A DNA stretch of 56,496 bases from positions 1-56,496 of the forward strand of contig JAHQVY010000298.1 in the NCBI GenBank assembly GCA_019634095.1. The letters run 5' to 3'. Source of the stretch: Cellvibrionaceae bacterium. GTDB lineage: Bacteria; Pseudomonadota; Gammaproteobacteria; Pseudomonadales; Cellvibrionaceae. Position 1 is the stretch's first letter, and every line of letters starts with the position of its first letter. Shown here one piece after another: positions 1 to 56,496 of this stretch. The notes below the pieces were generated by a model that did no database searches, was not told where the DNA came from, and worked only from the letters and a program-made list of their open reading frames with translations. The position numbers were made by a program, and so were the translations under genes.

Positions 1-1
1 G

Positions 2-283
2 AATAGTTTAACCCTGTGGGACGATGAAAAAATTATTGCGCAAATCCAGCGCCGAGATATTGCCGGGGTGTGCCAGCTTAAGGACCAAAGCGTGGTGTTT
101 AGCACCGGCACGGGCGATATCGGCGCGCTCGATCTCGATCAAAGCTACTCCGATCAAAGTCACTCCGATCAAAGCCATCTCCATCAAACCCAAGTCCATC
201 AAAGCCAAGTCGACCAAGCTAAAGCCAGCACGCTGCGTGAATACCCCGGAATTCGCTGGGACAACCATTTAATCGCCGTTTAA
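2..283 (+). CDS. C-terminal end of a DUF1513-type periplasmic protein (cut by the window edge)
   Basis: The frame is open from the first bases and stops at 281-283, leaving about 93 residues. The preserved part reads like the end of a DUF1513 beta-propeller protein: a GVCQLKDQSVVFSTGTGDIG stretch and a closing IRWDNHL block, which I recognise from that family. DUF1513 proteins are usually found with imelysin-like and di-haem proteins beside iron uptake genes, and a TonB receptor follows here 20 bases downstream in the same direction, which fits. Between the two conserved blocks lies a low-complexity segment of five-residue repeats (DQSYS, DQSHS, DQSHL, HQTQV, HQSQV) that I do not expect in the family and read as a local expansion. 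The exact biochemical role of the family is not known to me. Other ORFs over this segment on either strand are shadows of the repeat. Confidence 0.6.
   Translation, partial: NSLTLWDDEKIIAQIQRRDIAGVCQLKDQSVVFSTGTGDIGALDLDQSYSDQSHSDQSHLHQTQVHQSQVDQAKASTLREYPGIRWDNHLIAV
137..226 (+). repeat. 15-bp in-frame tandem repeat, about six degenerate units
   Basis: Units begin at 137, 152, 167, 182, 197 and 212. The core is GATCAAAG or CATCAAA(G/C) followed by a variable seven bases. The period is a multiple of three, so the repeat adds five residues per unit without breaking the frame. The antisense frame reads as a hydrophobic five-residue repeat but has no other coding support. Confidence 0.85.
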
Positions 284-303
284 CACTGCCACGAAAAACC
301 ATC

Positions 304-2487
304 ATGAAAAAAAAAATATCTCACTTGTTATCGTTTTCAATTTGTTCACTCGTTGGCGCCAATGCCAGCCATGCGGCAGATACTGCGCCGGGCTTAATCG
401 AAGAGCAAGTCTTAGTCACCGGCGGCAAGCAAGCCATCGATACCCTGCCCGGCTCGGCAACCTTTATCGATGAAAGCCGCTTAAACGCGTTTTTAAACCC
501 GGATATCACCGCCATACTGCAACAGGTACCCGGCGTTTATGTGCGTCAAGAAGACGGTTATGGCTTGCGCCCCAATATTGGTTTGCGCGGTACCAACCCC
601 GAGCGCAGCACCAAAATCACTCTTATGGAAGATGAAATTCTGATTGCACCCGCACCTTACGCCGCGCCGGCGGCTTACTATGTACCCAATGTTAATCGTA
701 TGTCGGCGGTAGAGGTGTTTAAAGGCCCTTCAGCCATTAAATACGGGCCGCACACCGTGGGCGGGGCAATCAACTTCGTCACCCGCCCGGTGCTGGAAGC
801 GGACGACAACGAGGTAGAAATTGCGGTGGGCGAATTCGGCTTTAGACAATTGCGGGGCTTCGCCAGTCACGCCGGCGAAACACTGGGCTTTTGGCTAGAT
901 GGTTTGCATTACGGCTCGGATGGTTTCAAAAATCTGGACAATGGCGACAATACCGGTTTTGACCGCAACGACTTAAACGCTAAGTTTTTGTGGAAAAGCC
1001 AGGCTGGCTCCCAACGGCAACAAGAGTTACAAATAAAATTCGGTTATGCCGATGAGCGCTCTAACGAAACCTATCTCGGTTTATCCGAGCAAGATTTTAC
1101 CCAAGACCCACTGCAGCGCTACGCCGCCAGTCAACTAGATGAGTTTAGCTCTGAACACACACAAGTGCATGTTCACTACGCCATCGACTTCAACAACGGC
1201 ATACAGCTATTTGCAAAAGCTTACCGCAATGAATTCGAGCGGGATTGGAATAAATTCGATGGCTTTATTGGCGGCGCAGATATTTATACGGTACTCGCTA
1301 ACCCGGGTTTATTCGACAATCAAATGGCGCTGTTGCGCGGCGAAGTCGACAGTAATACCAGTAGCAGCCTGCGTTTAGATGTCACCAATAACTCGCGCAC
1401 TTACACCTCGCAGGGCATAGACGTGGCTCTCAACTTCGCCTTTGAGTGGCTGGGTTTAAGCCACCAGCTGGAGTCTGGCCTGCGCTTGCACGAGGACGAG
1501 GTTAATCGAGATCACTCACAGTTTGGCTACTTTATGCAGGCGGGTGCCATGGTGTTTGACGGTATCGACAACCGCGATAAAAAAGCCTTAAATCGCGGTG
1601 AAGCCTCCGCGATGGCCGTGTATATCCGCGACGAAATTCGCTTCAACCGCTGGCTGATCTCCCTGGGCCTGCGGCAAGAAAGCATTGACAGCGAGCACCA
1701 AGATTTTTTACCCGCCGCCACAGGCAACATTGCTAGCACGCAAAACGTCACCCTGCCCGGCCTGGGAATTTTCTACCACCTCAACGACGCCCTGGGCTTG
1801 CTCGCCGGAATCAATAAGGGCTTTTCTGCCAAATCGGCCTCCGCGGCCGAAGCGGTATTGCCAGAAGAGAGCGTTAACTACGAACTCGGTTTTCGCTATT
1901 CACAAGGCAAGGCAAAATTGGAGGTTATCGGTTTTTACAGCGACTATGCCAACTTACTCGGCCGCTGCCGCATTGTTGATTCGAGCTGCGACGGTGACGT
2001 TAGCGGCGGCACAGTAGAACTTTCTGGCTTAGAGCTGAGTGGCAATTACACCTTTAGCGCCGGCAAGTTTAACTTTCCCATCGACCTGGTTTACACCCTT
2101 ACCGACGCCAGCTTTCAAACCAGCTTCAATTCCAATTTCGACCAGTGGGGCCAAGTAGACGCCGGCGATGAGCTGCCTTATCTGCCCAAAGCGCAAGGTC
2201 GCTTGCAGCTGGGCATACAACGGGAAAGATTCAACGCAAACTTCGCGCTAAACACTGTAGGTGAAATGCGTGAGGTTGCTGGTTCGGGGCAAGCGCTGCC
2301 GGAGGAAAGCGTACCCTCGCTCACCACATTTGACTTGAGCACTAGCTATCAATTAACTTCACAGTTGCACTTTAAATTTGTCGTCAACAACCTGAGCGAT
2401 GAAGTCAAAGTGGTTTCTCGGCGCCCCTACGGTGCCCGCCCCAATATGCCGCGAACCCTCAAGGTGAGCGCCAAGTATCTTTGGTAG
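304..2487 (+). CDS. TonB-dependent outer-membrane receptor, FecA-like
   Basis: The 727-residue product has a signal peptide (basic MKKK start, hydrophobic stretch, likely cleavage after ASHA near residue 24). A TonB-box-like EEQVLVTG follows at about 34-41. The plug domain at about 42-165 has the hallmark GLRGTNPERSTKITLMEDE and VEVFKGPSAIKYG segments. The rest is a beta-barrel ending in the expected C-terminal aromatic residue (KYLW). The length is normal for siderophore or ferric-dicitrate receptors of the FecA type. It would take up a ferric chelate across the outer membrane with energy from TonB-ExbBD. The substrate cannot be assigned from sequence alone, and no FecIR regulator pair is visible here. 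The upstream neighbour looks like a DUF1513 protein, consistent with an iron locus. No strong Shine-Dalgarno precedes the ATG, so it may depend on translation of the upstream gene 20 bases away. Confidence 0.88.
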   Translation: MKKKISHLLSFSICSLVGANASHAADTAPGLIEEQVLVTGGKQAIDTLPGSATFIDESRLNAFLNPDITAILQQVPGVYVRQEDGYGLRPNIGLRGTNPERSTKITLMEDEILIAPAPYAAPAAYYVPNVNRMSAVEVFKGPSAIKYGPHTVGGAINFVTRPVLEADDNEVEIAVGEFGFRQLRGFASHAGETLGFWLDGLHYGSDGFKNLDNGDNTGFDRNDLNAKFLWKSQAGSQRQQELQIKFGYADERSNETYLGLSEQDFTQDPLQRYAASQLDEFSSEHTQVHVHYAIDFNNGIQLFAKAYRNEFERDWNKFDGFIGGADIYTVLANPGLFDNQMALLRGEVDSNTSSSLRLDVTNNSRTYTSQGIDVALNFAFEWLGLSHQLESGLRLHEDEVNRDHSQFGYFMQAGAMVFDGIDNRDKKALNRGEASAMAVYIRDEIRFNRWLISLGLRQESIDSEHQDFLPAATGNIASTQNVTLPGLGIFYHLNDALGLLAGINKGFSAKSASAAEAVLPEESVNYELGFRYSQGKAKLEVIGFYSDYANLLGRCRIVDSSCDGDVSGGTVELSGLELSGNYTFSAGKFNFPIDLVYTLTDASFQTSFNSNFDQWGQVDAGDELPYLPKAQGRLQLGIQRERFNANFALNTVGEMREVAGSGQALPEESVPSLTTFDLSTSYQLTSQLHFKFVVNNLSDEVKVVSRRPYGARPNMPRTLKVSAKYLW

Positions 2488-2542
2488 TAGATAACTTGCC
2501 GCTTTGGCTTGATCTAAACCCCGGGGATGGTCCGCGTATTGC

Positions 2543-2570
2543 CCAGGCCGCTTAAGCCTTCCCTGGGCTA
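2543..2570 (+). terminator. Possible terminator hairpin after the TonB receptor
   Basis: GCCCAGG at 2543-2549 pairs with CCTGGGC at 2564-2570 around a 14-base loop, about 56 bases after the receptor stop. The T-rich stretch after it is weak and interrupted, so Rho-independent function is only possible. Confidence 0.4.
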
Positions 2571-2620
2571 CCTTAACTTTTGCAAGCCTTATATACCCAA
2601 AACACTTGAGATTTAGGCCT

Positions 2621-2675
2621 CATAAGCACGCCCCTAAGTGCCCTTGGCGGTGTTGCTCCGCCTTAAATAGACTGG
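2621..2675 (+). repeat. Dispersed repeat, copy 1
   Basis: The blocks AAGCACGCCCCTAAGTGCCC and TTGCTCCGCCTTAAATAGA followed by CTGGGC match a segment at about 50977-51029 almost base for base, separated by a short variable spacer. The two copies lie in intergenic DNA on either side of the polyketide cluster. I do not recognise a named repeat family. Confidence 0.75.
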
Positions 2676-3474
2676 GCCACTTGCTCGCAATACTCGCCAT
2701 TCTGCCGCCGCAATAAATTGCGCGGCCGCGGTGTAACAAGGTGGGTCTAGCGGAGATTTGACCCTTTTTACACCAGCGGCAACCAGCTTAGATCGCATGC
2801 AAGCGGCAGCTATTTCATAGCAGCTGCCCAGCCTTTAACCCACTGGGTAAATCGCAAACAGCACCAACCTTGCGATTTACCTGTGCGGTATTTTATTGAA
2901 ACCATCGCTGGCAAATTAAAAAATAAACCATTTAGCGCTCAGCCTTTGCCCCAAGCTCGCTTAGCGGCAACGGTGGCAAGCACTATTCCCCTTTGCAGGA
3001 TCAATCAAGGTAAACCCAAAAAAAACCGTTAAGGGGCCAAATGGCCTAATGCACAGCAATCAATGCGTTTTTTCATTTTTGTGGCTGCACCGCTCGGGCA
3101 ACAATAAATTTTCTTTACAAAAGTAAAACAGGCGCTCTAATTTCAGCCCATTACACGTGCAACTAATTAATTTAGCTTAAAGCATTCATGAGTTAAAAAT
3201 CTCATTGAAAAAGTGGCTGCCGCAGTAATTTTTTTAAAATGAAAGTATTAGAGCCTTATGATTTTTATCAACAACTTAGCAAGCTCCCGTGCGGGAAATA
3301 GTCAAAAATACAGCGCATAGTTTGCCAAGCAGCAAGGGTTTTATTTATTTTGATTGAACTTGATGTTAAATTATTGTTTCTGGTCCGTTGTTACCGCTAG
3401 AAAAAACAGAAATCATGGCCTGGCATGCTTGCAACAGGCTCCAACATAAAAACAATAATCTAGGTTCACTTAAC

Positions 3475-4326
3475 ATGAAACATAAACACTATTTCCTCAA
3501 AATATTTAGCGCCTCACTCTTCTTTTTATCGCTCGGTGCCACAACTTCATATGCCTACGACACCAGCACAATACCCAGCAGACCTTCGTCACCCATTAGC
3601 TTGGTCGACAATGAAATCTATGATTTTGGCGGGCGCACCATTAATGGCAGCAATATTCAAAACAGCGGGTTGTTTCGCTGTATGAATCGTCGCGGCGTGG
3701 TGATAAAAAATGTGACTGTTACCGGCAGCCCTCGCTATGCACTGTTTGCCCGCGGCTGCAGCAGTTTTGTCATTGAAAATTTTAAAATGATAAACAACTC
3801 AAATAGTGTTGGCGGCATCCGTTTTGACCAAGGTACGGAAAATCGATCGGTGGTGATTAATAATATTGAAGCGGACAAACAAGGCGGGCATGCGTTAGAG
3901 CTGTGGGATGTGAACGGCTTTAGCATTGGCAATGTAAATGCTTATGACACCAGCGGTAGCGGTGTGCTTGTTAACCGCAGTCGCAATGGCAGCATTGGTA
4001 AAGTGACCGGATATCGCAATAACCAATCTGGCGGCTACGCCACTTTGCGCTTTGCCAATAACGCCGGTCCGAATCTCACAGTGGGCGAAGTGTTCTCGCG
4101 CGATTCCGGCCGAGGGTTTTTTACTGTTTCTGGTGCCCACGGTATCCGTGTGTCTAAGGTGGATGCACACCGCTCTAACCGAGAAGCCATTTATATTCAA
4201 GATAGCAGCAACGTTAGTGTTGGTCGCGGCATTGCGCGCTCCAGTGGCTCCGCCAATTGCCGCATTCGAAACAGCCCGAATTCGGGCTTGGGTAGTCTCG
4301 ACTGTGGCGGCTCTATTGCCAATTAA
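3475..4326 (+). CDS. Secreted right-handed parallel beta-helix protein
   Basis: I start at ATG 3475, which puts the signal peptide at the N-terminus (KHKHYFLK, hydrophobic core, cleavage near SYA). The longer frame from 3388 would bury it. The mature protein has about 260 residues with repeating strands of roughly 22-25 residues rich in G, N, V and I, such as GVVIKNVTVTGSPRYALFA, ENFKMINNSNSVGGIRF and SIGNVNAYDTSGSGVLV. This is the coil pattern of parallel beta-helix folds (pectate lyase, polygalacturonase and related proteins). Cysteines near both ends may form disulphides. I cannot identify a catalytic triad for a specific polysaccharide lyase, so the function is open: a small extracellular carbohydrate-active or binding protein. 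It converges on the aldehyde dehydrogenase gene across a shared terminator. Confidence 0.7.
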   Translation: MKHKHYFLKIFSASLFFLSLGATTSYAYDTSTIPSRPSSPISLVDNEIYDFGGRTINGSNIQNSGLFRCMNRRGVVIKNVTVTGSPRYALFARGCSSFVIENFKMINNSNSVGGIRFDQGTENRSVVINNIEADKQGGHALELWDVNGFSIGNVNAYDTSGSGVLVNRSRNGSIGKVTGYRNNQSGGYATLRFANNAGPNLTVGEVFSRDSGRGFFTVSGAHGIRVSKVDAHRSNREAIYIQDSSNVSVGRGIARSSGSANCRIRNSPNSGLGSLDCGGSIAN

Positions 4327-4356
4327 TTTAGAGCAAGTAACCGCACCCACAACGCG

Positions 4357-4392
4357 TTAACCAATAAATACCCAGTGGGGTTTATTGGTTAA
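4357..4392. terminator. Strong bidirectional terminator between convergent genes
   Basis: TTAACCAATAAA at 4357-4368 pairs perfectly with TTTATTGGTTAA at 4381-4392. CCC/GGG extends the stem towards a small loop around AGT. The A-rich and T-rich outer arms mean each strand gives a stem followed by a T-rich tail. It sits between the ends of the beta-helix gene (plus strand) and the aldehyde dehydrogenase gene (minus strand), where a shared terminator is expected. Confidence 0.8.
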
Positions 4393-4416
4393 TAGCGACT
4401 CAAACACTATGCAGGC

Positions 4417-5880
4417 TCAAGCCTGTATATTGCCGAAACTTAAATATTTAATTTCTAAATAGTCATCTAACCCGTACTTGGAGCCCTCGCGGCCTTGCCC
4501 CGATTCTTTCACCCCGCCAAACGGCGCCATTTCATTGGAGATAGCGCCGTCGTTAATGCCCACCATACCGTACTCTAAAGCTTCGGCCACCCGCCAAATT
4601 CGACTGTTATTTTCGCTGTAAAGATAGGCCGCCAAGCCAAAGGGCGTGTCGTTGGCTAAAGCGATGGCCTCCGCCTCGGTGTCAAACCCCATAACCGGCG
4701 CAATAGGCCCAAAAATTTCTTCTTCGGAAACTCGCATGCCCTTTTTAACGCCGGTTAAAAGGGTTGGCGCGACAAAGGTTTTGCTCAGTGAGGGGTCGAT
4801 ATCGATGCTTCTGGCGGTAGCGCCCAAGCGAGTTGCATCGTGAATCAGGCTTTGTATATTGGCAGCGGCTTGCGGATGAATCAGCGGCCCAATATCGGTT
4901 GTATCTTTCAGCCCGTCGCCCACGCGAAGTTGCTGCATGCCGCGAAACAAGCGCTGGGTAAAGTCGGCGATAATTTTGTTGTCGACCAAAATACGGTTGG
5001 TACACACACAGGTTTGACCGGCATTGCGAAACTTACTCAGCAGCGCGCCTTCAACCGCCGCTTCGAGGTTGGCATCGGCAAACACAATAAACGGCGCATT
5101 GCCGCCCAGCTCCATCGACACCCGCTTCATGGTACTGGCACTGGCAGCACTGAGCTTTTTACCCACCGGGGTAGAGCCGGTAAAACTCAGTTTGCGCACC
5201 ACCGGGCTGGCAATAAGCGTTTCGCCGATTTGCTCGGTAAAGCCGCACAGTATATTAATGACCCCGGCGGGAATCCCCGCCCGCAGACTTAACTCGCCCA
5301 GCGCAAAGGCCGATAAAGGCGTTTCATTGGCCGGCTTGCACACCACCGTGCAGCCCGCAGCCAGCGCCGGGGCAATTTTTCTGGCCAGCATGGCAATGGG
5401 AAAATTCCAAGGGCTAATGCAGGCCACCACCCCCACGCTTTGCTTAATACACACAACACGTTTATTGGGATTGGGGCCGGGAATCACATCGCCGTACACC
5501 CGCTTCGCCTCTTCGGCAAACCACAGTAGGTAATTTGCGCCGTATTCCACTTCACCTCTGGCTTCGGCCAGCGGCTTGCCCTGCTCCATAGTCAGGATCA
5601 GCGCCAGGTCATCTTTATTGGCAATTACTTGTTGATACAAAGCGTACAAATAGTTGGCGCGCTCTTTAGCGCTTAACTCGCGCCACTTGTACCAGGCCTG
5701 TTGCGCCGCCTCGATAGCATGCTGGGTTTGCCGGCTTGCACATTTTGCTACCTCTGCCACAACCTCCCCATTCGCGGGATTAAAGACCGGATAGCGCGCA
5801 TCTTCCTCCGCGCTGCACCACTTGCCGTTAATCAGGGCTTCGCTGCGCATTAATGTAGGGTCTTTGAGTGAATTTGCCAT
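4417..5880 (-). CDS. gabD: NAD(P)-dependent aldehyde dehydrogenase, succinate-semialdehyde dehydrogenase type
   Basis: From ATG 5880 the protein has 487 residues, the usual length of GabD. GGAA lies nine bases before this ATG, and the N-terminus then matches the family, whereas the longer frame to 5940 adds an unrelated hydrophobic leader. Typical ALDH motifs are present: PWNFP in the cofactor fold, FTGSTPVGK, the general-base glutamate in MELGGNAPF, the nucleophilic cysteine in NAGQTCVC, and EEIFGPI plus PFGGVKESGQGREG near the end. GabD oxidises succinate semialdehyde to succinate in GABA and polyamine breakdown. Its divergent neighbour is a broken LysR regulator, followed by a permease remnant, so this may be the last intact gene of a decayed amine catabolic locus. 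The substrate is inferred from family resemblance. Confidence 0.85.
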   Translation of the reverse strand: MANSLKDPTLMRSEALINGKWCSAEEDARYPVFNPANGEVVAEVAKCASRQTQHAIEAAQQAWYKWRELSAKERANYLYALYQQVIANKDDLALILTMEQGKPLAEARGEVEYGANYLLWFAEEAKRVYGDVIPGPNPNKRVVCIKQSVGVVACISPWNFPIAMLARKIAPALAAGCTVVCKPANETPLSAFALGELSLRAGIPAGVINILCGFTEQIGETLIASPVVRKLSFTGSTPVGKKLSAASASTMKRVSMELGGNAPFIVFADANLEAAVEGALLSKFRNAGQTCVCTNRILVDNKIIADFTQRLFRGMQQLRVGDGLKDTTDIGPLIHPQAAANIQSLIHDATRLGATARSIDIDPSLSKTFVAPTLLTGVKKGMRVSEEEIFGPIAPVMGFDTEAEAIALANDTPFGLAAYLYSENNSRIWRVAEALEYGMVGINDGAISNEMAPFGGVKESGQGREGSKYGLDDYLEIKYLSFGNIQA

Positions 5881-6158
5881 AAGTCGTTTCCAAAAAAATA
5901 GGTATAGATAAGCGAACCAGCGCTGTTGCCCTAACTGCATAACCTTTTGGCTCAGAACCGTTGCGCGACTGCCACAGCAGCCTATCTAATCTAGCGCCAT
6001 TCCTTTACGCAAAGCTCACGCCCCTTTATTACATCCTTGTGGCAAGGCCTCTGAATTCCAAATTCTATGCAGCCTTAGGGTGTAGACTGTTAGAAAAATT
6101 TAATAGTATAGAGATTTTATATCTTATCTTGTGAAATTGTTTAACAAAGGTAAAAAAC

Positions 6159-7032
6159 GTGGACCGACGCAAACTACCTATCCGGGTTTCGCGCTTTCGA
6201 GAGTGCCGCGGAACATTTGAATTTGAGCCGTGCCGGTGAGCAGCTCGGCGTAACCCACGGCGCAATTAGCCACCAAATACGCGCGCTGGAGGAGCAATTA
6301 GGGGTGCAGCTATTTTCTCGAGCGCACAACAAGCTCAGTTTAACACCCGCCGGGGTACGGCTTTACCAGGCGGTAAATGCCGGCTTTAATACCATTGCCG
6401 ATGGCGATCGCAGCCTTAATTTACAGGAGTTAAGCGGTCGACTGGTTATTGCCTGCAGCCAAACCATCGCCTCGGTGTGGGCCACCCAAGCAATTTGCAG
6501 TTTTTACGAAAAATACCCCAGCATCGACATTGAGGTGAGAGAAATAAAACCGCTGCAAAAAAATATTCCCCTCGATGTAGATTTTGCAATTTGTTACGGC
6601 GAACCCGATAGCCACTGCAGAGAAGTGAGCGAAGTTGCCGCGCCGCTGCTGCACCCGGTTTGCAACCCAACGCTGTTGAAACACCGCAAACCACTGCGCA
6701 AGGCCAAAGATTTACTGGCTTTCACCCTAATTCACGACGGCGCCGTGCAATGGTCGCGCTGGTTTGAACACAACGGGGCGCCGGGAGCGGCGAAAAATAT
6801 TTACTTCCCCAACACCAACCAAGCACTGATGGCGGCGCGCCTTGGCTAGGGTGCTGCTCTGGGCAACAGTTTTGAAACACAGCAATTTATTAACAATGGC
6901 GAACTGATTCAGTTGTCCGATGCCATGTCGATTGCCGAGGAACACGCCTACTTTTTTTTGCGCTCCCAACGGCAATACCGGCCCTTAAAAGTGCAAATTT
7001 TTGAAGATTGGGTACGGCGCTCAGTCGCGTAA
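6159..7032 (+). pseudogene. Broken LysR-type transcriptional regulator
   Basis: A GTG at 6159 with AAAGG nine bases upstream begins a LysR N-terminus (DRRKL), then a single-base frame change near 6178 is needed to continue as LSGFRAFESAAEHLNLSRAG. The helix-turn-helix (GVTHGAISHQIRALEEQLG) and the ligand-binding domain then read through to an in-frame TAG at 6847-6849. After the TAG the frame continues with GAALGNSFETQQFINNGEL and a normal C-terminus to TAA 7030-7032. The gene thus carries both a frameshift and a nonsense codon. It is divergent from the aldehyde dehydrogenase gene, the classic layout for a LysR regulator and its target, so it probably once controlled that gene. Sequencing error could explain one lesion but less easily both. 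Confidence 0.8.
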
Positions 7033-7054
7033 CCCCCCGCTACCCAAGCCCGCG

Positions 7055-7316
7055 GCGCCTGCAGCAGAAGTGGTGGCTTACATTATGGCGGCTTTAGCTT
7101 TTTTGCAATTGCGCCGCACCCAGCCTTTACTCGAACGGCCCTTCAAAGCCCCCGCGGGCAAGGTGCTCGGTATTGGCGGTATTGTTGCTACACTCGCCAT
7201 GTTGTTTTTGTATTTCCCGCCCAGCTATGGCGCGTTGAAGTGGCCCCATGAATGGGTGATTGTGGGCGCTTGGAGCGCTGGGGCTGATGTTCTTTTTGCT
7301 GTTTCGCAAAGCCTGA
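7055..7316 (+). pseudogene. C-terminal remnant of an APC-family amino-acid/amine permease
   Basis: About 85 residues match the last membrane helices of APC permeases: AYIMAALAFLQLRR, the TQPLLERPFKAP loop and IVATLAMLFLYF. The natural ending LMFFLLFRKA with a TGA at 7314-7316 is in another frame, so a one-base shift occurs near 7280. Everything upstream of the last helices is missing and the fragment directly abuts the broken LysR gene, pointing to a deletion that removed most of the permease. Together with the adjacent gabD-like gene it suggests a former uptake and oxidation pathway for GABA, ethanolamine or a similar amine. The substrate is speculation. Confidence 0.65.
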
Positions 7317-7621
7317 AAACCCTTAGATACAAGGCTTGCAGAAGTTAAGGCAGTTCGGGCACTTACCCCATTCAAATTTACCCAACTATTGGAAAGGGAT
7401 GGCCGGGGCATTTTCCAGGCATTCAAGCGTCGGGAACGCTTGCATAGCGACCAGGGAAGGCTTGAGCGGCCTGGACAATGCGCCGGGCATCCCTGGGGCT
7501 GCCGCTAAATTAAGTACCATTCGATCATAGACGTTCTATTTGATCCTTATTACAACACCGGCAGCGGGGCTTAGACCAAGCCAAAACGGGAAGTTGTTTC
7601 GTGCACGTTCCTTAGTTAATA
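7317..7621. other. Intergenic stretch between the permease remnant and asnS
   Basis: No credible gene. The only structure I notice is a short CAAGCG/CGCTTG hairpin around 7424-7442, without a T tract. Confidence 0.5.
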
Positions 7622-9019
7622 CTAAAACGTTGCCGACCCGGGTGTTCTGGGAAAAGGTATCGCATCGCGAATATTTTCCATACCGCTAATATAGTTAATT
7701 AAACGCTCAAACCCGAGGCCAAACCCGGCATGGGGCACGGTACCGTAGCGGCGCAAATCCCGATACCACCAGAGGTGCTCTGCGGTTTGCGGGTCGGGAA
7801 AACGGGTATCGAGCACCGCCAAACGCTCCTCACGCTGGCTGCCACCAATAATTTCACCAATGCCCGGCACTAATACATCCATCGCCGCCACGGTTTTTTC
7901 ATCGTCGTTTAAACGCATATAAAAAGCTTTAATCTCTCTCGGGTAATTTTTAATCACGATGGGGCCTTTAACATGTTCCTCGGTGAGGAAACGCTCGTGC
8001 TCGGAAGACAGATCGATGCCCCATGCAACCGGAAATTCGAAAGATTTACCGGACTTAAGCAGAATATTAATGGCGTCGCTGTAGTCCATATGTACAAACT
8101 CGGAGTCGACCACGCTTTCCAAACGAGACAAAACATTTTTATCTATACGCTGCTGGAAAAAGGCCATGTCATCTGCCCGCTCTTGCATTGCACAGCGAAT
8201 GCAGTGCTTTAAAAAATCCTCGGCTAAAGCGGCGTCGTCGTTTAAATCGGCAAAGGCTATTTCCGGTTCAACCATCCAAAATTCCGCTAAGTGGCGGCTG
8301 GTGTTAGAGTTCTCCGCGCGGAAGGTCGGCCCAAAAGTATACACCTTCGACATTGCCAAACAATAGGATTCAACATTCAGCTGACCCGATACCGTAAGAA
8401 AGCTCTCGCCACCGAAAAAGTCCTCTTCGAAATTCACCTGCCCCTGAGCGTTGCGGGGAATATTGTTCAAATCGAGGGTGGATACGCGAAACAATTCGCC
8501 GGCACCTTCGCAGTCACTGGCGGTAACGATGGGGGTATTTACCCAGGAAAACCCGTGCTCATAAAAATAATTGTGAATGCTGTGCGAGAGAGTATTTCGC
8601 AGCCGAGTAATAGCGCCAATGGCGTTGGTACGCGGCCGCAAATGCGCTTGGCTTCGCAGGTATTCGAAGGTATGGCGCTTCTTGGCAATAGGGTAAGACT
8701 CTGGATCTTCGACCCAACCCACCACTTCAATAGCCGAAGCTTGCACCTCCACCGCCTGCCCCTGCCCTTCGGATTCAACCAGCAAACCCGAGGCGATAAC
8801 CGCACAACCCGCGCCCAAATGGCAAACTTCGTCTTCATAATTGGCCAGTGAATTGGGCACCACAATTTGGATGGGATCGAAACAAGAACCATCGTGGAGC
8901 GCCACAAATGAAATGCCCGCTTTAGAGCTGCGACGGGAGCGCACCCACCCTTTGATATCAACTTCGGTACCAACGGCTACCTTTTTTTTGAATATGTCAG
9001 CGACAGAAAACTTGTTCAT
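7622..9019 (-). CDS. asnS: Asparaginyl-tRNA synthetase
   Basis: The 465-residue product has the length and layout of bacterial AsnS. The N-terminal OB-fold anticodon-binding domain ([20 protein letters not shown]) is followed by a class II catalytic core with motif 2 ([20 protein letters not shown]) and motif 3 ([15 protein letters not shown]), ending in the family-typical [10 protein letters not shown]. It charges tRNA-Asn with asparagine using ATP and is normally essential and single-copy. The start ATG has a GAGAG purine stretch seven to eight bases upstream, and a TATAAG element lies farther upstream. It is the only clear housekeeping gene in the window and marks the chromosomal anchor beside which the biosynthetic region lies. 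Confidence 0.97.
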
Positions 9020-9239
9020 TTTTCATTCTCTCGATTACGGCTTATACTTTTTTGAGAATAATCGAATCTTTGCCACTCAGCCACTAAAATCGACACAGTA
9101 TCGACAATAGGCCTGAACATAAGGAATGACCATAAGGAGTGACTGCTCTCTTGGCTGCAAATCTGAAAGATAGCGCACAACAGCCAACGTACAACAGCTG
9201 CGCAATTAAAAGAGGAGCAACCGACGCCGGCAAATTCGC

Positions 9240-10049
9240 TTAGTGAAAGATTTTCGCCGCCGAACTCAACCCTTTACCCAAACCGCGATCGGCAATCGCC
9301 ACGAAATGTCGCATTCGCTCGACGCGGCCAATACAAAAGCTGTAATTCAGGTTAAAAAACTTGATGTGCTGTAGCCAGTGCTTGGCATCCACACCAAAGC
9401 GCTCGAGAATAGGCGGCACTGTGTCGGCTATAAAGCCCGTTTTGTGCTCGCAAAATAACCTGCCGGTGCGATCTACCAAATCGAAATAATCGCTGCGGCT
9501 AAACGGCAGAGCGCAATGCTCGGAGCTTTGAGCAGAACCGGAAAACGGCATTAAAGGCGCTTCTGGCAAGCTAGATAAACGCAATAGCGTTTTAATTTGA
9601 CGCTGTTTATTTACGCGACTTTGCAGGCGTTTTTCATCTTTGTTTTTATTATTTTTGTATTTTGCTACATCGTATAAACGTTGTTGAATCGAGGTGAAAT
9701 CACTGTCGATAAGATCCTGTTCCAGGCTCGCGCGCAACGGGTTTAAATCGACATAGGCCATGCAACTCAACAGGGCTGCCCCATCTAACAAGGCTTGGCT
9801 TTTAAACCGCCCCTCCCAAAAGCGCCCTTTGCAGTTTTCTTCCTCGTTTGCCATACGCGCGACAGTTTCGCTAACACAGCGCATAAACCAACTAATACTG
9901 TATAAACGCTCTCGCCACTTTTCGATAATTTCGTAAACCACCGCCAAGCTTGCTTTGTCCAGGGCCTGCGGGTTTTGCAGCCAGCGATCAACGAGCATAT
10001 CGGCTCTATCGACACTGGCGTGCGGCGATTTTTGCGGCTTGCTCGCCAC
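9240..10049 (-). pseudogene. Truncated RAYT-like (REP-associated, Y1 superfamily) transposase
   Basis: The 269-residue frame matches the C-terminal two-thirds of the gammaproteobacterial transposases related to REP-associated tyrosine transposases. The diagnostic block is ISWFMRCVSETVARMANEE, CKGRFWEGRFKSQALLD and MAYVDLNPLRA. The N-terminal HUH metal-binding motif and the catalytic tyrosine region are absent. The N-terminal side instead runs into an unrelated frame (start near 10117, reading ICAQTFSEWRASRKNRR), which may be the head of another small mobile-element ORF. The gene is therefore likely inactive. It sits between asnS and the acyltransferase genes, so it marks the downstream edge of the biosynthetic region. 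Confidence 0.7.
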
Positions 10050-10181
10050 TCGCTAAACGTTTGTGCGCAGATGTCGAGAGGTGACTGTGGGCTTGATTCG
10101 TTGGACTTGGTTATCATGGTTATTGCCTTCTGTTGTTTGGTGAGGAGAGTAAACCATGTTGAAGGGGCTAAGTTGAGCTAG

Positions 10182-10322
10182 ACTGCCGTAAACTCACTTA
10201 GCTTTGATCTCGATTCATTTAATAAGCTCGTTAAACAAATCGAAGCGTTAGCTAGAGCTGGAGCGGATATTGATCCAGAAAATTTTTATCCACCTGTTAA
10301 GCTGCATAAAGGGCACCGCTAA
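10182..10322 (+). pseudogene. C-terminal remnant of a small unidentified protein
   Basis: An open frame without a start codon reads SLSFDLDSFNKLVKQIEAL, then ARAGADIDPENFYPPVKLHK, to a TAA at 10320-10322. The composition looks protein-like (amphipathic helix, then a proline-rich tail), but I do not recognise the family. A TAG precedes the first in-frame codons and no start or ribosome site is present, so I treat it as the tail of a deleted gene. It could be spurious. Confidence 0.3.
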
Positions 10323-10532
10323 AAATAGTAATTTTTTCTTAGTTCAAGGAAGCACCGCACGGCTGACTGCAGAATGCAGGAGTTATAACAGCGCAGAACG
10401 CCAATGCCGGGAGCCGCAGTTATCGTACCCTCGGGTATTACTGGAGTAAATGAGGGTTTGAGTACGGAGCTGACGCCGAAATTGGAAAAAGTACATTTTT
10501 GGAGGTACACTATAACATGAATAGAATATCAA

Positions 10533-11498
10533 TCACGAAACAAGCCAGGTGGTCAATTGGCTTTCCAATTTAGAAACCCACTCAATATCTTTGCCAAACT
10601 GGTTTATAACCTCAATTTTTTTTGATGAAGAATTTTTATTCAGCAAATAAGACACTGATGTAGAAAGGGTTCCCGAAGGCCCTACATCGATATAAATATG
10701 GCTTCCAGATTTTTCGATTTTGTTGACTGCATTCATAAGATTAACGGGCTCACGAATTACTCGCCAAAAATATTCCTCAGAATATTCTTCTATTTTTGAA
10801 GATTCAACAGAAGAATAAACCGGATATCTAGGCCGCCTAAAGTTTAGTGAACAACATAACCTTTTTAGCTCCTCGGAAACATTCTCCAACACTTCCGAGT
10901 GAAATCCATACTTCACAGAAAGCCTATGTGTCAGAACATTTCTGGATTCTAAAAAGTGCTGCAACCTTAAAACATCGTCTAATAGACCACTAACCACAAA
11001 ATTATTTTCGAAATTTCTACCCGAAACCGTACAATTAGCAAACGCTTCGGAATAACTATTAATAATGTTTTCACTATCAACAATAGCAAGCATGGCCCCA
11101 ATAGGGCAACTTTCCTCCAGCGTTCTAGCTACATCAACAGCGAAAACTAACCCCTCCTCTATTGTCAAGGCATCGGAAACAACTGCCGCTGTCATTTCTC
11201 CAAGACTATAACCTAACAAGCAATCGGGTAATATTCTCTTTTCAATCAGCATTCGTGACAAGCTATATTCGATTGATAATAGCGCCGGGTTTGAATGCAA
11301 AATCCGATCAAATTTTTCACTTTTTTCGTTTCGATAATAGATAATATCAACTAGTGATTCGCCAATTAAGTCTTCCACAATTTTTGAACAAAAATTCATC
11401 CATAAGCGAAATCTCGGATTATTTTCAAAAAGCTCCCGCCCCATTTGAAAGTACTGAGAGCCTTGCCCAGAAAACATAAAAACAATTGGCATACTCAT
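10533..11498 (-). CDS. Discrete acyltransferase-family protein, probable acyl hydrolase of a trans-AT PKS
   Basis: The 321-residue single-domain AT fold has the FSGQGSQ opening, the nucleophile motif GYSLGE near residue 97, and an active-site histidine in YGFHSEV. Malonyl-specific enzymes usually carry GHSLGE and AFHS. Deviations at both sites, and its pairing with a second AT, resemble the PedC-type acyl hydrolases that clear stalled chains from carrier proteins in trans-AT systems. A second transferase with another substrate is the alternative. Its ATG overlaps the stop of the upstream acyltransferase by four bases (ATGA), so the two are translationally coupled. The gene is visibly more AT-rich than the synthase genes and is the last of the operon. 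No convincing terminator follows. Confidence 0.8.
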   Translation of the reverse strand: MSMPIVFMFSGQGSQYFQMGRELFENNPRFRLWMNFCSKIVEDLIGESLVDIIYYRNEKSEKFDRILHSNPALLSIEYSLSRMLIEKRILPDCLLGYSLGEMTAAVVSDALTIEEGLVFAVDVARTLEESCPIGAMLAIVDSENIINSYSEAFANCTVSGRNFENNFVVSGLLDDVLRLQHFLESRNVLTHRLSVKYGFHSEVLENVSEELKRLCCSLNFRRPRYPVYSSVESSKIEEYSEEYFWRVIREPVNLMNAVNKIEKSGSHIYIDVGPSGTLSTSVSYLLNKNSSSKKIEVINQFGKDIEWVSKLESQLTTWLVS

Positions 11499-12730
11499 AT
11501 TTTTTTATGCACCGGCGTCAATTCATCCAAATCAAAATAGCCTTTATAACCTTCCATATATACCGCTGCTCGATGTCCAAACAAAATGATGGCTTGTGTC
11601 CGAGTTTTCAACTCACCATAGTCTTTCATTGTTGATTTCACGACTGATCCAACAGGCAGAGAGCTGTTCCATTTTTTCACTTTCTCATTAGCTGTCTCGG
11701 ATTGAGGCTGTATAGTAGATGCGCTCATCCACTCTTGAATCTTTTCCACCTGGGCGATAGAACCCGAAGCTTTCTCAAACTTTTTTTCTGAATCAGTGTG
11801 ATCGCTAGAGCCAGTAGCGCTACCAGAATATTTTTGAGAAGAGTCCATGCGGATAGTTACTTGCCCGCTCGACACTTGATTTGTATAGTCTTCTTCAAGG
11901 TGAGCTATCATCTTACTTAAGACTTCGCCATTACCAACCTCTTCAAAAGACATTGAGGGTGACAACTTCATAAGATAAAAAATACTTTCATACCAGCGAA
12001 CACCGCTCGAAAGCTGGCTCGACAAATTTTCCACAACACAACCAGGCTCATAAGGTTGGGCGGTAACATTTGAGATCACCTTAGTACACGGATCGTTAAA
12101 CGAAAACTCATTCAAGTATTTTTTGAATTCTTCCCGCGCTGGCTTCATAAATCTGGAATGGAAAGCACCACTGGTATTGAGAGGGTAATATAGTGTCTGA
12201 CCTTCTTGAAAGAAAGCTTGTGCTTGACTTATCTGCTCAGCATCTCCAGAAATAACAATTTGCGATAACGTATTATAGTTTGCCAAGTCAATTTCTAGTA
12301 AATTATTCTTTTCCAATGTTATTTCAATTTCTTCCTTAGAAGAATTCAAAATTGCAGCCATTGCTCCTTTGGGCGCCTTACTCATTAGCTCGCCACGTTT
12401 TTTTACGAGCTTAAGCCCTGTTTCAAAATCAAAACACTCAGCAGCAAGAAGAGCGTTATACTCACCAAGACTATGGCCCGCGAAATAATCTGGCTTTTCA
12501 ACAATCGATTCTAGTTTTTCATAGTATGAAAGAGCATTAACGACATACAAAGCAGGTTGCGTATATTCTGTTTTATTGAGATTCCCATTAGGATTATTTA
12601 AACAAACATCCTCGATCGAATAACCTAAAATATTGTTTGATTTTTCCATTAAACCTGGATATTTCTTAAATAATTCCGCACCCATACCCTTACTTTGGGA
12701 ACCTTGACCTGGAAATACAATAGTTTTCAT
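11495..12730 (-). CDS. Discrete malonyl-CoA acyltransferase (trans-AT)
   Basis: The 411-residue product begins IVFPGQGSQSKGMGAEL, has the nucleophile motif AGHSLGE near residue 88, and has GAFHSRFM near residue 190, the signature of malonyl-specific transferases. After the catalytic fold comes a C-terminal extension of about 110 residues, ending VLFGHRAAVYMEGYKGYFDL-like, that I know from stand-alone trans-AT proteins. It should load malonyl units onto the carrier proteins of the AT-less modules encoded upstream. The start has a strong AGGAG seven bases before the ATG. It lies 260 bases after the end of the giant synthase gene on the same strand and is coupled to the next gene. The base composition is much more AT-rich than the large synthase, hinting at a separate origin. 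Confidence 0.93.
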   Translation of the reverse strand: MKTIVFPGQGSQSKGMGAELFKKYPGLMEKSNNILGYSIEDVCLNNPNGNLNKTEYTQPALYVVNALSYYEKLESIVEKPDYFAGHSLGEYNALLAAECFDFETGLKLVKKRGELMSKAPKGAMAAILNSSKEEIEITLEKNNLLEIDLANYNTLSQIVISGDAEQISQAQAFFQEGQTLYYPLNTSGAFHSRFMKPAREEFKKYLNEFSFNDPCTKVISNVTAQPYEPGCVVENLSSQLSSGVRWYESIFYLMKLSPSMSFEEVGNGEVLSKMIAHLEEDYTNQVSSGQVTIRMDSSQKYSGSATGSSDHTDSEKKFEKASGSIAQVEKIQEWMSASTIQPQSETANEKVKKWNSSLPVGSVVKSTMKDYGELKTRTQAIILFGHRAAVYMEGYKGYFDLDELTPVHKKI

Positions 12731-12853
12731 AGAAACTCCTATCAGCAGTCTAATTTAAATCTTTTATCCAGGATGTCCTTTTTATGTGTCTCCTTCCGAT
12801 TCTGGATTTGGACGCCGGATCACTACCCGTTCTACTAAAGTTTATGGATGTCC

Positions 12854-12901
12854 ATTACATCCTCACTACATCCTTTACTATCCTCATTACTATCTTCTTT
12901 A
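12854..12901. repeat. 12-bp degenerate tandem repeat between the PKS and AT genes
   Basis: Four units of about 12 bases (ATTACATCCTCA, CTACATCCTTTA, CTATCCTCATTA, CTATCTTCTTTA) fill part of the 260-base gap between the giant synthase and the malonyl-AT gene. GGATGTCC also occurs twice in the gap. No ORF or clear terminator is present. Confidence 0.6.
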
Positions 12902-12989
12902 TTAATTTGTCAGATAGTCTCCGTTTGACTTTACGCTCAATTGATATTTATCGTGAAGGAAATAAGACTTCCACACACACGGGGTTCGA

Positions 12990-15900
12990 TCAGGCCAAAT
13001 CGACGCCGGTTACAGGTGTCATTTGGACGAATTCGCCATTCATTCCAGGCACTTCCCTTGCATAGAGTTGTTTACAATGGCGAACGATCTCTTCAACAGA
13101 ACGAGGCTCAACTAACATCGCCATATGGCTGCTGGAATCAATATCGAACAATTGAAAATCCGGTAATAATTTCTGCCAGGTTTCAACATAAGCTCCCACT
13201 TTAAGTGGAATATTTTCATCCGGGCTGCCAAAATAGGCCTGCAAATTCCCTGAAAACAACCCTTTCTGATTGCGCAGAAAATAACAGCGTACTTCATCGG
13301 GCTTGAGCAGGGGTTTGAGTGTATAGCGGGATATTTGGTACGCAACTTGAACGTTAACCACTTTAGTGATCAGCGCCTCCAGCTTGCTTGCAGACAATTT
13401 CACTCCGCGCTTTTTGGCCTTGTCGATCAGAGCGGCTAAAAAGCTGTTATCGTCCAGGCTGAAGTCCAAATCATCCCAACGTATGCCCACTTGCTCCATT
13501 CGCTCGGGCGCGGTTGCAACCGTTGACAATAAAAATAAATTGGCCGCTTGCAGCGCAAGGGTTTTCTGCGAGCGCACATTGACAGCCTGTAAACCGCTGT
13601 CATCCAGGCTATCAATCATGACAACACTGCGCACCTTCTCGCCTGAATTTTGCAATTGGCGTATGACTTCATAGGCGATCAAACCACCGAGGGAAAAGCC
13701 ACCCAGGTCATAGGGGCCGTTTGCCATTACGGCACGAATTTGGGCGATGTAGTGCGTGGCCATCGCCGCAATACCTTCGATCGGTTCCTCGTCCGTCATC
13801 CAGCCCCGGGCTTGAATACCATAGAAGGGTCGCTCACATTGCGCCGCGATCGAGCGATAACTTTCGACGCCCCCTAAACCACCGTGAAACCAAAACACCG
13901 GCCTACCTGTTTTTACATTATTCAAATGCTGGCGCACACCCTGATCAATGGCGGACGGCCCTTTGTTTTTTCCGACGCTGAGTCGATTCAATAGCTGTTG
14001 CACACTTTGTTCGGGAAACGCCAGCATGGATTTAAGGCAGGCAATCAGATTCGCGCTCATTTCTTTCACGATCTCGGGCGCTAACAGCGATTTGCGGTAG
14101 GCAATAATCAAATACATTTTTCCGTCAGCGTGAACCAATTGATAGAAAAGGCCGGCCACACCAGACCAACCCTCGGCACTTTGATTTGAATGCGCGACGA
14201 TGTATTGCACCCAATCCATATAGAGCGATCGACCCCAGTTGGCTGAGGATTGCAGCGTTCCAGAATCGATGTCACTGACGTTAATCAGCACATTTTGGCT
14301 GCTGGAGCCGAAATATTCCAGGTGATCGAGACCGGCACAGTCGAGCAAGTCTGCAAGTCGGATTTTGCCGTGCGCTAGGTGTTGCCGTGTTTCCCGAGCA
14401 ATGCGTTGAATAAGTCCAGGCAGCATCTCGTCTGTACTAATACTGAGTGGAAAGAACAATGGTTGACTAAAATCGCCCGCGGTATTTTTCAGTGCCACCC
14501 TATCCCTGTGCTGATTCATAAAATGTAACAGCGCACTGCGATTGCCATAAATTTGGGTCAGTAAAATACCGACCGCTGCTGTAAACAATTGGCTTAACGT
14601 CGCTTCATGCTTTTGCCCAAACGCAAAAACTTGCTGAACCAGGACTTCGGGAAACGTCTCCAGTTGCACAGCGACCGCTGCACTTCGCTTGTTGGATGAC
14701 GCGTTATCGGGTTGCCCGGATTGCGTCCTCGGCAATTGCAGTGCGTTTTTAGAAGCCGCTCCTTGCAAAACTTTATCCCAGTACTGCAGTACCGGTGCAG
14801 AACGATATTCCGCATCGTTGAATTGGCGCAAACTGTAATGCCAGTATTGTTCCTTCAACTCGAGTGAAGTGGAATTATTCTGGCCTTTCCCGAGATTGTG
14901 ATAGCGCTTCATTAACTCGGATAAAAGCATTGTGCTAGTAAAGGCATCCGCCAGGCAGTGGTGCATAACAAAGCCCAGGTAATATTTGGCCTCAACGGTA
15001 CAACACCAAAGCTGCATCACCGGCAAACAATCCAGCGGCAGCAGTCGATTGCGCTGCTCCGATATGAAGTTAAAAAAATCATTCAGTTGTTCAAATGCAA
15101 GGGCTTGGATGATATCGCCTTCTATGTGTCTGGATGCGACCTCCTCTGATGCACCCTCTTCTATCCGCGGCGCGATCACTTGCACCCAGGATGACCCTGA
15201 GCGCAAGAACACCGATCTCAACAAGTCGTGATTATTCAACACGGCATTCATCGCCCGATTCAAACGCGCAAGGTCGAGCGTCTTTTCTTTAAGTTCATAC
15301 ACATGTTGCACATTCCAGGCGTACTCCCCCATCACCTCCGAGTGGTACAGGCTGCGATATTGTTCCTGGGATACGGGTGCAATTAGCTGCTTCAGCGGCA
15401 AACCTTCGAGCAACGCACGCGGCTCAGCCTCAGACATGGATTTCAAGGCAGCAGCAATATCCCGCGAGCGATGGGCAACAAAATGACAGCGTTGACCATC
15501 GTGATAGAACGCAATCCCCTGCTCAAGTAGGTCGGTCAGGGCCGGTGAGGCGACATAAGTGGTTGCGTGATCCGCCGTGCCAGCCTCAACACTCACACTG
15601 TAGAGCGCCTCGGGCAGGCTCCCCCACGGACTCTGTTCCGATGAATCCAAGCCCAGCGACTTCCGTTGTTTCGGGTCGAGCCCAGCCTTATCTAGCCAGC
15701 TCGGCACGTCTGCCTCTGCCAGGTTTTTGCGAATCCAATTCTCCAGCAGGCCAACCGTATTGTGTTCAGCCAGCTCTACAATGGTCAGGGACAATTTGAA
15801 GCGCTCGTTGACCTCAGCCACCAAACGCATGCTCATCAGCGAGTCCAGGCCGTATTGATTGAGGGGGGTTGAAAGATCGATTTGCGACGCCTCATAGCCG

Positions 15901-18900
15901 GTAATGCCTGCAATGATTGAGCAAAGGACTTGCTGCGGTTCGCCTATGGGGGACATCGATCCCGCCGCGGCTTTGTGGTCAGACTGCTCACGTCGGCGCC
16001 GCGCCGCGCGAGGCACATCGGTGGTGTCCACCCGGCAAAATCGTTGTTCGAAAGGGTAGGTTGGTAGCGGCATCGGGCGCTTTTCCGCCTCGCTGTATCC
16101 TTCCCCATGGGCAGTGAGGCTGGCGCCGTTCACCCAACTTTCTGCCAGGGGCTTCAGCGCTTCCAAGGACCAGGGGCGTGGCGGCATTTTTTGCCCTTGC
16201 GACGAAATCTTTGGCGGCAAGGTTGCGCCGTGTTGAGTTGCTACGAGCCCTCGATACACACGGCTAAGCCCCAGGTCAAATCCATGGGGCCTGTCCTCTG
16301 TCAAGATGTTACGCAAGGCGCTCCTCAAGGAGTCGAGGCTGCTCGCCACCAATGCGATACGATATGCAAACGCACTTCGTCGCAACAACAGATTCGCCGA
16401 TAACTGATAAAGCCGTTGCGAGCGCCAATCTCCCCCATCGACGTCCACAACGGAGAGCAAGTCTGCACAGCGCTGTCGCAGCGCGGTGGGCGATTTCGCC
16501 GAGAGGCAAATCAAATATGCCGATGGCTGATCATCGTCCTCGCTGAGCGCGCTCTTCTCGTCTGCCACGTCGCTATCGCGCTCAGGGTAATCCGAGAGCA
16601 CAACGTGGACATTTATCCCGGTGGCACCAAAGGAGTTGATCGCCGCGCGCCGCGGGCGCCCTCCTCTATTTTTCGGCCAGGCTCTGTTTTGCCGCACCAC
16701 AAAAAAAGGCGACGTGTCTATATCAAAAGCCGGGTTGATACGGCTGATATTGGGCGTGCCGGGAATTTCCTGGTTTTCCAGCGACAATAGCACCTTAAAT
16801 AAATGATTCATTCCCGATGCTTGAAAAGCATGACCGACGTTATTTTCCACCGTACCGAGGGCGCAATAGCCCACCTTGTCGGTAAAGCGGCGAAAGGCCT
16901 CGCGCAGGGCTTGCACCTCGGTGACGTCCCCTAGGCGAGTACCATTTGCATTCGCCTCCACCATATCAATGGACTCCGGGTCAATTTGACAGCGCTGGTA
17001 AATCTCGCTGATCAATGCCGTGCGCGCACGCACGCTGGGCGCAGCCATACCATTTGTTCGCCCGTTGTGGTTATTGCCCCAGGCATCGACGACCGCATAA
17101 ATCCGATCGCCCTCCGCCAGCGCTTTGTCCAGGGATTTGAGTACCACCACCCCTACGGCCTCCCCCGGCACCATACCCGCGGCGCGCTCATCCAGCGCAG
17201 CCGGTTGCAAGGCGGGGGTAAACAATTGCTGGGCACTGCCCGCCAGTAGGAGATTGGCCGTATTGTTCACCAGTACCCCCCCCGCCAATGCAGCCTCGCA
17301 GCGTCCCGAGGCGATGTGGTCACAGGCCTGGGAAAACGCCAGCAAGGAAGAAGCGCAGGCAGCGTCGACGGAAACAACCGGGCCGGTTAAATTCAGGCTG
17401 TAAGCAACTCGCCCAGCGAGGGCGGATTGAGTCACATGGGGTGAGATCCCGGTAGCATCTCTCAGTAACAGCGTGTAATCGCTGCCGCCGCCGCAAAATA
17501 CCCCCCAGGCTTGACCGGAAAGCTGAAGAGGATCAACACCGGCATGCTCCAATGCCTTCCAAGCTTCCTGTAAATGCAGTCGTTCGGCATTGTCCATCCA
17601 TTCCGCTTCATTGATGGAGAGCTGGAAAAACGCCGGATCAAACCCATCGATATCATCAAGGAAGGCACCGCCACCCGGAACAACATGATTTGCCTGCGTA
17701 TTGCTGGCAAGCTGCAAGTCTTCCATACGCCACAGTCGCTGCGCGCTCACTTCAGACCCGACGGCGCTGCGGCCCGCCTTCAGGAGTTGCCAAAACGCCT
17801 CCGGGGTCTGCGCCCCTGGAAAACGACCGGAGTAGCCGATAATGGCAACAGCGCTTGTCGAATCCCCGGGTTTACTTGTTGGTTTGGCGCTGGTCTTATC
17901 CCTTGGCATTGGGCTTAACACCGCTGCCTTCGGCGCTTCAATTTCTCGCATCAGCCTATCTGCCAACTGGCGAGCGGCGGCAATGTTGGACATGGCCTCG
18001 AAGTGATTGCTGCCTTCGATAATGCCGGTTTTACAGTTGGGCAACAGCGTTTTCCAGGGGCGTAGAAAGGGCGCCAGGGAACCCCGACTCGCTTCGACCC
18101 GGCGCAGGTAGTCCGGGGTGTAGACTTCATTCGAATGGGCGCGGGCACTTTCTGTTTGCATCAACAGGGCATCAAGCACGTTTTCGCTGCCCTCGGGCCA
18201 GGGCTTTGGCCGGTAGGCACAGAGCGCGTGCAAATTGCCAAGGTGCACCGCCGACATTGCGCGCAAGCGCGGTATAAGGTGTTCATCGTCCTGATCCACC
18301 CCCCGAGCACGGATCACCTTCGCCAGTGCTCGCAGGTTTTCCAACTCGTTTCCCAGCGTGCCCGCTGGCTTCCAATCCAAGGCCTTTTTGCGGATTTCCA
18401 GCTCCGACCACCGAATCAAACCCGCCTGCTTCTTGCGCCGAAATTCCGGGTCACCATGCAGTAGCGATATCAGGAGAAAATTGGCGTTCATCAGCCAGTT
18501 TTGTATGGGGTCTGTGCGCCACACAGCCTCGTCTTCCTCACTGCAGATCAGCGGCGCCTCCAGCAAGCGAAGTGTGATGCGAAAATGACCCGATGGGCCC
18601 GGCGTTTGGTGAGCAAGACAAAGCTGCCGAGCAGTCTCGTAAGCAACCGCGCCACCCATCGAAGCGCCGAGAAAATGGTATTCCCCATTGTCCACCACTT
18701 TTGCTATCACAGCGGCAAAGTGCCGTGCCATTGCCTCAACACAGTCGAGGGGTGTCGCATCGTCAAGCATGCCCCTGGCTTTCAGGCCCAACACCCGACA
18801 GCGACCGGCAAAGGCGTCGGCCAGTTTTTGATACACGCCCACGTCGCCGGACATGGGATGAAAACAGAAAACAATGGGACCATCGCCGTGGGTTTGCAGA

Positions 18901-21900
18901 GGCACGACTTCCGGGTGCTCTGCTATCAGCGCCCGTAGCGTTTTGCGAAGCGCCTGAGGCTTGGCGGGTTCAGGAGGATTGACGGAAACCCCTTTGTTTT
19001 CGGCAAGGTATTTCGCAAGATCGGAGATGGATGGATAATCGAAAACCAGGGTTTCCTGTAGGGGCATTGACAAGCGCTCCCCCAGTTTCTGCACGAAACG
19101 CGCTGCCGTCACCGAATCGAGGCCGAGATCGGCAAAAAGGGTCTCGCTTGTCACTTCTTCGTCGTCTTCCAGCAACAGGATGCTTCTGATCTCCCTGTGC
19201 AACAAGGATTCCAGCGCTTCGAGCGCGTCACTCGCGGGTTCCTTTTGCACGGCACGACTTACCCCAAGCGAGGGCGTGGGTGAAGGGGTAGCCGCGGGCG
19301 GGTGCCAGAACTTGCGCTTTTCAAAAGGGTAAGTGGGCAACGCACAGCGACCAGGCGTTTCACTGTAGAGCGCCCTCCAATCAATATCATCCACCCCCTG
19401 AACCCAGAATTTGGCCAGCCCTACTAGGTCTTGTTGAATGAGCAACTCGGCGATTTGCGCCTGGATTTCAGCAAAGGAGGTGTGTTTTTTCAACGCGGAC
19501 AACGCATCCCTCTTGCCCATGATGATGCTCTCTCCGTTGGCTCCGTCGCGCCATCGATAGGCTGCCAGTTCCCGCTGCAGTTGAGCCCGGTTTGCGGCGA
19601 TTATCGCGACGCGGTAGCGCAGGGGTTGCCGACCACATTGCAAGGTTACGGCGATACGATCCAGATTGTCGCTGCCGGGACTACTCAGATAATTTGAGAG
19701 TTGTTTGACTTGCTGATCCAATTGAGATTGGGTGCGGGCAGACAGTAAAAACCCACGCGTTTTGTCTGTGTCGACGCTTCGCGTTGCTGTTTCCCGGGGC
19801 TGCGCCGCAAAGGCCTCCACCACCATAGCCGCGGAAGTGCCCCCCGCACCAAAGGAGGTGATCAATGCGCGCGACGCGGTATCTTGCTTCTCAGCCCAAT
19901 CTTGCCCCTGGTTCAAAACGCGAAACGGCTTAAGCCCTTGAATGTCGCCCCCTTCATCCCCCGTGTTGATTGATAAAGTGGGTGCCAGGCGCCGGTGGCG
20001 AAACTGGCACAAGACCTTGACCAACTGGGAAAAACCGGACGCCGCTTCCAGGTGGCCAATATTGGGTTTGACACTGCCCAGCACGATTGACCCCGCCGGA
20101 CGCGCTCGAAATACCCGGTTGAGCGCTTGCAACTCAACCGCATCGCCAACGGCCGAACCGTTGGCCGCAGCCTCGATTAAATCAATATCCTCGCCGTTGC
20201 TGCCCGCCCGAGCCAATACCGCGTTGATCAGCCGACTATGTTGAGTCACATCCGGTGCGGAATAACTGAGAGTGCGTCCCGTGTGCGCCACTTTTGTAGC
20301 GCGGATCACACCATAAACATGATCACCTTGGGCGAGCGCGTCGGCCAGGGGTTTAAGGCAGGCTACCGCCACGCCCTCTCCCGGGATAAAGCCGGATCCA
20401 TTCTCTGAGAAACACGCGATTTCGGGTTTATCGCTCAACAATTTGTTGCGGCACAGGTCGATATAGTTGCGCGGATGCAAATACAAATTGACTGCACCGG
20501 CCAGAGCGAGACGGCATTCCCCGCGATAGATGTGCTCGCACGCTTCATGCAGCGCCGTTAAAGACGAGGAGCACATGGTATCGATGGCCATGCTCGGGCC
20601 CTGCAAATCCAGTTGCCAGGAAATACGATTGGCCATGGAACTGAAAGAAGCTTGCGGTAAGTGACCTTCTCCCGCGCTGCTTTGGGCGGCGGTAAGATTG
20701 AAGCCCTGTTTGGTCACGCCGATGAAAACACCGACGGAAGAATCATACTGCTCACGCAGCGCCTGGCGGTTGTAACCGGCGTCTTCCATGGCGCGCCAAC
20801 TGTGGGTCAGTAAAAGGCGTTCCTGGGGGTCGATCTGATACGCGTCCGCCGGTGAAATGTTAAAAAACAAGGGGTCAAATTCATCGAAGCTTTCAAGGAA
20901 GCCTCCTCGTCGGCAATAGCTTTTCGCCTTCTCGAGCGCGATGGTGATATCAGGCTCGTAAAAATCCGTCATCGCCCAACGTGTCGAGGGAATGTCGCTG
21001 ATGCTGCGTCTGCCCTGGTACAGATTGTCCCAGAAATGCGAGAAGTCATCGGCACCCGGGAATGCGACACTCAGCCCCACTATTGCAATGCCTTTTTCGC
21101 GAGCGGCATCCGGCTCAGCTGTGGCGTGGAGAGTGGCGGGCTCGAGGGTGGCGGGCTGGAGAGTGGCGGCCTGAAAATTGGCGCATTGCTGAACGGGAGC
21201 CGGACTGCTCGCGTGCAGGGCTTGATTCTCGATGGAGCTGACCGACCGGCTGGCTTGCCTGGTGCCCGCTTCCATCCCGTTCCCGCTGTACTGGGGGGGG
21301 GCCAGCCACTGCGCGCAGGCCTCGGGCCAGGTGTCAGCGAGGTATACAGCCACGTCCCCAAGGCGATTGTGCTCGTAAAACAAGGTTGCCGGCACCTCGG
21401 GCAAGTGCTTGGCAAGTCGCTGGTGCACGCGCCGCAACAAAATCGAATCCACCCCATACGCATCGAGGGGCTCATCGCAGTCGATTTGTTCCCGATTCAG
21501 TTCGGTCGCTTCGGCAAACCAGTCGAGCAATCGGGCTCGACATTGGACTTCCAAACTGGCTTTGGCTTTCTCGTCGCCTTGCGGTGCCTGGGTGCCGTTA
21601 GACTCGCGTTGCCACTTCGTCGAGGTATCGTCTTGTACAGCGAGGGCCAGGGGTTCCCGCGCCATGCGGGCAGAAAGCCAGGACCGCAAACGCGTACCAT
21701 CACCCGCCAGAATTAATGCGCTTTCCAGGTTGTGCATACACGTCTGGTGAAACACCCTCAGGCCCGTTTCTGTTTCCAGACTTTCGATCCCCTTCTTCTG
21801 CCACAGGGTTTGGTTTGCACCACTGCTTTCCATTCCGCCATCTCGCCACAGCGGCCAATTCAGGGATAGGCTGTGGCCGCGCCGCTGGCCCTGGGCAACT

Positions 21901-24900
21901 AAATCATTGCGGTAAACGGCAAATTGATCCAAAAAGGCATTGGCCGTTGCGTAATCCGCCTGGCCTGGGTTCCCCAGGGCCCCGGCAACCGACGAAAACA
22001 GGGCGAAGAAATCGAGATCCATCCCTTTGGTGGCGAGATCGAGATTCAATGTGCCTGAAACCTTGGGAGCCAAAACCCGCTGCAAACCGGCCTCGGTCTT
22101 GTTCACAAGCAAACCATCATCGAGGATGCCCGCGCAGTGAATCACCGCGCTGAAATCTCCTGAATCCTGCTGCAGTGTCTTAATTTCTTTGCTCAACGCG
22201 TTGAAATCCGTCACATCGAGCTGGCGATACAAGGCCTTTACCCCGCTGTCGCCGGCATGGCGCAGAAGTTCGCTATCCGCGCTGTTCAGGCTGCGACGAC
22301 CGAAAATAACCAGGGTAAGCTCCACGCGCAACTCGATCATATCGCCAAGCAGCGCTCGACCAAGCCCCCCCATGCCACCGGTAAGAAGATAAACGCCACC
22401 CGCCTTCCAAACCGCATGCTGGGGCGCCTCGTCCGCCTTGAACTCCCGCCAGTGCGACACAAGGCGCCGATCTTGCTGGTAGCGCACATGAAAATGTCGC
22501 GAATGCTGGTATTCAAGGATTAACTGCCCTGCCAGCATGTTCGTCCCAAGATCAAGCTCCGCCTCAACAAGCTGACAATGTAAACCGGCGTGTTCGTGCT
22601 CAGCGGTTTGCAATAGCCCGCCGAGCGCGGCCATAAGACGACCTTGTTCATCGCCCGCAATCACCACTTGTAAGCTGATTCGCTTCGACGGGTCTTTATC
22701 GATAGCGCGGACCAGATGTTGTAAAAACGCCAGACTCTGCGCGCTGTAATCCTGCACGCGCCGGTCAATGTCTTCGTGGCTGGAACACAGGCGTCTGACC
22801 TGCTCGTCCGCCAGACCCATCCCGGCCGCCAGGCTCGCCTCCTCTTCCAGCAGCCGCTGGCAAATCAGCACGTTGTGGGTCTCGCCTGGTTTTTTATGGC
22901 GGATCTCGCCTAGCTTTGCGACGACGTCATGGGCAGCCTCCAGCGGAATATTTTCCGCGTGCCAAGTACGCGTAAACAGCAAGGCGTTCTGCCCCGGGCT
23001 GGCGTCACTGGCGGCCTCCGCAACAATATTCTCAGCAATCCAATACTGATCTCTTTCGAAGGGATAGCCCGGCAAATGTAGCCGGCGCGCCGCCATGGCC
23101 TGCCCCCAGCCTGACCAGTCGAAGGTATAGCCTTGAACATACAACTCCGCCAGCGCGTTCAGGGTCTGTTGGTAGCGCAGGGGCTCGCCGGTGTATTCGA
23201 CCAAGGCCTCTGCAAGAGAATCAGCGAATTCCTGTGTAACTGTTTGGGCAACAAAGCCCTTGCGCACACGGTTTTCAAATGCATCGAGCTGCGGCGCTTG
23301 TTGGTTTAGGCGCTGCTTCAATGCCACTAATGCCTGCGCTGTGTTCTCCACCACGAGGGCGATGCGGTGCTCGAAATGTTGCCGACCTTGCGCCAGGGTG
23401 TAAGCCACATGGGTCAAGCTCTGCTTGCTCTTCCGCTCAAGGTACTGCTGCGTCTGACGCAACTTTTCCTGCAAAGCGGACGCTGTCTTCGCGGAAAACA
23501 GCAGCAAGTGGCTCGGTGGGACATGTTCAGCGGCCTCAGGCAGAGAGCCGGAAGCCTGAGAGCATCCCGCTTGATGTTCCACATACTCTTCAACCACCAC
23601 ATGGGCATTGGTACCGCTCATACCAAAGGCGCTAAGCGCGCCGATACGACGCCCGCCGTTGGACGCCGGCTCCAGCCATGGGCGGGTTGCGGTATTGATG
23701 TAGAAGGGACTGTTGAGCCAATCAATACCCTCATTCAAACGGGAAACATGCAAACTGGCGGGGATGGTCCGCTGCCGGATGGCTTGCACCATACTGACTA
23801 GACTGACCAGCCCGGAAGCGGCAAAACTGTGGCCGAAATTCGTTTTGGTCGATGTCAACGCGCAATAGCCAAGCCGATCGGAGCGTGCTTTGAATAAGCT
23901 ATCCAAGGCATTCAGTTCCACCGCATCCCCCAGCGAAGTGCCGGTTCCATGAGCAATCAGGTATTCCACGTCGGCAGCATCGACCCCGGATTGTTGGTAG
24001 ACCCGGTTGATCAGCTGTTTTTGCGAGCGGCCACTCGGGGCGGTGATTCCGTTGGTTTTGCCGTCGTAATTAATGCCGCTGCCGCGAATCAATGCGTAGA
24101 TGGGGTCACCGTCGCGCTCTGCCTGCTCCCGCGTTTTCAGAACCAGGGCAACGGCAGCTTCGCCCGGCACCAGGCCGTTGGCACGCTGGTCGAAGGCAAA
24201 GCATTTTCCCTGCGGCGACAGCATTCCCGCCCGGGTTAAAGCAATGTAGGAATCCGCTGTGAGAATAAGATTAGCTGAGACGGTTAGAGCAGTTTCACAC
24301 TCGCCCAAGCGCAAACTGTTGCAAGCCTGGTGCAAGGCCACCAGGCCAGATGAACAGGCCGTATTGACGGTCAGAACGGGGCCGGACAGATTGAGGAAAT
24401 AACCCAGTCGCGCCGCCAATACGCCATCGTGGTTGGCCGTGACGTTGTCGTTATTGGGCAAAAGGCGTTGATAATCGCCCTGCTCAACTCCGGCGAAAAT
24501 ACCGATCGTGCTGTTTTTCAGTTGCACCGCGCCGTAACCTGCGTCTTCCAGTGCATTCCAGGCTTCCTGCAGCAACAGCCGCTGACGGGGGTCCATGTAC
24601 CTAGCGTCGAGGGGGGTGATGTCGAAAAATCGTGGGTCGAACTCTTTCACTCCCGGCACGGCCCCGCACCACTTGCTGCCAATCACCCGCTCGTCATTCC
24701 CTGTCTCATCTACGCGATAGTATTGCCGCCAATTGAATCGTTCCGCGGGGATTTCAGCTACAGCGTCCTTTCCTTCCACAAGCATCTGCCACAGGCCATC
24801 CACATCCCGCGCACCGGCAAAGCGTCCGCTCATGCCAACGATGGCAATCGCTTCCGGTTCCGAGCCGGTGCTCCGCGCGGTTTTGACGGACGACCTGTCC

Positions 24901-27900
24901 GATAAGGTGGGCACAGAGGGAGAGGATTCTCGTTTAGGTTTGGCTTGGGAAAAAGGGGCGTGGTTTTTCTGAGGGTTCTCTGCTGAGGTTCCTGCTGGTG
25001 GGTATCCTGGATGTCCCCCAATTTCAGGATGTCCCCCAATTTCACGCCTTTCGTGCTGAATTTCGTCGTTGCCCCGTCTTTCCTCCCGTCTTTCCCGGCT
25101 ATCCTCGTAGCAAGCGAGCAAAGCATCGGCATGTTGTGCCAGCAGGTGCTCGCTTAAGGTCCGAATGCTCGGACAATCAAAAAAAACGGCCGGTTGCAGG
25201 GTTATCCCGTAGTGCCGGGATAGAGCGCTGGCCAATTGCGTCAAGCTGACTGACTCGAATCCAAAATCAGCAAAACTCTGATTGGCATCCTGCTGCGCGC
25301 CTGGAAGCTTCAAAATCTTTTCGATGTACAGGCGGATATCGCGACTCACCTGTTCTGCCAACGCCCCCGCCGTCATCGCTTTTCCATTTTGTGTCGGAGA
25401 TGCTGTCTGTGCCGGGGCTAAAGGCCGCAACAGCGGTGCCGACGATAGGTTTGCCTCGGCTGGATTGAGCATACGCTCCAGTTGCGACTGCTGGCCTTTG
25501 AGTATCAGGGCGTGGCCGCCACTCCCTTGCAGCAGACGCGAAAAGCACGCAACCCCCTCCGCCTCGCCAAGCAGGCGCTGACCACTCGATTTGAGGTAAA
25601 ACTGCGTTTGTTGTGGATGCGAGAACTGCATGCCACCGCCTTCCCAAAGCGGCCAATTGATGGCGAGGTAGCGACACTTGCGGGCATGCTGAGCGCGGTA
25701 GGTCGCGTAGGCCATTTGAAAGCGATTGCCGATGGCGTAATCACACGAGCCAAAGTCCCCCAGAACCGCTGCCTGGGAGGAAAAATAGCAAACAAAATCC
25801 AGCGGCTCGGAACTTAACACATCCTCCAGCAACAGGGTTCCGTCAATTTTGGGGCCGAGCACAGACTGTATATCGACCATGCTTTTTTCAAGAAGGCTGC
25901 GACGGTCCCCGACCCCGGCGGCGTGGATGACGCCGTGGATCTGTCCAAAGCGGGACCTCGCTTCAGCCAGTGCGCCGACCATCGCCTCCCGGTCACACAG
26001 GTCCACGGGTAAGTACAGCGCTCGAGTGCCGAGGGTTTGCAAGCGTTGTTGTTTTTCCCGATCCAGCTCCGAGCGACCCGTTAATATCAGGTTTACCTCC
26101 GCCGTGGCCAGATAGCGGGCGAAAACCCAACCCAGTTCACCTAAGCCACCGGTAATAAGGTAGGTTCCACCTTGCTTAATCGGCACCTCATCCCTGCCCT
26201 CGGCAAAGGGTAGTGACTGCTGTTCACGCAGTAGCTCATGGCGTTGGTTGCCGCGGTACAAGCTACTGTGCAGTGTTTGCGCCGACATTTCCCGCAGTAA
26301 GCCCGGGATGACCTCGTCCAGTGCGAGATTCTCCGCGTCCGCGATAGCCGACTCGAAAAAACAACCTGCCAGCGACATATCGGGGCAGATTTTTTTTAGG
26401 GAAGGACTCAATGCCAACCAGGCGTCTGGATAGCAGCGTGCCCTCGTGCGCGGATAGGATGCAGCCAGCAGCAAGCGGAAATCGCGCCATGGAGTGGCAT
26501 CCAGGCATTGTATTAGCGTCAACAGGTTCGCAACGTCCTCCAAAAACCTTTGGTCTTGCAGGGGCCACAGGTAAAAAATCCCCTGTATCTGCTCAAGCCC
26601 GCTGCGAATGTTGCCGAAGAGGCTGGCAAAACCGGCTGCGTCCAACGACTCCAGGTAATAGACCTTCTCTGGCGAAAGTGAAACATTCGCCTTGCCCCCC
26701 AGGTTATTCTGGGCAATAAACACCAGTGTGGTATGGGGAAACTGCGCGCGAAATGCGGCGGCAAACCGCTCTTGCTCGTGACGGCCACTTAAAAAACACA
26801 GCACGGCCTGAAACGGTTGTTCAGCGGGTAAGGCAGTCTCGCAAGGCCGCCACACTTCCTGGTAGCAATACAGCTCTCCCTCCGGGTTTGCTTGCCTCGG
26901 TGTGCTCCCTTCCAGAGGACAGGGAGAGCCGGCGTCAATCCGGCCGGAGTCGCTCTGCTCCGGAACGGCGCCAGCAACCTGAGGCAAATCCGGCCAGTAT
27001 CGTTGCGCTAAAAACGGATAGCCAGGCAGGGGGATACGCCTGCAGGGCGCCGCAGCCCGAAGGGCGAACCAATTGACGGTTTCACCTTGTACCCAGGCGG
27101 TCACGGCGTTTTCCAGAACCCTAGCGTCGAGTGAACCCTTATCCACGGGCGGCGCCACCTGCCCGGTGACGAAAACCCCGGGTTCGCTCACCTGCAACTC
27201 GCCGTCCGGGTCATTCCGGTAAGCCCGCTGAAATGCTTGTAATTTGCTCCTCAGCTCCAGCAGCGTTGCAGCGATCACAGCCAGTCGCCAAGCCATGGCT
27301 TCCCGCCCCTCCTGAAGGGTGAAGGCAACATCGCTCTCCCGCAGGGGCTCGCGATCAGCGCGGTGTAGAAAACGGCAAAACTGCTGCGTCACACAGTGCA
27401 AACGCTCCGCTGAGCGCGCGGAAAAAACAAAGGCATAGCGTTGTTGCGCGGGCCCATTGATAAGGTCCTGCTTATCGAGCGCGCCCCGCTTGTTGTGCTC
27501 TGGCGGCGCGAGGTCTTGCCGCTCTTCGATGGAGCCTGGCCACTCTTCGATAATGATGTGCGCATTAGCGCCGCCCGCGCCGAAAGAAGAAATGCCCGCG
27601 CGCCGCGGGTATGTCACTGTCTCGGCTCCGGTTGTGACACAAGGCCGGGGCCAGGGCGCAAGGGCCTTTTGTAAAACAAAAGGCGAATGGACGAAATCAA
27701 TGTTCGGGTTAGAGGTCTCCGCGTGCAAAGACGGCGCAAGTTGTTGGTGCTGGAGTTGCAAAAGTACCTTGGTCATCGCCGCGACCCCGGAAGCACTTTC
27801 GCAGTGGCCGATATTGGACTTGATCGAGCCGATGGCACAATACTGCTTGTCCGCACTTTGCTGTTCAAATGCGCGACACAGTGCGCTCATTTCCACGGGG

Positions 27901-30900
27901 TCGCCCAGCTCGGTACCCGTGCCATGGGCCTCCAGGTAACTGATACTGCGCGCCTGAATCCCGGCATTTTCCAATGCCTGGGTGATCACCGCGGCCTGCG
28001 CTTTGGGGTTGGGCACGGTGAAACCACTGGCCTTGCCACCGTGGTTGATTGCGGAACCGCGGATAATTCCGAGGATATTGTCACCGTCCGCCAGCGCGGC
28101 GCGCAGCGGTTTTAGCAGAAACGCGCCGACCCCCTCGCCCGGCACGTAACCGTCTCCACCTTTGCCAAAACTCTTGCAACGCCCGTCACTGGCGGCAAAC
28201 TGCCCCTGGGAGAGCATAAGATATTTGTTGGGATGCAAGGAAAGGTTCACCCCGCCGGCCAAGGCGTACTTGCATTCCCCCCGGAGCAAACTCTGGCAGG
28301 CAAGGTGCACCGCGGTGAGCGATGAGGAGCACATGGTATCCAGCGCCATGCTGGGGCCCTCGAAGCCCCAATAGTAGGAGACCCGATTGGCAATCGAAGC
28401 CGCGCTGCCGTTCAAGGCCCTGGGTGTGCCAAGCGCATCGGCTTGCGCACCGTAAAGCTGATATTCCAGATACATCGCGCCGACAAATACACCCACTTGG
28501 CTGCCGAGGCGTTCGCGAGTATACGCGGCGTGCTCTATGGCATGGTATGCACTCTGTAAAAACAGGCGTTCCTGGGGGTCCATACATTCCGCTTGGCGCG
28601 GTGAAATGGCAAAAAACTGCGGATCAAAATGATCCACATTACGCACAAAGCCCCCCCAACGGGCGTTGGTTTTTCCTTCTTTTCCCTTGTCTGGGTGGAA
28701 ATAGCGGCGGTGGTCCCAACGCGCTGCTGGAATTTCCTCGATACAGTCTTGCGCGTTTTGCAATCGCGACCACAATTCGTCTACATCATCGGCTTGCGCA
28801 TAGCGGCCGCTCATACCAATAATCGCGATGGCGTTAGCGGGTCGCTCCCTAAGTGACGTTAAATCGGGAGCTTCTGCGCCTCGGGCCGATGAGCCTGGCG
28901 CGCTCGATCTGCCTGCAGGCATACCTTCCGTATGGAGGTCGGGAGCCAGGTGAGGTTCCGGATCGGAAGACGCCGCCTCGGCATCCACTGCATTGGCGAC
29001 TGCGTCCTGGGCAAAGGCCTGAGCGTGGGAACGACAGAGATAGTCGGCCAGTTGCTGAAAAGTGTTGTGTTCGAACAACAGGGTTTTCGGCAGGTTGCCC
29101 AGCTTCTGTTCCAAGGCGTGGGTAATGTCCATCATGGTGATGGAATCAATAGAGTAATTTTCCCAGGAAGCGTCCGGAAGAATGGCCTCGGCCTGGACAT
29201 TCAGCAAGCCCGCCAACAGATCCCGTAAATAGCTTTCCACCGGTGTGCGTACGAGCCCACTATCCAAACCCAAACCGTCCATCCCGGCCTTGTGCGGATG
29301 CGCTTGCACATCCTCGGCTTTGTGCTGCACGCGGTTGATGTGCCGGGAAAAGGCCGCTGACTCGCCGGCAAACACCAACACCTGCGGGGACTTGCGTTCC
29401 GCCAGTGCCCACTCAAAAGCGGCCACACCCTCTGCGATCGGCAACACACTCATGCCGGTTTCCACACGCAGACGCTCGGCCACGGAAGCGTCCACCCCGA
29501 GCCCGAGGGGCCATGCTGGCCAGTTGAGTGACAAACTATAACCCTGGCGCTGCCCCTTTTCCACGCGCTGTTGACGCCGCAGGGCAAACTGATCCAATAC
29601 CGCGTTGCCATAGGCGTAATCACTCTGCCCCAGGTTGCCCATCACCGACGCCAGAGAGGAAAACACGACAAAAAAAGCCAGTTCATCGCGAGCGGTCAGC
29701 ATATCGAGATGATTCGCGCCCAGACATTTGGGCTTGAGAACGGCGTCGATCTCGACCGGGGTTTTGTGTACCAATAAGCTGTCCCGGATGTGCGCGGCGC
29801 TGTGGATCACCCCCTTGATCGGGCCGTGGCGCTCGCGAATCTGCTCAAGTGCACTCTCTAGCTGGTTAACATCACACACGTCCGCCTGGATGTATTCGAC
29901 GCTTCCGCCCTGTCCGGGCTGTATCAGGTTTTTTATCCAACGCTGCAAATCCGTCGACGCCGTCGAACGGCCCAGAAGAACAACTCGGGCCTGATACTCA
30001 CGATAGAGATATTCGGCAAACACCCGCGCCAATCCGCCGTTTCCCCCGCTGATCATCACCGGGCTGTTCACCAACCGGCTGCGCTGCGCGATGGGCAGCT
30101 TGCCAGCCGCGCTAGCTTTACTCGCGTCCAGGCGCTGATATTGCGCGCAATAACGCTGGCCATCGCCGCGGTAGTAAATGTGATACGGTCGTTTTACCTG
30201 GCGCCACTCGCTGCAAATCCGCTTCACCAGTGTTTGTGCTCGTTCAGCGGGAGAAAGGGGCGGCAACACTACTTCCAGCAGTTGGCATTGGCGCCGGTTA
30301 TCCTCTTTGTTTTGCGTCTTAAACAAGGCCACCAGCGCGGCGATCCCAGGTGCCATTGGCGTGGATTCAGACACGCGGGCCACTGCCAGCGTAAGATCCA
30401 CCACGGCACCTTCCGCGGCGATGCTTATGGCCTGGCTGAGACAAACCAGACTGCGAAAGTTAGCGTCAAAGTCATGGGGCAATAGTGGGGCTTGGGATCG
30501 CGGTTCGGTAGCTGACACAGCCGGTCTATCAAAAAGTGGATTATCAAAAAGTGGACGACCAAAAGCCGGAGTGTAGAGTACGGTGAAAGCATTCAGGTCG
30601 AATTCAGTACTCTTCAGCGCCAGAAACAAGCTTTGGTAATCACTGACGCGCCCGGGGTTGAGTGAGAAACCGCCATTTGGCAAGCGAGCAAAGTCCGCAC
30701 CTGGCTCTGCGACACATAGCTGTTGCTGCCCCAACTGCTGCGCCAACAGGGCTCTCAAAGGACTATCCTCCTGATCAAACAATAAAACCGAGGTTGGCAA
30801 CGCCGGCGTGACACTATCGCTCAGCGGCTGCGGTTGCAGTATCGGGATGAAGTAAGTCGCAGCGCCTTGAGGTTCGCTCACAAAGTTTTCCTGCGCGCTG

Positions 30901-33900
30901 GCTGACGCCATATTCTGAGCGCGCTTTACCCGCAGCCCCAGCACCCGGGCAACCGGCCTACCCTCGTTATCGGTCAGCGTCAAGTCATAGGCTCGCTCAT
31001 CGCTTTGCGCGCTCTCCGTCGCTGACTGCGCCAACACCCAGGCCCTCCGCGGAAGCGCTGCGTAAAGCTCTAGCGCTTGCACCCCAACAGGCAGATAGGG
31101 CGTTTTTTCCTCTTGGGGCAATAACATGGCAATCACTTGCAAGGCGCTATCGAGAATACCCGGGTGAAGCACAAACCCTTCGTGTTCCGGCTCATCGGTC
31201 ACCAGTTCTAGGCGGCCCAATGCCCGCTCTCCCCGGCTGTGTGCCTCGGTTAGCGCCTGAAAGCGGGGGCCGGTTGTGACACCGCGCTGCCGATAGAAAG
31301 TGCGGAATGAGTCACCACTAAAATAGTGATATCCGGCTTGCCCGCTGAGGGCATCGCGCTCCGCCGCGATGTTGAGCTGGGGTGGAGCAGCGGGATAAGC
31401 TGCAGCCAGCTCCAATCGTCCCTGGGCCAACATCTGGACAGCTTGCCCCCCCTGAAAAGTAAAACTCCAGGCCCCGCTGGTGGTATCGGACTGCAGTCGT
31501 ATCGACACGCTTTGGGCTTGCTCACCAATAACGAAAGGGCGCTGCCAAGACACATCCCGCAGGGCGACCACCCGCTTGTTCCTCGTGCCTTTGGTGGCGG
31601 ATGGGACGACCCGCTCACCGGCTGCCCGAGCCATCTCCAGGTAGGCCGTGGCGGGCATCACTTTTTGCTGGTTGACCTGATGTTCCTGAAAGATAAATTC
31701 GTCGCCGCCAAAGTCTGTGCTGAACGAGCACTCCCCCGGGCTGGCGTCGGCGTTTCGCCGCTGTATCAGGCTGTGCAGGTTCTGTGATGGCGCTTTTGGA
31801 TGGCGCTCCCGGGCCTCCACCCAATACCGCGTGCGCGAAAAAGCATAGGTCGGTAAGCGCAAGCAGGTTCGATGCTTGACCTGACTTTGAGTGAATTGCA
31901 GCCAGTCAATATCGACACCGGCACTGTAAAGGCGGGCAAGCAAGGCCAGATAGCTGCGCCAATCTCGACAGAACTCGGCGTTGTGGTGCACGCGCTCGGT
32001 TTGATCCCCGCAGGCCACCAGAATGGCGTCTGGCTCAGCCTGCCAGTGGGTCTGCGGATAATCGACAAACAGAATCTTGTATTCCCCGTCGTGCTGGCCC
32101 GCCACCAGGTCTTTGGGCCAGGCCCCTTCACGGGCATGCAACAAAGCCTCGCCCAAGGACCAATGCCCGGCAATACACCGGGCCGGGAAAATACCTTCTG
32201 CCTGCACCGCCAGTCCGGTGGGTCGAAGGTTAAGCGCAAGCCACATTCGGGCAAGAGCATACTGCCAGATAAACGTGCGAGCGTAGCCGGGAATGCAGTC
32301 TTTCGTCGCGTCGCCCTGATGGGTGGTATCTTCCTCGGAGAGGTGACTTTCCATTTCCCTCAGTGCGGCCAAACAGGCGTCCACTGCCTCGCGAAATGCC
32401 ACCTGGTGAGCATAAAGTTGGCGAAAGAAGGGTTCTGGCCCCTGCGACTCACCGGGGAAGAGAAGCAGTGTCGAACAGGGGCGGGTTTGCCGGTAAACAC
32501 CTTCGCCATGCCTAGCTGCCCCGGCTTGCTCCTCCTGCTTTGCGGGTTCGCTGCCAGCCGGGTCGGCAAGTTGACGAAGCTGATGTTCCAATGTCTCCCG
32601 GGAAGCGGCCACCAGCGCACAGCGCCGGGAAAAGTGGTTGCGCCCTCGATTCAGCGTGAAGCAAAAGTCTTCGATTTTCGTCCCGGGGTTGTGCTGCAAG
32701 TGGTCGGCATAGCGCTCCGCCAAACCAAGCAGGGCATCATCGGACTTGGCAGAAAAAGCCAGAAGGTGACAGGTGGGTGCCTCGGCCCTGGGTAAAGCCG
32801 GGGTGGAGGAGCCCACAGACATCGACGCCTGCAGCGCCGGAGCCTGTTCCAGAATGACATGCGCATTGGTGCCGTTAAGGCCAAATGCGCTGATCGCGGC
32901 GAAACGAGGTGATGACGAATGCCAGGGTTCAGGCTTAGTGTTGATGTGTATATTGGCGTCCGCCCAATCAATATGCTCATTGGGCTTTTCGAAATTCAGG
33001 GTCGGCGGGATAAGCTTGTGATGCAGTGTCAGCGACGCCTTGATCAGCCCGGCAATTCCCGCCGCGCCCTCAAGGTGGCCGATATTGGTTTTGACTGCGC
33101 CCACATATAGCGGGGAATCCGCCCGGCGCCCTGCCCCGTAAACGGCTTTCAAGGCAGCAAATTCAATGGGGTCACCGATGGGTGTACCGGTACCGTGGGC
33201 CTCCACATATCCCACTTTGGCCGCCGTAAGATGGGCGTTTTCCAGCGCGGCACGCATGACTCTCTGCTGTGCCATACCGTTGGGAACCGTCAGGCTGCTG
33301 GTCGCGCCGTCCTGGTTCACCGCGCTGCCGCGAATCAGGGCGAGAATATTATCGCGGTCGGCAATCGCATCGGACAAACGCTTTAACACCACCAAGCCGG
33401 CCCCTTCGCCGCGTACAAAGCCATCCGCGCGATTATCAAAGGCCGAACAGCGTCCACTGCGCGATAGCATGTGTGCTCTGCAATAACTAATACTGAACTC
33501 TGGAGTTAAAATGCTGTGGGTGCCGCCGGCCAGGGCAATATCACTCTCGCCATTGCGCAGGCTTTGTGTTGCCAGATGCACCGAAACCAGCGATGAGGCA
33601 CAAGCAGCATCCACCGCGATACCCGGCCCGTGTAAACCGAGAAAATGCGCGATCCGCCCCGGAGTGAGGCTGTGGTAATTGCCAATTCCCATATAGGCAC
33701 CAATTGCCTCAGCGGGTCGCGCCATCAGTTCAAGCATGTAGTCACAACCAAACATGCCAATGAACACACCGCAACGAGCCGACGCGAGACTGCCTGGCGC
33801 ACAGGCCGCGTTTTCCAGGGCTTCCCACGCGGTTTCCAAAATCAGGCGCTGCTGTGGATCGACAGACACAGCCTCACGGCTGGAGATATTAAAAAAAGCC

Positions 33901-34199
33901 GCGTCAAAAGCCTCGGGTAGCTCGATAAATCCGCCGCAGCGGCTGTATATCTTGCCGGGTGTACCGATGTCTTCGGAATGGTATTGGCAACTGTCCCAAC
34001 GGGAGGGAGGAACCGGAACGATGCCGCTTTTGCCCGTGTGCAACAAATCCCAATAACGATCGGTACTGCTGGCGCCACCGGGAAAGCGGCAGGCGCTGCC
34101 GATTATGGCAATGGGTTCTTGTACACGGGTTTGTTGCCGCGCAGTTTTCGCCAGGTGGGCAAGTTTGATCGCTGAAAACGAAGTCAAATCATCAAACAT
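12990..34199 (-). CDS. Giant polyketide synthase: three elongating modules, two KS0 modules, C and two TE domains
   Basis: Domain map of the 7069 residues (approximate): KS1 27-452 (Cys200 in VDAACASS), degenerate AT 575-790, DH 805-1095, KR 1375-1620, ACP 1650-1720 (Ser1686); KS2 1789-2215 (DTMCSSS), KR 2673-2930, ACP 2953-3030; KS3 3113-3540, KR 3930-4180 (LDD motif), ACP 4220-4293; KS4 4368-4797, ACP 4995-5067, TE 5103-5413 (GASMG, Ser5180); KS5 5448-5873, ACP 6088-6163, C 6260-6733 (MHHCLADAF), TE 6760-7053 (GFSLG, Ser6836). KS4 and KS5 lack the first catalytic histidine (AANGS and NANGT instead of AHGTGT), so they should transfer but not elongate. No module has a working AT. Post-AT linker motifs such as LPGYPF and LPTYPF remain. 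The start follows the upstream stop by four bases, with GAGGAAG as ribosome site inside the upstream gene. It would act last in the assembly line, adding three units and releasing the product. Confidence 0.93.
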   Translation of the reverse strand: MFDDLTSFSAIKLAHLAKTARQQTRVQEPIAIIGSACRFPGGASSTDRYWDLLHTGKSGIVPVPPSRWDSCQYHSEDIGTPGKIYSRCGGFIELPEAFDAAFFNISSREAVSVDPQQRLILETAWEALENAACAPGSLASARCGVFIGMFGCDYMLELMARPAEAIGAYMGIGNYHSLTPGRIAHFLGLHGPGIAVDAACASSLVSVHLATQSLRNGESDIALAGGTHSILTPEFSISYCRAHMLSRSGRCSAFDNRADGFVRGEGAGLVVLKRLSDAIADRDNILALIRGSAVNQDGATSSLTVPNGMAQQRVMRAALENAHLTAAKVGYVEAHGTGTPIGDPIEFAALKAVYGAGRRADSPLYVGAVKTNIGHLEGAAGIAGLIKASLTLHHKLIPPTLNFEKPNEHIDWADANIHINTKPEPWHSSSPRFAAISAFGLNGTNAHVILEQAPALQASMSVGSSTPALPRAEAPTCHLLAFSAKSDDALLGLAERYADHLQHNPGTKIEDFCFTLNRGRNHFSRRCALVAASRETLEHQLRQLADPAGSEPAKQEEQAGAARHGEGVYRQTRPCSTLLLFPGESQGPEPFFRQLYAHQVAFREAVDACLAALREMESHLSEEDTTHQGDATKDCIPGYARTFIWQYALARMWLALNLRPTGLAVQAEGIFPARCIAGHWSLGEALLHAREGAWPKDLVAGQHDGEYKILFVDYPQTHWQAEPDAILVACGDQTERVHHNAEFCRDWRSYLALLARLYSAGVDIDWLQFTQSQVKHRTCLRLPTYAFSRTRYWVEARERHPKAPSQNLHSLIQRRNADASPGECSFSTDFGGDEFIFQEHQVNQQKVMPATAYLEMARAAGERVVPSATKGTRNKRVVALRDVSWQRPFVIGEQAQSVSIRLQSDTTSGAWSFTFQGGQAVQMLAQGRLELAAAYPAAPPQLNIAAERDALSGQAGYHYFSGDSFRTFYRQRGVTTGPRFQALTEAHSRGERALGRLELVTDEPEHEGFVLHPGILDSALQVIAMLLPQEEKTPYLPVGVQALELYAALPRRAWVLAQSATESAQSDERAYDLTLTDNEGRPVARVLGLRVKRAQNMASASAQENFVSEPQGAATYFIPILQPQPLSDSVTPALPTSVLLFDQEDSPLRALLAQQLGQQQLCVAEPGADFARLPNGGFSLNPGRVSDYQSLFLALKSTEFDLNAFTVLYTPAFGRPLFDNPLFDRPAVSATEPRSQAPLLPHDFDANFRSLVCLSQAISIAAEGAVVDLTLAVARVSESTPMAPGIAALVALFKTQNKEDNRRQCQLLEVVLPPLSPAERAQTLVKRICSEWRQVKRPYHIYYRGDGQRYCAQYQRLDASKASAAGKLPIAQRSRLVNSPVMISGGNGGLARVFAEYLYREYQARVVLLGRSTASTDLQRWIKNLIQPGQGGSVEYIQADVCDVNQLESALEQIRERHGPIKGVIHSAAHIRDSLLVHKTPVEIDAVLKPKCLGANHLDMLTARDELAFFVVFSSLASVMGNLGQSDYAYGNAVLDQFALRRQQRVEKGQRQGYSLSLNWPAWPLGLGVDASVAERLRVETGMSVLPIAEGVAAFEWALAERKSPQVLVFAGESAAFSRHINRVQHKAEDVQAHPHKAGMDGLGLDSGLVRTPVESYLRDLLAGLLNVQAEAILPDASWENYSIDSITMMDITHALEQKLGNLPKTLLFEHNTFQQLADYLCRSHAQAFAQDAVANAVDAEAASSDPEPHLAPDLHTEGMPAGRSSAPGSSARGAEAPDLTSLRERPANAIAIIGMSGRYAQADDVDELWSRLQNAQDCIEEIPAARWDHRRYFHPDKGKEGKTNARWGGFVRNVDHFDPQFFAISPRQAECMDPQERLFLQSAYHAIEHAAYTRERLGSQVGVFVGAMYLEYQLYGAQADALGTPRALNGSAASIANRVSYYWGFEGPSMALDTMCSSSLTAVHLACQSLLRGECKYALAGGVNLSLHPNKYLMLSQGQFAASDGRCKSFGKGGDGYVPGEGVGAFLLKPLRAALADGDNILGIIRGSAINHGGKASGFTVPNPKAQAAVITQALENAGIQARSISYLEAHGTGTELGDPVEMSALCRAFEQQSADKQYCAIGSIKSNIGHCESASGVAAMTKVLLQLQHQQLAPSLHAETSNPNIDFVHSPFVLQKALAPWPRPCVTTGAETVTYPRRAGISSFGAGGANAHIIIEEWPGSIEERQDLAPPEHNKRGALDKQDLINGPAQQRYAFVFSARSAERLHCVTQQFCRFLHRADREPLRESDVAFTLQEGREAMAWRLAVIAATLLELRSKLQAFQRAYRNDPDGELQVSEPGVFVTGQVAPPVDKGSLDARVLENAVTAWVQGETVNWFALRAAAPCRRIPLPGYPFLAQRYWPDLPQVAGAVPEQSDSGRIDAGSPCPLEGSTPRQANPEGELYCYQEVWRPCETALPAEQPFQAVLCFLSGRHEQERFAAAFRAQFPHTTLVFIAQNNLGGKANVSLSPEKVYYLESLDAAGFASLFGNIRSGLEQIQGIFYLWPLQDQRFLEDVANLLTLIQCLDATPWRDFRLLLAASYPRTRARCYPDAWLALSPSLKKICPDMSLAGCFFESAIADAENLALDEVIPGLLREMSAQTLHSSLYRGNQRHELLREQQSLPFAEGRDEVPIKQGGTYLITGGLGELGWVFARYLATAEVNLILTGRSELDREKQQRLQTLGTRALYLPVDLCDREAMVGALAEARSRFGQIHGVIHAAGVGDRRSLLEKSMVDIQSVLGPKIDGTLLLEDVLSSEPLDFVCYFSSQAAVLGDFGSCDYAIGNRFQMAYATYRAQHARKCRYLAINWPLWEGGGMQFSHPQQTQFYLKSSGQRLLGEAEGVACFSRLLQGSGGHALILKGQQSQLERMLNPAEANLSSAPLLRPLAPAQTASPTQNGKAMTAGALAEQVSRDIRLYIEKILKLPGAQQDANQSFADFGFESVSLTQLASALSRHYGITLQPAVFFDCPSIRTLSEHLLAQHADALLACYEDSRERREERRGNDEIQHERREIGGHPEIGGHPGYPPAGTSAENPQKNHAPFSQAKPKRESSPSVPTLSDRSSVKTARSTGSEPEAIAIVGMSGRFAGARDVDGLWQMLVEGKDAVAEIPAERFNWRQYYRVDETGNDERVIGSKWCGAVPGVKEFDPRFFDITPLDARYMDPRQRLLLQEAWNALEDAGYGAVQLKNSTIGIFAGVEQGDYQRLLPNNDNVTANHDGVLAARLGYFLNLSGPVLTVNTACSSGLVALHQACNSLRLGECETALTVSANLILTADSYIALTRAGMLSPQGKCFAFDQRANGLVPGEAAVALVLKTREQAERDGDPIYALIRGSGINYDGKTNGITAPSGRSQKQLINRVYQQSGVDAADVEYLIAHGTGTSLGDAVELNALDSLFKARSDRLGYCALTSTKTNFGHSFAASGLVSLVSMVQAIRQRTIPASLHVSRLNEGIDWLNSPFYINTATRPWLEPASNGGRRIGALSAFGMSGTNAHVVVEEYVEHQAGCSQASGSLPEAAEHVPPSHLLLFSAKTASALQEKLRQTQQYLERKSKQSLTHVAYTLAQGRQHFEHRIALVVENTAQALVALKQRLNQQAPQLDAFENRVRKGFVAQTVTQEFADSLAEALVEYTGEPLRYQQTLNALAELYVQGYTFDWSGWGQAMAARRLHLPGYPFERDQYWIAENIVAEAASDASPGQNALLFTRTWHAENIPLEAAHDVVAKLGEIRHKKPGETHNVLICQRLLEEEASLAAGMGLADEQVRRLCSSHEDIDRRVQDYSAQSLAFLQHLVRAIDKDPSKRISLQVVIAGDEQGRLMAALGGLLQTAEHEHAGLHCQLVEAELDLGTNMLAGQLILEYQHSRHFHVRYQQDRRLVSHWREFKADEAPQHAVWKAGGVYLLTGGMGGLGRALLGDMIELRVELTLVIFGRRSLNSADSELLRHAGDSGVKALYRQLDVTDFNALSKEIKTLQQDSGDFSAVIHCAGILDDGLLVNKTEAGLQRVLAPKVSGTLNLDLATKGMDLDFFALFSSVAGALGNPGQADYATANAFLDQFAVYRNDLVAQGQRRGHSLSLNWPLWRDGGMESSGANQTLWQKKGIESLETETGLRVFHQTCMHNLESALILAGDGTRLRSWLSARMAREPLALAVQDDTSTKWQRESNGTQAPQGDEKAKASLEVQCRARLLDWFAEATELNREQIDCDEPLDAYGVDSILLRRVHQRLAKHLPEVPATLFYEHNRLGDVAVYLADTWPEACAQWLAPPQYSGNGMEAGTRQASRSVSSIENQALHASSPAPVQQCANFQAATLQPATLEPATLHATAEPDAAREKGIAIVGLSVAFPGADDFSHFWDNLYQGRRSISDIPSTRWAMTDFYEPDITIALEKAKSYCRRGGFLESFDEFDPLFFNISPADAYQIDPQERLLLTHSWRAMEDAGYNRQALREQYDSSVGVFIGVTKQGFNLTAAQSSAGEGHLPQASFSSMANRISWQLDLQGPSMAIDTMCSSSLTALHEACEHIYRGECRLALAGAVNLYLHPRNYIDLCRNKLLSDKPEIACFSENGSGFIPGEGVAVACLKPLADALAQGDHVYGVIRATKVAHTGRTLSYSAPDVTQHSRLINAVLARAGSNGEDIDLIEAAANGSAVGDAVELQALNRVFRARPAGSIVLGSVKPNIGHLEAASGFSQLVKVLCQFRHRRLAPTLSINTGDEGGDIQGLKPFRVLNQGQDWAEKQDTASRALITSFGAGGTSAAMVVEAFAAQPRETATRSVDTDKTRGFLLSARTQSQLDQQVKQLSNYLSSPGSDNLDRIAVTLQCGRQPLRYRVAIIAANRAQLQRELAAYRWRDGANGESIIMGKRDALSALKKHTSFAEIQAQIAELLIQQDLVGLAKFWVQGVDDIDWRALYSETPGRCALPTYPFEKRKFWHPPAATPSPTPSLGVSRAVQKEPASDALEALESLLHREIRSILLLEDDEEVTSETLFADLGLDSVTAARFVQKLGERLSMPLQETLVFDYPSISDLAKYLAENKGVSVNPPEPAKPQALRKTLRALIAEHPEVVPLQTHGDGPIVFCFHPMSGDVGVYQKLADAFAGRCRVLGLKARGMLDDATPLDCVEAMARHFAAVIAKVVDNGEYHFLGASMGGAVAYETARQLCLAHQTPGPSGHFRITLRLLEAPLICSEEDEAVWRTDPIQNWLMNANFLLISLLHGDPEFRRKKQAGLIRWSELEIRKKALDWKPAGTLGNELENLRALAKVIRARGVDQDDEHLIPRLRAMSAVHLGNLHALCAYRPKPWPEGSENVLDALLMQTESARAHSNEVYTPDYLRRVEASRGSLAPFLRPWKTLLPNCKTGIIEGSNHFEAMSNIAAARQLADRLMREIEAPKAAVLSPMPRDKTSAKPTSKPGDSTSAVAIIGYSGRFPGAQTPEAFWQLLKAGRSAVGSEVSAQRLWRMEDLQLASNTQANHVVPGGGAFLDDIDGFDPAFFQLSINEAEWMDNAERLHLQEAWKALEHAGVDPLQLSGQAWGVFCGGGSDYTLLLRDATGISPHVTQSALAGRVAYSLNLTGPVVSVDAACASSLLAFSQACDHIASGRCEAALAGGVLVNNTANLLLAGSAQQLFTPALQPAALDERAAGMVPGEAVGVVVLKSLDKALAEGDRIYAVVDAWGNNHNGRTNGMAAPSVRARTALISEIYQRCQIDPESIDMVEANANGTRLGDVTEVQALREAFRRFTDKVGYCALGTVENNVGHAFQASGMNHLFKVLLSLENQEIPGTPNISRINPAFDIDTSPFFVVRQNRAWPKNRGGRPRRAAINSFGATGINVHVVLSDYPERDSDVADEKSALSEDDDQPSAYLICLSAKSPTALRQRCADLLSVVDVDGGDWRSQRLYQLSANLLLRRSAFAYRIALVASSLDSLRSALRNILTEDRPHGFDLGLSRVYRGLVATQHGATLPPKISSQGQKMPPRPWSLEALKPLAESWVNGASLTAHGEGYSEAEKRPMPLPTYPFEQRFCRVDTTDVPRAARRRREQSDHKAAAGSMSPIGEPQQVLCSIIAGITGYEASQIDLSTPLNQYGLDSLMSMRLVAEVNERFKLSLTIVELAEHNTVGLLENWIRKNLAEADVPSWLDKAGLDPKQRKSLGLDSSEQSPWGSLPEALYSVSVEAGTADHATTYVASPALTDLLEQGIAFYHDGQRCHFVAHRSRDIAAALKSMSEAEPRALLEGLPLKQLIAPVSQEQYRSLYHSEVMGEYAWNVQHVYELKEKTLDLARLNRAMNAVLNNHDLLRSVFLRSGSSWVQVIAPRIEEGASEEVASRHIEGDIIQALAFEQLNDFFNFISEQRNRLLPLDCLPVMQLWCCTVEAKYYLGFVMHHCLADAFTSTMLLSELMKRYHNLGKGQNNSTSLELKEQYWHYSLRQFNDAEYRSAPVLQYWDKVLQGAASKNALQLPRTQSGQPDNASSNKRSAAVAVQLETFPEVLVQQVFAFGQKHEATLSQLFTAAVGILLTQIYGNRSALLHFMNQHRDRVALKNTAGDFSQPLFFPLSISTDEMLPGLIQRIARETRQHLAHGKIRLADLLDCAGLDHLEYFGSSSQNVLINVSDIDSGTLQSSANWGRSLYMDWVQYIVAHSNQSAEGWSGVAGLFYQLVHADGKMYLIIAYRKSLLAPEIVKEMSANLIACLKSMLAFPEQSVQQLLNRLSVGKNKGPSAIDQGVRQHLNNVKTGRPVFWFHGGLGGVESYRSIAAQCERPFYGIQARGWMTDEEPIEGIAAMATHYIAQIRAVMANGPYDLGGFSLGGLIAYEVIRQLQNSGEKVRSVVMIDSLDDSGLQAVNVRSQKTLALQAANLFLLSTVATAPERMEQVGIRWDDLDFSLDDNSFLAALIDKAKKRGVKLSASKLEALITKVVNVQVAYQISRYTLKPLLKPDEVRCYFLRNQKGLFSGNLQAYFGSPDENIPLKVGAYVETWQKLLPDFQLFDIDSSSHMAMLVEPRSVEEIVRHCKQLYAREVPGMNGEFVQMTPVTGVDLA
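21121..21184 (-). repeat. 15-bp tandem repeat in the ACP3-KS4 linker
   Basis: GTGGCG-headed units begin at 21121, 21133, 21148, 21163 and 21178 (the first 12 bp, then 15 bp). On the coding strand they give AATLQPATLEPATLHAT, a five-residue repeat resembling pentapeptide-repeat sequence. It lies in a flexible linker, so a change in length should be tolerated. Confidence 0.8.
25009..25044 (-). repeat. Perfect 18-bp tandem duplication in the ACP2-KS3 linker
   Basis: GGATGTCCCCCAATTTCA occurs at 25009-25026 and again at 25027-25044 without a mismatch. It encodes EIGGHP twice in the linker between the second carrier protein and the third ketosynthase. The perfect identity suggests a recent duplication. 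Confidence 0.9.
30526..30570 (-). repeat. 15-bp tandem repeat between DH1 and KR1
   Basis: CTATCAAAAAGTGGA (30526-30540), TTATCAAAAAGTGGA (30541-30555) and the diverged CGACCAAAAGCCGGA (30556-30570) encode the five-residue repeat RPLFD/NPLFD/RPAFG in the segment ahead of the first ketoreductase. Confidence 0.85.
31830..32477 (-). other. Degenerate acyltransferase domain in the first module of the giant PKS
   Basis: Between KS1 and DH1 the protein still aligns by eye with cis-AT domains: TLLLFPGESQG matches the FPGQGAQ opening, AFREAVDACLAALR matches the following helix, and WQYALARMWLALNLRP leads to where the nucleophile motif should be. In place of GHSxGE the sequence is AVQAEG. The small subdomain with the AFHS histidine is missing, and the segment ends with the post-AT linker LPTYAFSRTRYW. 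It cannot act as a transferase. Confidence 0.8.
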
Positions 34200-34203
34200 G
34201 GCA

Positions 34204-37200
34204 CTACTTCCTCATCAATTCATTGAGCAGTTCCAAATCGGAGGCCTCAGCAATACGCTGGAACGCCTCCGGCTGCGGTTCCGCGCCGTTATTCTTTGGT
34301 GCGTTCTCTGTTGCAGAATCGGAAGTACCGGTGAGTGCTTGCTGCTCCGTGGCTATACCGAAGTGCGTCAACAGAAAATCTGCCAGGCCAAGCACAGTGG
34401 GATAATCGTAAAAAAGGGTAACCGGCAGTTTTCGCCCAAGGCGACTTTGCAATTTATTGCGAAACTCGATCGAGGTCAGCGAGTCCAGGCCCAAGTCAAA
34501 AAATCCCTGCCTCATGTCCACCTCGTTGTACTCCAGGGCCAGAACGTCCGCGAATTCGCCGCGCAAAAAGTCCTCCATCCATTGTTGGCTTTCTTGTCGG
34601 GGACGCTGTTTCAATTCGTTGATCCAGGCAGAGTCTCCTGGCTTGACTGCGTTTGACGCCAACCGGGAAAGAGCAGGCCGGGACACCTCGTTGGTTTTGC
34701 CCGTTTTCGGCCTCGACTTACTTACGGGACCGGGCTCCTGGAGTGCGGCAAACACCGCGCGCTTGTCGTCGCTTTGCTTGCGCTTCAGCCATTGCGACCA
34801 ATCGATTGAAAGAACCCCAATCACACCTTGACGCGCTTGCAATTGGCTGAGATGGGACAAATTTTGTTGATCATCGATAATGCGCCAACCATCACGTTGC
34901 AATCGCTGGCGATTGGCCTGGGAGAGATCCTGGTACATGCCCGTTCCGGCCCATGGCCCCCAGGCCAGAGAGACAGCGGGCAGACCGATGGCGTTACGGT
35001 ATTGGGCAAAACCGTTGAGAAAGGCGTTGGCGGCAGCGTAGTTGGCGGCGCCGGCCGAACCGAGCATGGTGGCGGCCGACGAAAACAGAACAAAGTGATT
35101 CAATGAGTCATTCAGGGTGAGGCGATGCAATTGCCAGGTGCCGGCGACTTTGGCACGAAACACCCGCTGCAAATTCCCGGCATCGAGATCCCGGATCGGT
35201 TTGTTGTCTGCGAAACCGGCACAGTGGTATATCCCGGTAATGGGCCCGTGTTTGTGCCGGATGTCTTCCAATGTCTCCGCCAGTTGGGGAGCGGCAATAT
35301 CAACGCTATACAGCTCGACCCGAGCGCCCCTATCTCTGAACGCCGCCAGCGCGTTTTCTGCTTTTGCGTCGGGCGGACGACGGGAAAGCAGGGCAATATT
35401 GCGATGACCCTGGCCCACAAGATATTCGGCCACCTTGAGACCAATAGCCCCCAAACCGCCGCTAATCAGTTGGGTGCGCTCTTTGGCAACGCTGTCATGA
35501 GCAGCTGCGTCATAAGCTTTCCCGTTACGGCCTTCGACAATACTGGCGTCTGCAGTTTGGCGAATCACCACTTTACCGATATGTTTTCCCTGCTGCATAT
35601 GGCGAAATGCCGCTTCCACCTCGATGGAGCCAAAGCTTTCCACAGGTAGCGCCTGGAGTTCGCCACGAGCAAACATTGCAAGTACCTCATCCAACAGATT
35701 TCTGATGTCGCCGCCATCACTTTCCCATTTGGCCATTAAATTCACGAGGTGGTAATCCACATCGGGTCGCCGCGCTTTCATGGTTTGCTGGGACCAGCCG
35801 CGCAAACCGATTTCGATAAAGCGCCCTCCGCTTCTGAGGGCCTCGACACTCTTGTCGATAAACTCGTCAGCCAGACTATTGAGTACGACGTCGACACCCT
35901 CGTTGCGGGTCCAGCGGTTCACATCGTCGAGGAAGCTCAGGCGTCGGGAATCACTGATATGCTTCACCCCAAGGGCGCGCAAACTCTCCAATTTGGATTC
36001 ACTGGCGGTGGCAAACACCTCTGCCCCAGCATTCAGAGCCAGCTGCACAGCGGCCATCCCCACCCCCCCGGCGGCGGCATGAATCAGTACCCGCTCTCCG
36101 GGCTGAATGCGCGCGCATTGCGTCAACGCGTAAGCAGCGGTGAGAAAGGCGATGGGTAGCGTCGCGCCCTGCTCCCAACTCATCCCCCCGGGAAGACGCG
36201 CCACGCGATCCTCGTCGACGTTGGTGAATTGCGCGAAACAGCCTGTGCCGAATGCAATTACGGAATCACCCACCGCGACACGTGTGACGCCCTCACCTAC
36301 GGCCGTCACCCGGCCACTGCATTCCAGGCCAAACTGTTCCAGCTGCCTTGGATGCAAACCCAGAGCATCGAAGATATCACGCAGGTTCAGGCCGATGGCG
36401 AGCGTTTCCACTTCGACCTGGTTCGCTTGCAGGCCCCTCCTCGGCTGCGGGACCCAGCTTAGCGAGGAGAGGTCGCCACGCCGCGCCAAGCGCAAGGCAA
36501 GAGGCCCGGGCTGATGTTCCAAAACACGGACTCGAGGCGCGTAGAACACGCCATTGCGCAGGCTGAGGGAGCTTTCGCTTTGCTGGCAAAACAATGCCGG
36601 CAACAAGCCCTTGATGCTTTCATCCTGATGGTGTGGAAAATCGATATCCATACAGCGCAAACGCAATCCAGGCATGGGGCTCTGAGCCAGTTCTTCCTGT
36701 GCGCTGTCCACAAAGCCCCAGTACAAGGCCTGCAATGGATTCACTTCTTCTTGTTCTGATGAGGCTGGGGCGGGGTCAATCCGGTTCGAGCTGACCTGCT
36801 GTGCTCCATGGGTCAAAACCGTGACTCGGCACGCTATTCCCTGGTTCAGCAAACATTGCAATAACGCCACCAGGGATACCATGCCCGGGCTTTCGACGGC
36901 GGTCCCGGCCGATGTTGGCAGGGTGTCGTCTAAACTCCAGGCATAAATGATTTGGGCGACCTCGTCCTTGGACGAAGCCTGGTTGCGCAGTTGCTCGAAC
37001 GCTTCACTAAAGTCCTGGGTATCTCCTCCCGAAAGAGCCCATTGCGGCGCTGTGGCCAGCCGGTTCAACCATTCTCCCCTATGCCAAAGCACACAACTTC
37101 GCCCCTGTTCCACCCATTGCGCACAGAGTGCCAGACCGTAGCCCTGCCGATCCGCCAGAATCAACGTCAGTTCGTCTGAGCCGAGGGGCGAGGATGCCCC

Positions 37201-39747
37201 ATTGCCGGTGTTGGCTGTCCCTGGAAAAGCGGGCGCCGCCAGTGCCTGCCAGCAGGTCTGGTACAGGTGGCTGTCCACGGGGCCATCATTTAGCGTTGGT
37301 TCGGATGAATCCAGGCGTTTCGCTGCCGTGCGTGCCATCACATAACCCAAAGTCTCTGCAACAACATTGCCTTCATCGTCACAAATACTTACGTCCGCCT
37401 TGATCATCATAGGATCAATATCAGGCTCCAGTCGCCGGCGGGTGTGAACCCAAAGTCGGCTTGACGGCGCCGCGTAGACAATCACTTGCTCTTTCGCCAG
37501 CGTCACGTACATCTGGTCCTTTGCCACTTCTGGCAGCAACATCAGCAGCGGCTGGTAACAGGAATCCAAGACCGCGGGATGAAAAAAGTAGCGTTCTGCC
37601 GGACTCTGTGGCTGGTAAAGCAACGACTCCGGCATGCCCAGCTCACAGAGAATCTCCCCCTCCCCCAACCAGGCATTGCGGATGCCCTGGTGGTCGCTGC
37701 CGTAGGTGTACCCTGCTTTTTCGAGGGTTTGGTAAAAAGCCGTGGCGTCGAAGTGACGCTGACAACGCAATTGGACGGAAGCGCGGTCCTCGGGTCGGGG
37801 CGGCGTTTTCTCTGCCCCATAGAAACTGCCACTGGCGTGGCGTAACCAGGTGGGATTGCCGTTGGCATCGGTGTTGGCGAGGCTGCATATCTGAAATTGC
37901 ACTTTCCCCTCTTCACCTTCGCTCAGGGACATTTGCAGGCGCTGCACCGCACCTGCCTCGCTGTGCAAGACGAAGGCTTCTTCATAAAAGATATTGTCGA
38001 TGGCGACACGCTCCCTGCCGCTTTCCCCCATGGCGGCGCTGAGCGCCATTTCGACATACGCCGAGCCGGGCAAAACGATTTTTCCCCACACCGGATGTCC
38101 GCGCAAGTACGCCAAATGTTGCAGCTCGATCAAGGACTCATAGCAGCGATGCGGCGAAAGACAGTGGTAGAACGGCCGTCCCAAAAGCGGGTGACAAACC
38201 GCTTGCCTGTGTTCCTGCTCGTGGCTTACCACTTGCTGCTTGTTTACCGGGCTGGCTTCGGGCCGCGTCAACCAGCAGGATTTACGCTGGAAAACGCTGC
38301 GTCGCGGGGGGGCTGTTGCGCCGCTCCCCGTATCGTGATGATTTTCAGTAACGGATGCCTGCTCCAGTATCAGATGGGCATTGGTGCCACTGAAACCAAA
38401 TGCGCTGATGCCCGCTCTTCTTGTCGGCGCCCAGGCCGGCCATTCCACACTGCTATCCACCACGCGCAAAGGCAGTGTTTCCCATTGAATCTGCCGGTTG
38501 GGTTGTTGGAAATGCAAGTTTGCGGGCACCCGGCCATGTTCGAGGCACAACACGGTCTTGATTAGCCCCGCCATGCCCGAAGCGGCTTCGGTATGACCGA
38601 TATTGCTCTTCACTGCTCCCAGCAGCAAAGGCGCCTCCGCCGGCCTGTGTTCGCCGTACACCTCGGCCAACGCGCCAATTTCGATGGGGTCACCCAGGGG
38701 AGTACCGGTGCCATGGGTCTCCACATAGGCGATGTCCCGCGCCTGCAGATTGGCATTTTGCAGAGCCTGCCTGATCAAGTGGCGTTGCGCCGTCCCGTTG
38801 GGCGCGGTGAGGTCGTGGCTCTTGCCATCCTGATTGAGGGCACTGCCGCGAATGATGCCGCGGATCGGGTCGCCATCGCTAATGGCCTGGGAGAGTAATT
38901 TCATCACCACCACGCCGCAGCCCTCGGAACGCACGTAACCATTGGCCGAGTCGTCAAAGGTTTTGCAGCGGGCATCCGGCGAGAGCGCGTTGACCTTGCA
39001 AAAATAAATAAAGTTCTCCGGGCTCAGAATAACGTTGACCCCACCCGCAAGCACGAGGTTACTTTCGCCGGAGCGCAAGCTTTGCACCGCCATATGCACT
39101 GCGACCAGGGAGGAAGAACAGGCCGTATCAACGCTGATTGCCGGGCCGTGTATATCTAGAATATTGGCGAGACGCCCGGAGGCGATGCTGGGCGCATTTC
39201 CGGTAAAGGAATACACATCGATGTTTTCCGGGTTGTGCGAATGCAGGCTGTAGCGCGCGTAATCCTGGGTACACACGCCAAGGAAAAAACCGGTGTTGCT
39301 GCCAGCCAAACTGTGCGGATCTATGGCCGCATCTTCCAGGGCGTCCCAAGTGACTTCCAGCGCGAGCCGCTGTTGCGGGTCCATACTGCAGGCTTCGCGA
39401 TAAGAGAGGCCGAAAAATTCGTGGTCAAACTGATCGACATTCTCCAAAAACCCCCCTTGGCGCACATACATTTTACCGGAGATGGCGGGGTCCGGATGAA
39501 AATAGTCGTCGATATTCCAGCGCGAAGCGGGAATATCATCGATACAGTCACGGGAACTCGCCAGTGCTTGCCAAAAATCCCCCGGCGAATTTATTTTTCC
39601 TGGAAAACGGCAACCCATACCCACAATGGCGATGGGCGCCTGTGTACGATTCTGAGAGCGTGTAATTTCAGCTTTCAGCGCCCTTATTTTTTTTAGAGCC
39701 CGTTTTTGTTGGCTGATATCATCGTCAGTGGTCATTGTTCGTTTCAT
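34204..39747 (-). CDS. Polyketide synthase module KS-DH-ER-KR-ACP without AT
   Basis: I choose ATG 39747, one base after the upstream stop, giving 1847 residues. The longer frame only reads backwards into the upstream gene. Domains: a short coiled leader (SQQKRALKKIRALKAE), KS 36-466 (GMGCRFPG, VDTACSSS, THGTGTPLGDP, KSNIGH), DH 523-813 (HPVWGKIVLP and HPAVLDSC intact), ER 1090-1396 with HAAAGGVGMAAVQLA, KR 1416-1646 with GGLGAIG and a complete Ser-Tyr-Asn set, and ACP 1730-1800 (GLDSLTS). All reducing domains look active, so the module should leave a saturated methylene pair. The KS signature and the DH-ER-KR order are those of cis-AT synthases, yet only about 55 residues separate KS from DH and no AT or post-AT LPTYPF linker remains. 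Malonyl must therefore come from a discrete transferase. It is translationally linked to the genes on both sides. Confidence 0.93.
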   Translation of the reverse strand: MKRTMTTDDDISQQKRALKKIRALKAEITRSQNRTQAPIAIVGMGCRFPGKINSPGDFWQALASSRDCIDDIPASRWNIDDYFHPDPAISGKMYVRQGGFLENVDQFDHEFFGLSYREACSMDPQQRLALEVTWDALEDAAIDPHSLAGSNTGFFLGVCTQDYARYSLHSHNPENIDVYSFTGNAPSIASGRLANILDIHGPAISVDTACSSSLVAVHMAVQSLRSGESNLVLAGGVNVILSPENFIYFCKVNALSPDARCKTFDDSANGYVRSEGCGVVVMKLLSQAISDGDPIRGIIRGSALNQDGKSHDLTAPNGTAQRHLIRQALQNANLQARDIAYVETHGTGTPLGDPIEIGALAEVYGEHRPAEAPLLLGAVKSNIGHTEAASGMAGLIKTVLCLEHGRVPANLHFQQPNRQIQWETLPLRVVDSSVEWPAWAPTRRAGISAFGFSGTNAHLILEQASVTENHHDTGSGATAPPRRSVFQRKSCWLTRPEASPVNKQQVVSHEQEHRQAVCHPLLGRPFYHCLSPHRCYESLIELQHLAYLRGHPVWGKIVLPGSAYVEMALSAAMGESGRERVAIDNIFYEEAFVLHSEAGAVQRLQMSLSEGEEGKVQFQICSLANTDANGNPTWLRHASGSFYGAEKTPPRPEDRASVQLRCQRHFDATAFYQTLEKAGYTYGSDHQGIRNAWLGEGEILCELGMPESLLYQPQSPAERYFFHPAVLDSCYQPLLMLLPEVAKDQMYVTLAKEQVIVYAAPSSRLWVHTRRRLEPDIDPMMIKADVSICDDEGNVVAETLGYVMARTAAKRLDSSEPTLNDGPVDSHLYQTCWQALAAPAFPGTANTGNGASSPLGSDELTLILADRQGYGLALCAQWVEQGRSCVLWHRGEWLNRLATAPQWALSGGDTQDFSEAFEQLRNQASSKDEVAQIIYAWSLDDTLPTSAGTAVESPGMVSLVALLQCLLNQGIACRVTVLTHGAQQVSSNRIDPAPASSEQEEVNPLQALYWGFVDSAQEELAQSPMPGLRLRCMDIDFPHHQDESIKGLLPALFCQQSESSLSLRNGVFYAPRVRVLEHQPGPLALRLARRGDLSSLSWVPQPRRGLQANQVEVETLAIGLNLRDIFDALGLHPRQLEQFGLECSGRVTAVGEGVTRVAVGDSVIAFGTGCFAQFTNVDEDRVARLPGGMSWEQGATLPIAFLTAAYALTQCARIQPGERVLIHAAAGGVGMAAVQLALNAGAEVFATASESKLESLRALGVKHISDSRRLSFLDDVNRWTRNEGVDVVLNSLADEFIDKSVEALRSGGRFIEIGLRGWSQQTMKARRPDVDYHLVNLMAKWESDGGDIRNLLDEVLAMFARGELQALPVESFGSIEVEAAFRHMQQGKHIGKVVIRQTADASIVEGRNGKAYDAAAHDSVAKERTQLISGGLGAIGLKVAEYLVGQGHRNIALLSRRPPDAKAENALAAFRDRGARVELYSVDIAAPQLAETLEDIRHKHGPITGIYHCAGFADNKPIRDLDAGNLQRVFRAKVAGTWQLHRLTLNDSLNHFVLFSSAATMLGSAGAANYAAANAFLNGFAQYRNAIGLPAVSLAWGPWAGTGMYQDLSQANRQRLQRDGWRIIDDQQNLSHLSQLQARQGVIGVLSIDWSQWLKRKQSDDKRAVFAALQEPGPVSKSRPKTGKTNEVSRPALSRLASNAVKPGDSAWINELKQRPRQESQQWMEDFLRGEFADVLALEYNEVDMRQGFFDLGLDSLTSIEFRNKLQSRLGRKLPVTLFYDYPTVLGLADFLLTHFGIATEQQALTGTSDSATENAPKNNGAEPQPEAFQRIAEASDLELLNELMRK

Positions 39748-39748
39748 G

Positions 39749-42700
39749 TCAGATTTCCAGTTCAGCCTCAAGGAGACGATTAATTTCTTCTGCCGACATC
39801 GCATCCAACGCATCATCTGCCGGGCTCGGCTCAGGGGTATTCAACTCGCTTGTGTTTGTGGCGGCAGCCTGATCAAGGTCGGCAAGAGGCCACGCGGGGC
39901 TAGCGGATAAATCCCTTTCACCGGATGAAAGTGCTGGTGGAGGGGGGGCGTCGGCGGCGGGCCATTGGAGGATTTTTTCCACCAAGTATTCGCACATCAA
40001 CGCCAGGGTGGGGTAATCAAAAATCATGGTAGTTGGGATGCGCGATGCCATTTCGCGACTCAACTCATCGCAGAAGTCCAGCACGATTAAAGAGTCCATG
40101 CCCAAATCACCCAAAGGCTTGTCAGCGGCGATGGACTGCGGGGCGATCTTCAGCACCGCCGCCACCTTTTCCTTTAAATAGCGCAGCAACAGATCGAAGC
40201 GAGCGGCTGTTTCCGCCGCGGCTACTTGCTCAAAAGTCAATGACCCCGGGTCATTTTGCTTTTGCAACACCGCGGTGGGTGGAATCGCCGCCTGACTATT
40301 TGCGCTTTCCCTGGCAAGGGATGCTGTTTGCCCGGATTTTTCTGCCGGGCGATGCACAAAGCCATCACTTTCAGCCAGGATAAGCGCCTGTGGTGCTTGT
40401 TCCCCGGCGTTGGCTTGAGCCTGGGTGATGACGCTCACCGAAGTCAAACCTTGCGCAGACAGCAGGGTTTTCCAGGTGGGAATGTTCAGCAGGGGGGTGT
40501 CGTCGATACGCAACCATGGGTCGCGGGAGCGCCACCAACCGTCCAGTAAACCAAAGGTTAAGGTCCACACATCGTTGATCGCGGTCAGTTCGTTAAGCAA
40601 TAAAACGCCGCGTTTCTTCAACAGGCATTTCAAGTGGTCGAGGGTGGCGGACACATCGGCCGCGACGTGAATCACGTTGGTACCAAACACCAGATCAAAA
40701 TCACCCTCTTCAAGGCTCTGTTGGCGGGGGTCTTTTTCCATGTCAAAGGTTTGAAATTCCGTGAAGGGATATTCATTGGCCATCTGCTGCTGGGCCAGAT
40801 GGGTGAAATGCGGGGAAACATCGGTGTAGACGTAGCGGAGTCGTGATAACGATGGCCCGAATTTTTGCGCGATTCGCTGCAGAACCATTCTGCTGGTACT
40901 CCCGGTACCCGCGCCAAATTCGAGTACGCTCACGCGTTCCGCACCCTGCCTCAAGCGCTCTGCAATAAAGCATTCCAGCGCATCACAGAGCATACTGTTG
41001 AAAAAATCCGACACCGCATTGCCGCGATAAATATTTTCCACCAGCGCGTTGGACCCCTTCGGGAACAACACATCCGTGGCTCTGGTTTCGCCCCGACACA
41101 CCGTGGCAAAGTGCTCGACACAAACATCGACAAGCTTTAGCCAATTTCCGGCTTGTGGATGCTTCTCCAGCAGCGCTGTGCGGGCGCGATCACGGTCCCA
41201 GGTGGACATCGCTTCTGCTGCATCGTTATAGCTACCCGTCCAGGTTGCTTTTTCCAGCGTCAGATAACCCGCCTTAACCAGCATGTTTTCCATGGCAACG
41301 ATCAGGGGCAGGAATTTTTCCTGGATCTGCCCCTGGCGCATCAAGGTATCGCGGCGATAATTCCCGTGGGGCACCACCTGCTGACCCCAAGCGCGAAAAA
41401 GTGCAAGTGCAAGCAAGTGCACGTATGTGTGGAGCTCTGCCAGCCATGGCAACAGATCACCGGGTTTGGATCGGCCTTGTTGGCTGTGCGCCAGGACTGT
41501 GCGCAAGCGGGCCATCGTATCCGGCAGTTCGGCACGCAATTCACGGATTTCGCTTTTGTCATCAATGCCCAACTGAGAATGCACGTGCGCATTGACCCGC
41601 GTCACCAGCAGTTGCCCCAGGTCACCGCGATCCACTGACGCGGTGAAAACCCCGAGACCTTCTTCGTTGCTCATGGGGAGAATGCCTTGCTTTTCGATAA
41701 GCTTGCGAATTGACGCTTGGGAAGCAATGCCGGATTCACCCCAAAAGCCCCAGTTAAATACCGTTACCGGGCGTTGGTGGCGAGTTCGCAAGTAGTGGCC
41801 GTAGTTGTCTTTAAAACTGCAGCCCGCCACATAGTTGCTCAAGCCATGCCAGCCGCGAATGGCATTTTCCGAGGAAAACCAGGCGATAAAATCCAACTTT
41901 TGTTCACGGGTGATCGCGTTCAGGACTAGGGCAGCGCGAGCTTTGATATCGAAGGCCTGGCGATAAGCCTGGTAGGACATTTTATCGATGCTGTGGTCGC
42001 GCAATACCAATGCCGAATGCACGGCGCCGTGCAAATCACCGAAGTGCGCTTGAATGCGAGCACGCACCACGCTCATCTGCTGCAGGTCACAGGCATCGGC
42101 CGACAAGTACAGGACTTGTCCCCCGGCGCGTTCCACCCGGGCGATGTTGGCCTCGATTGCCGGCGACGTGGAACGCCGTCCAACCCACACCAGACGCGCA
42201 TGATATTCCCGCGCCAACAGCAAGCTCAGTTCGACGCCAACGCCCCCTGCCCCACCAATAATCAAATACACACCGCGCTGGCGAAAATGGCTGGTGCTCT
42301 CCGACGCTTGCAGATTGGTGAACCGAATAAAACGCTTGCTAAAGCGCAGTCCCTTGCGCCAGGCCACCTCGGGCAGATCCGCGTTGCCGCTTTCTGCCGT
42401 GAGGGATTCCACGAATCGATTGGCCGCTTGCCGATTGGCCCCCAGGCAGCCCAACTCAGCCGAGCTGAAGTCTATGCACGCCACATCCATCCCGGGTTGC
42501 TCGCGGCTGAGCACCTTGGAAAAGCCAATCAGGCTGCCGCCGAAGGGATACAGATCCTGCTCCGTGTCGGTGATCTGATACTGATCCTGGGTGACAATCC
42601 TGAGTGCCACACGCCGATTTTTCTTTTGCCGGATAAGCGCCTGCGTCATATTCAGCAGAGCAAACACGCCGTCGCGCTGGGTGTTGTCGAACATAGTCAG

Positions 42701-45700
42701 GTCATCCATGGCCTGCTGTTGCCAGGCATGATAATCCTGCCGCCGCGGCAGTCCACCCAAAAAGTAAATGATGCTCCCTTCACCCAGATCCCGAGCCAGC
42801 GCGTCAAAATCCGCTGGCTCAACACCCGGCATAAAGCGTATGACAGTAGAGCCCGAATCCGCTTCAGTCTGCAGACGCTCAAGGTAGTACTGCTCGATCA
42901 GTCCGCCCAATCCCCAGGGGTCCTCACCATGCTCAACCACGATGACCTGCCCCGTTTGCCGCTGCGGGCCAGATTCGGGGACGGGGGTTGCTTGCCAAAC
43001 CGGCCGGTAAAGGCAATCCGGAATAGCGTGGTGTTGTGGGGTTGGGTTCTGCTGCGGAAGCTCGTGCCGGTCCGACTGGAGTGCATCTTCCGCCGCACGC
43101 AATTGCTCCCGGGACATCCGCAAGGCCCGCAGAGTGTCGAGCTTCATCACTGGTGTACCCCGGCTGTCGTAAATCACCATGTCGACACACAGGTGTTTCG
43201 CACCCGGAGTATATTCATCGCGCAGGCGGTCGTGGATCCACAATTGTGCTGTGGGTCGCCGATACCACACCAGGCGATCGATGCTGAGAGGAATATGGGG
43301 TTGCTTCTCGTCATGGCTGACGACATCTTCGAATATCGGCAACAGGAAGGGCTGCAAACAGGCATCCAGGATGGCGGGGTGAATAGTATGCGCCCCTATC
43401 TCGCTCGCCAGTTGAGCGCTGTATTGCAAGCGGGCCAGGCCTTCGCCCTCGCCCAACCACAACTCGGCCAGGGAGCGGAAGTCACCGCGCCATTCGAAGC
43501 CTTTTATCAGGCCGTTGCGATAAAAAAGATCCCGGGAAACAGAGCGTCGACAGCGTTGTTGCAGCGTCGCTAGGGGCGTGATCGCCTCGCAATCGGGCCT
43601 CACATTTTCCGCATTTTTAACGATTCGTCCCTGGCTGTGCAGGGTCCACGAATTGCTTTCCTTGCACTGATCGCCTGGACTGCTTAGCAGTTTGTACTCA
43701 AGCTCTTGTTCGCTGGCGTCGTCAGGCCGCACCACAATTTGCAATTTTCGCACGTCGTTTGGGTCGACAAACAGGGCTTTCGCAAAACGAATATTGCTGA
43801 GGGTGAGCGGGCTTTCATCCAACTGGATTTCCATCGCCGCGAGTACCGCCGATATGTGGAAGGAGCCCGGCACAATCGCCTGACCGTAAACACGGTGTTC
43901 ATCCAGCCAGGGGAATTGTGCTAAGCCGATGTCGCTTTCGTACAGGTAAGTGTGGGAAGTGGCGCTAGCCATCCAATTGGAAAACAGCGCGTGGGAATGC
44001 GCTTGTACGCGGGATGGGCTTGTTGTGGCTGCGGTCGATGCGGGTTCGTCCAGATAACAAAAGCGTGTTTTTGCAAAGGGATAAGTGGGTAGCACAATGC
44101 GTCGACCCCGGCGGCGCTGCCTGGACCAATTGATTTCGACACCCTGTTGCCACAATGTTGAGAGAACAGTAGGCCACTGTTGCTGAAGGCTTTTGGCACC
44201 GGGTTCGGGTTCGTGCCCGCTCTTGCTGCTGGCGACCTGAAGCCAGATCGCTCGAGACGCATTCACGCCAACATCACTAAGTAATGGGCCTTTCACCAAA
44301 GACATCAGGCATAAAAATATGGTGTGTGTATCCTTCTTGGCTAAGCGCTCCCATAAAACCGGGTCAACAGGTTCGTCCGCCCCCGAGTGACCCAACAAGG
44401 AAAAGTGATCGCCCGTCGACTCAACTCGCTTCCACTCGTCCTGGCGCAAGATCAATAAGGCAATGCCTGGCACGGAAGACTCCGGAGGCAAATCGCGGGT
44501 AATTCCCTCCAGCGCTTCAAGCGTTCTCCCGGAATCGAAATCGGTCCGCTCAAGCGCAGCGCACGCCAACGCTGAATGCAGCGAAAGTCTTTGCAGCACG
44601 GCCGCTGCAGCCGTTTCCGCAGACCCCGTGACAGCGATACATTCGGGCATGACCCCTTGTTCCAGCACCCAGTTCAACAGCGCATAGGTGACAGCCCATG
44701 CGGGTACAAACGAATTCTTGCTGTGCTGCAGCCACCAATCTGCTGCGTTCGCCGGGCTTGCAGGAAGTGCCAGCGCATAGTGCTGCTGGTTCAGTTGTTC
44801 ACACAGCTCATTCCACGCCTGGATGCAAACATCAAGGCTTTGCCGAAATCCGCCATCCCTGGCATAAAGAGAAAAGTACTGACTCAGCTCCAGTGTGCCC
44901 AGTTCCTGTACTCCCTTTTCCTGCGCGTCCAAACCTGGCAAGAGGATGTGCAAAAGTGGTTTTTCCTCTACGACATTGACCGCCTCTCCATTAAGGCTCT
45001 CGTCATGAAAGTCAAGCAATTGATTTTGCAAATCTTCTGTATCATTGCAAATAAACGCCTTCCGGTACTTGAAGGCCTGACGTCCCACCTGGGTGGTGTA
45101 CGCAACATTCGCAAGAGCGATACCCGCCTCGTTCTGTAAATGTTCGGCCAGGCCCTTCGTAGCGCGAGCAAGGGCCTCGCGGGTTTTGGCGGATAAAAGC
45201 ACCATTTGTGGTGCGTCGTTACTCGCTTCCCCTTCCTCGGGAAGAATCCGTGCAGCGGGTGCTTCTTCCAATATAATATGCACATTGGTACCGCCCACGC
45301 CCAGCGAAGTCACACCCACTCGGCGCAGCCCCTGTGTTTGCGGAAAAGGACGCAGCGCTGTATTGAGAAAAAAAGGACTGTCCCGGAAATTTATTTTCGG
45401 ATTGGATTCGCTGCAATGGAGGCTAGGTGGGATCTCACCATGCTGCAAAATCAAAATACATTTGATTAAACTCGCCATACCGGAAGCCACATCCATATGG
45501 CCGATATTACTTTTCACGGAGCCCAGAGCGCAGTACTGTTTCTTATCCGTAAATTCCCTGAATGCCTGGGTCAACGCCGCGACCTCGATTGGATCTCCGA
45601 TCGGTGTACCTGTACCGTGGGCTTCCACGTAGCCGATGGATTCCGCATCGACTTCTGACAACACCAGAGCATCGGCGACTACTTCGGCCTGCCTATCCAG

Positions 45701-46558
45701 ACTGGGAGCGGTGTAACTGGGTTTCTGCGCTCCATCGTTGTTCACCGCGCTGCCCTTTATGACGGCGAGTATATTGTCCCCATCCTCCAACGCCTCATCT
45801 AATCGCTTTAACAACACCACTCCGAGACCACTCCCGAAAACGGTTCCGGATGATTCCGCAGAAAACGCCCGGCAGTGACCATCGGCAGACACCATGCCAC
45901 CAAGCTTGTGGGTATAGCCCTCCATTGCGGGGTAAAGTACCGTCACCGCGCCGGCGAGTGCCATATCGCACTCGCCATTGAGCAGGTTTTGACACGCGGT
46001 ATGAACTGCGAGCAGGGAAGTCGAACAGGCCGATTGCAAGGTGAATGCTGGGCCCGTGAGATTCAGTTTGTAAGCAACACGGGTGGCCAAAAAATCCTTA
46101 TCACTCGCCAGACGCATTTCGACGAAATTCATGAAATCCAGATCCACATCAATCCGTCGTTTTAATAAATTATCCAACAGGTACGTATTTACTGAAGCGC
46201 CGGCAAATACGCCAACGGGTATGGTTAAATCCGCGACGTTGTAACCCGCGTGCTCAATGGCCTCCCATGCGCACTCCAAAAATAAACGCTGCTGGGGGTC
46301 CATCATTTGCGCTTCACGTGCGGAGTATTTAAAAAACTCCGCATCAAAACACTCCGCTTCCACCAAAGGGCCACCGGAGCGCACATAGTTTTTATTTTGC
46401 AGTTGTTCGCTGTCAACGCCTTTTTGGCGCAACTGCTCTTCGCTAAAATGGGAAATCAGTTCCTCACCCGCCCAAATTTTTTTGTAGAAAGACAAGAGGT
46501 CGCCGGCGCTACCAAAACGGCCGGATATTCCGATGATTGCAACACTTTGATTCGACAT
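39749..46558 (-). CDS. Polyketide synthase module KS-(dead AT)-DH-KR-cMT-ACP
   Basis: The 2269 residues hold KS 4-430 (SACSTSLLAVH, EAHGTGTPIGDP, KSNIGH), a degenerate AT 533-836, DH 852-1160 (HRVYGQAIVP and HPAILDAC intact), KR 1427-1667, C-methyltransferase 1696-2062 with the SAM loop VLEFGAGTGST near 1870, and ACP 2119-2196 (Ser2156 in GMDSL). The module should produce an alpha-methyl, alpha,beta-unsaturated unit and would be the first extension step after the AL-KR-ACP starter protein. In the KR the Tyr is present (SNYVAG), but the Asn four residues later is Cys. The KS belongs by eye to the cis-AT type (GSAVNNDGAQ), while the KR-MT-ACP order is common in trans-AT systems. The end carries an acidic, alanine-rich tail that may dock with the next protein. 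The gene begins 48 bases after the starter gene, with only a weak ribosome site. Confidence 0.93.
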   Translation of the reverse strand: MSNQSVAIIGISGRFGSAGDLLSFYKKIWAGEELISHFSEEQLRQKGVDSEQLQNKNYVRSGGPLVEAECFDAEFFKYSAREAQMMDPQQRLFLECAWEAIEHAGYNVADLTIPVGVFAGASVNTYLLDNLLKRRIDVDLDFMNFVEMRLASDKDFLATRVAYKLNLTGPAFTLQSACSTSLLAVHTACQNLLNGECDMALAGAVTVLYPAMEGYTHKLGGMVSADGHCRAFSAESSGTVFGSGLGVVLLKRLDEALEDGDNILAVIKGSAVNNDGAQKPSYTAPSLDRQAEVVADALVLSEVDAESIGYVEAHGTGTPIGDPIEVAALTQAFREFTDKKQYCALGSVKSNIGHMDVASGMASLIKCILILQHGEIPPSLHCSESNPKINFRDSPFFLNTALRPFPQTQGLRRVGVTSLGVGGTNVHIILEEAPAARILPEEGEASNDAPQMVLLSAKTREALARATKGLAEHLQNEAGIALANVAYTTQVGRQAFKYRKAFICNDTEDLQNQLLDFHDESLNGEAVNVVEEKPLLHILLPGLDAQEKGVQELGTLELSQYFSLYARDGGFRQSLDVCIQAWNELCEQLNQQHYALALPASPANAADWWLQHSKNSFVPAWAVTYALLNWVLEQGVMPECIAVTGSAETAAAAVLQRLSLHSALACAALERTDFDSGRTLEALEGITRDLPPESSVPGIALLILRQDEWKRVESTGDHFSLLGHSGADEPVDPVLWERLAKKDTHTIFLCLMSLVKGPLLSDVGVNASRAIWLQVASSKSGHEPEPGAKSLQQQWPTVLSTLWQQGVEINWSRQRRRGRRIVLPTYPFAKTRFCYLDEPASTAATTSPSRVQAHSHALFSNWMASATSHTYLYESDIGLAQFPWLDEHRVYGQAIVPGSFHISAVLAAMEIQLDESPLTLSNIRFAKALFVDPNDVRKLQIVVRPDDASEQELEYKLLSSPGDQCKESNSWTLHSQGRIVKNAENVRPDCEAITPLATLQQRCRRSVSRDLFYRNGLIKGFEWRGDFRSLAELWLGEGEGLARLQYSAQLASEIGAHTIHPAILDACLQPFLLPIFEDVVSHDEKQPHIPLSIDRLVWYRRPTAQLWIHDRLRDEYTPGAKHLCVDMVIYDSRGTPVMKLDTLRALRMSREQLRAAEDALQSDRHELPQQNPTPQHHAIPDCLYRPVWQATPVPESGPQRQTGQVIVVEHGEDPWGLGGLIEQYYLERLQTEADSGSTVIRFMPGVEPADFDALARDLGEGSIIYFLGGLPRRQDYHAWQQQAMDDLTMFDNTQRDGVFALLNMTQALIRQKKNRRVALRIVTQDQYQITDTEQDLYPFGGSLIGFSKVLSREQPGMDVACIDFSSAELGCLGANRQAANRFVESLTAESGNADLPEVAWRKGLRFSKRFIRFTNLQASESTSHFRQRGVYLIIGGAGGVGVELSLLLAREYHARLVWVGRRSTSPAIEANIARVERAGGQVLYLSADACDLQQMSVVRARIQAHFGDLHGAVHSALVLRDHSIDKMSYQAYRQAFDIKARAALVLNAITREQKLDFIAWFSSENAIRGWHGLSNYVAGCSFKDNYGHYLRTRHQRPVTVFNWGFWGESGIASQASIRKLIEKQGILPMSNEEGLGVFTASVDRGDLGQLLVTRVNAHVHSQLGIDDKSEIRELRAELPDTMARLRTVLAHSQQGRSKPGDLLPWLAELHTYVHLLALALFRAWGQQVVPHGNYRRDTLMRQGQIQEKFLPLIVAMENMLVKAGYLTLEKATWTGSYNDAAEAMSTWDRDRARTALLEKHPQAGNWLKLVDVCVEHFATVCRGETRATDVLFPKGSNALVENIYRGNAVSDFFNSMLCDALECFIAERLRQGAERVSVLEFGAGTGSTSRMVLQRIAQKFGPSLSRLRYVYTDVSPHFTHLAQQQMANEYPFTEFQTFDMEKDPRQQSLEEGDFDLVFGTNVIHVAADVSATLDHLKCLLKKRGVLLLNELTAINDVWTLTFGLLDGWWRSRDPWLRIDDTPLLNIPTWKTLLSAQGLTSVSVITQAQANAGEQAPQALILAESDGFVHRPAEKSGQTASLARESANSQAAIPPTAVLQKQNDPGSLTFEQVAAAETAARFDLLLRYLKEKVAAVLKIAPQSIAADKPLGDLGMDSLIVLDFCDELSREMASRIPTTMIFDYPTLALMCEYLVEKILQWPAADAPPPPALSSGERDLSASPAWPLADLDQAAATNTSELNTPEPSPADDALDAMSAEEINRLLEAELEI
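44050..44960 (-). other. Degenerate acyltransferase domain in the first extension module
   Basis: The segment between KS and DH keeps the AT-like framework: LLHILLPGLDAQ for the opening strand and AVTYALLNWVLEQGVMPE for the helix before the nucleophile elbow. The GHSxGE motif is replaced by AVTGSAETA and no AFHS-type motif is present. The tail GVEINWSRQRRRGRRIVLP followed by TYPFAKTRF is the normal post-AT linker. This is a second, more diverged dead AT. Confidence 0.7.
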
Positions 46559-46605
46559 AAAAGACTCGAAATAACACGTATATTTTAAAAATCAGGAAAA
46601 TTTTA

Positions 46606-49600
46606 TTACTCAGACAATGCGGAGCGTTGCTTCTTTAGTAACAAACGTTTTTCCAGTTGTTTTCTTCTAGATGCAACCGCGGGTGTTTTGGTAGTAGCAG
46701 GCTCGATACGATTTTCCTCGATGTGTTTCGCCATTTGCTTTATGTTTGGGTAATTGAAAAAATCCATAATGGTAAATTCTCTGGCAAAGGCCCTGGCCAT
46801 CTTCGCGAGAAGTACTGTCATCGATATTGAGTTCCCTCCCACTTCAAAAAAATTATCATCAATACCGATCACTTCCTCTTCAAGCGCTTCCTGCCAAAGA
46901 CCAACCAGAATCTTTTCACATCCATTACGCGCATAGTTTTTCACTCCCATGGAGGCTTGATCGACAAAACGTTCCCGCAATATCGCGATATCGACTTCAC
47001 CATTCATTGTCATTGGCATGACATCCAGCGGAATGACTTGACACGGAACTGTTGCGCCTCCCTGGTCGGTGAATGTCGCCAAGGATTTCGCCCCGATATG
47101 TCTGCCTGTCTCGTCAACCCCAGCCCGTGGGTAAAACGCCAATAATCTACAAAGCGGCTCCGGCGCTTGATTAAAATGCTTAGAAATATATGTTTGACTG
47201 GGATCGAGGCCAATCACGGTGACCGCTTCATCACATTTGAGTGCTGCGAGCATTGAATACAAAGCTTGCTTGCTGCGCATGAACTCGAAGCCCTGGGAAG
47301 ATGAACTCCTGTAGCCCTGGCTCATTCCCAAATTATCCCAATAACTCCAAACCAGACAAAAACTTTTCAGTGCTGTTGTGTCTCTTAGCGTGCGAACCAC
47401 ATTTTCCAAATAGCGATTGCCCGCTGCATAAGCTCCCACATAAGCGCCGCCAAAAAAGCTTAGAACAGAGGAGAACCCCACAAACAACCCTTGCGGATTA
47501 TTTGCCTGAAGAGTACGCACCAACATGTTCGTTGCCGCCACTTTCGCTTCGGTTGCACTTTTGAAAGTCGACGCGCTTTCGTCTTGCAGGGCGAGAGATC
47601 GATAGACGCCAGCCAGGTGAAAAACACCTTGCAGGGAACAAGCAAAAGTCTCGATAAGCTCCTTGACCAAATCGTCCAGACGTTTCTGACACCAGTGGTC
47701 CATTTGCCGATACACCACTGCTCCCAGGCTCGATAACTCGCGCCATGATTCGCTGTCTTCAACCTGTTCACGAGGCGATCGCCCCAGAATCAACAATTTC
47801 ATCTGGAATTCATTCAGAAGTAATTGACTGACTTGTTTGCCAACACCTCCCAATCCCCCGGTAACAATATAAAACCCATTAACAAGCAGTGGTGGCGGGT
47901 CTTGCTGTTTGAAATTAGACAACGCAAGCGGACGCAAACCGAGCACATACCTCCGCCCTTTTCTAAACGCAACCTGTCGCGGTTTCTTATCTAGCATGAT
48001 TTCGCTAACCAGGTGACGAGCATCCGCAGTGGACTCTGCATCGAAATCCAGGTGGCAGGCATGAATATTAGGGAGTTCTTGTCCAATCACTCTTACCAGT
48101 GCAGGAATCAATGCTTGCGCTGGCGCGACGGAATCGTCTGGTAATACTTTTTGCGCTGTTCGAGTGACAAAATACAAATTGACTGTACTGTTTAAGGAGT
48201 CATTCGTTACAGAGCCATTATTTAAAGAGCCAAAAGCCTTGATTAAACATCTGATCGTCGGGTCATCGAGAGTATCGCTGGGCGGGGCTTCACTGAAATT
48301 GTTGGCAAAATATAAAATATAAGAAGCCTTATTTTTCAGACTCAAATCATCCAATACCGTAACGAAATCAGTAGCATCGCCAACATCAACAAAGACGCGA
48401 TTCACCATGCATCCAAGAAAGGTAAGCGCGTGATAAGCGTCGCGGGCAAATTCATCGCCGTTGTCAAGCAGCACCAGATTTTCGATGGAGTTTAACTGCG
48501 AAATTTGACCTCGACATCGATGCCAATGAAAAGTGTAAAACCAAGCTGGCAAGGTGTCGTCATTGCGCAACAAAATATCGTTTTCTCTTATCTGGGATTG
48601 AAAAACCCCCTGTTCAAAATCATTTTTCAACCTGCCCCGTTGTATCTTGCCACTGGTCGTTTTTGGAAACGTTTTCTCATCCAGAAAATATACATACCTG
48701 GGCGAAATTCCCAACTCAAGCGCAACATCTTTTTTGATAGAGCGGATTAATTGTGCCAGTAAGTCACCCTCGCACCAAGCCTCCGCGCAGAAGAATATCG
48801 CAAGCGATTCACTATTGGTATGGGGGTCGCGTACGCCACACGCTCCCACATAAGTCGTCTTTACTCCAAAACACTTCTCCACTACGGTTTCGATGTCATA
48901 GCAGTAATAATTGGCACCCTGAATAACAATGGTTTCCTTTTCACGCCCCGTTAAGGTCAGCGCACCTTGCCATATAAACCCAATATCGCCCGTATCAAAC
49001 CAGCCATCACTGTAGTAGGCCCGTTCATTTGCTTCCGGATTATTGAAATAACCCGGGGTGATCACATCGCCGCGAGCATGCAAATGCCCTACCTGCCCTT
49101 CATTCGACAGAATTCCCTTTTTATTCACAATACGGATTTCTATGCCGGGAATGGGCTTACCCAAATCGACGAAAATAGTGCCTTTGTTTTCCGCCTGCGA
49201 TACCGCCTGTTGAGTGCCTAAGGTGCCATTCTGTATCCGTGCGGCATGGTGAAACAACCCGGCATCTTGTAAATCAAAGTCATTGCGATAGGTGATGGCC
49301 GTACAAGTTTCTGCCATACCATAGGATGGCTGTATAACCCGATCCTTCAGACCAAACGCACGGGTGGCTCGCAGGAATTCTTCAAGCACTGGTAAGGTGA
49401 CTTGCTCTCCGGCATTCATGATCTCTTCAACGTGCTGCAATTTGTATTGCCGAGTCGAGCGTGCTTTATTCAACGCATCAATCACTAATTTAAAACCGAA
49501 GTTGGGTGCCCAGGAGTGAGTCACCCTATATTTTTCCAGGCACTCCAACCACAACAGCGGGTTTGCAAGAATTAATTCGGTTTTAACCACAACTTGTCGG

Positions 49601-50850
49601 ATACCCAGATACAAATCCTTGAGATGAAACATCAGAATAGGCGCAACATGGTCCATTGGCAGCCAATTCAAACTGACATTTTTATGAGAATATTGGTTGA
49701 ATTGAGCAATCCCTCTGATATGCGCCACCACACCTTTATGGGTGATTTGCACACTTTTCGAACTACCGGTACTGCCCGACGTGAGCTGGTGAAATATGAC
49801 GTCCTCTGGCGCACACGAGTGAACGCTACCCATGCGCTGACTTGTTTTCAATTGCTCAAGGTGCAAAAATTTATAATTCGCAGCGCCACCCCAATAGGTT
49901 CCACTTTCAAAATAATTTGAAAGCTCCTTGTTGATTAGAATACTGGCACCTTTCAGCAGATCCACGGTGTGTTTTAATTTTTGAATTACCGCGGCGTCAT
50001 TCGGATTCGAGGGAACCGCAACGGTGACCGGTATAAAGCCACCCAGGACACAAGCCCAGAAAGCGCTGAAATGCTCTTCCAGGTGAGCAATTTGCAAAAT
50101 CACATAATCGCCGGGCTTTAAACCCTGCAACTGAAGCCCACCAAGAAGTAACAACGCATTGTGCCAAAGCTCTGCATATGTTTGGGAATACTCCCTGTCT
50201 TTCTCAAGCAGATAGTGAATTCGGACATTTGCATGCTTTTTTACGGTTTCCTGAAACGCCTGCACCAGCGTAAGCGAATCAGTATCCTGGCCTATGATTT
50301 TTCCCCCTGTAGCAAGAGCGGGGACCTTACTGGCGTTTTGTTCCAACTCCGACGGTTTTTCCGAAGCAATGTCCGACGGAACTTGAGCAATAGCTGAAGA
50401 TTTCAGGCCTCCTTTTTCGTTTGCAGAGGCAGGAAACAAGTCTATGAGGTGATAAGGTTCGGGTTTGACTTGACCGCTTAGTTTCAACACAGCGATATCG
50501 TTTGTGTGAAGCTGCGCTTGCAAATATTCTTTCAGATTCTCTTCTATCGGCACGTCAAAAGAGGGGGTCTTCTGCAATGCCAAGTATTGAACGTTACCGT
50601 CATTGTCTCTTGGAATGCACGAAACAAAGCACACTTGAATGTGGCTATCAAGCAATGCTTTCCCAGCACTCTCTGAGCCCCCCTCTACCCGTTTGAAGAG
50701 AGCGTTTTTATCATCAAGCTTATGACCGGGAACAACATACAAAAAGAGATTTTTTTCACTATCGGTGTAGCCAGACTGGCGCACAAGCGCATAATCCAGA
50801 ACCGCGTTATCATTCACAATTTCCTGCAGAATACCCGACGGCCTATTCAT
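46606..50850 (-). CDS. PKS starter protein: acyl-AMP ligase, ketoreductase, carrier protein
   Basis: The 1414 residues begin with about 165 of uncertain nature. The adenylate-forming ligase follows (190-755) with P-loop LTSGSTGSSKS, YGMAETC, YSDGWFDTGDIG and TTSGKIQRG. It resembles fatty-acyl-AMP ligases (FAAL/Dip2-like) more than CoA ligases or amino-acid adenylation domains. A full ketoreductase comes next: structural half 780-970, catalytic half 990-1185 with TGGLGGVG and Ser-Tyr-Asn intact. The ACP lies at 1305-1375, with Ser1341 in VGGNSISM. The protein should activate a carboxylic acid with ATP and load it on its own carrier. A KR in a loading module suggests a keto starter (for example a 2-oxo acid) reduced to a hydroxy acid, or a KR acting on another module. 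The substrate cannot be read from sequence. It is the first gene of the operon and is more AT-rich than the later synthase genes. Confidence 0.9.
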   Translation of the reverse strand: MNRPSGILQEIVNDNAVLDYALVRQSGYTDSEKNLFLYVVPGHKLDDKNALFKRVEGGSESAGKALLDSHIQVCFVSCIPRDNDGNVQYLALQKTPSFDVPIEENLKEYLQAQLHTNDIAVLKLSGQVKPEPYHLIDLFPASANEKGGLKSSAIAQVPSDIASEKPSELEQNASKVPALATGGKIIGQDTDSLTLVQAFQETVKKHANVRIHYLLEKDREYSQTYAELWHNALLLLGGLQLQGLKPGDYVILQIAHLEEHFSAFWACVLGGFIPVTVAVPSNPNDAAVIQKLKHTVDLLKGASILINKELSNYFESGTYWGGAANYKFLHLEQLKTSQRMGSVHSCAPEDVIFHQLTSGSTGSSKSVQITHKGVVAHIRGIAQFNQYSHKNVSLNWLPMDHVAPILMFHLKDLYLGIRQVVVKTELILANPLLWLECLEKYRVTHSWAPNFGFKLVIDALNKARSTRQYKLQHVEEIMNAGEQVTLPVLEEFLRATRAFGLKDRVIQPSYGMAETCTAITYRNDFDLQDAGLFHHAARIQNGTLGTQQAVSQAENKGTIFVDLGKPIPGIEIRIVNKKGILSNEGQVGHLHARGDVITPGYFNNPEANERAYYSDGWFDTGDIGFIWQGALTLTGREKETIVIQGANYYCYDIETVVEKCFGVKTTYVGACGVRDPHTNSESLAIFFCAEAWCEGDLLAQLIRSIKKDVALELGISPRYVYFLDEKTFPKTTSGKIQRGRLKNDFEQGVFQSQIRENDILLRNDDTLPAWFYTFHWHRCRGQISQLNSIENLVLLDNGDEFARDAYHALTFLGCMVNRVFVDVGDATDFVTVLDDLSLKNKASYILYFANNFSEAPPSDTLDDPTIRCLIKAFGSLNNGSVTNDSLNSTVNLYFVTRTAQKVLPDDSVAPAQALIPALVRVIGQELPNIHACHLDFDAESTADARHLVSEIMLDKKPRQVAFRKGRRYVLGLRPLALSNFKQQDPPPLLVNGFYIVTGGLGGVGKQVSQLLLNEFQMKLLILGRSPREQVEDSESWRELSSLGAVVYRQMDHWCQKRLDDLVKELIETFACSLQGVFHLAGVYRSLALQDESASTFKSATEAKVAATNMLVRTLQANNPQGLFVGFSSVLSFFGGAYVGAYAAGNRYLENVVRTLRDTTALKSFCLVWSYWDNLGMSQGYRSSSSQGFEFMRSKQALYSMLAALKCDEAVTVIGLDPSQTYISKHFNQAPEPLCRLLAFYPRAGVDETGRHIGAKSLATFTDQGGATVPCQVIPLDVMPMTMNGEVDIAILRERFVDQASMGVKNYARNGCEKILVGLWQEALEEEVIGIDDNFFEVGGNSISMTVLLAKMARAFAREFTIMDFFNYPNIKQMAKHIEENRIEPATTKTPAVASRRKQLEKRLLLKKQRSALSE

Positions 50851-50878
50851 AACGACGCTCTCATCATAGTTAATATAG

Positions 50879-50895
50879 TTAACTTGTTAAGTTAA
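50879..50895. promoter_or_regulatory. Candidate operator upstream of the PKS operon
   Basis: TTAACTT (50879-50885) and AAGTTAA (50889-50895) form a perfect 7-bp inverted repeat with a 3-base spacer, 29 bases before the first start codon. AGTTAA occurs two more times within 30 bases, and a TATATT that could be a -10 element overlaps on the minus strand. The regulator is unknown and none is encoded nearby. Confidence 0.5.
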
Positions 50896-50976
50896 TACAG
50901 ATAAAAACACCCCTGTCTATCTCATGTAGAAATCTACCTCAGGCATACCGATAGCGAATGAAATTTCGCCCTTATG

Positions 50977-51029
50977 AGCACGCCCCTAAGCGCCCGAATA
51001 GCATTGCTCCGCCTTAAATAGAGTGGGCT
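50977..51029 (-). repeat. Dispersed repeat, copy 2
   Basis: GAGCACGCCCCTAAGCGCCC and TTGCTCCGCCTTAAATAGA followed by GTGGGC match copy 1 near 2621-2675, written in the same plus-strand orientation. It lies in the gap between the Rieske gene and the PKS operon, next to two hairpins. Confidence 0.75.
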
Positions 51030-51072
51030 ATTCTGCGTTTTCTCGGCAATTGCTCCTGCATTGCTCTAATAG

Positions 51073-51122
51073 GCTACATCCATGTAGCGATGTATTGCCC
51101 TAATACCTCACATCCCTGTGAG
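51073..51122. repeat. Two tandem small hairpins, REP-like
   Basis: GCTACA-TCCA-TGTAGC (51073-51088) and CTCACA-TCCC-TGTGAG (51107-51122) are perfect 6-bp stems with 4-base loops. Each is preceded by a similar ATTGC-C-TAATA sequence, so the unit itself looks duplicated. They lie downstream of the Rieske gene and upstream of the PKS operon. A role as transcript-end stabiliser or insulator is possible. Confidence 0.7.
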
Positions 51123-51190
51123 TACCGCCTTGTTATGAACCTTAATTGACGCTCTACTAACACCGACATTTCAAACGCTAGAGGTATAAT

Positions 51191-52249
51191 TCACAAGTGC
51201 GGAGTTTTTTCTCTACCATCAAGGCCAGTTCTTTCCCGTTCGCCCCTATGTAATTTATCCGAAAAATACACACCTTCCAGCAACGCTCTGGAATATTGCA
51301 AGGGCTTATCAAAGGGACTCAAATACATTCCTTTTAAATCGTAAGGTGTGTGGCTCACTAATTTGTGTAACTTCAGGTCTGATTCTAGATCCTTCCTGGC
51401 CATATACAGAAACAGGTTTTTCGTTAAACTCATCACTAACGAAGACCAGCTTTTTACCGGCTTGTAAAATAGGAAAACATGTATCGTTGTATTATATTCA
51501 TCAACAGGAACAAAAAAAATGGTCGCGCGGCTATGAGTGATCGAAACGTCCTCGTCTTCCGCATTGGTAAAACTGGCAGTATAACTTGCCCGAATTGGAT
51601 TAAAATGCATAGCCCACTGCATATTAAACTGGCTCTTGGGAGCGAACCCCACTAATCGCATACCAAAGAACTTTCTTTGAGGTGCGCTGTAAGTGACGTG
51701 TATTGCGTCGTTTTCCACACGGGCCGTATGCTTTATATGACGTGAACCCTCGGCATCCCAACCCAAGATTTTGTGAACAAAGGGAAAGTGCTCATCTTCG
51801 TTAAAGTTGTCTAAAACCACATGCAATGGCGCGGGAGACTCAAAACCAAACGCGCCGATATAATCCCAACCCTCTTCGCCAATTTCGACTTCTTCAACGA
51901 CATCTTTCCTCGCCACCCACAAATAACCATTTTTTTCTATTACCTTAAATGCAGGTACTTTACAGGTTACCCCCGCTTCGTTCGCATCAAATGGCCTCTT
52001 GCCACATCCGCTTTTGTCGAAGTTCCACCCGTGATAGGGACAAACAATACGCCCTGCCTCGACCGCACCTGCCGATAAAGGCGTAAATCGGTGAGGACAG
52101 CGATCTAGTACAGCTGCAGGTTTATTGTTTCCATCTCGGAACAGCGCGATGGGTGTGCCATCAATCTGAATTTTTATGGGCTTTGTCTTCAACTTTCTTT
52201 CAAGCACACAAGGATGAAAGAACCGTAAAACGGGAGATATTTTTGTCAT
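51191..52249 (-). CDS. Rieske non-haem iron oxygenase, possible tailoring enzyme
   Basis: From ATG 52249 (MTKISPVLRFFHP, with GGTGGG about seven bases upstream) the protein has 352 residues. The longer frame to 52417 adds an unrelated leader. The N-terminal Rieske [2Fe-2S] site is complete: CPHR near residue 45 and CPYHGWNFD about 20 residues later. The catalytic domain carries a typical iron site, DNFNEDEHFPFVHK, with the two histidines four residues apart. Such enzymes hydroxylate, demethylate or oxidatively cyclise substrates using a separate reductase, which is not visible here. It is transcribed in the same direction as the PKS operon but is separated from it by about 340 bases with hairpins and a repeat, so co-transcription is uncertain. 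A tailoring role on the polyketide is an inference from position. Confidence 0.85.
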   Translation of the reverse strand: MTKISPVLRFFHPCVLERKLKTKPIKIQIDGTPIALFRDGNNKPAAVLDRCPHRFTPLSAGAVEAGRIVCPYHGWNFDKSGCGKRPFDANEAGVTCKVPAFKVIEKNGYLWVARKDVVEEVEIGEEGWDYIGAFGFESPAPLHVVLDNFNEDEHFPFVHKILGWDAEGSRHIKHTARVENDAIHVTYSAPQRKFFGMRLVGFAPKSQFNMQWAMHFNPIRASYTASFTNAEDEDVSITHSRATIFFVPVDEYNTTIHVFLFYKPVKSWSSLVMSLTKNLFLYMARKDLESDLKLHKLVSHTPYDLKGMYLSPFDKPLQYSRALLEGVYFSDKLHRGERERTGLDGREKTPHL

Positions 52250-52743
52250 AATTAACCCACCAACTGCTTTGATTAACGACCTGGTGTTCGACAAGCCTAT
52301 AAGAGACCAGATCTGAACCGTTAAATGCGGCACCTGCGATTTTTCACAATGGCTTCGACAGAAGCTGACCGCTGGATTTAAATAAATAGAATACTGCAGC
52401 CAATCTACTAAGCACACACCCGGCGTTACTCTCTAACAAGAAAACAACTCACTAAAAAATTGAACTCCACCAACAACCGGCATAGACCAATATAGGGGAA
52501 TAAGCGAATTATTTTATATGCGGTCGACTAGAGAAAAACCACCAAACGAAAAACAAAAGAAATAAATTAAATATAGTCGGCTGAGTTGCAGAATTTTGGA
52601 GGGTCAATGATATTCCATTCTTTCCGATGAAAATCACTCTAATAAAATTAGATCCACCTCTTGCTTCGCAGTATAAGCTTATTCTACAGAGCGGGAAATA
52701 GGTATTTATTATTAAAATACTTTCGAAGGGTATTTTGGTCCCT
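52250..52743. other. AT-rich gene-free stretch upstream of the Rieske gene
   Basis: No credible ORF. The base composition shifts to AT-rich here and stays so into the insertion-sequence region. Presumably the Rieske promoter lies in the left part. I see no clear motif. Confidence 0.45.
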
Positions 52744-52944
52744 ATATTTATCGAGAGATTGTGGCGCTCAGTGAAATATGAAGAAATTCATATCAATGAT
52801 TACGCATCAGTAAAATCATTGCGCGCGGCATTTAAGAAGTCTTTTCATTTTTATAATCACGAGCGCCCACACCAATCATTTGAAGGTGCTACACCAGTAG
52901 AAACGTATTATGGGAATGAGTCCCCGATTGGGGAGCCAGCATGA
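52744..52944 (+). pseudogene. C-terminal fragment of an IS3-family transposase (OrfB)
   Basis: About 65 residues read FIERLWRSVKYEEIHINDY and then FYNHERPHQSFEGATPVETY. This is the end of the rve-type integrase core of IS3-family OrfB, including the glutamate of the DDE set (FIERLWRS). The rest of the element is missing upstream and no terminal repeats are recognisable, so it is a dead remnant. The IRPs and N-terminal half were probably lost when other elements inserted. Confidence 0.8.
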
Positions 52945-53140
52945 ATATTGCACTCGATCAAGCCTGAGCACTTGTGGACGATTCCTTCGGACCGGCGCAA
53001 GCCTGCGGGACGTGTGGATAAGCCATGGACAACGAAAAGACGTTTACCACAGCTTAACCACACTCTTGAGCTTATCGCCCACAAGGCACACAGGCTCAAT
53101 GCATAGTATATCTAAATATTTTTAAAATTCGTCTCGACAC

Positions 53141-53779
53141 TGGGGACCACAATATGTTACCTACCTCCAGACGACGGTAAAAGGTATTTATCACTATCTC
53201 TATTTGGTGATGGATATTTTTAGTCGCAAGATAGTTAGTTGACAAGTTAACGATCAAGAATTAAGTGTGTTGGCGGCCGATTTAATCAAAGATATTTGTG
53301 AGCGCGAAAAGGTTTCCGAAGACGGCGTCACGCTGCATTCTGATAACGGGAGCCCAATGAAGGGTGCGACGATGTTAGCGACACTTGAGCGGTTGGGTGT
53401 GGCCCCTTCTTTTAGTCGACCGTCCGTAAGCAATGACAACCCGTATTCTGAGTCATTATTTCGAACACCAAAGTATCGACAGAATTACCCTGAAAAGTCC
53501 TTCTCTGACTTAACCAAAGCGCGTGAGTGGGTGGGTGAATTTGTTGACGGGTACAACAACGAACACCTCCATAGCGGCATTAAATTTGTTACTCCTGTAC
53601 AGCGCCATAATGTCGAAGACGCCGATAGTTTGAAAAAGCGTACGGAGGTCTATATGGAAGCTAAATCACGCAACCCGAATCGTTGGAGTGGCGATATACG
53701 TAATTGGAGCTGGGTCGATAAGGTTTATCTCAACCCTGAGAAGTGCAAGACATCACTGAAGGAAAATAAGACGGCATAA
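53141..53779 (+). pseudogene. Truncated IS3-like transposase with an internal stop
   Basis: The frame starts abruptly in the integrase core (WGPQYVTYLQTTVKGIYHYL, normally a WDITYLPT-type sequence), passes the first Asp in YLVMDIFSRKIVS, meets an in-frame TGA at 53240-53242 where the family has Trp, and continues through LHSDNGSPMKG (second Asp) and SNDNPYSESLFRTPKYR (Glu) to a TAA after KTA at 53779. It is distinct in sequence from the IS3 fragment at 52744-52944. The missing 5' part, the stop and the lack of terminal repeats make it inactive. Confidence 0.8.
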
Positions 53780-54387
53780 ATTTAACCTTAGGCGACAACT
53801 CTCTTGAAAAACACCGCCGAGAGACGATAGGTAGTAAGGCGTATCACTGATACTGACCTGTTCTCTTCTTGTCTTGGGCGCGTCATGAAGTTTGCCCTTT
53901 TCTGTATGGATGAAGAGTATAACTTTACGGGCGGTAATGTCAACAAAGGAGTGTATGTCCTTTATTGACTCTTGATCGTATTTTTAATATGGAAAAGCAA
54001 TATGCAACACAATTTTATTCTTGTTTTTAAATGTTAATTTAAATGATGGAATCTCACTATTACCATTAAAAATATTCTTTCTATTTTTATTGATTAATGT
54101 CATTACTTTGCAGCAATGTTGGTTTAATATTTTTATATCGTATTTCTTTTGATTTTAATCAATAAGAGCAATCCTGAATCCGTGTATAGTTAATAGAAAA
54201 TCGGAACCAGATCACAAGTTCATTATTATGTCGGCTTTTTTTGCGGCAGTGGCACGATTTTGTGTTATGAGGAAAACTTATTTTAGATTAGAGTTTAACG
54301 TGTAAACTATATTGATCGGGATGGAGATTCTGTGGATCTTCACAGGTCACGTTTTTACCGTTCTCCTTCCTCGTTTATGTTAAAACC
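53780..54387. other. AT-rich gene-free stretch between insertion sequences
   Basis: No credible coding region. One small hairpin, AAAGGA/TCCTTT at 53945-53963, is followed by TATTG. The sequence is probably decayed mobile-element DNA. Confidence 0.45.
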
Positions 54388-55424
54388 TTTCCTAATTAGG
54401 CCTATTCGCAAGCCGCAAAAAACTGTATATTAAATCAGTGTATTTCAAGAGGAATCAGGAGGTTAGTTGTGGCGCAAAATAAAGTGCAGTTTCAGAAAGG
54501 GCTTAGTTTACCCTTATTCCTCGAGCAATTTGGTACGGAAGAGCAGTGTTTTACTCAGCTTGTTAACATGCGCTGGCCACATGGCTTTCAGTGTCCCGCT
54601 TGCGGCCACAATAAATATTGCTTACTCAACACGCGCTCTCTATTTCAATGCAACAAGTGTCATCATCAGTCGTCTGTCAAAGCAAATACCCTATTTGAAC
54701 ACTCTAGGGTACCGCTCACAAAGTGGTTTTTAGGCATCTACTTCGTGACTCAAGATAAAAAAGGTGTCTCTGCGCTGGAGCTTAGTCGTAGTCTTGGGAT
54801 CTCATATAAAGCGGCTTGGCGGATGAAACAGAAGCTGATCCAAGCCATGTTAGAGCGCGACGATAATAAGGCGCTTTCGGGGTTTATTGAAGTGGATGAT
54901 GCTTACCTGGGAGGAGAGCGTAGCGGCGGAAAAAGAGGTCGCGGATCAGAAAATAAAACCCCGTTTGTCGCGGCAGTCCAGACCACGAGCCAAGGACACC
55001 CTGAACAAATAAAACTTCAGATTGTTGATGGTTTTCGCAGTAAGATCATCGAAAACTGGGCCAAAAAGGCCTTTGTTCCAGGGGCGACAGTCGTCTCAGA
55101 TGGCTTAGCTTGTTTTAACGCGGTCACTAAAGCGGATTGTGCTCATGACCCGATTGTGTGTGGTGGCGGGCGAGCTTCTGTGGAAGAGCCTGAGTTCTAT
55201 TGGGTAAATACGATATTAGGCAATTTAAAATCGGCACTGCGCAGTACTTATCACTCTGTGAGTAAAAAGCATGCCAAACGCTATTTAGCGGAATTCCAAT
55301 ACCGTTTCAATCGACGCTTTGATTTGCCTAGCATGATAAACCGACTCGCCTGGGTTTCACTGCGGACACCGCCTATGCCGGAAAGGCTCTTGAGGATGGC
55401 TTACGAATAGGCCTAATTAGGAAA
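54388..55424 (+). mobile_element. Complete IS1595-family insertion sequence
   Basis: The 27-base ends match: the left end (54388-54414) begins TTTCCTAATTAGGCCTATTC, and the right end (55398-55424) is its reverse complement with one mismatch. The transposase gene fills the interior. The eight bases next to each end do not match each other, so no target duplication is evident, which would fit an old insertion or later rearrangement. Confidence 0.85.
54469..55410 (+). CDS. IS1595-family (ISXO2-like) transposase
   Basis: The 313-residue protein starts at a GTG with AGGAGG six bases upstream. An N-terminal zinc ribbon (CPACG and CNKCHH) and a helix-turn-helix (ISYKAAWRMKQKL) precede the ISXO2-type catalytic core with VDDAYLGGERSGGKRGRG, VVSDGLACF and the C-terminal NRRF region. 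All family landmarks are present and the frame is uninterrupted, so it may be functional. The stop codon (55408-55410) lies inside the right terminal repeat. Confidence 0.92.
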   Translation: MAQNKVQFQKGLSLPLFLEQFGTEEQCFTQLVNMRWPHGFQCPACGHNKYCLLNTRSLFQCNKCHHQSSVKANTLFEHSRVPLTKWFLGIYFVTQDKKGVSALELSRSLGISYKAAWRMKQKLIQAMLERDDNKALSGFIEVDDAYLGGERSGGKRGRGSENKTPFVAAVQTTSQGHPEQIKLQIVDGFRSKIIENWAKKAFVPGATVVSDGLACFNAVTKADCAHDPIVCGGGRASVEEPEFYWVNTILGNLKSALRSTYHSVSKKHAKRYLAEFQYRFNRRFDLPSMINRLAWVSLRTPPMPERLLRMAYE

Positions 55425-55539
55425 ATGTTTGGATTAATTTTTTATTACGTTTTTGAAAAATTATCGCGTCAACGTTTTTAAATGAGTTTGATTTGTCTCT
55501 ATACCCGACACACATGAAATTTAGGTGTAAATCAATCTA

Positions 55540-56496
55540 TTGAATTATCCGCGTTTTTTTAATATTGTAACCAGCATCGAAAATTTTACGTTAACAACAG
55601 AACAAGTTTCAGCGCTTCGTGTTGCCCACCGGGCTGAGCAGAATCGCCATGCTGCATATAAAATTAATGCCGTGATTCTTCTTGGCACCGGTTGGAAGCT
55701 AAAAGACGTAAAAGCCGCCTTACTACTGGATGATGAAACGTTAAGGTCCTATGTCGAAAAATATAAGGCCGACGGCATAGAAGGTCTCGTCAGTGTTCAC
55801 TTTCAGGGGCGAGCCTGTTTACTGACGGAAGAGCAGCAGGAAGCGCTATGCCTGGAATTAGAGCACACTATTTTCTTAACGGCCCAGTCTGTTATTGAAT
55901 ACGTCAAAATTACCTTCAATGTAAAGTATTCGCTCAATGGCATGAGAGCGCTCTTGCATCGATTAGGATATGAATATAAAAAGCCGAAACTTGTACCCGG
56001 GAGCCCTGACCGTGAAAAGCAAGAGCAGTTTGTGACGTATTTCGAGCAATTTATGGAAGAAAAGCCTAGAAATGACGAGGTTCTGTTTGTTGATGCCGTG
56101 CACCCTGAGCATAACACGATGGCGGCTTATGGCTGGATTAAGAAGGGGCAGATACGTAAACTCCAGACAAACTCTGGCCGTCAGCGTCTAAATCTTCATG
56201 GCGCCATCAATATAGAAACTCTGGAAATGACGGTTGTTGAATCTTCCACAGTCGATACTGACTCGACGATTGAGCTTCTGGAGACCCTGAATCAAAAATA
56301 TCCAGGGGCAGACCGGTTACATATTATTTTAGATAATGCGCGATATCATTATTCCCATCGAGTAAAAGATTACCTCAAAGATAACCAACGTATCAATTTG
56401 GTATTTTTACCCTCCTATTCACCGGAGCTTAATTTAATAGAGCGAGTGTGGCGATATTTCAAAAAGCATGTTCTTTACAACAAGTACTATGAAGAC
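55540..56496 (+). CDS. IS630-family transposase, cut by the window end
   Basis: The open frame runs 319 codons to the last base. It has an N-terminal helix-turn-helix region (INAVILLGTGWKLKDVKAAL), a second DNA-binding segment (SLNGMRALLHRLGYEYKKP), and the DDE core: VLFVDAVHPEH, HIILDNARYHYS and LNLIERVWRYFKKH. The missing end should be about 20-30 residues. No ATG precedes the conserved region. TTG 55540 with AGGTG upstream is my best guess for the start, although a nearby ATT or a lost start is possible. It is the fourth transposase in 4 kb. Confidence 0.88.
   Translation, partial: MNYPRFFNIVTSIENFTLTTEQVSALRVAHRAEQNRHAAYKINAVILLGTGWKLKDVKAALLLDDETLRSYVEKYKADGIEGLVSVHFQGRACLLTEEQQEALCLELEHTIFLTAQSVIEYVKITFNVKYSLNGMRALLHRLGYEYKKPKLVPGSPDREKQEQFVTYFEQFMEEKPRNDEVLFVDAVHPEHNTMAAYGWIKKGQIRKLQTNSGRQRLNLHGAINIETLEMTVVESSTVDTDSTIELLETLNQKYPGADRLHIILDNARYHYSHRVKDYLKDNQRINLVFLPSYSPELNLIERVWRYFKKHVLYNKYYED

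What the first reader, a model, noticed from the sequence alone, without database searches (positions are those of the whole stretch)
12990..21100. Unusual release end: KS0-ACP-TE followed by KS0-ACP-C-TE
Both last KS domains lack the first catalytic His (AANGS, NANGT), so neither should elongate. Each is followed by its own ACP and thioesterase, and a condensation domain with an HHxxxD motif stands just before the final TE. An internal TE that does not end the line, plus a C domain between ACP and TE, suggests ester or amide formation with a second chain or partner, stepwise transfer, or oligomerisation before release.
Basis: partly seen in the sequence, partly recalled or inferred. Interest (0 to 1): 0.85.

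Follow-up and report, generated by a model that had tools for sequence, protein, structure and literature searches.

The report
Polyketide line with three finishing domains
A giant bacterial enzyme that builds a small-molecule natural product ends in an odd string of parts; most of the string matches known enzymes in which the inner 'release' domain probably decorates the growing chain rather than ending it, but an extra release domain at the very end looks new.

Summary
The end of a 7069-aa trans-AT polyketide synthase (window 12990-34199, minus strand) reads KS0-ACP-TE1-KS0-ACP-C-TE2, at the stated coordinates; 2 of the line's 7 KS lack the first catalytic His.

Most of the array is of a known kind. 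KS0-ACP-TE1-KS0-ACP-C aligns end to end with a gene on an Ensifer canadensis plasmid; the two KS0 pair one to one. TE1 has Glu where release TEs have Asp, and its nearest solved structure is the oocydin 'branching' thioesterase. In a genome of the same family such a TE stands before a KS with complete catalytic residues, so it does not end that line. The C domain groups with C domains that end PKS proteins; in oocydin the C domain is essential (PMC4552970).

Found nowhere else in my samples: a bacillaene-like TE (TE2) fused behind that C domain. Best reading: TE1 tailors the bound chain (Z double bond, or else an O-acyl branch); C, TE2 or both form the closing ester and release. Oligomerisation is unsupported. 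New variant of a known kind.

The parts
46606..50850 (-). P0004: loading protein, AMP-ligase (FAAL-like)-KR-ACP
   Evidence: FAAL label from NCBIfam matches that are below their cut-offs
39749..46558 (-). P0003: KS-DH-KR-cMT-ACP
34204..39816 (-). P0002: KS-DH-ER-KR-ACP
21093..34199 (-). P0001 upstream part: KS-DH-KR-ACP / KS-KR-ACP / KS-KR-ACP; last KR reads ILDD (B-type motif)
   Evidence: KR typing from the recalled LDD rule
19800..21092 (-). KS0a, non-elongating ketosynthase (AANGS)
   Evidence: pairs with Ensifer KS0a 100/100
18975..19187 (-). ACP4
17937..18920 (-). TE1, internal thioesterase-fold domain, Ser-Glu-His
16590..17852 (-). KS0b, non-elongating ketosynthase (NANGT)
   Evidence: pairs with Ensifer KS0b 100/100
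15732..15932 (-). ACP5
15387..15731 (-). segment between ACP5 and C, alignable with Ensifer
13992..15386 (-). C domain, HHCLADA, groups with C domains that end PKS proteins
13071..13904 (-). TE2, canonical Ser-Asp-His thioesterase, 42% identical to a Bacillus velezensis PKS TE taken for BaeR
11495..12730 (-). trans-acting acyltransferase 1 (FabD-like, GHSLGE)
10533..11498 (-). trans-acting acyltransferase 2 (GYSLGE)

Best explanation
This is the finishing end of a small trans-AT polyketide line (five KS with complete HGTGT). After the last elongation the chain should carry beta-hydroxyls at C3 and C5 (two KR-only modules). KS0a moves it to ACP4, where TE1 works on the bound chain instead of releasing it: most likely it removes the 3-hydroxyl to leave a Z-2-enoyl chain, as published for the internal TE of FR901464; next likely, it O-acylates a hydroxyl, as published for oocydin. 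KS0b passes the processed chain to ACP5. The C domain, of the PKS-terminal type, then joins the C1 acyl to a hydroxyl (lactone or ester), and TE2 is a second, bacillaene-type release enzyme that either closes or hydrolyses the chain, or frees chains that C cannot close. A Z-2-ene with a 5-hydroxyl would suit an unsaturated six-membered lactone. Shown: domain order, lost KS residues, intact or altered active sites, homology, recurrence of the array. Inferred: every chemical step, and the split of work between C and TE2.
For: Colinear homologous array in Ensifer canadensis pT173a (KS0a and KS0b pair 100/100). There it lies in the gene next to a C-A-PCP module whose A domain reads as Thr by eye, with an FkbH-like sequence by eye and HMGS, enoyl-CoA hydratase and P450 genes, a set that fits FR901464/spliceostatin (recalled). 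The catalytic acid is Glu in the 4 TEs taken as internal and in 0 of the 9 others (Asp in 7 of the 9, two are misaligned by a column). Best fold match is 7r0x, the branching TE of oocydin, Z 25.0 over 275 residues, tied with 9f7b, a gladiolin TE, Z 24.8. G002: the same kind of TE (39% identity, E 2.4e-54) stands between an ACP and a KS with HGTGT and NIGH. [quoted passage not shown] C clade 100/99 with the G348 and G002 C domains; in G348 that C ends its PKS protein and the four following ORFs that I checked hold no TE. The OocS C-domain Asp mutant and the TE Ser mutant both lose oocydin A (PMC4552970 section 8). TE2 has Ser-Asp-His and is 42.0% identical over 288 columns to the B. velezensis TE.
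Against: OocS TE fell with release TEs, not with TE1, in the best tree (90/88); one Glu clade is not rejected (p-AU 0.19) but not shown either. TE1+Ensifer+G002 has only 64/76 support. A sequence search put OocS TE nearer to TE2 (72.9 bits) than to TE1 (54.9 bits). The G002 TE has HG like release TEs, not HP. The last KS of G348, in the KS0b clade, keeps its first His (HAAGM), so that clade is not wholly made of KS0. In Ensifer the C domain is followed by an NRPS gene that brings its own HHxxxDG C domain, so there the C is probably not a release domain. The FR901464 and OocS sequences could not be obtained apart from the 7r0x fragment. No product is known. The TE1 model is of middling quality (pLDDT 65).
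Confidence: 0.5

Rival explanations
1. TE1 is an oocydin-type branching thioesterase: it puts an acyl group on a hydroxyl of the bound chain, KS0b accepts the O-acylated chain, and C or TE2 closes the ring with the other hydroxyl.
For: Nearest solved structure is the oocydin branching TE; Ser-Glu-His and HP in place of HG shared with it; titles of the two Angew 2022 papers name modular acylation and branching acylation (seen in reference lists). OocS also has a C domain in the same protein as its TE. X. cannabis spliceostatins carry two distinct acyl esters at C18 (PMC7930024).
Against: Only 27.1% identity to OocS TE against 41.1% to Ensifer TE1; no common clade shown; the related G002 TE has HG.
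Confidence: 0.35
2. C is a leftover or structural domain and TE2 alone releases the chain (hydrolysis or lactonisation).
For: TE2 has a complete triad and lies at the very end; C has lost the Gly of HHxxxDG, and C and TE2 share a lower GC than KS0a, TE1 and KS0b, which fits a recent exchange of the end.
Against: His-His-Asp kept; the OocS C domain is needed; Ensifer C also has HHxxxDA, so the Gly loss is shared and not simple decay.
Confidence: 0.2
3. One reading: C joins two chains or a chain and a partner (ester or amide) and TE2 releases a dimer or macrodiolide.
For: C followed by TE on one protein with no A-PCP leaves the acceptor unnamed; two hydroxyls are expected on the chain.
Against: No second carrier for an acceptor chain between C and the stop; terminal C domains in lasonolide and palmerolide are proposed to cyclise and release one chain (PMC9600693; PMC8739492).
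Confidence: 0.1
4. Assembly artefact: a contig join put TE2 behind C.
For: The window is one contig of a 370-contig draft, 68% complete; GC is lower from C onward.
Against: ORF stays open through the junction, and the TE2 lead-in (TGRPVFWFHGG) aligns with that of other PKS TEs; the GC change begins at the start of C, not at the C-TE2 junction.
Confidence: 0.04

Closest known systems
Oocydin PKS OocS (Serratia), TE and NRPS-C domains
   Same: A TE with Ser-Glu-His (7r0x fragment) and a C domain with HHFHADG in the last PKS protein; both needed for product (PMC4552970)
   Different: No TE behind the C domain is mentioned in the section read, which does not state the order of the two; OocS TE does not group clearly with TE1; full OocS sequence not seen
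Ensifer canadensis pT173a PKS (WP_203528975.1), FR901464/spliceostatin-like by gene content
   Same: KS0-ACP-ACP-TE1-KS0-ACP-C, alignable end to end; TE1 41% identical; both KS0 pair in trees
   Different: Tandem ACP; protein ends after C; next gene is C-A(Thr by eye)-PCP-PKS
FR901464 internal thioesterase (He 2014)
   Same: TE-mediated cis double bond from a B-type alcohol (PMC5331325); TE followed by a transferring KS (recalled)
   Different: Sequence not compared; the link is through Ensifer gene content and recall of the paper title
Terminal C domains of trans-AT PKS (lasonolide LasO, phormidolide, basiliskamide, palmerolide; here G348)
   Same: C domain at the end of the line, proposed to cyclise and release
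   Different: Here a complete TE follows; only G348 was compared by sequence
Bacillaene BaeR terminal TE
   Same: TE2 42% identical to a B. velezensis PKS TE taken for BaeR, Ser-Asp-His, HG
   Different: In BaeR the TE closes a line without a C domain before it (recalled)

Membership tests
Oocydin-type branching TE (TE_B) | Nearest structural and sequence relative in PDB is 7r0x | tested here: met
   E 1.1e-31, next 6.9e-17; Z 25.0; 9f7b 24.8 is tied
Oocydin-type branching TE (TE_B) | Glu in place of catalytic Asp | tested here: met
   that this marks the group is my inference from 4 sequences
Oocydin-type branching TE (TE_B) | Forms a clade with OocS TE | tested here: inconclusive
   (p-AU 0.19)
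Oocydin-type branching TE (TE_B) | O-acylates an ACP-bound chain | not testable with these tools
   Needs assay
FR901464-type cis-olefin-forming TE | Lies between KS0-ACP and a KS, after a B-type KR | tested here: met
FR901464-type cis-olefin-forming TE | Orthologous to the FR901464 TE | not tested
   Sequence not obtained; Ensifer used as a stand-in
PKS-terminal C domain | HHxxxD present, follows KS-ACP | tested here: met
PKS-terminal C domain | Groups with a C that ends a PKS, apart from other C domains | tested here: met
   100/99 with the G348 and G002 C domains, each last in its PKS protein
PKS-terminal C domain | Is the last domain of the line | tested here: not met
   TE2 follows
Canonical PKS release TE (BaeR type) | Ser-Asp-His and high identity to BaeR TE | tested here: met
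   (TE2 only)
Canonical PKS release TE (BaeR type) | TE1 belongs to it | tested here: not met
   Glu for Asp; TE1-type plus window TE2 as one clade rejected, p-AU 0.001
Non-elongating KS (KS0) | Loss of first His with Cys kept | tested here: met
   2 of the line's 7 KS

The most novel reading that the evidence does not exclude
C and TE2 act one after the other on one product: C makes an ester between the ACP5-bound chain and a hydroxyl of a second chain or partner that stays tethered, and TE2 then closes it into a macrodiolide or frees a depsi-product, so that a PKS end holds an ester-forming module without any A or PCP domain.
Probability: 0.12. Interest if true: 0.75.

Novelty: new variant of a known kind. 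Interest (0 to 1): 0.45.

Why it matters
It ties one finishing cassette (KS0-ACP-TE1-KS0-ACP-C) to lines in distant bacteria and suggests simple marks (Glu for Asp, position before a KS) to tell tailoring TEs from release TEs, which Pfam names alike. The C-TE2 end lets one ask, in one protein, which of two release enzymes closes a chain, and whether a terminal C domain makes esters.

Tried and rejected
Searches with the C domain: 20 of 58 relatives at E<=1e-3, own genome included, and 5 of 390 genomes of the order at E<=1e-13, own included; of the foreign C domains put in the tree only those of G002, G348 and Ensifer's first gene grouped with the window's. The genome-contig scan with the TE1 alignment chose poor patterns and gave 6 loci with generic TEs; 5 of the 6 (L021, near copy of L020, left out) served as outgroup or filler rows, labelled NRPS-type by me without reading their context. 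Class-wide search with TE1: 1 of 369 genomes at E<=1e-20, the own one. Class-wide search with the OocS TE fragment: 25 of 369 at E<=1e-12, own included, mostly matches to the first third or half only; the longest foreign one (G488) has Asp and is taken for a release TE. C domain in the order that holds G666: 0 of 394, which shows nothing by itself, as the tool says. Family of G348: 1 of 22, G348 itself. Genus of G002: 1 of 3, G002 itself. Plasmids with the C-TE2 query: 220 of 72,556 records match, 0 cover 80% of it, 15 of the 220 listed. Phages with TE1: no match. So a C-TE2 fusion was seen nowhere else within these samples; that is no proof that none exists. I first took TE1 for the FR901464 TE, then for oocydin TE_B; trees do not settle it, so both stay. 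Rejected: TE1 as an ordinary release domain; the two KS0 as recent copies of one another (they fall in different clades). In the C tree 11 of 16 fetched loci gave a row; L001, L007, L011, L013 and L014 gave none under my motif and length filter. In the KS trees the B. velezensis and B. glumae proteins gave no row.

Papers: all ten searches used. I read section 8 of PMC4552970 whole; passages only of PMC5331325, PMC7930024, PMC11260071, PMC10204066, PMC9600693, PMC8739492 and other parts of PMC4552970. The two Angew 2022 oocydin papers and PMC3493953 are not held; what I say of the content of the Angew papers rests on recall, their titles in reference lists and the PDB title. He 2014 was seen only as a citation without title; its title is recalled.
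Full report
What is there. The window is one whole contig (C272) of a draft genome of 3.39 Mb in 370 contigs, 68% complete. One of the genomes counted as the same class has a MukB 64% identical to that of E. coli, which fits Gammaproteobacteria. On the minus strand lie four PKS genes: P0004 AMP-ligase-KR-ACP, P0003 KS-DH-KR-cMT-ACP, P0002 KS-DH-ER-KR-ACP and P0001 with five further KS, then two free acyltransferases. Pfam finds no AT domain in the PKS proteins, so this is a trans-AT line. Five of its seven KS have the full HGTGT motif and two are KS0.

The observation. The last two KS read AANGS and NANGT; all seven keep the Cys and the second His. The C domain has HHCLADA. TE1 has Ser, Glu and His, TE2 Ser, Asp and His in the three catalytic columns.

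The same array elsewhere. A protein search of plasmid records with the C-TE2 part gave, among the 15 of 220 records listed, one C match far better than the others: Ensifer canadensis pT173a, E 2e-47. That gene (L018 6417-21491) reads, in its second half, KR-ACP, KS0 (AANGS), two ACP, TE, KS0 (NASGS), ACP, C, and stops. A global alignment runs through the whole array. In a KS tree window KS0a pairs with Ensifer KS0a and window KS0b with Ensifer KS0b, each at 100/100. TE1 finds that gene and no other full-length partner among plasmids: 1 of 88 matching records covers 80%. The neighbouring Ensifer gene opens with C-A-PCP; by eye its A domain reads D F W N I G M V H, which is the threonine code as I recall it. 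The cluster also has an HMGS-family gene, an enoyl-CoA hydratase, a P450 and an FAD oxidoreductase. That set fits FR901464/spliceostatin, which uses threonine after a short Z-enoyl side chain (recalled). I take this as likely, not shown.

TE1 is not an ordinary release domain. A profile of the two TE1 domains matches PDB 7r0x over nearly its full length at E 1.1e-31, the next entry at 6.9e-17. The structural second look names 7r0x 'Structure of the branching thioesterase from oocydin biosynthesis' (Z 25.0) and 9f7b, the gladiolin GbnD6 TE (Z 24.8; tied). In an alignment of 13 TEs the acid is Glu in window TE1, Ensifer TE1, the G002 internal TE and OocS, and not Glu in the other 9 (Asp in 7; two are off by a column). 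G002, a genome of the same family, holds such a TE (39% identity to TE1, E 2.4e-54) in a 4390-aa protein: KS (HGAGS, second His lost)-ACP-TE-KS, and the KS behind the TE has Cys, HGTGT and NIGH. A TE that stands before a KS able to elongate should not be the end of that line. Window KS0b, Ensifer KS0b and the last KS of G348 form a clade with that G002 KS (100/99); in trans-AT lines KS clades follow the chemistry of the incoming chain (established rule, recalled), so these KS may see chains of a like kind. The G348 KS keeps its first His (HAAGM), so it cannot be called a KS0 by that mark, and no TE stands before it.

Which tailoring reaction? [quoted passage not shown]) and O-acylation in oocydin (titles in reference lists; PDB title). 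For the first: TE1 is nearer to the Ensifer TE (41.1%) than to OocS (27.1%), the last KR has a B-type motif, and no DH lies in the last two elongating modules. For the second: the Glu, the HP pair (not shared by G002) and the structure match. Trees do not decide: OocS falls with release TEs at 90/88, but a clade of all four Glu-type TEs is not rejected (p-AU 0.19), whereas TE1-type plus window TE2 is (p-AU 0.001). Against both, OocS TE finds window TE2 with more bits than TE1 (72.9 against 54.9). I put the olefin first and the acyl branch second, by a small margin.

The C domain. In a tree with 11 C domains from fetched loci and the Ensifer Thr-module C, window C and Ensifer C group with two others, L005 (G002) and L015 (G348), at 100/99, and the split holds after the two longest branches are left out. 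The other nine loci in the tree I take for NRPS C domains without having annotated them. In G348 the protein ends KS-ACP-C; the four following ORFs that I scanned are an RPE65-like protein, a peptidase, a P450 and a free ketosynthase, with no TE. In G002 the protein ends KS0 (SASNGS)-ACP-C. G348's motif HHFHADG is the one mutated in OocS (to HHFHAAG): that mutant and the TE Ser mutant both made no oocydin A (PMC4552970 section 8). Terminal C domains are proposed as cyclising and releasing domains in lasonolide (PMC9600693) and palmerolide, with basiliskamide and phormidolide named as precedents (PMC8739492). So C here is best read as ester-forming. Against this, in Ensifer an NRPS gene with its own complete C domain follows.

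TE2. It is 42.0% identical to the TE of a Bacillus velezensis PKS gene that lies next to a P450 gene, which I take for BaeR-BaeS of bacillaene (recalled), and 41.1% to a Burkholderia glumae TE. Its triad is complete. A C domain followed by such a TE was not found in the plasmid records (0 of 220 matches cover 80%) nor in the same protein behind any of the three related C domains I read (Ensifer, G002, G348). GC is 0.57-0.58 in KS0a, TE1 and KS0b and 0.47-0.50 in C, linker and TE2 (the two short ACPs give 0.51-0.53), which hints that C and TE2 came or drifted together; it does not mark the C-TE2 junction.

Model and verdict. KS0a to ACP4; TE1 tailors the bound chain; KS0b passes it to ACP5; C, TE2 or both close an ester and release. 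A chain with a Z-2-ene and a 5-hydroxyl would give an unsaturated six-membered lactone. That product is a prediction only. I rate it a new variant of a known kind, interest 0.45.

Noticed in passing
window 10533-11498 (-): The second free acyltransferase has GYSLGE where acyltransferases have GHSxGE (recalled rule); it may be an editing hydrolase or use another acyl unit, perhaps the donor side of an acyl branch.
   Followed up: no
window 46606-50850 (-): The loading protein joins an AMP-ligase to a KR before its ACP, and its first 199 residues have no Pfam match at E 0.01; the KR lacks the LDD motif.
   Followed up: no
window 39749-39816: The listed start of P0002 overlaps the end of P0003 by 68 bases; the true start is probably further in.
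   Followed up: no
window 53267-56496 and 9240-10049: Transposase and integrase pieces (IS1595, rve, DDE_3; a weak below-cut-off REP-associated transposase match) flank the PKS genes. P0001-P0003 have GC mostly 0.52-0.60, the loading gene about 0.46-0.47, the flanks 0.38-0.54.
   Followed up: partly
window 51191-52417 (-): A Rieske-domain gene lies directly upstream of the PKS genes and may tailor the product.
   Followed up: no
G002:C1:74001-123786 (L048-L050): Large trans-AT cluster with an internal Glu-type TE, three KS with a lost catalytic His, and a loading protein (MaoC-SDR, weak NIF match) whose first KS pairs with that of the Ensifer gene (100/99); two of its KS (G002c_KS1, G002d_KS2) are nearly alike, perhaps a recent duplication.
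   Followed up: partly
   Followed up: partly
L019 12001-12939: The Burkholderia glumae plasmid TE has Cys in place of the catalytic Ser (GFCLGG).
   Followed up: no
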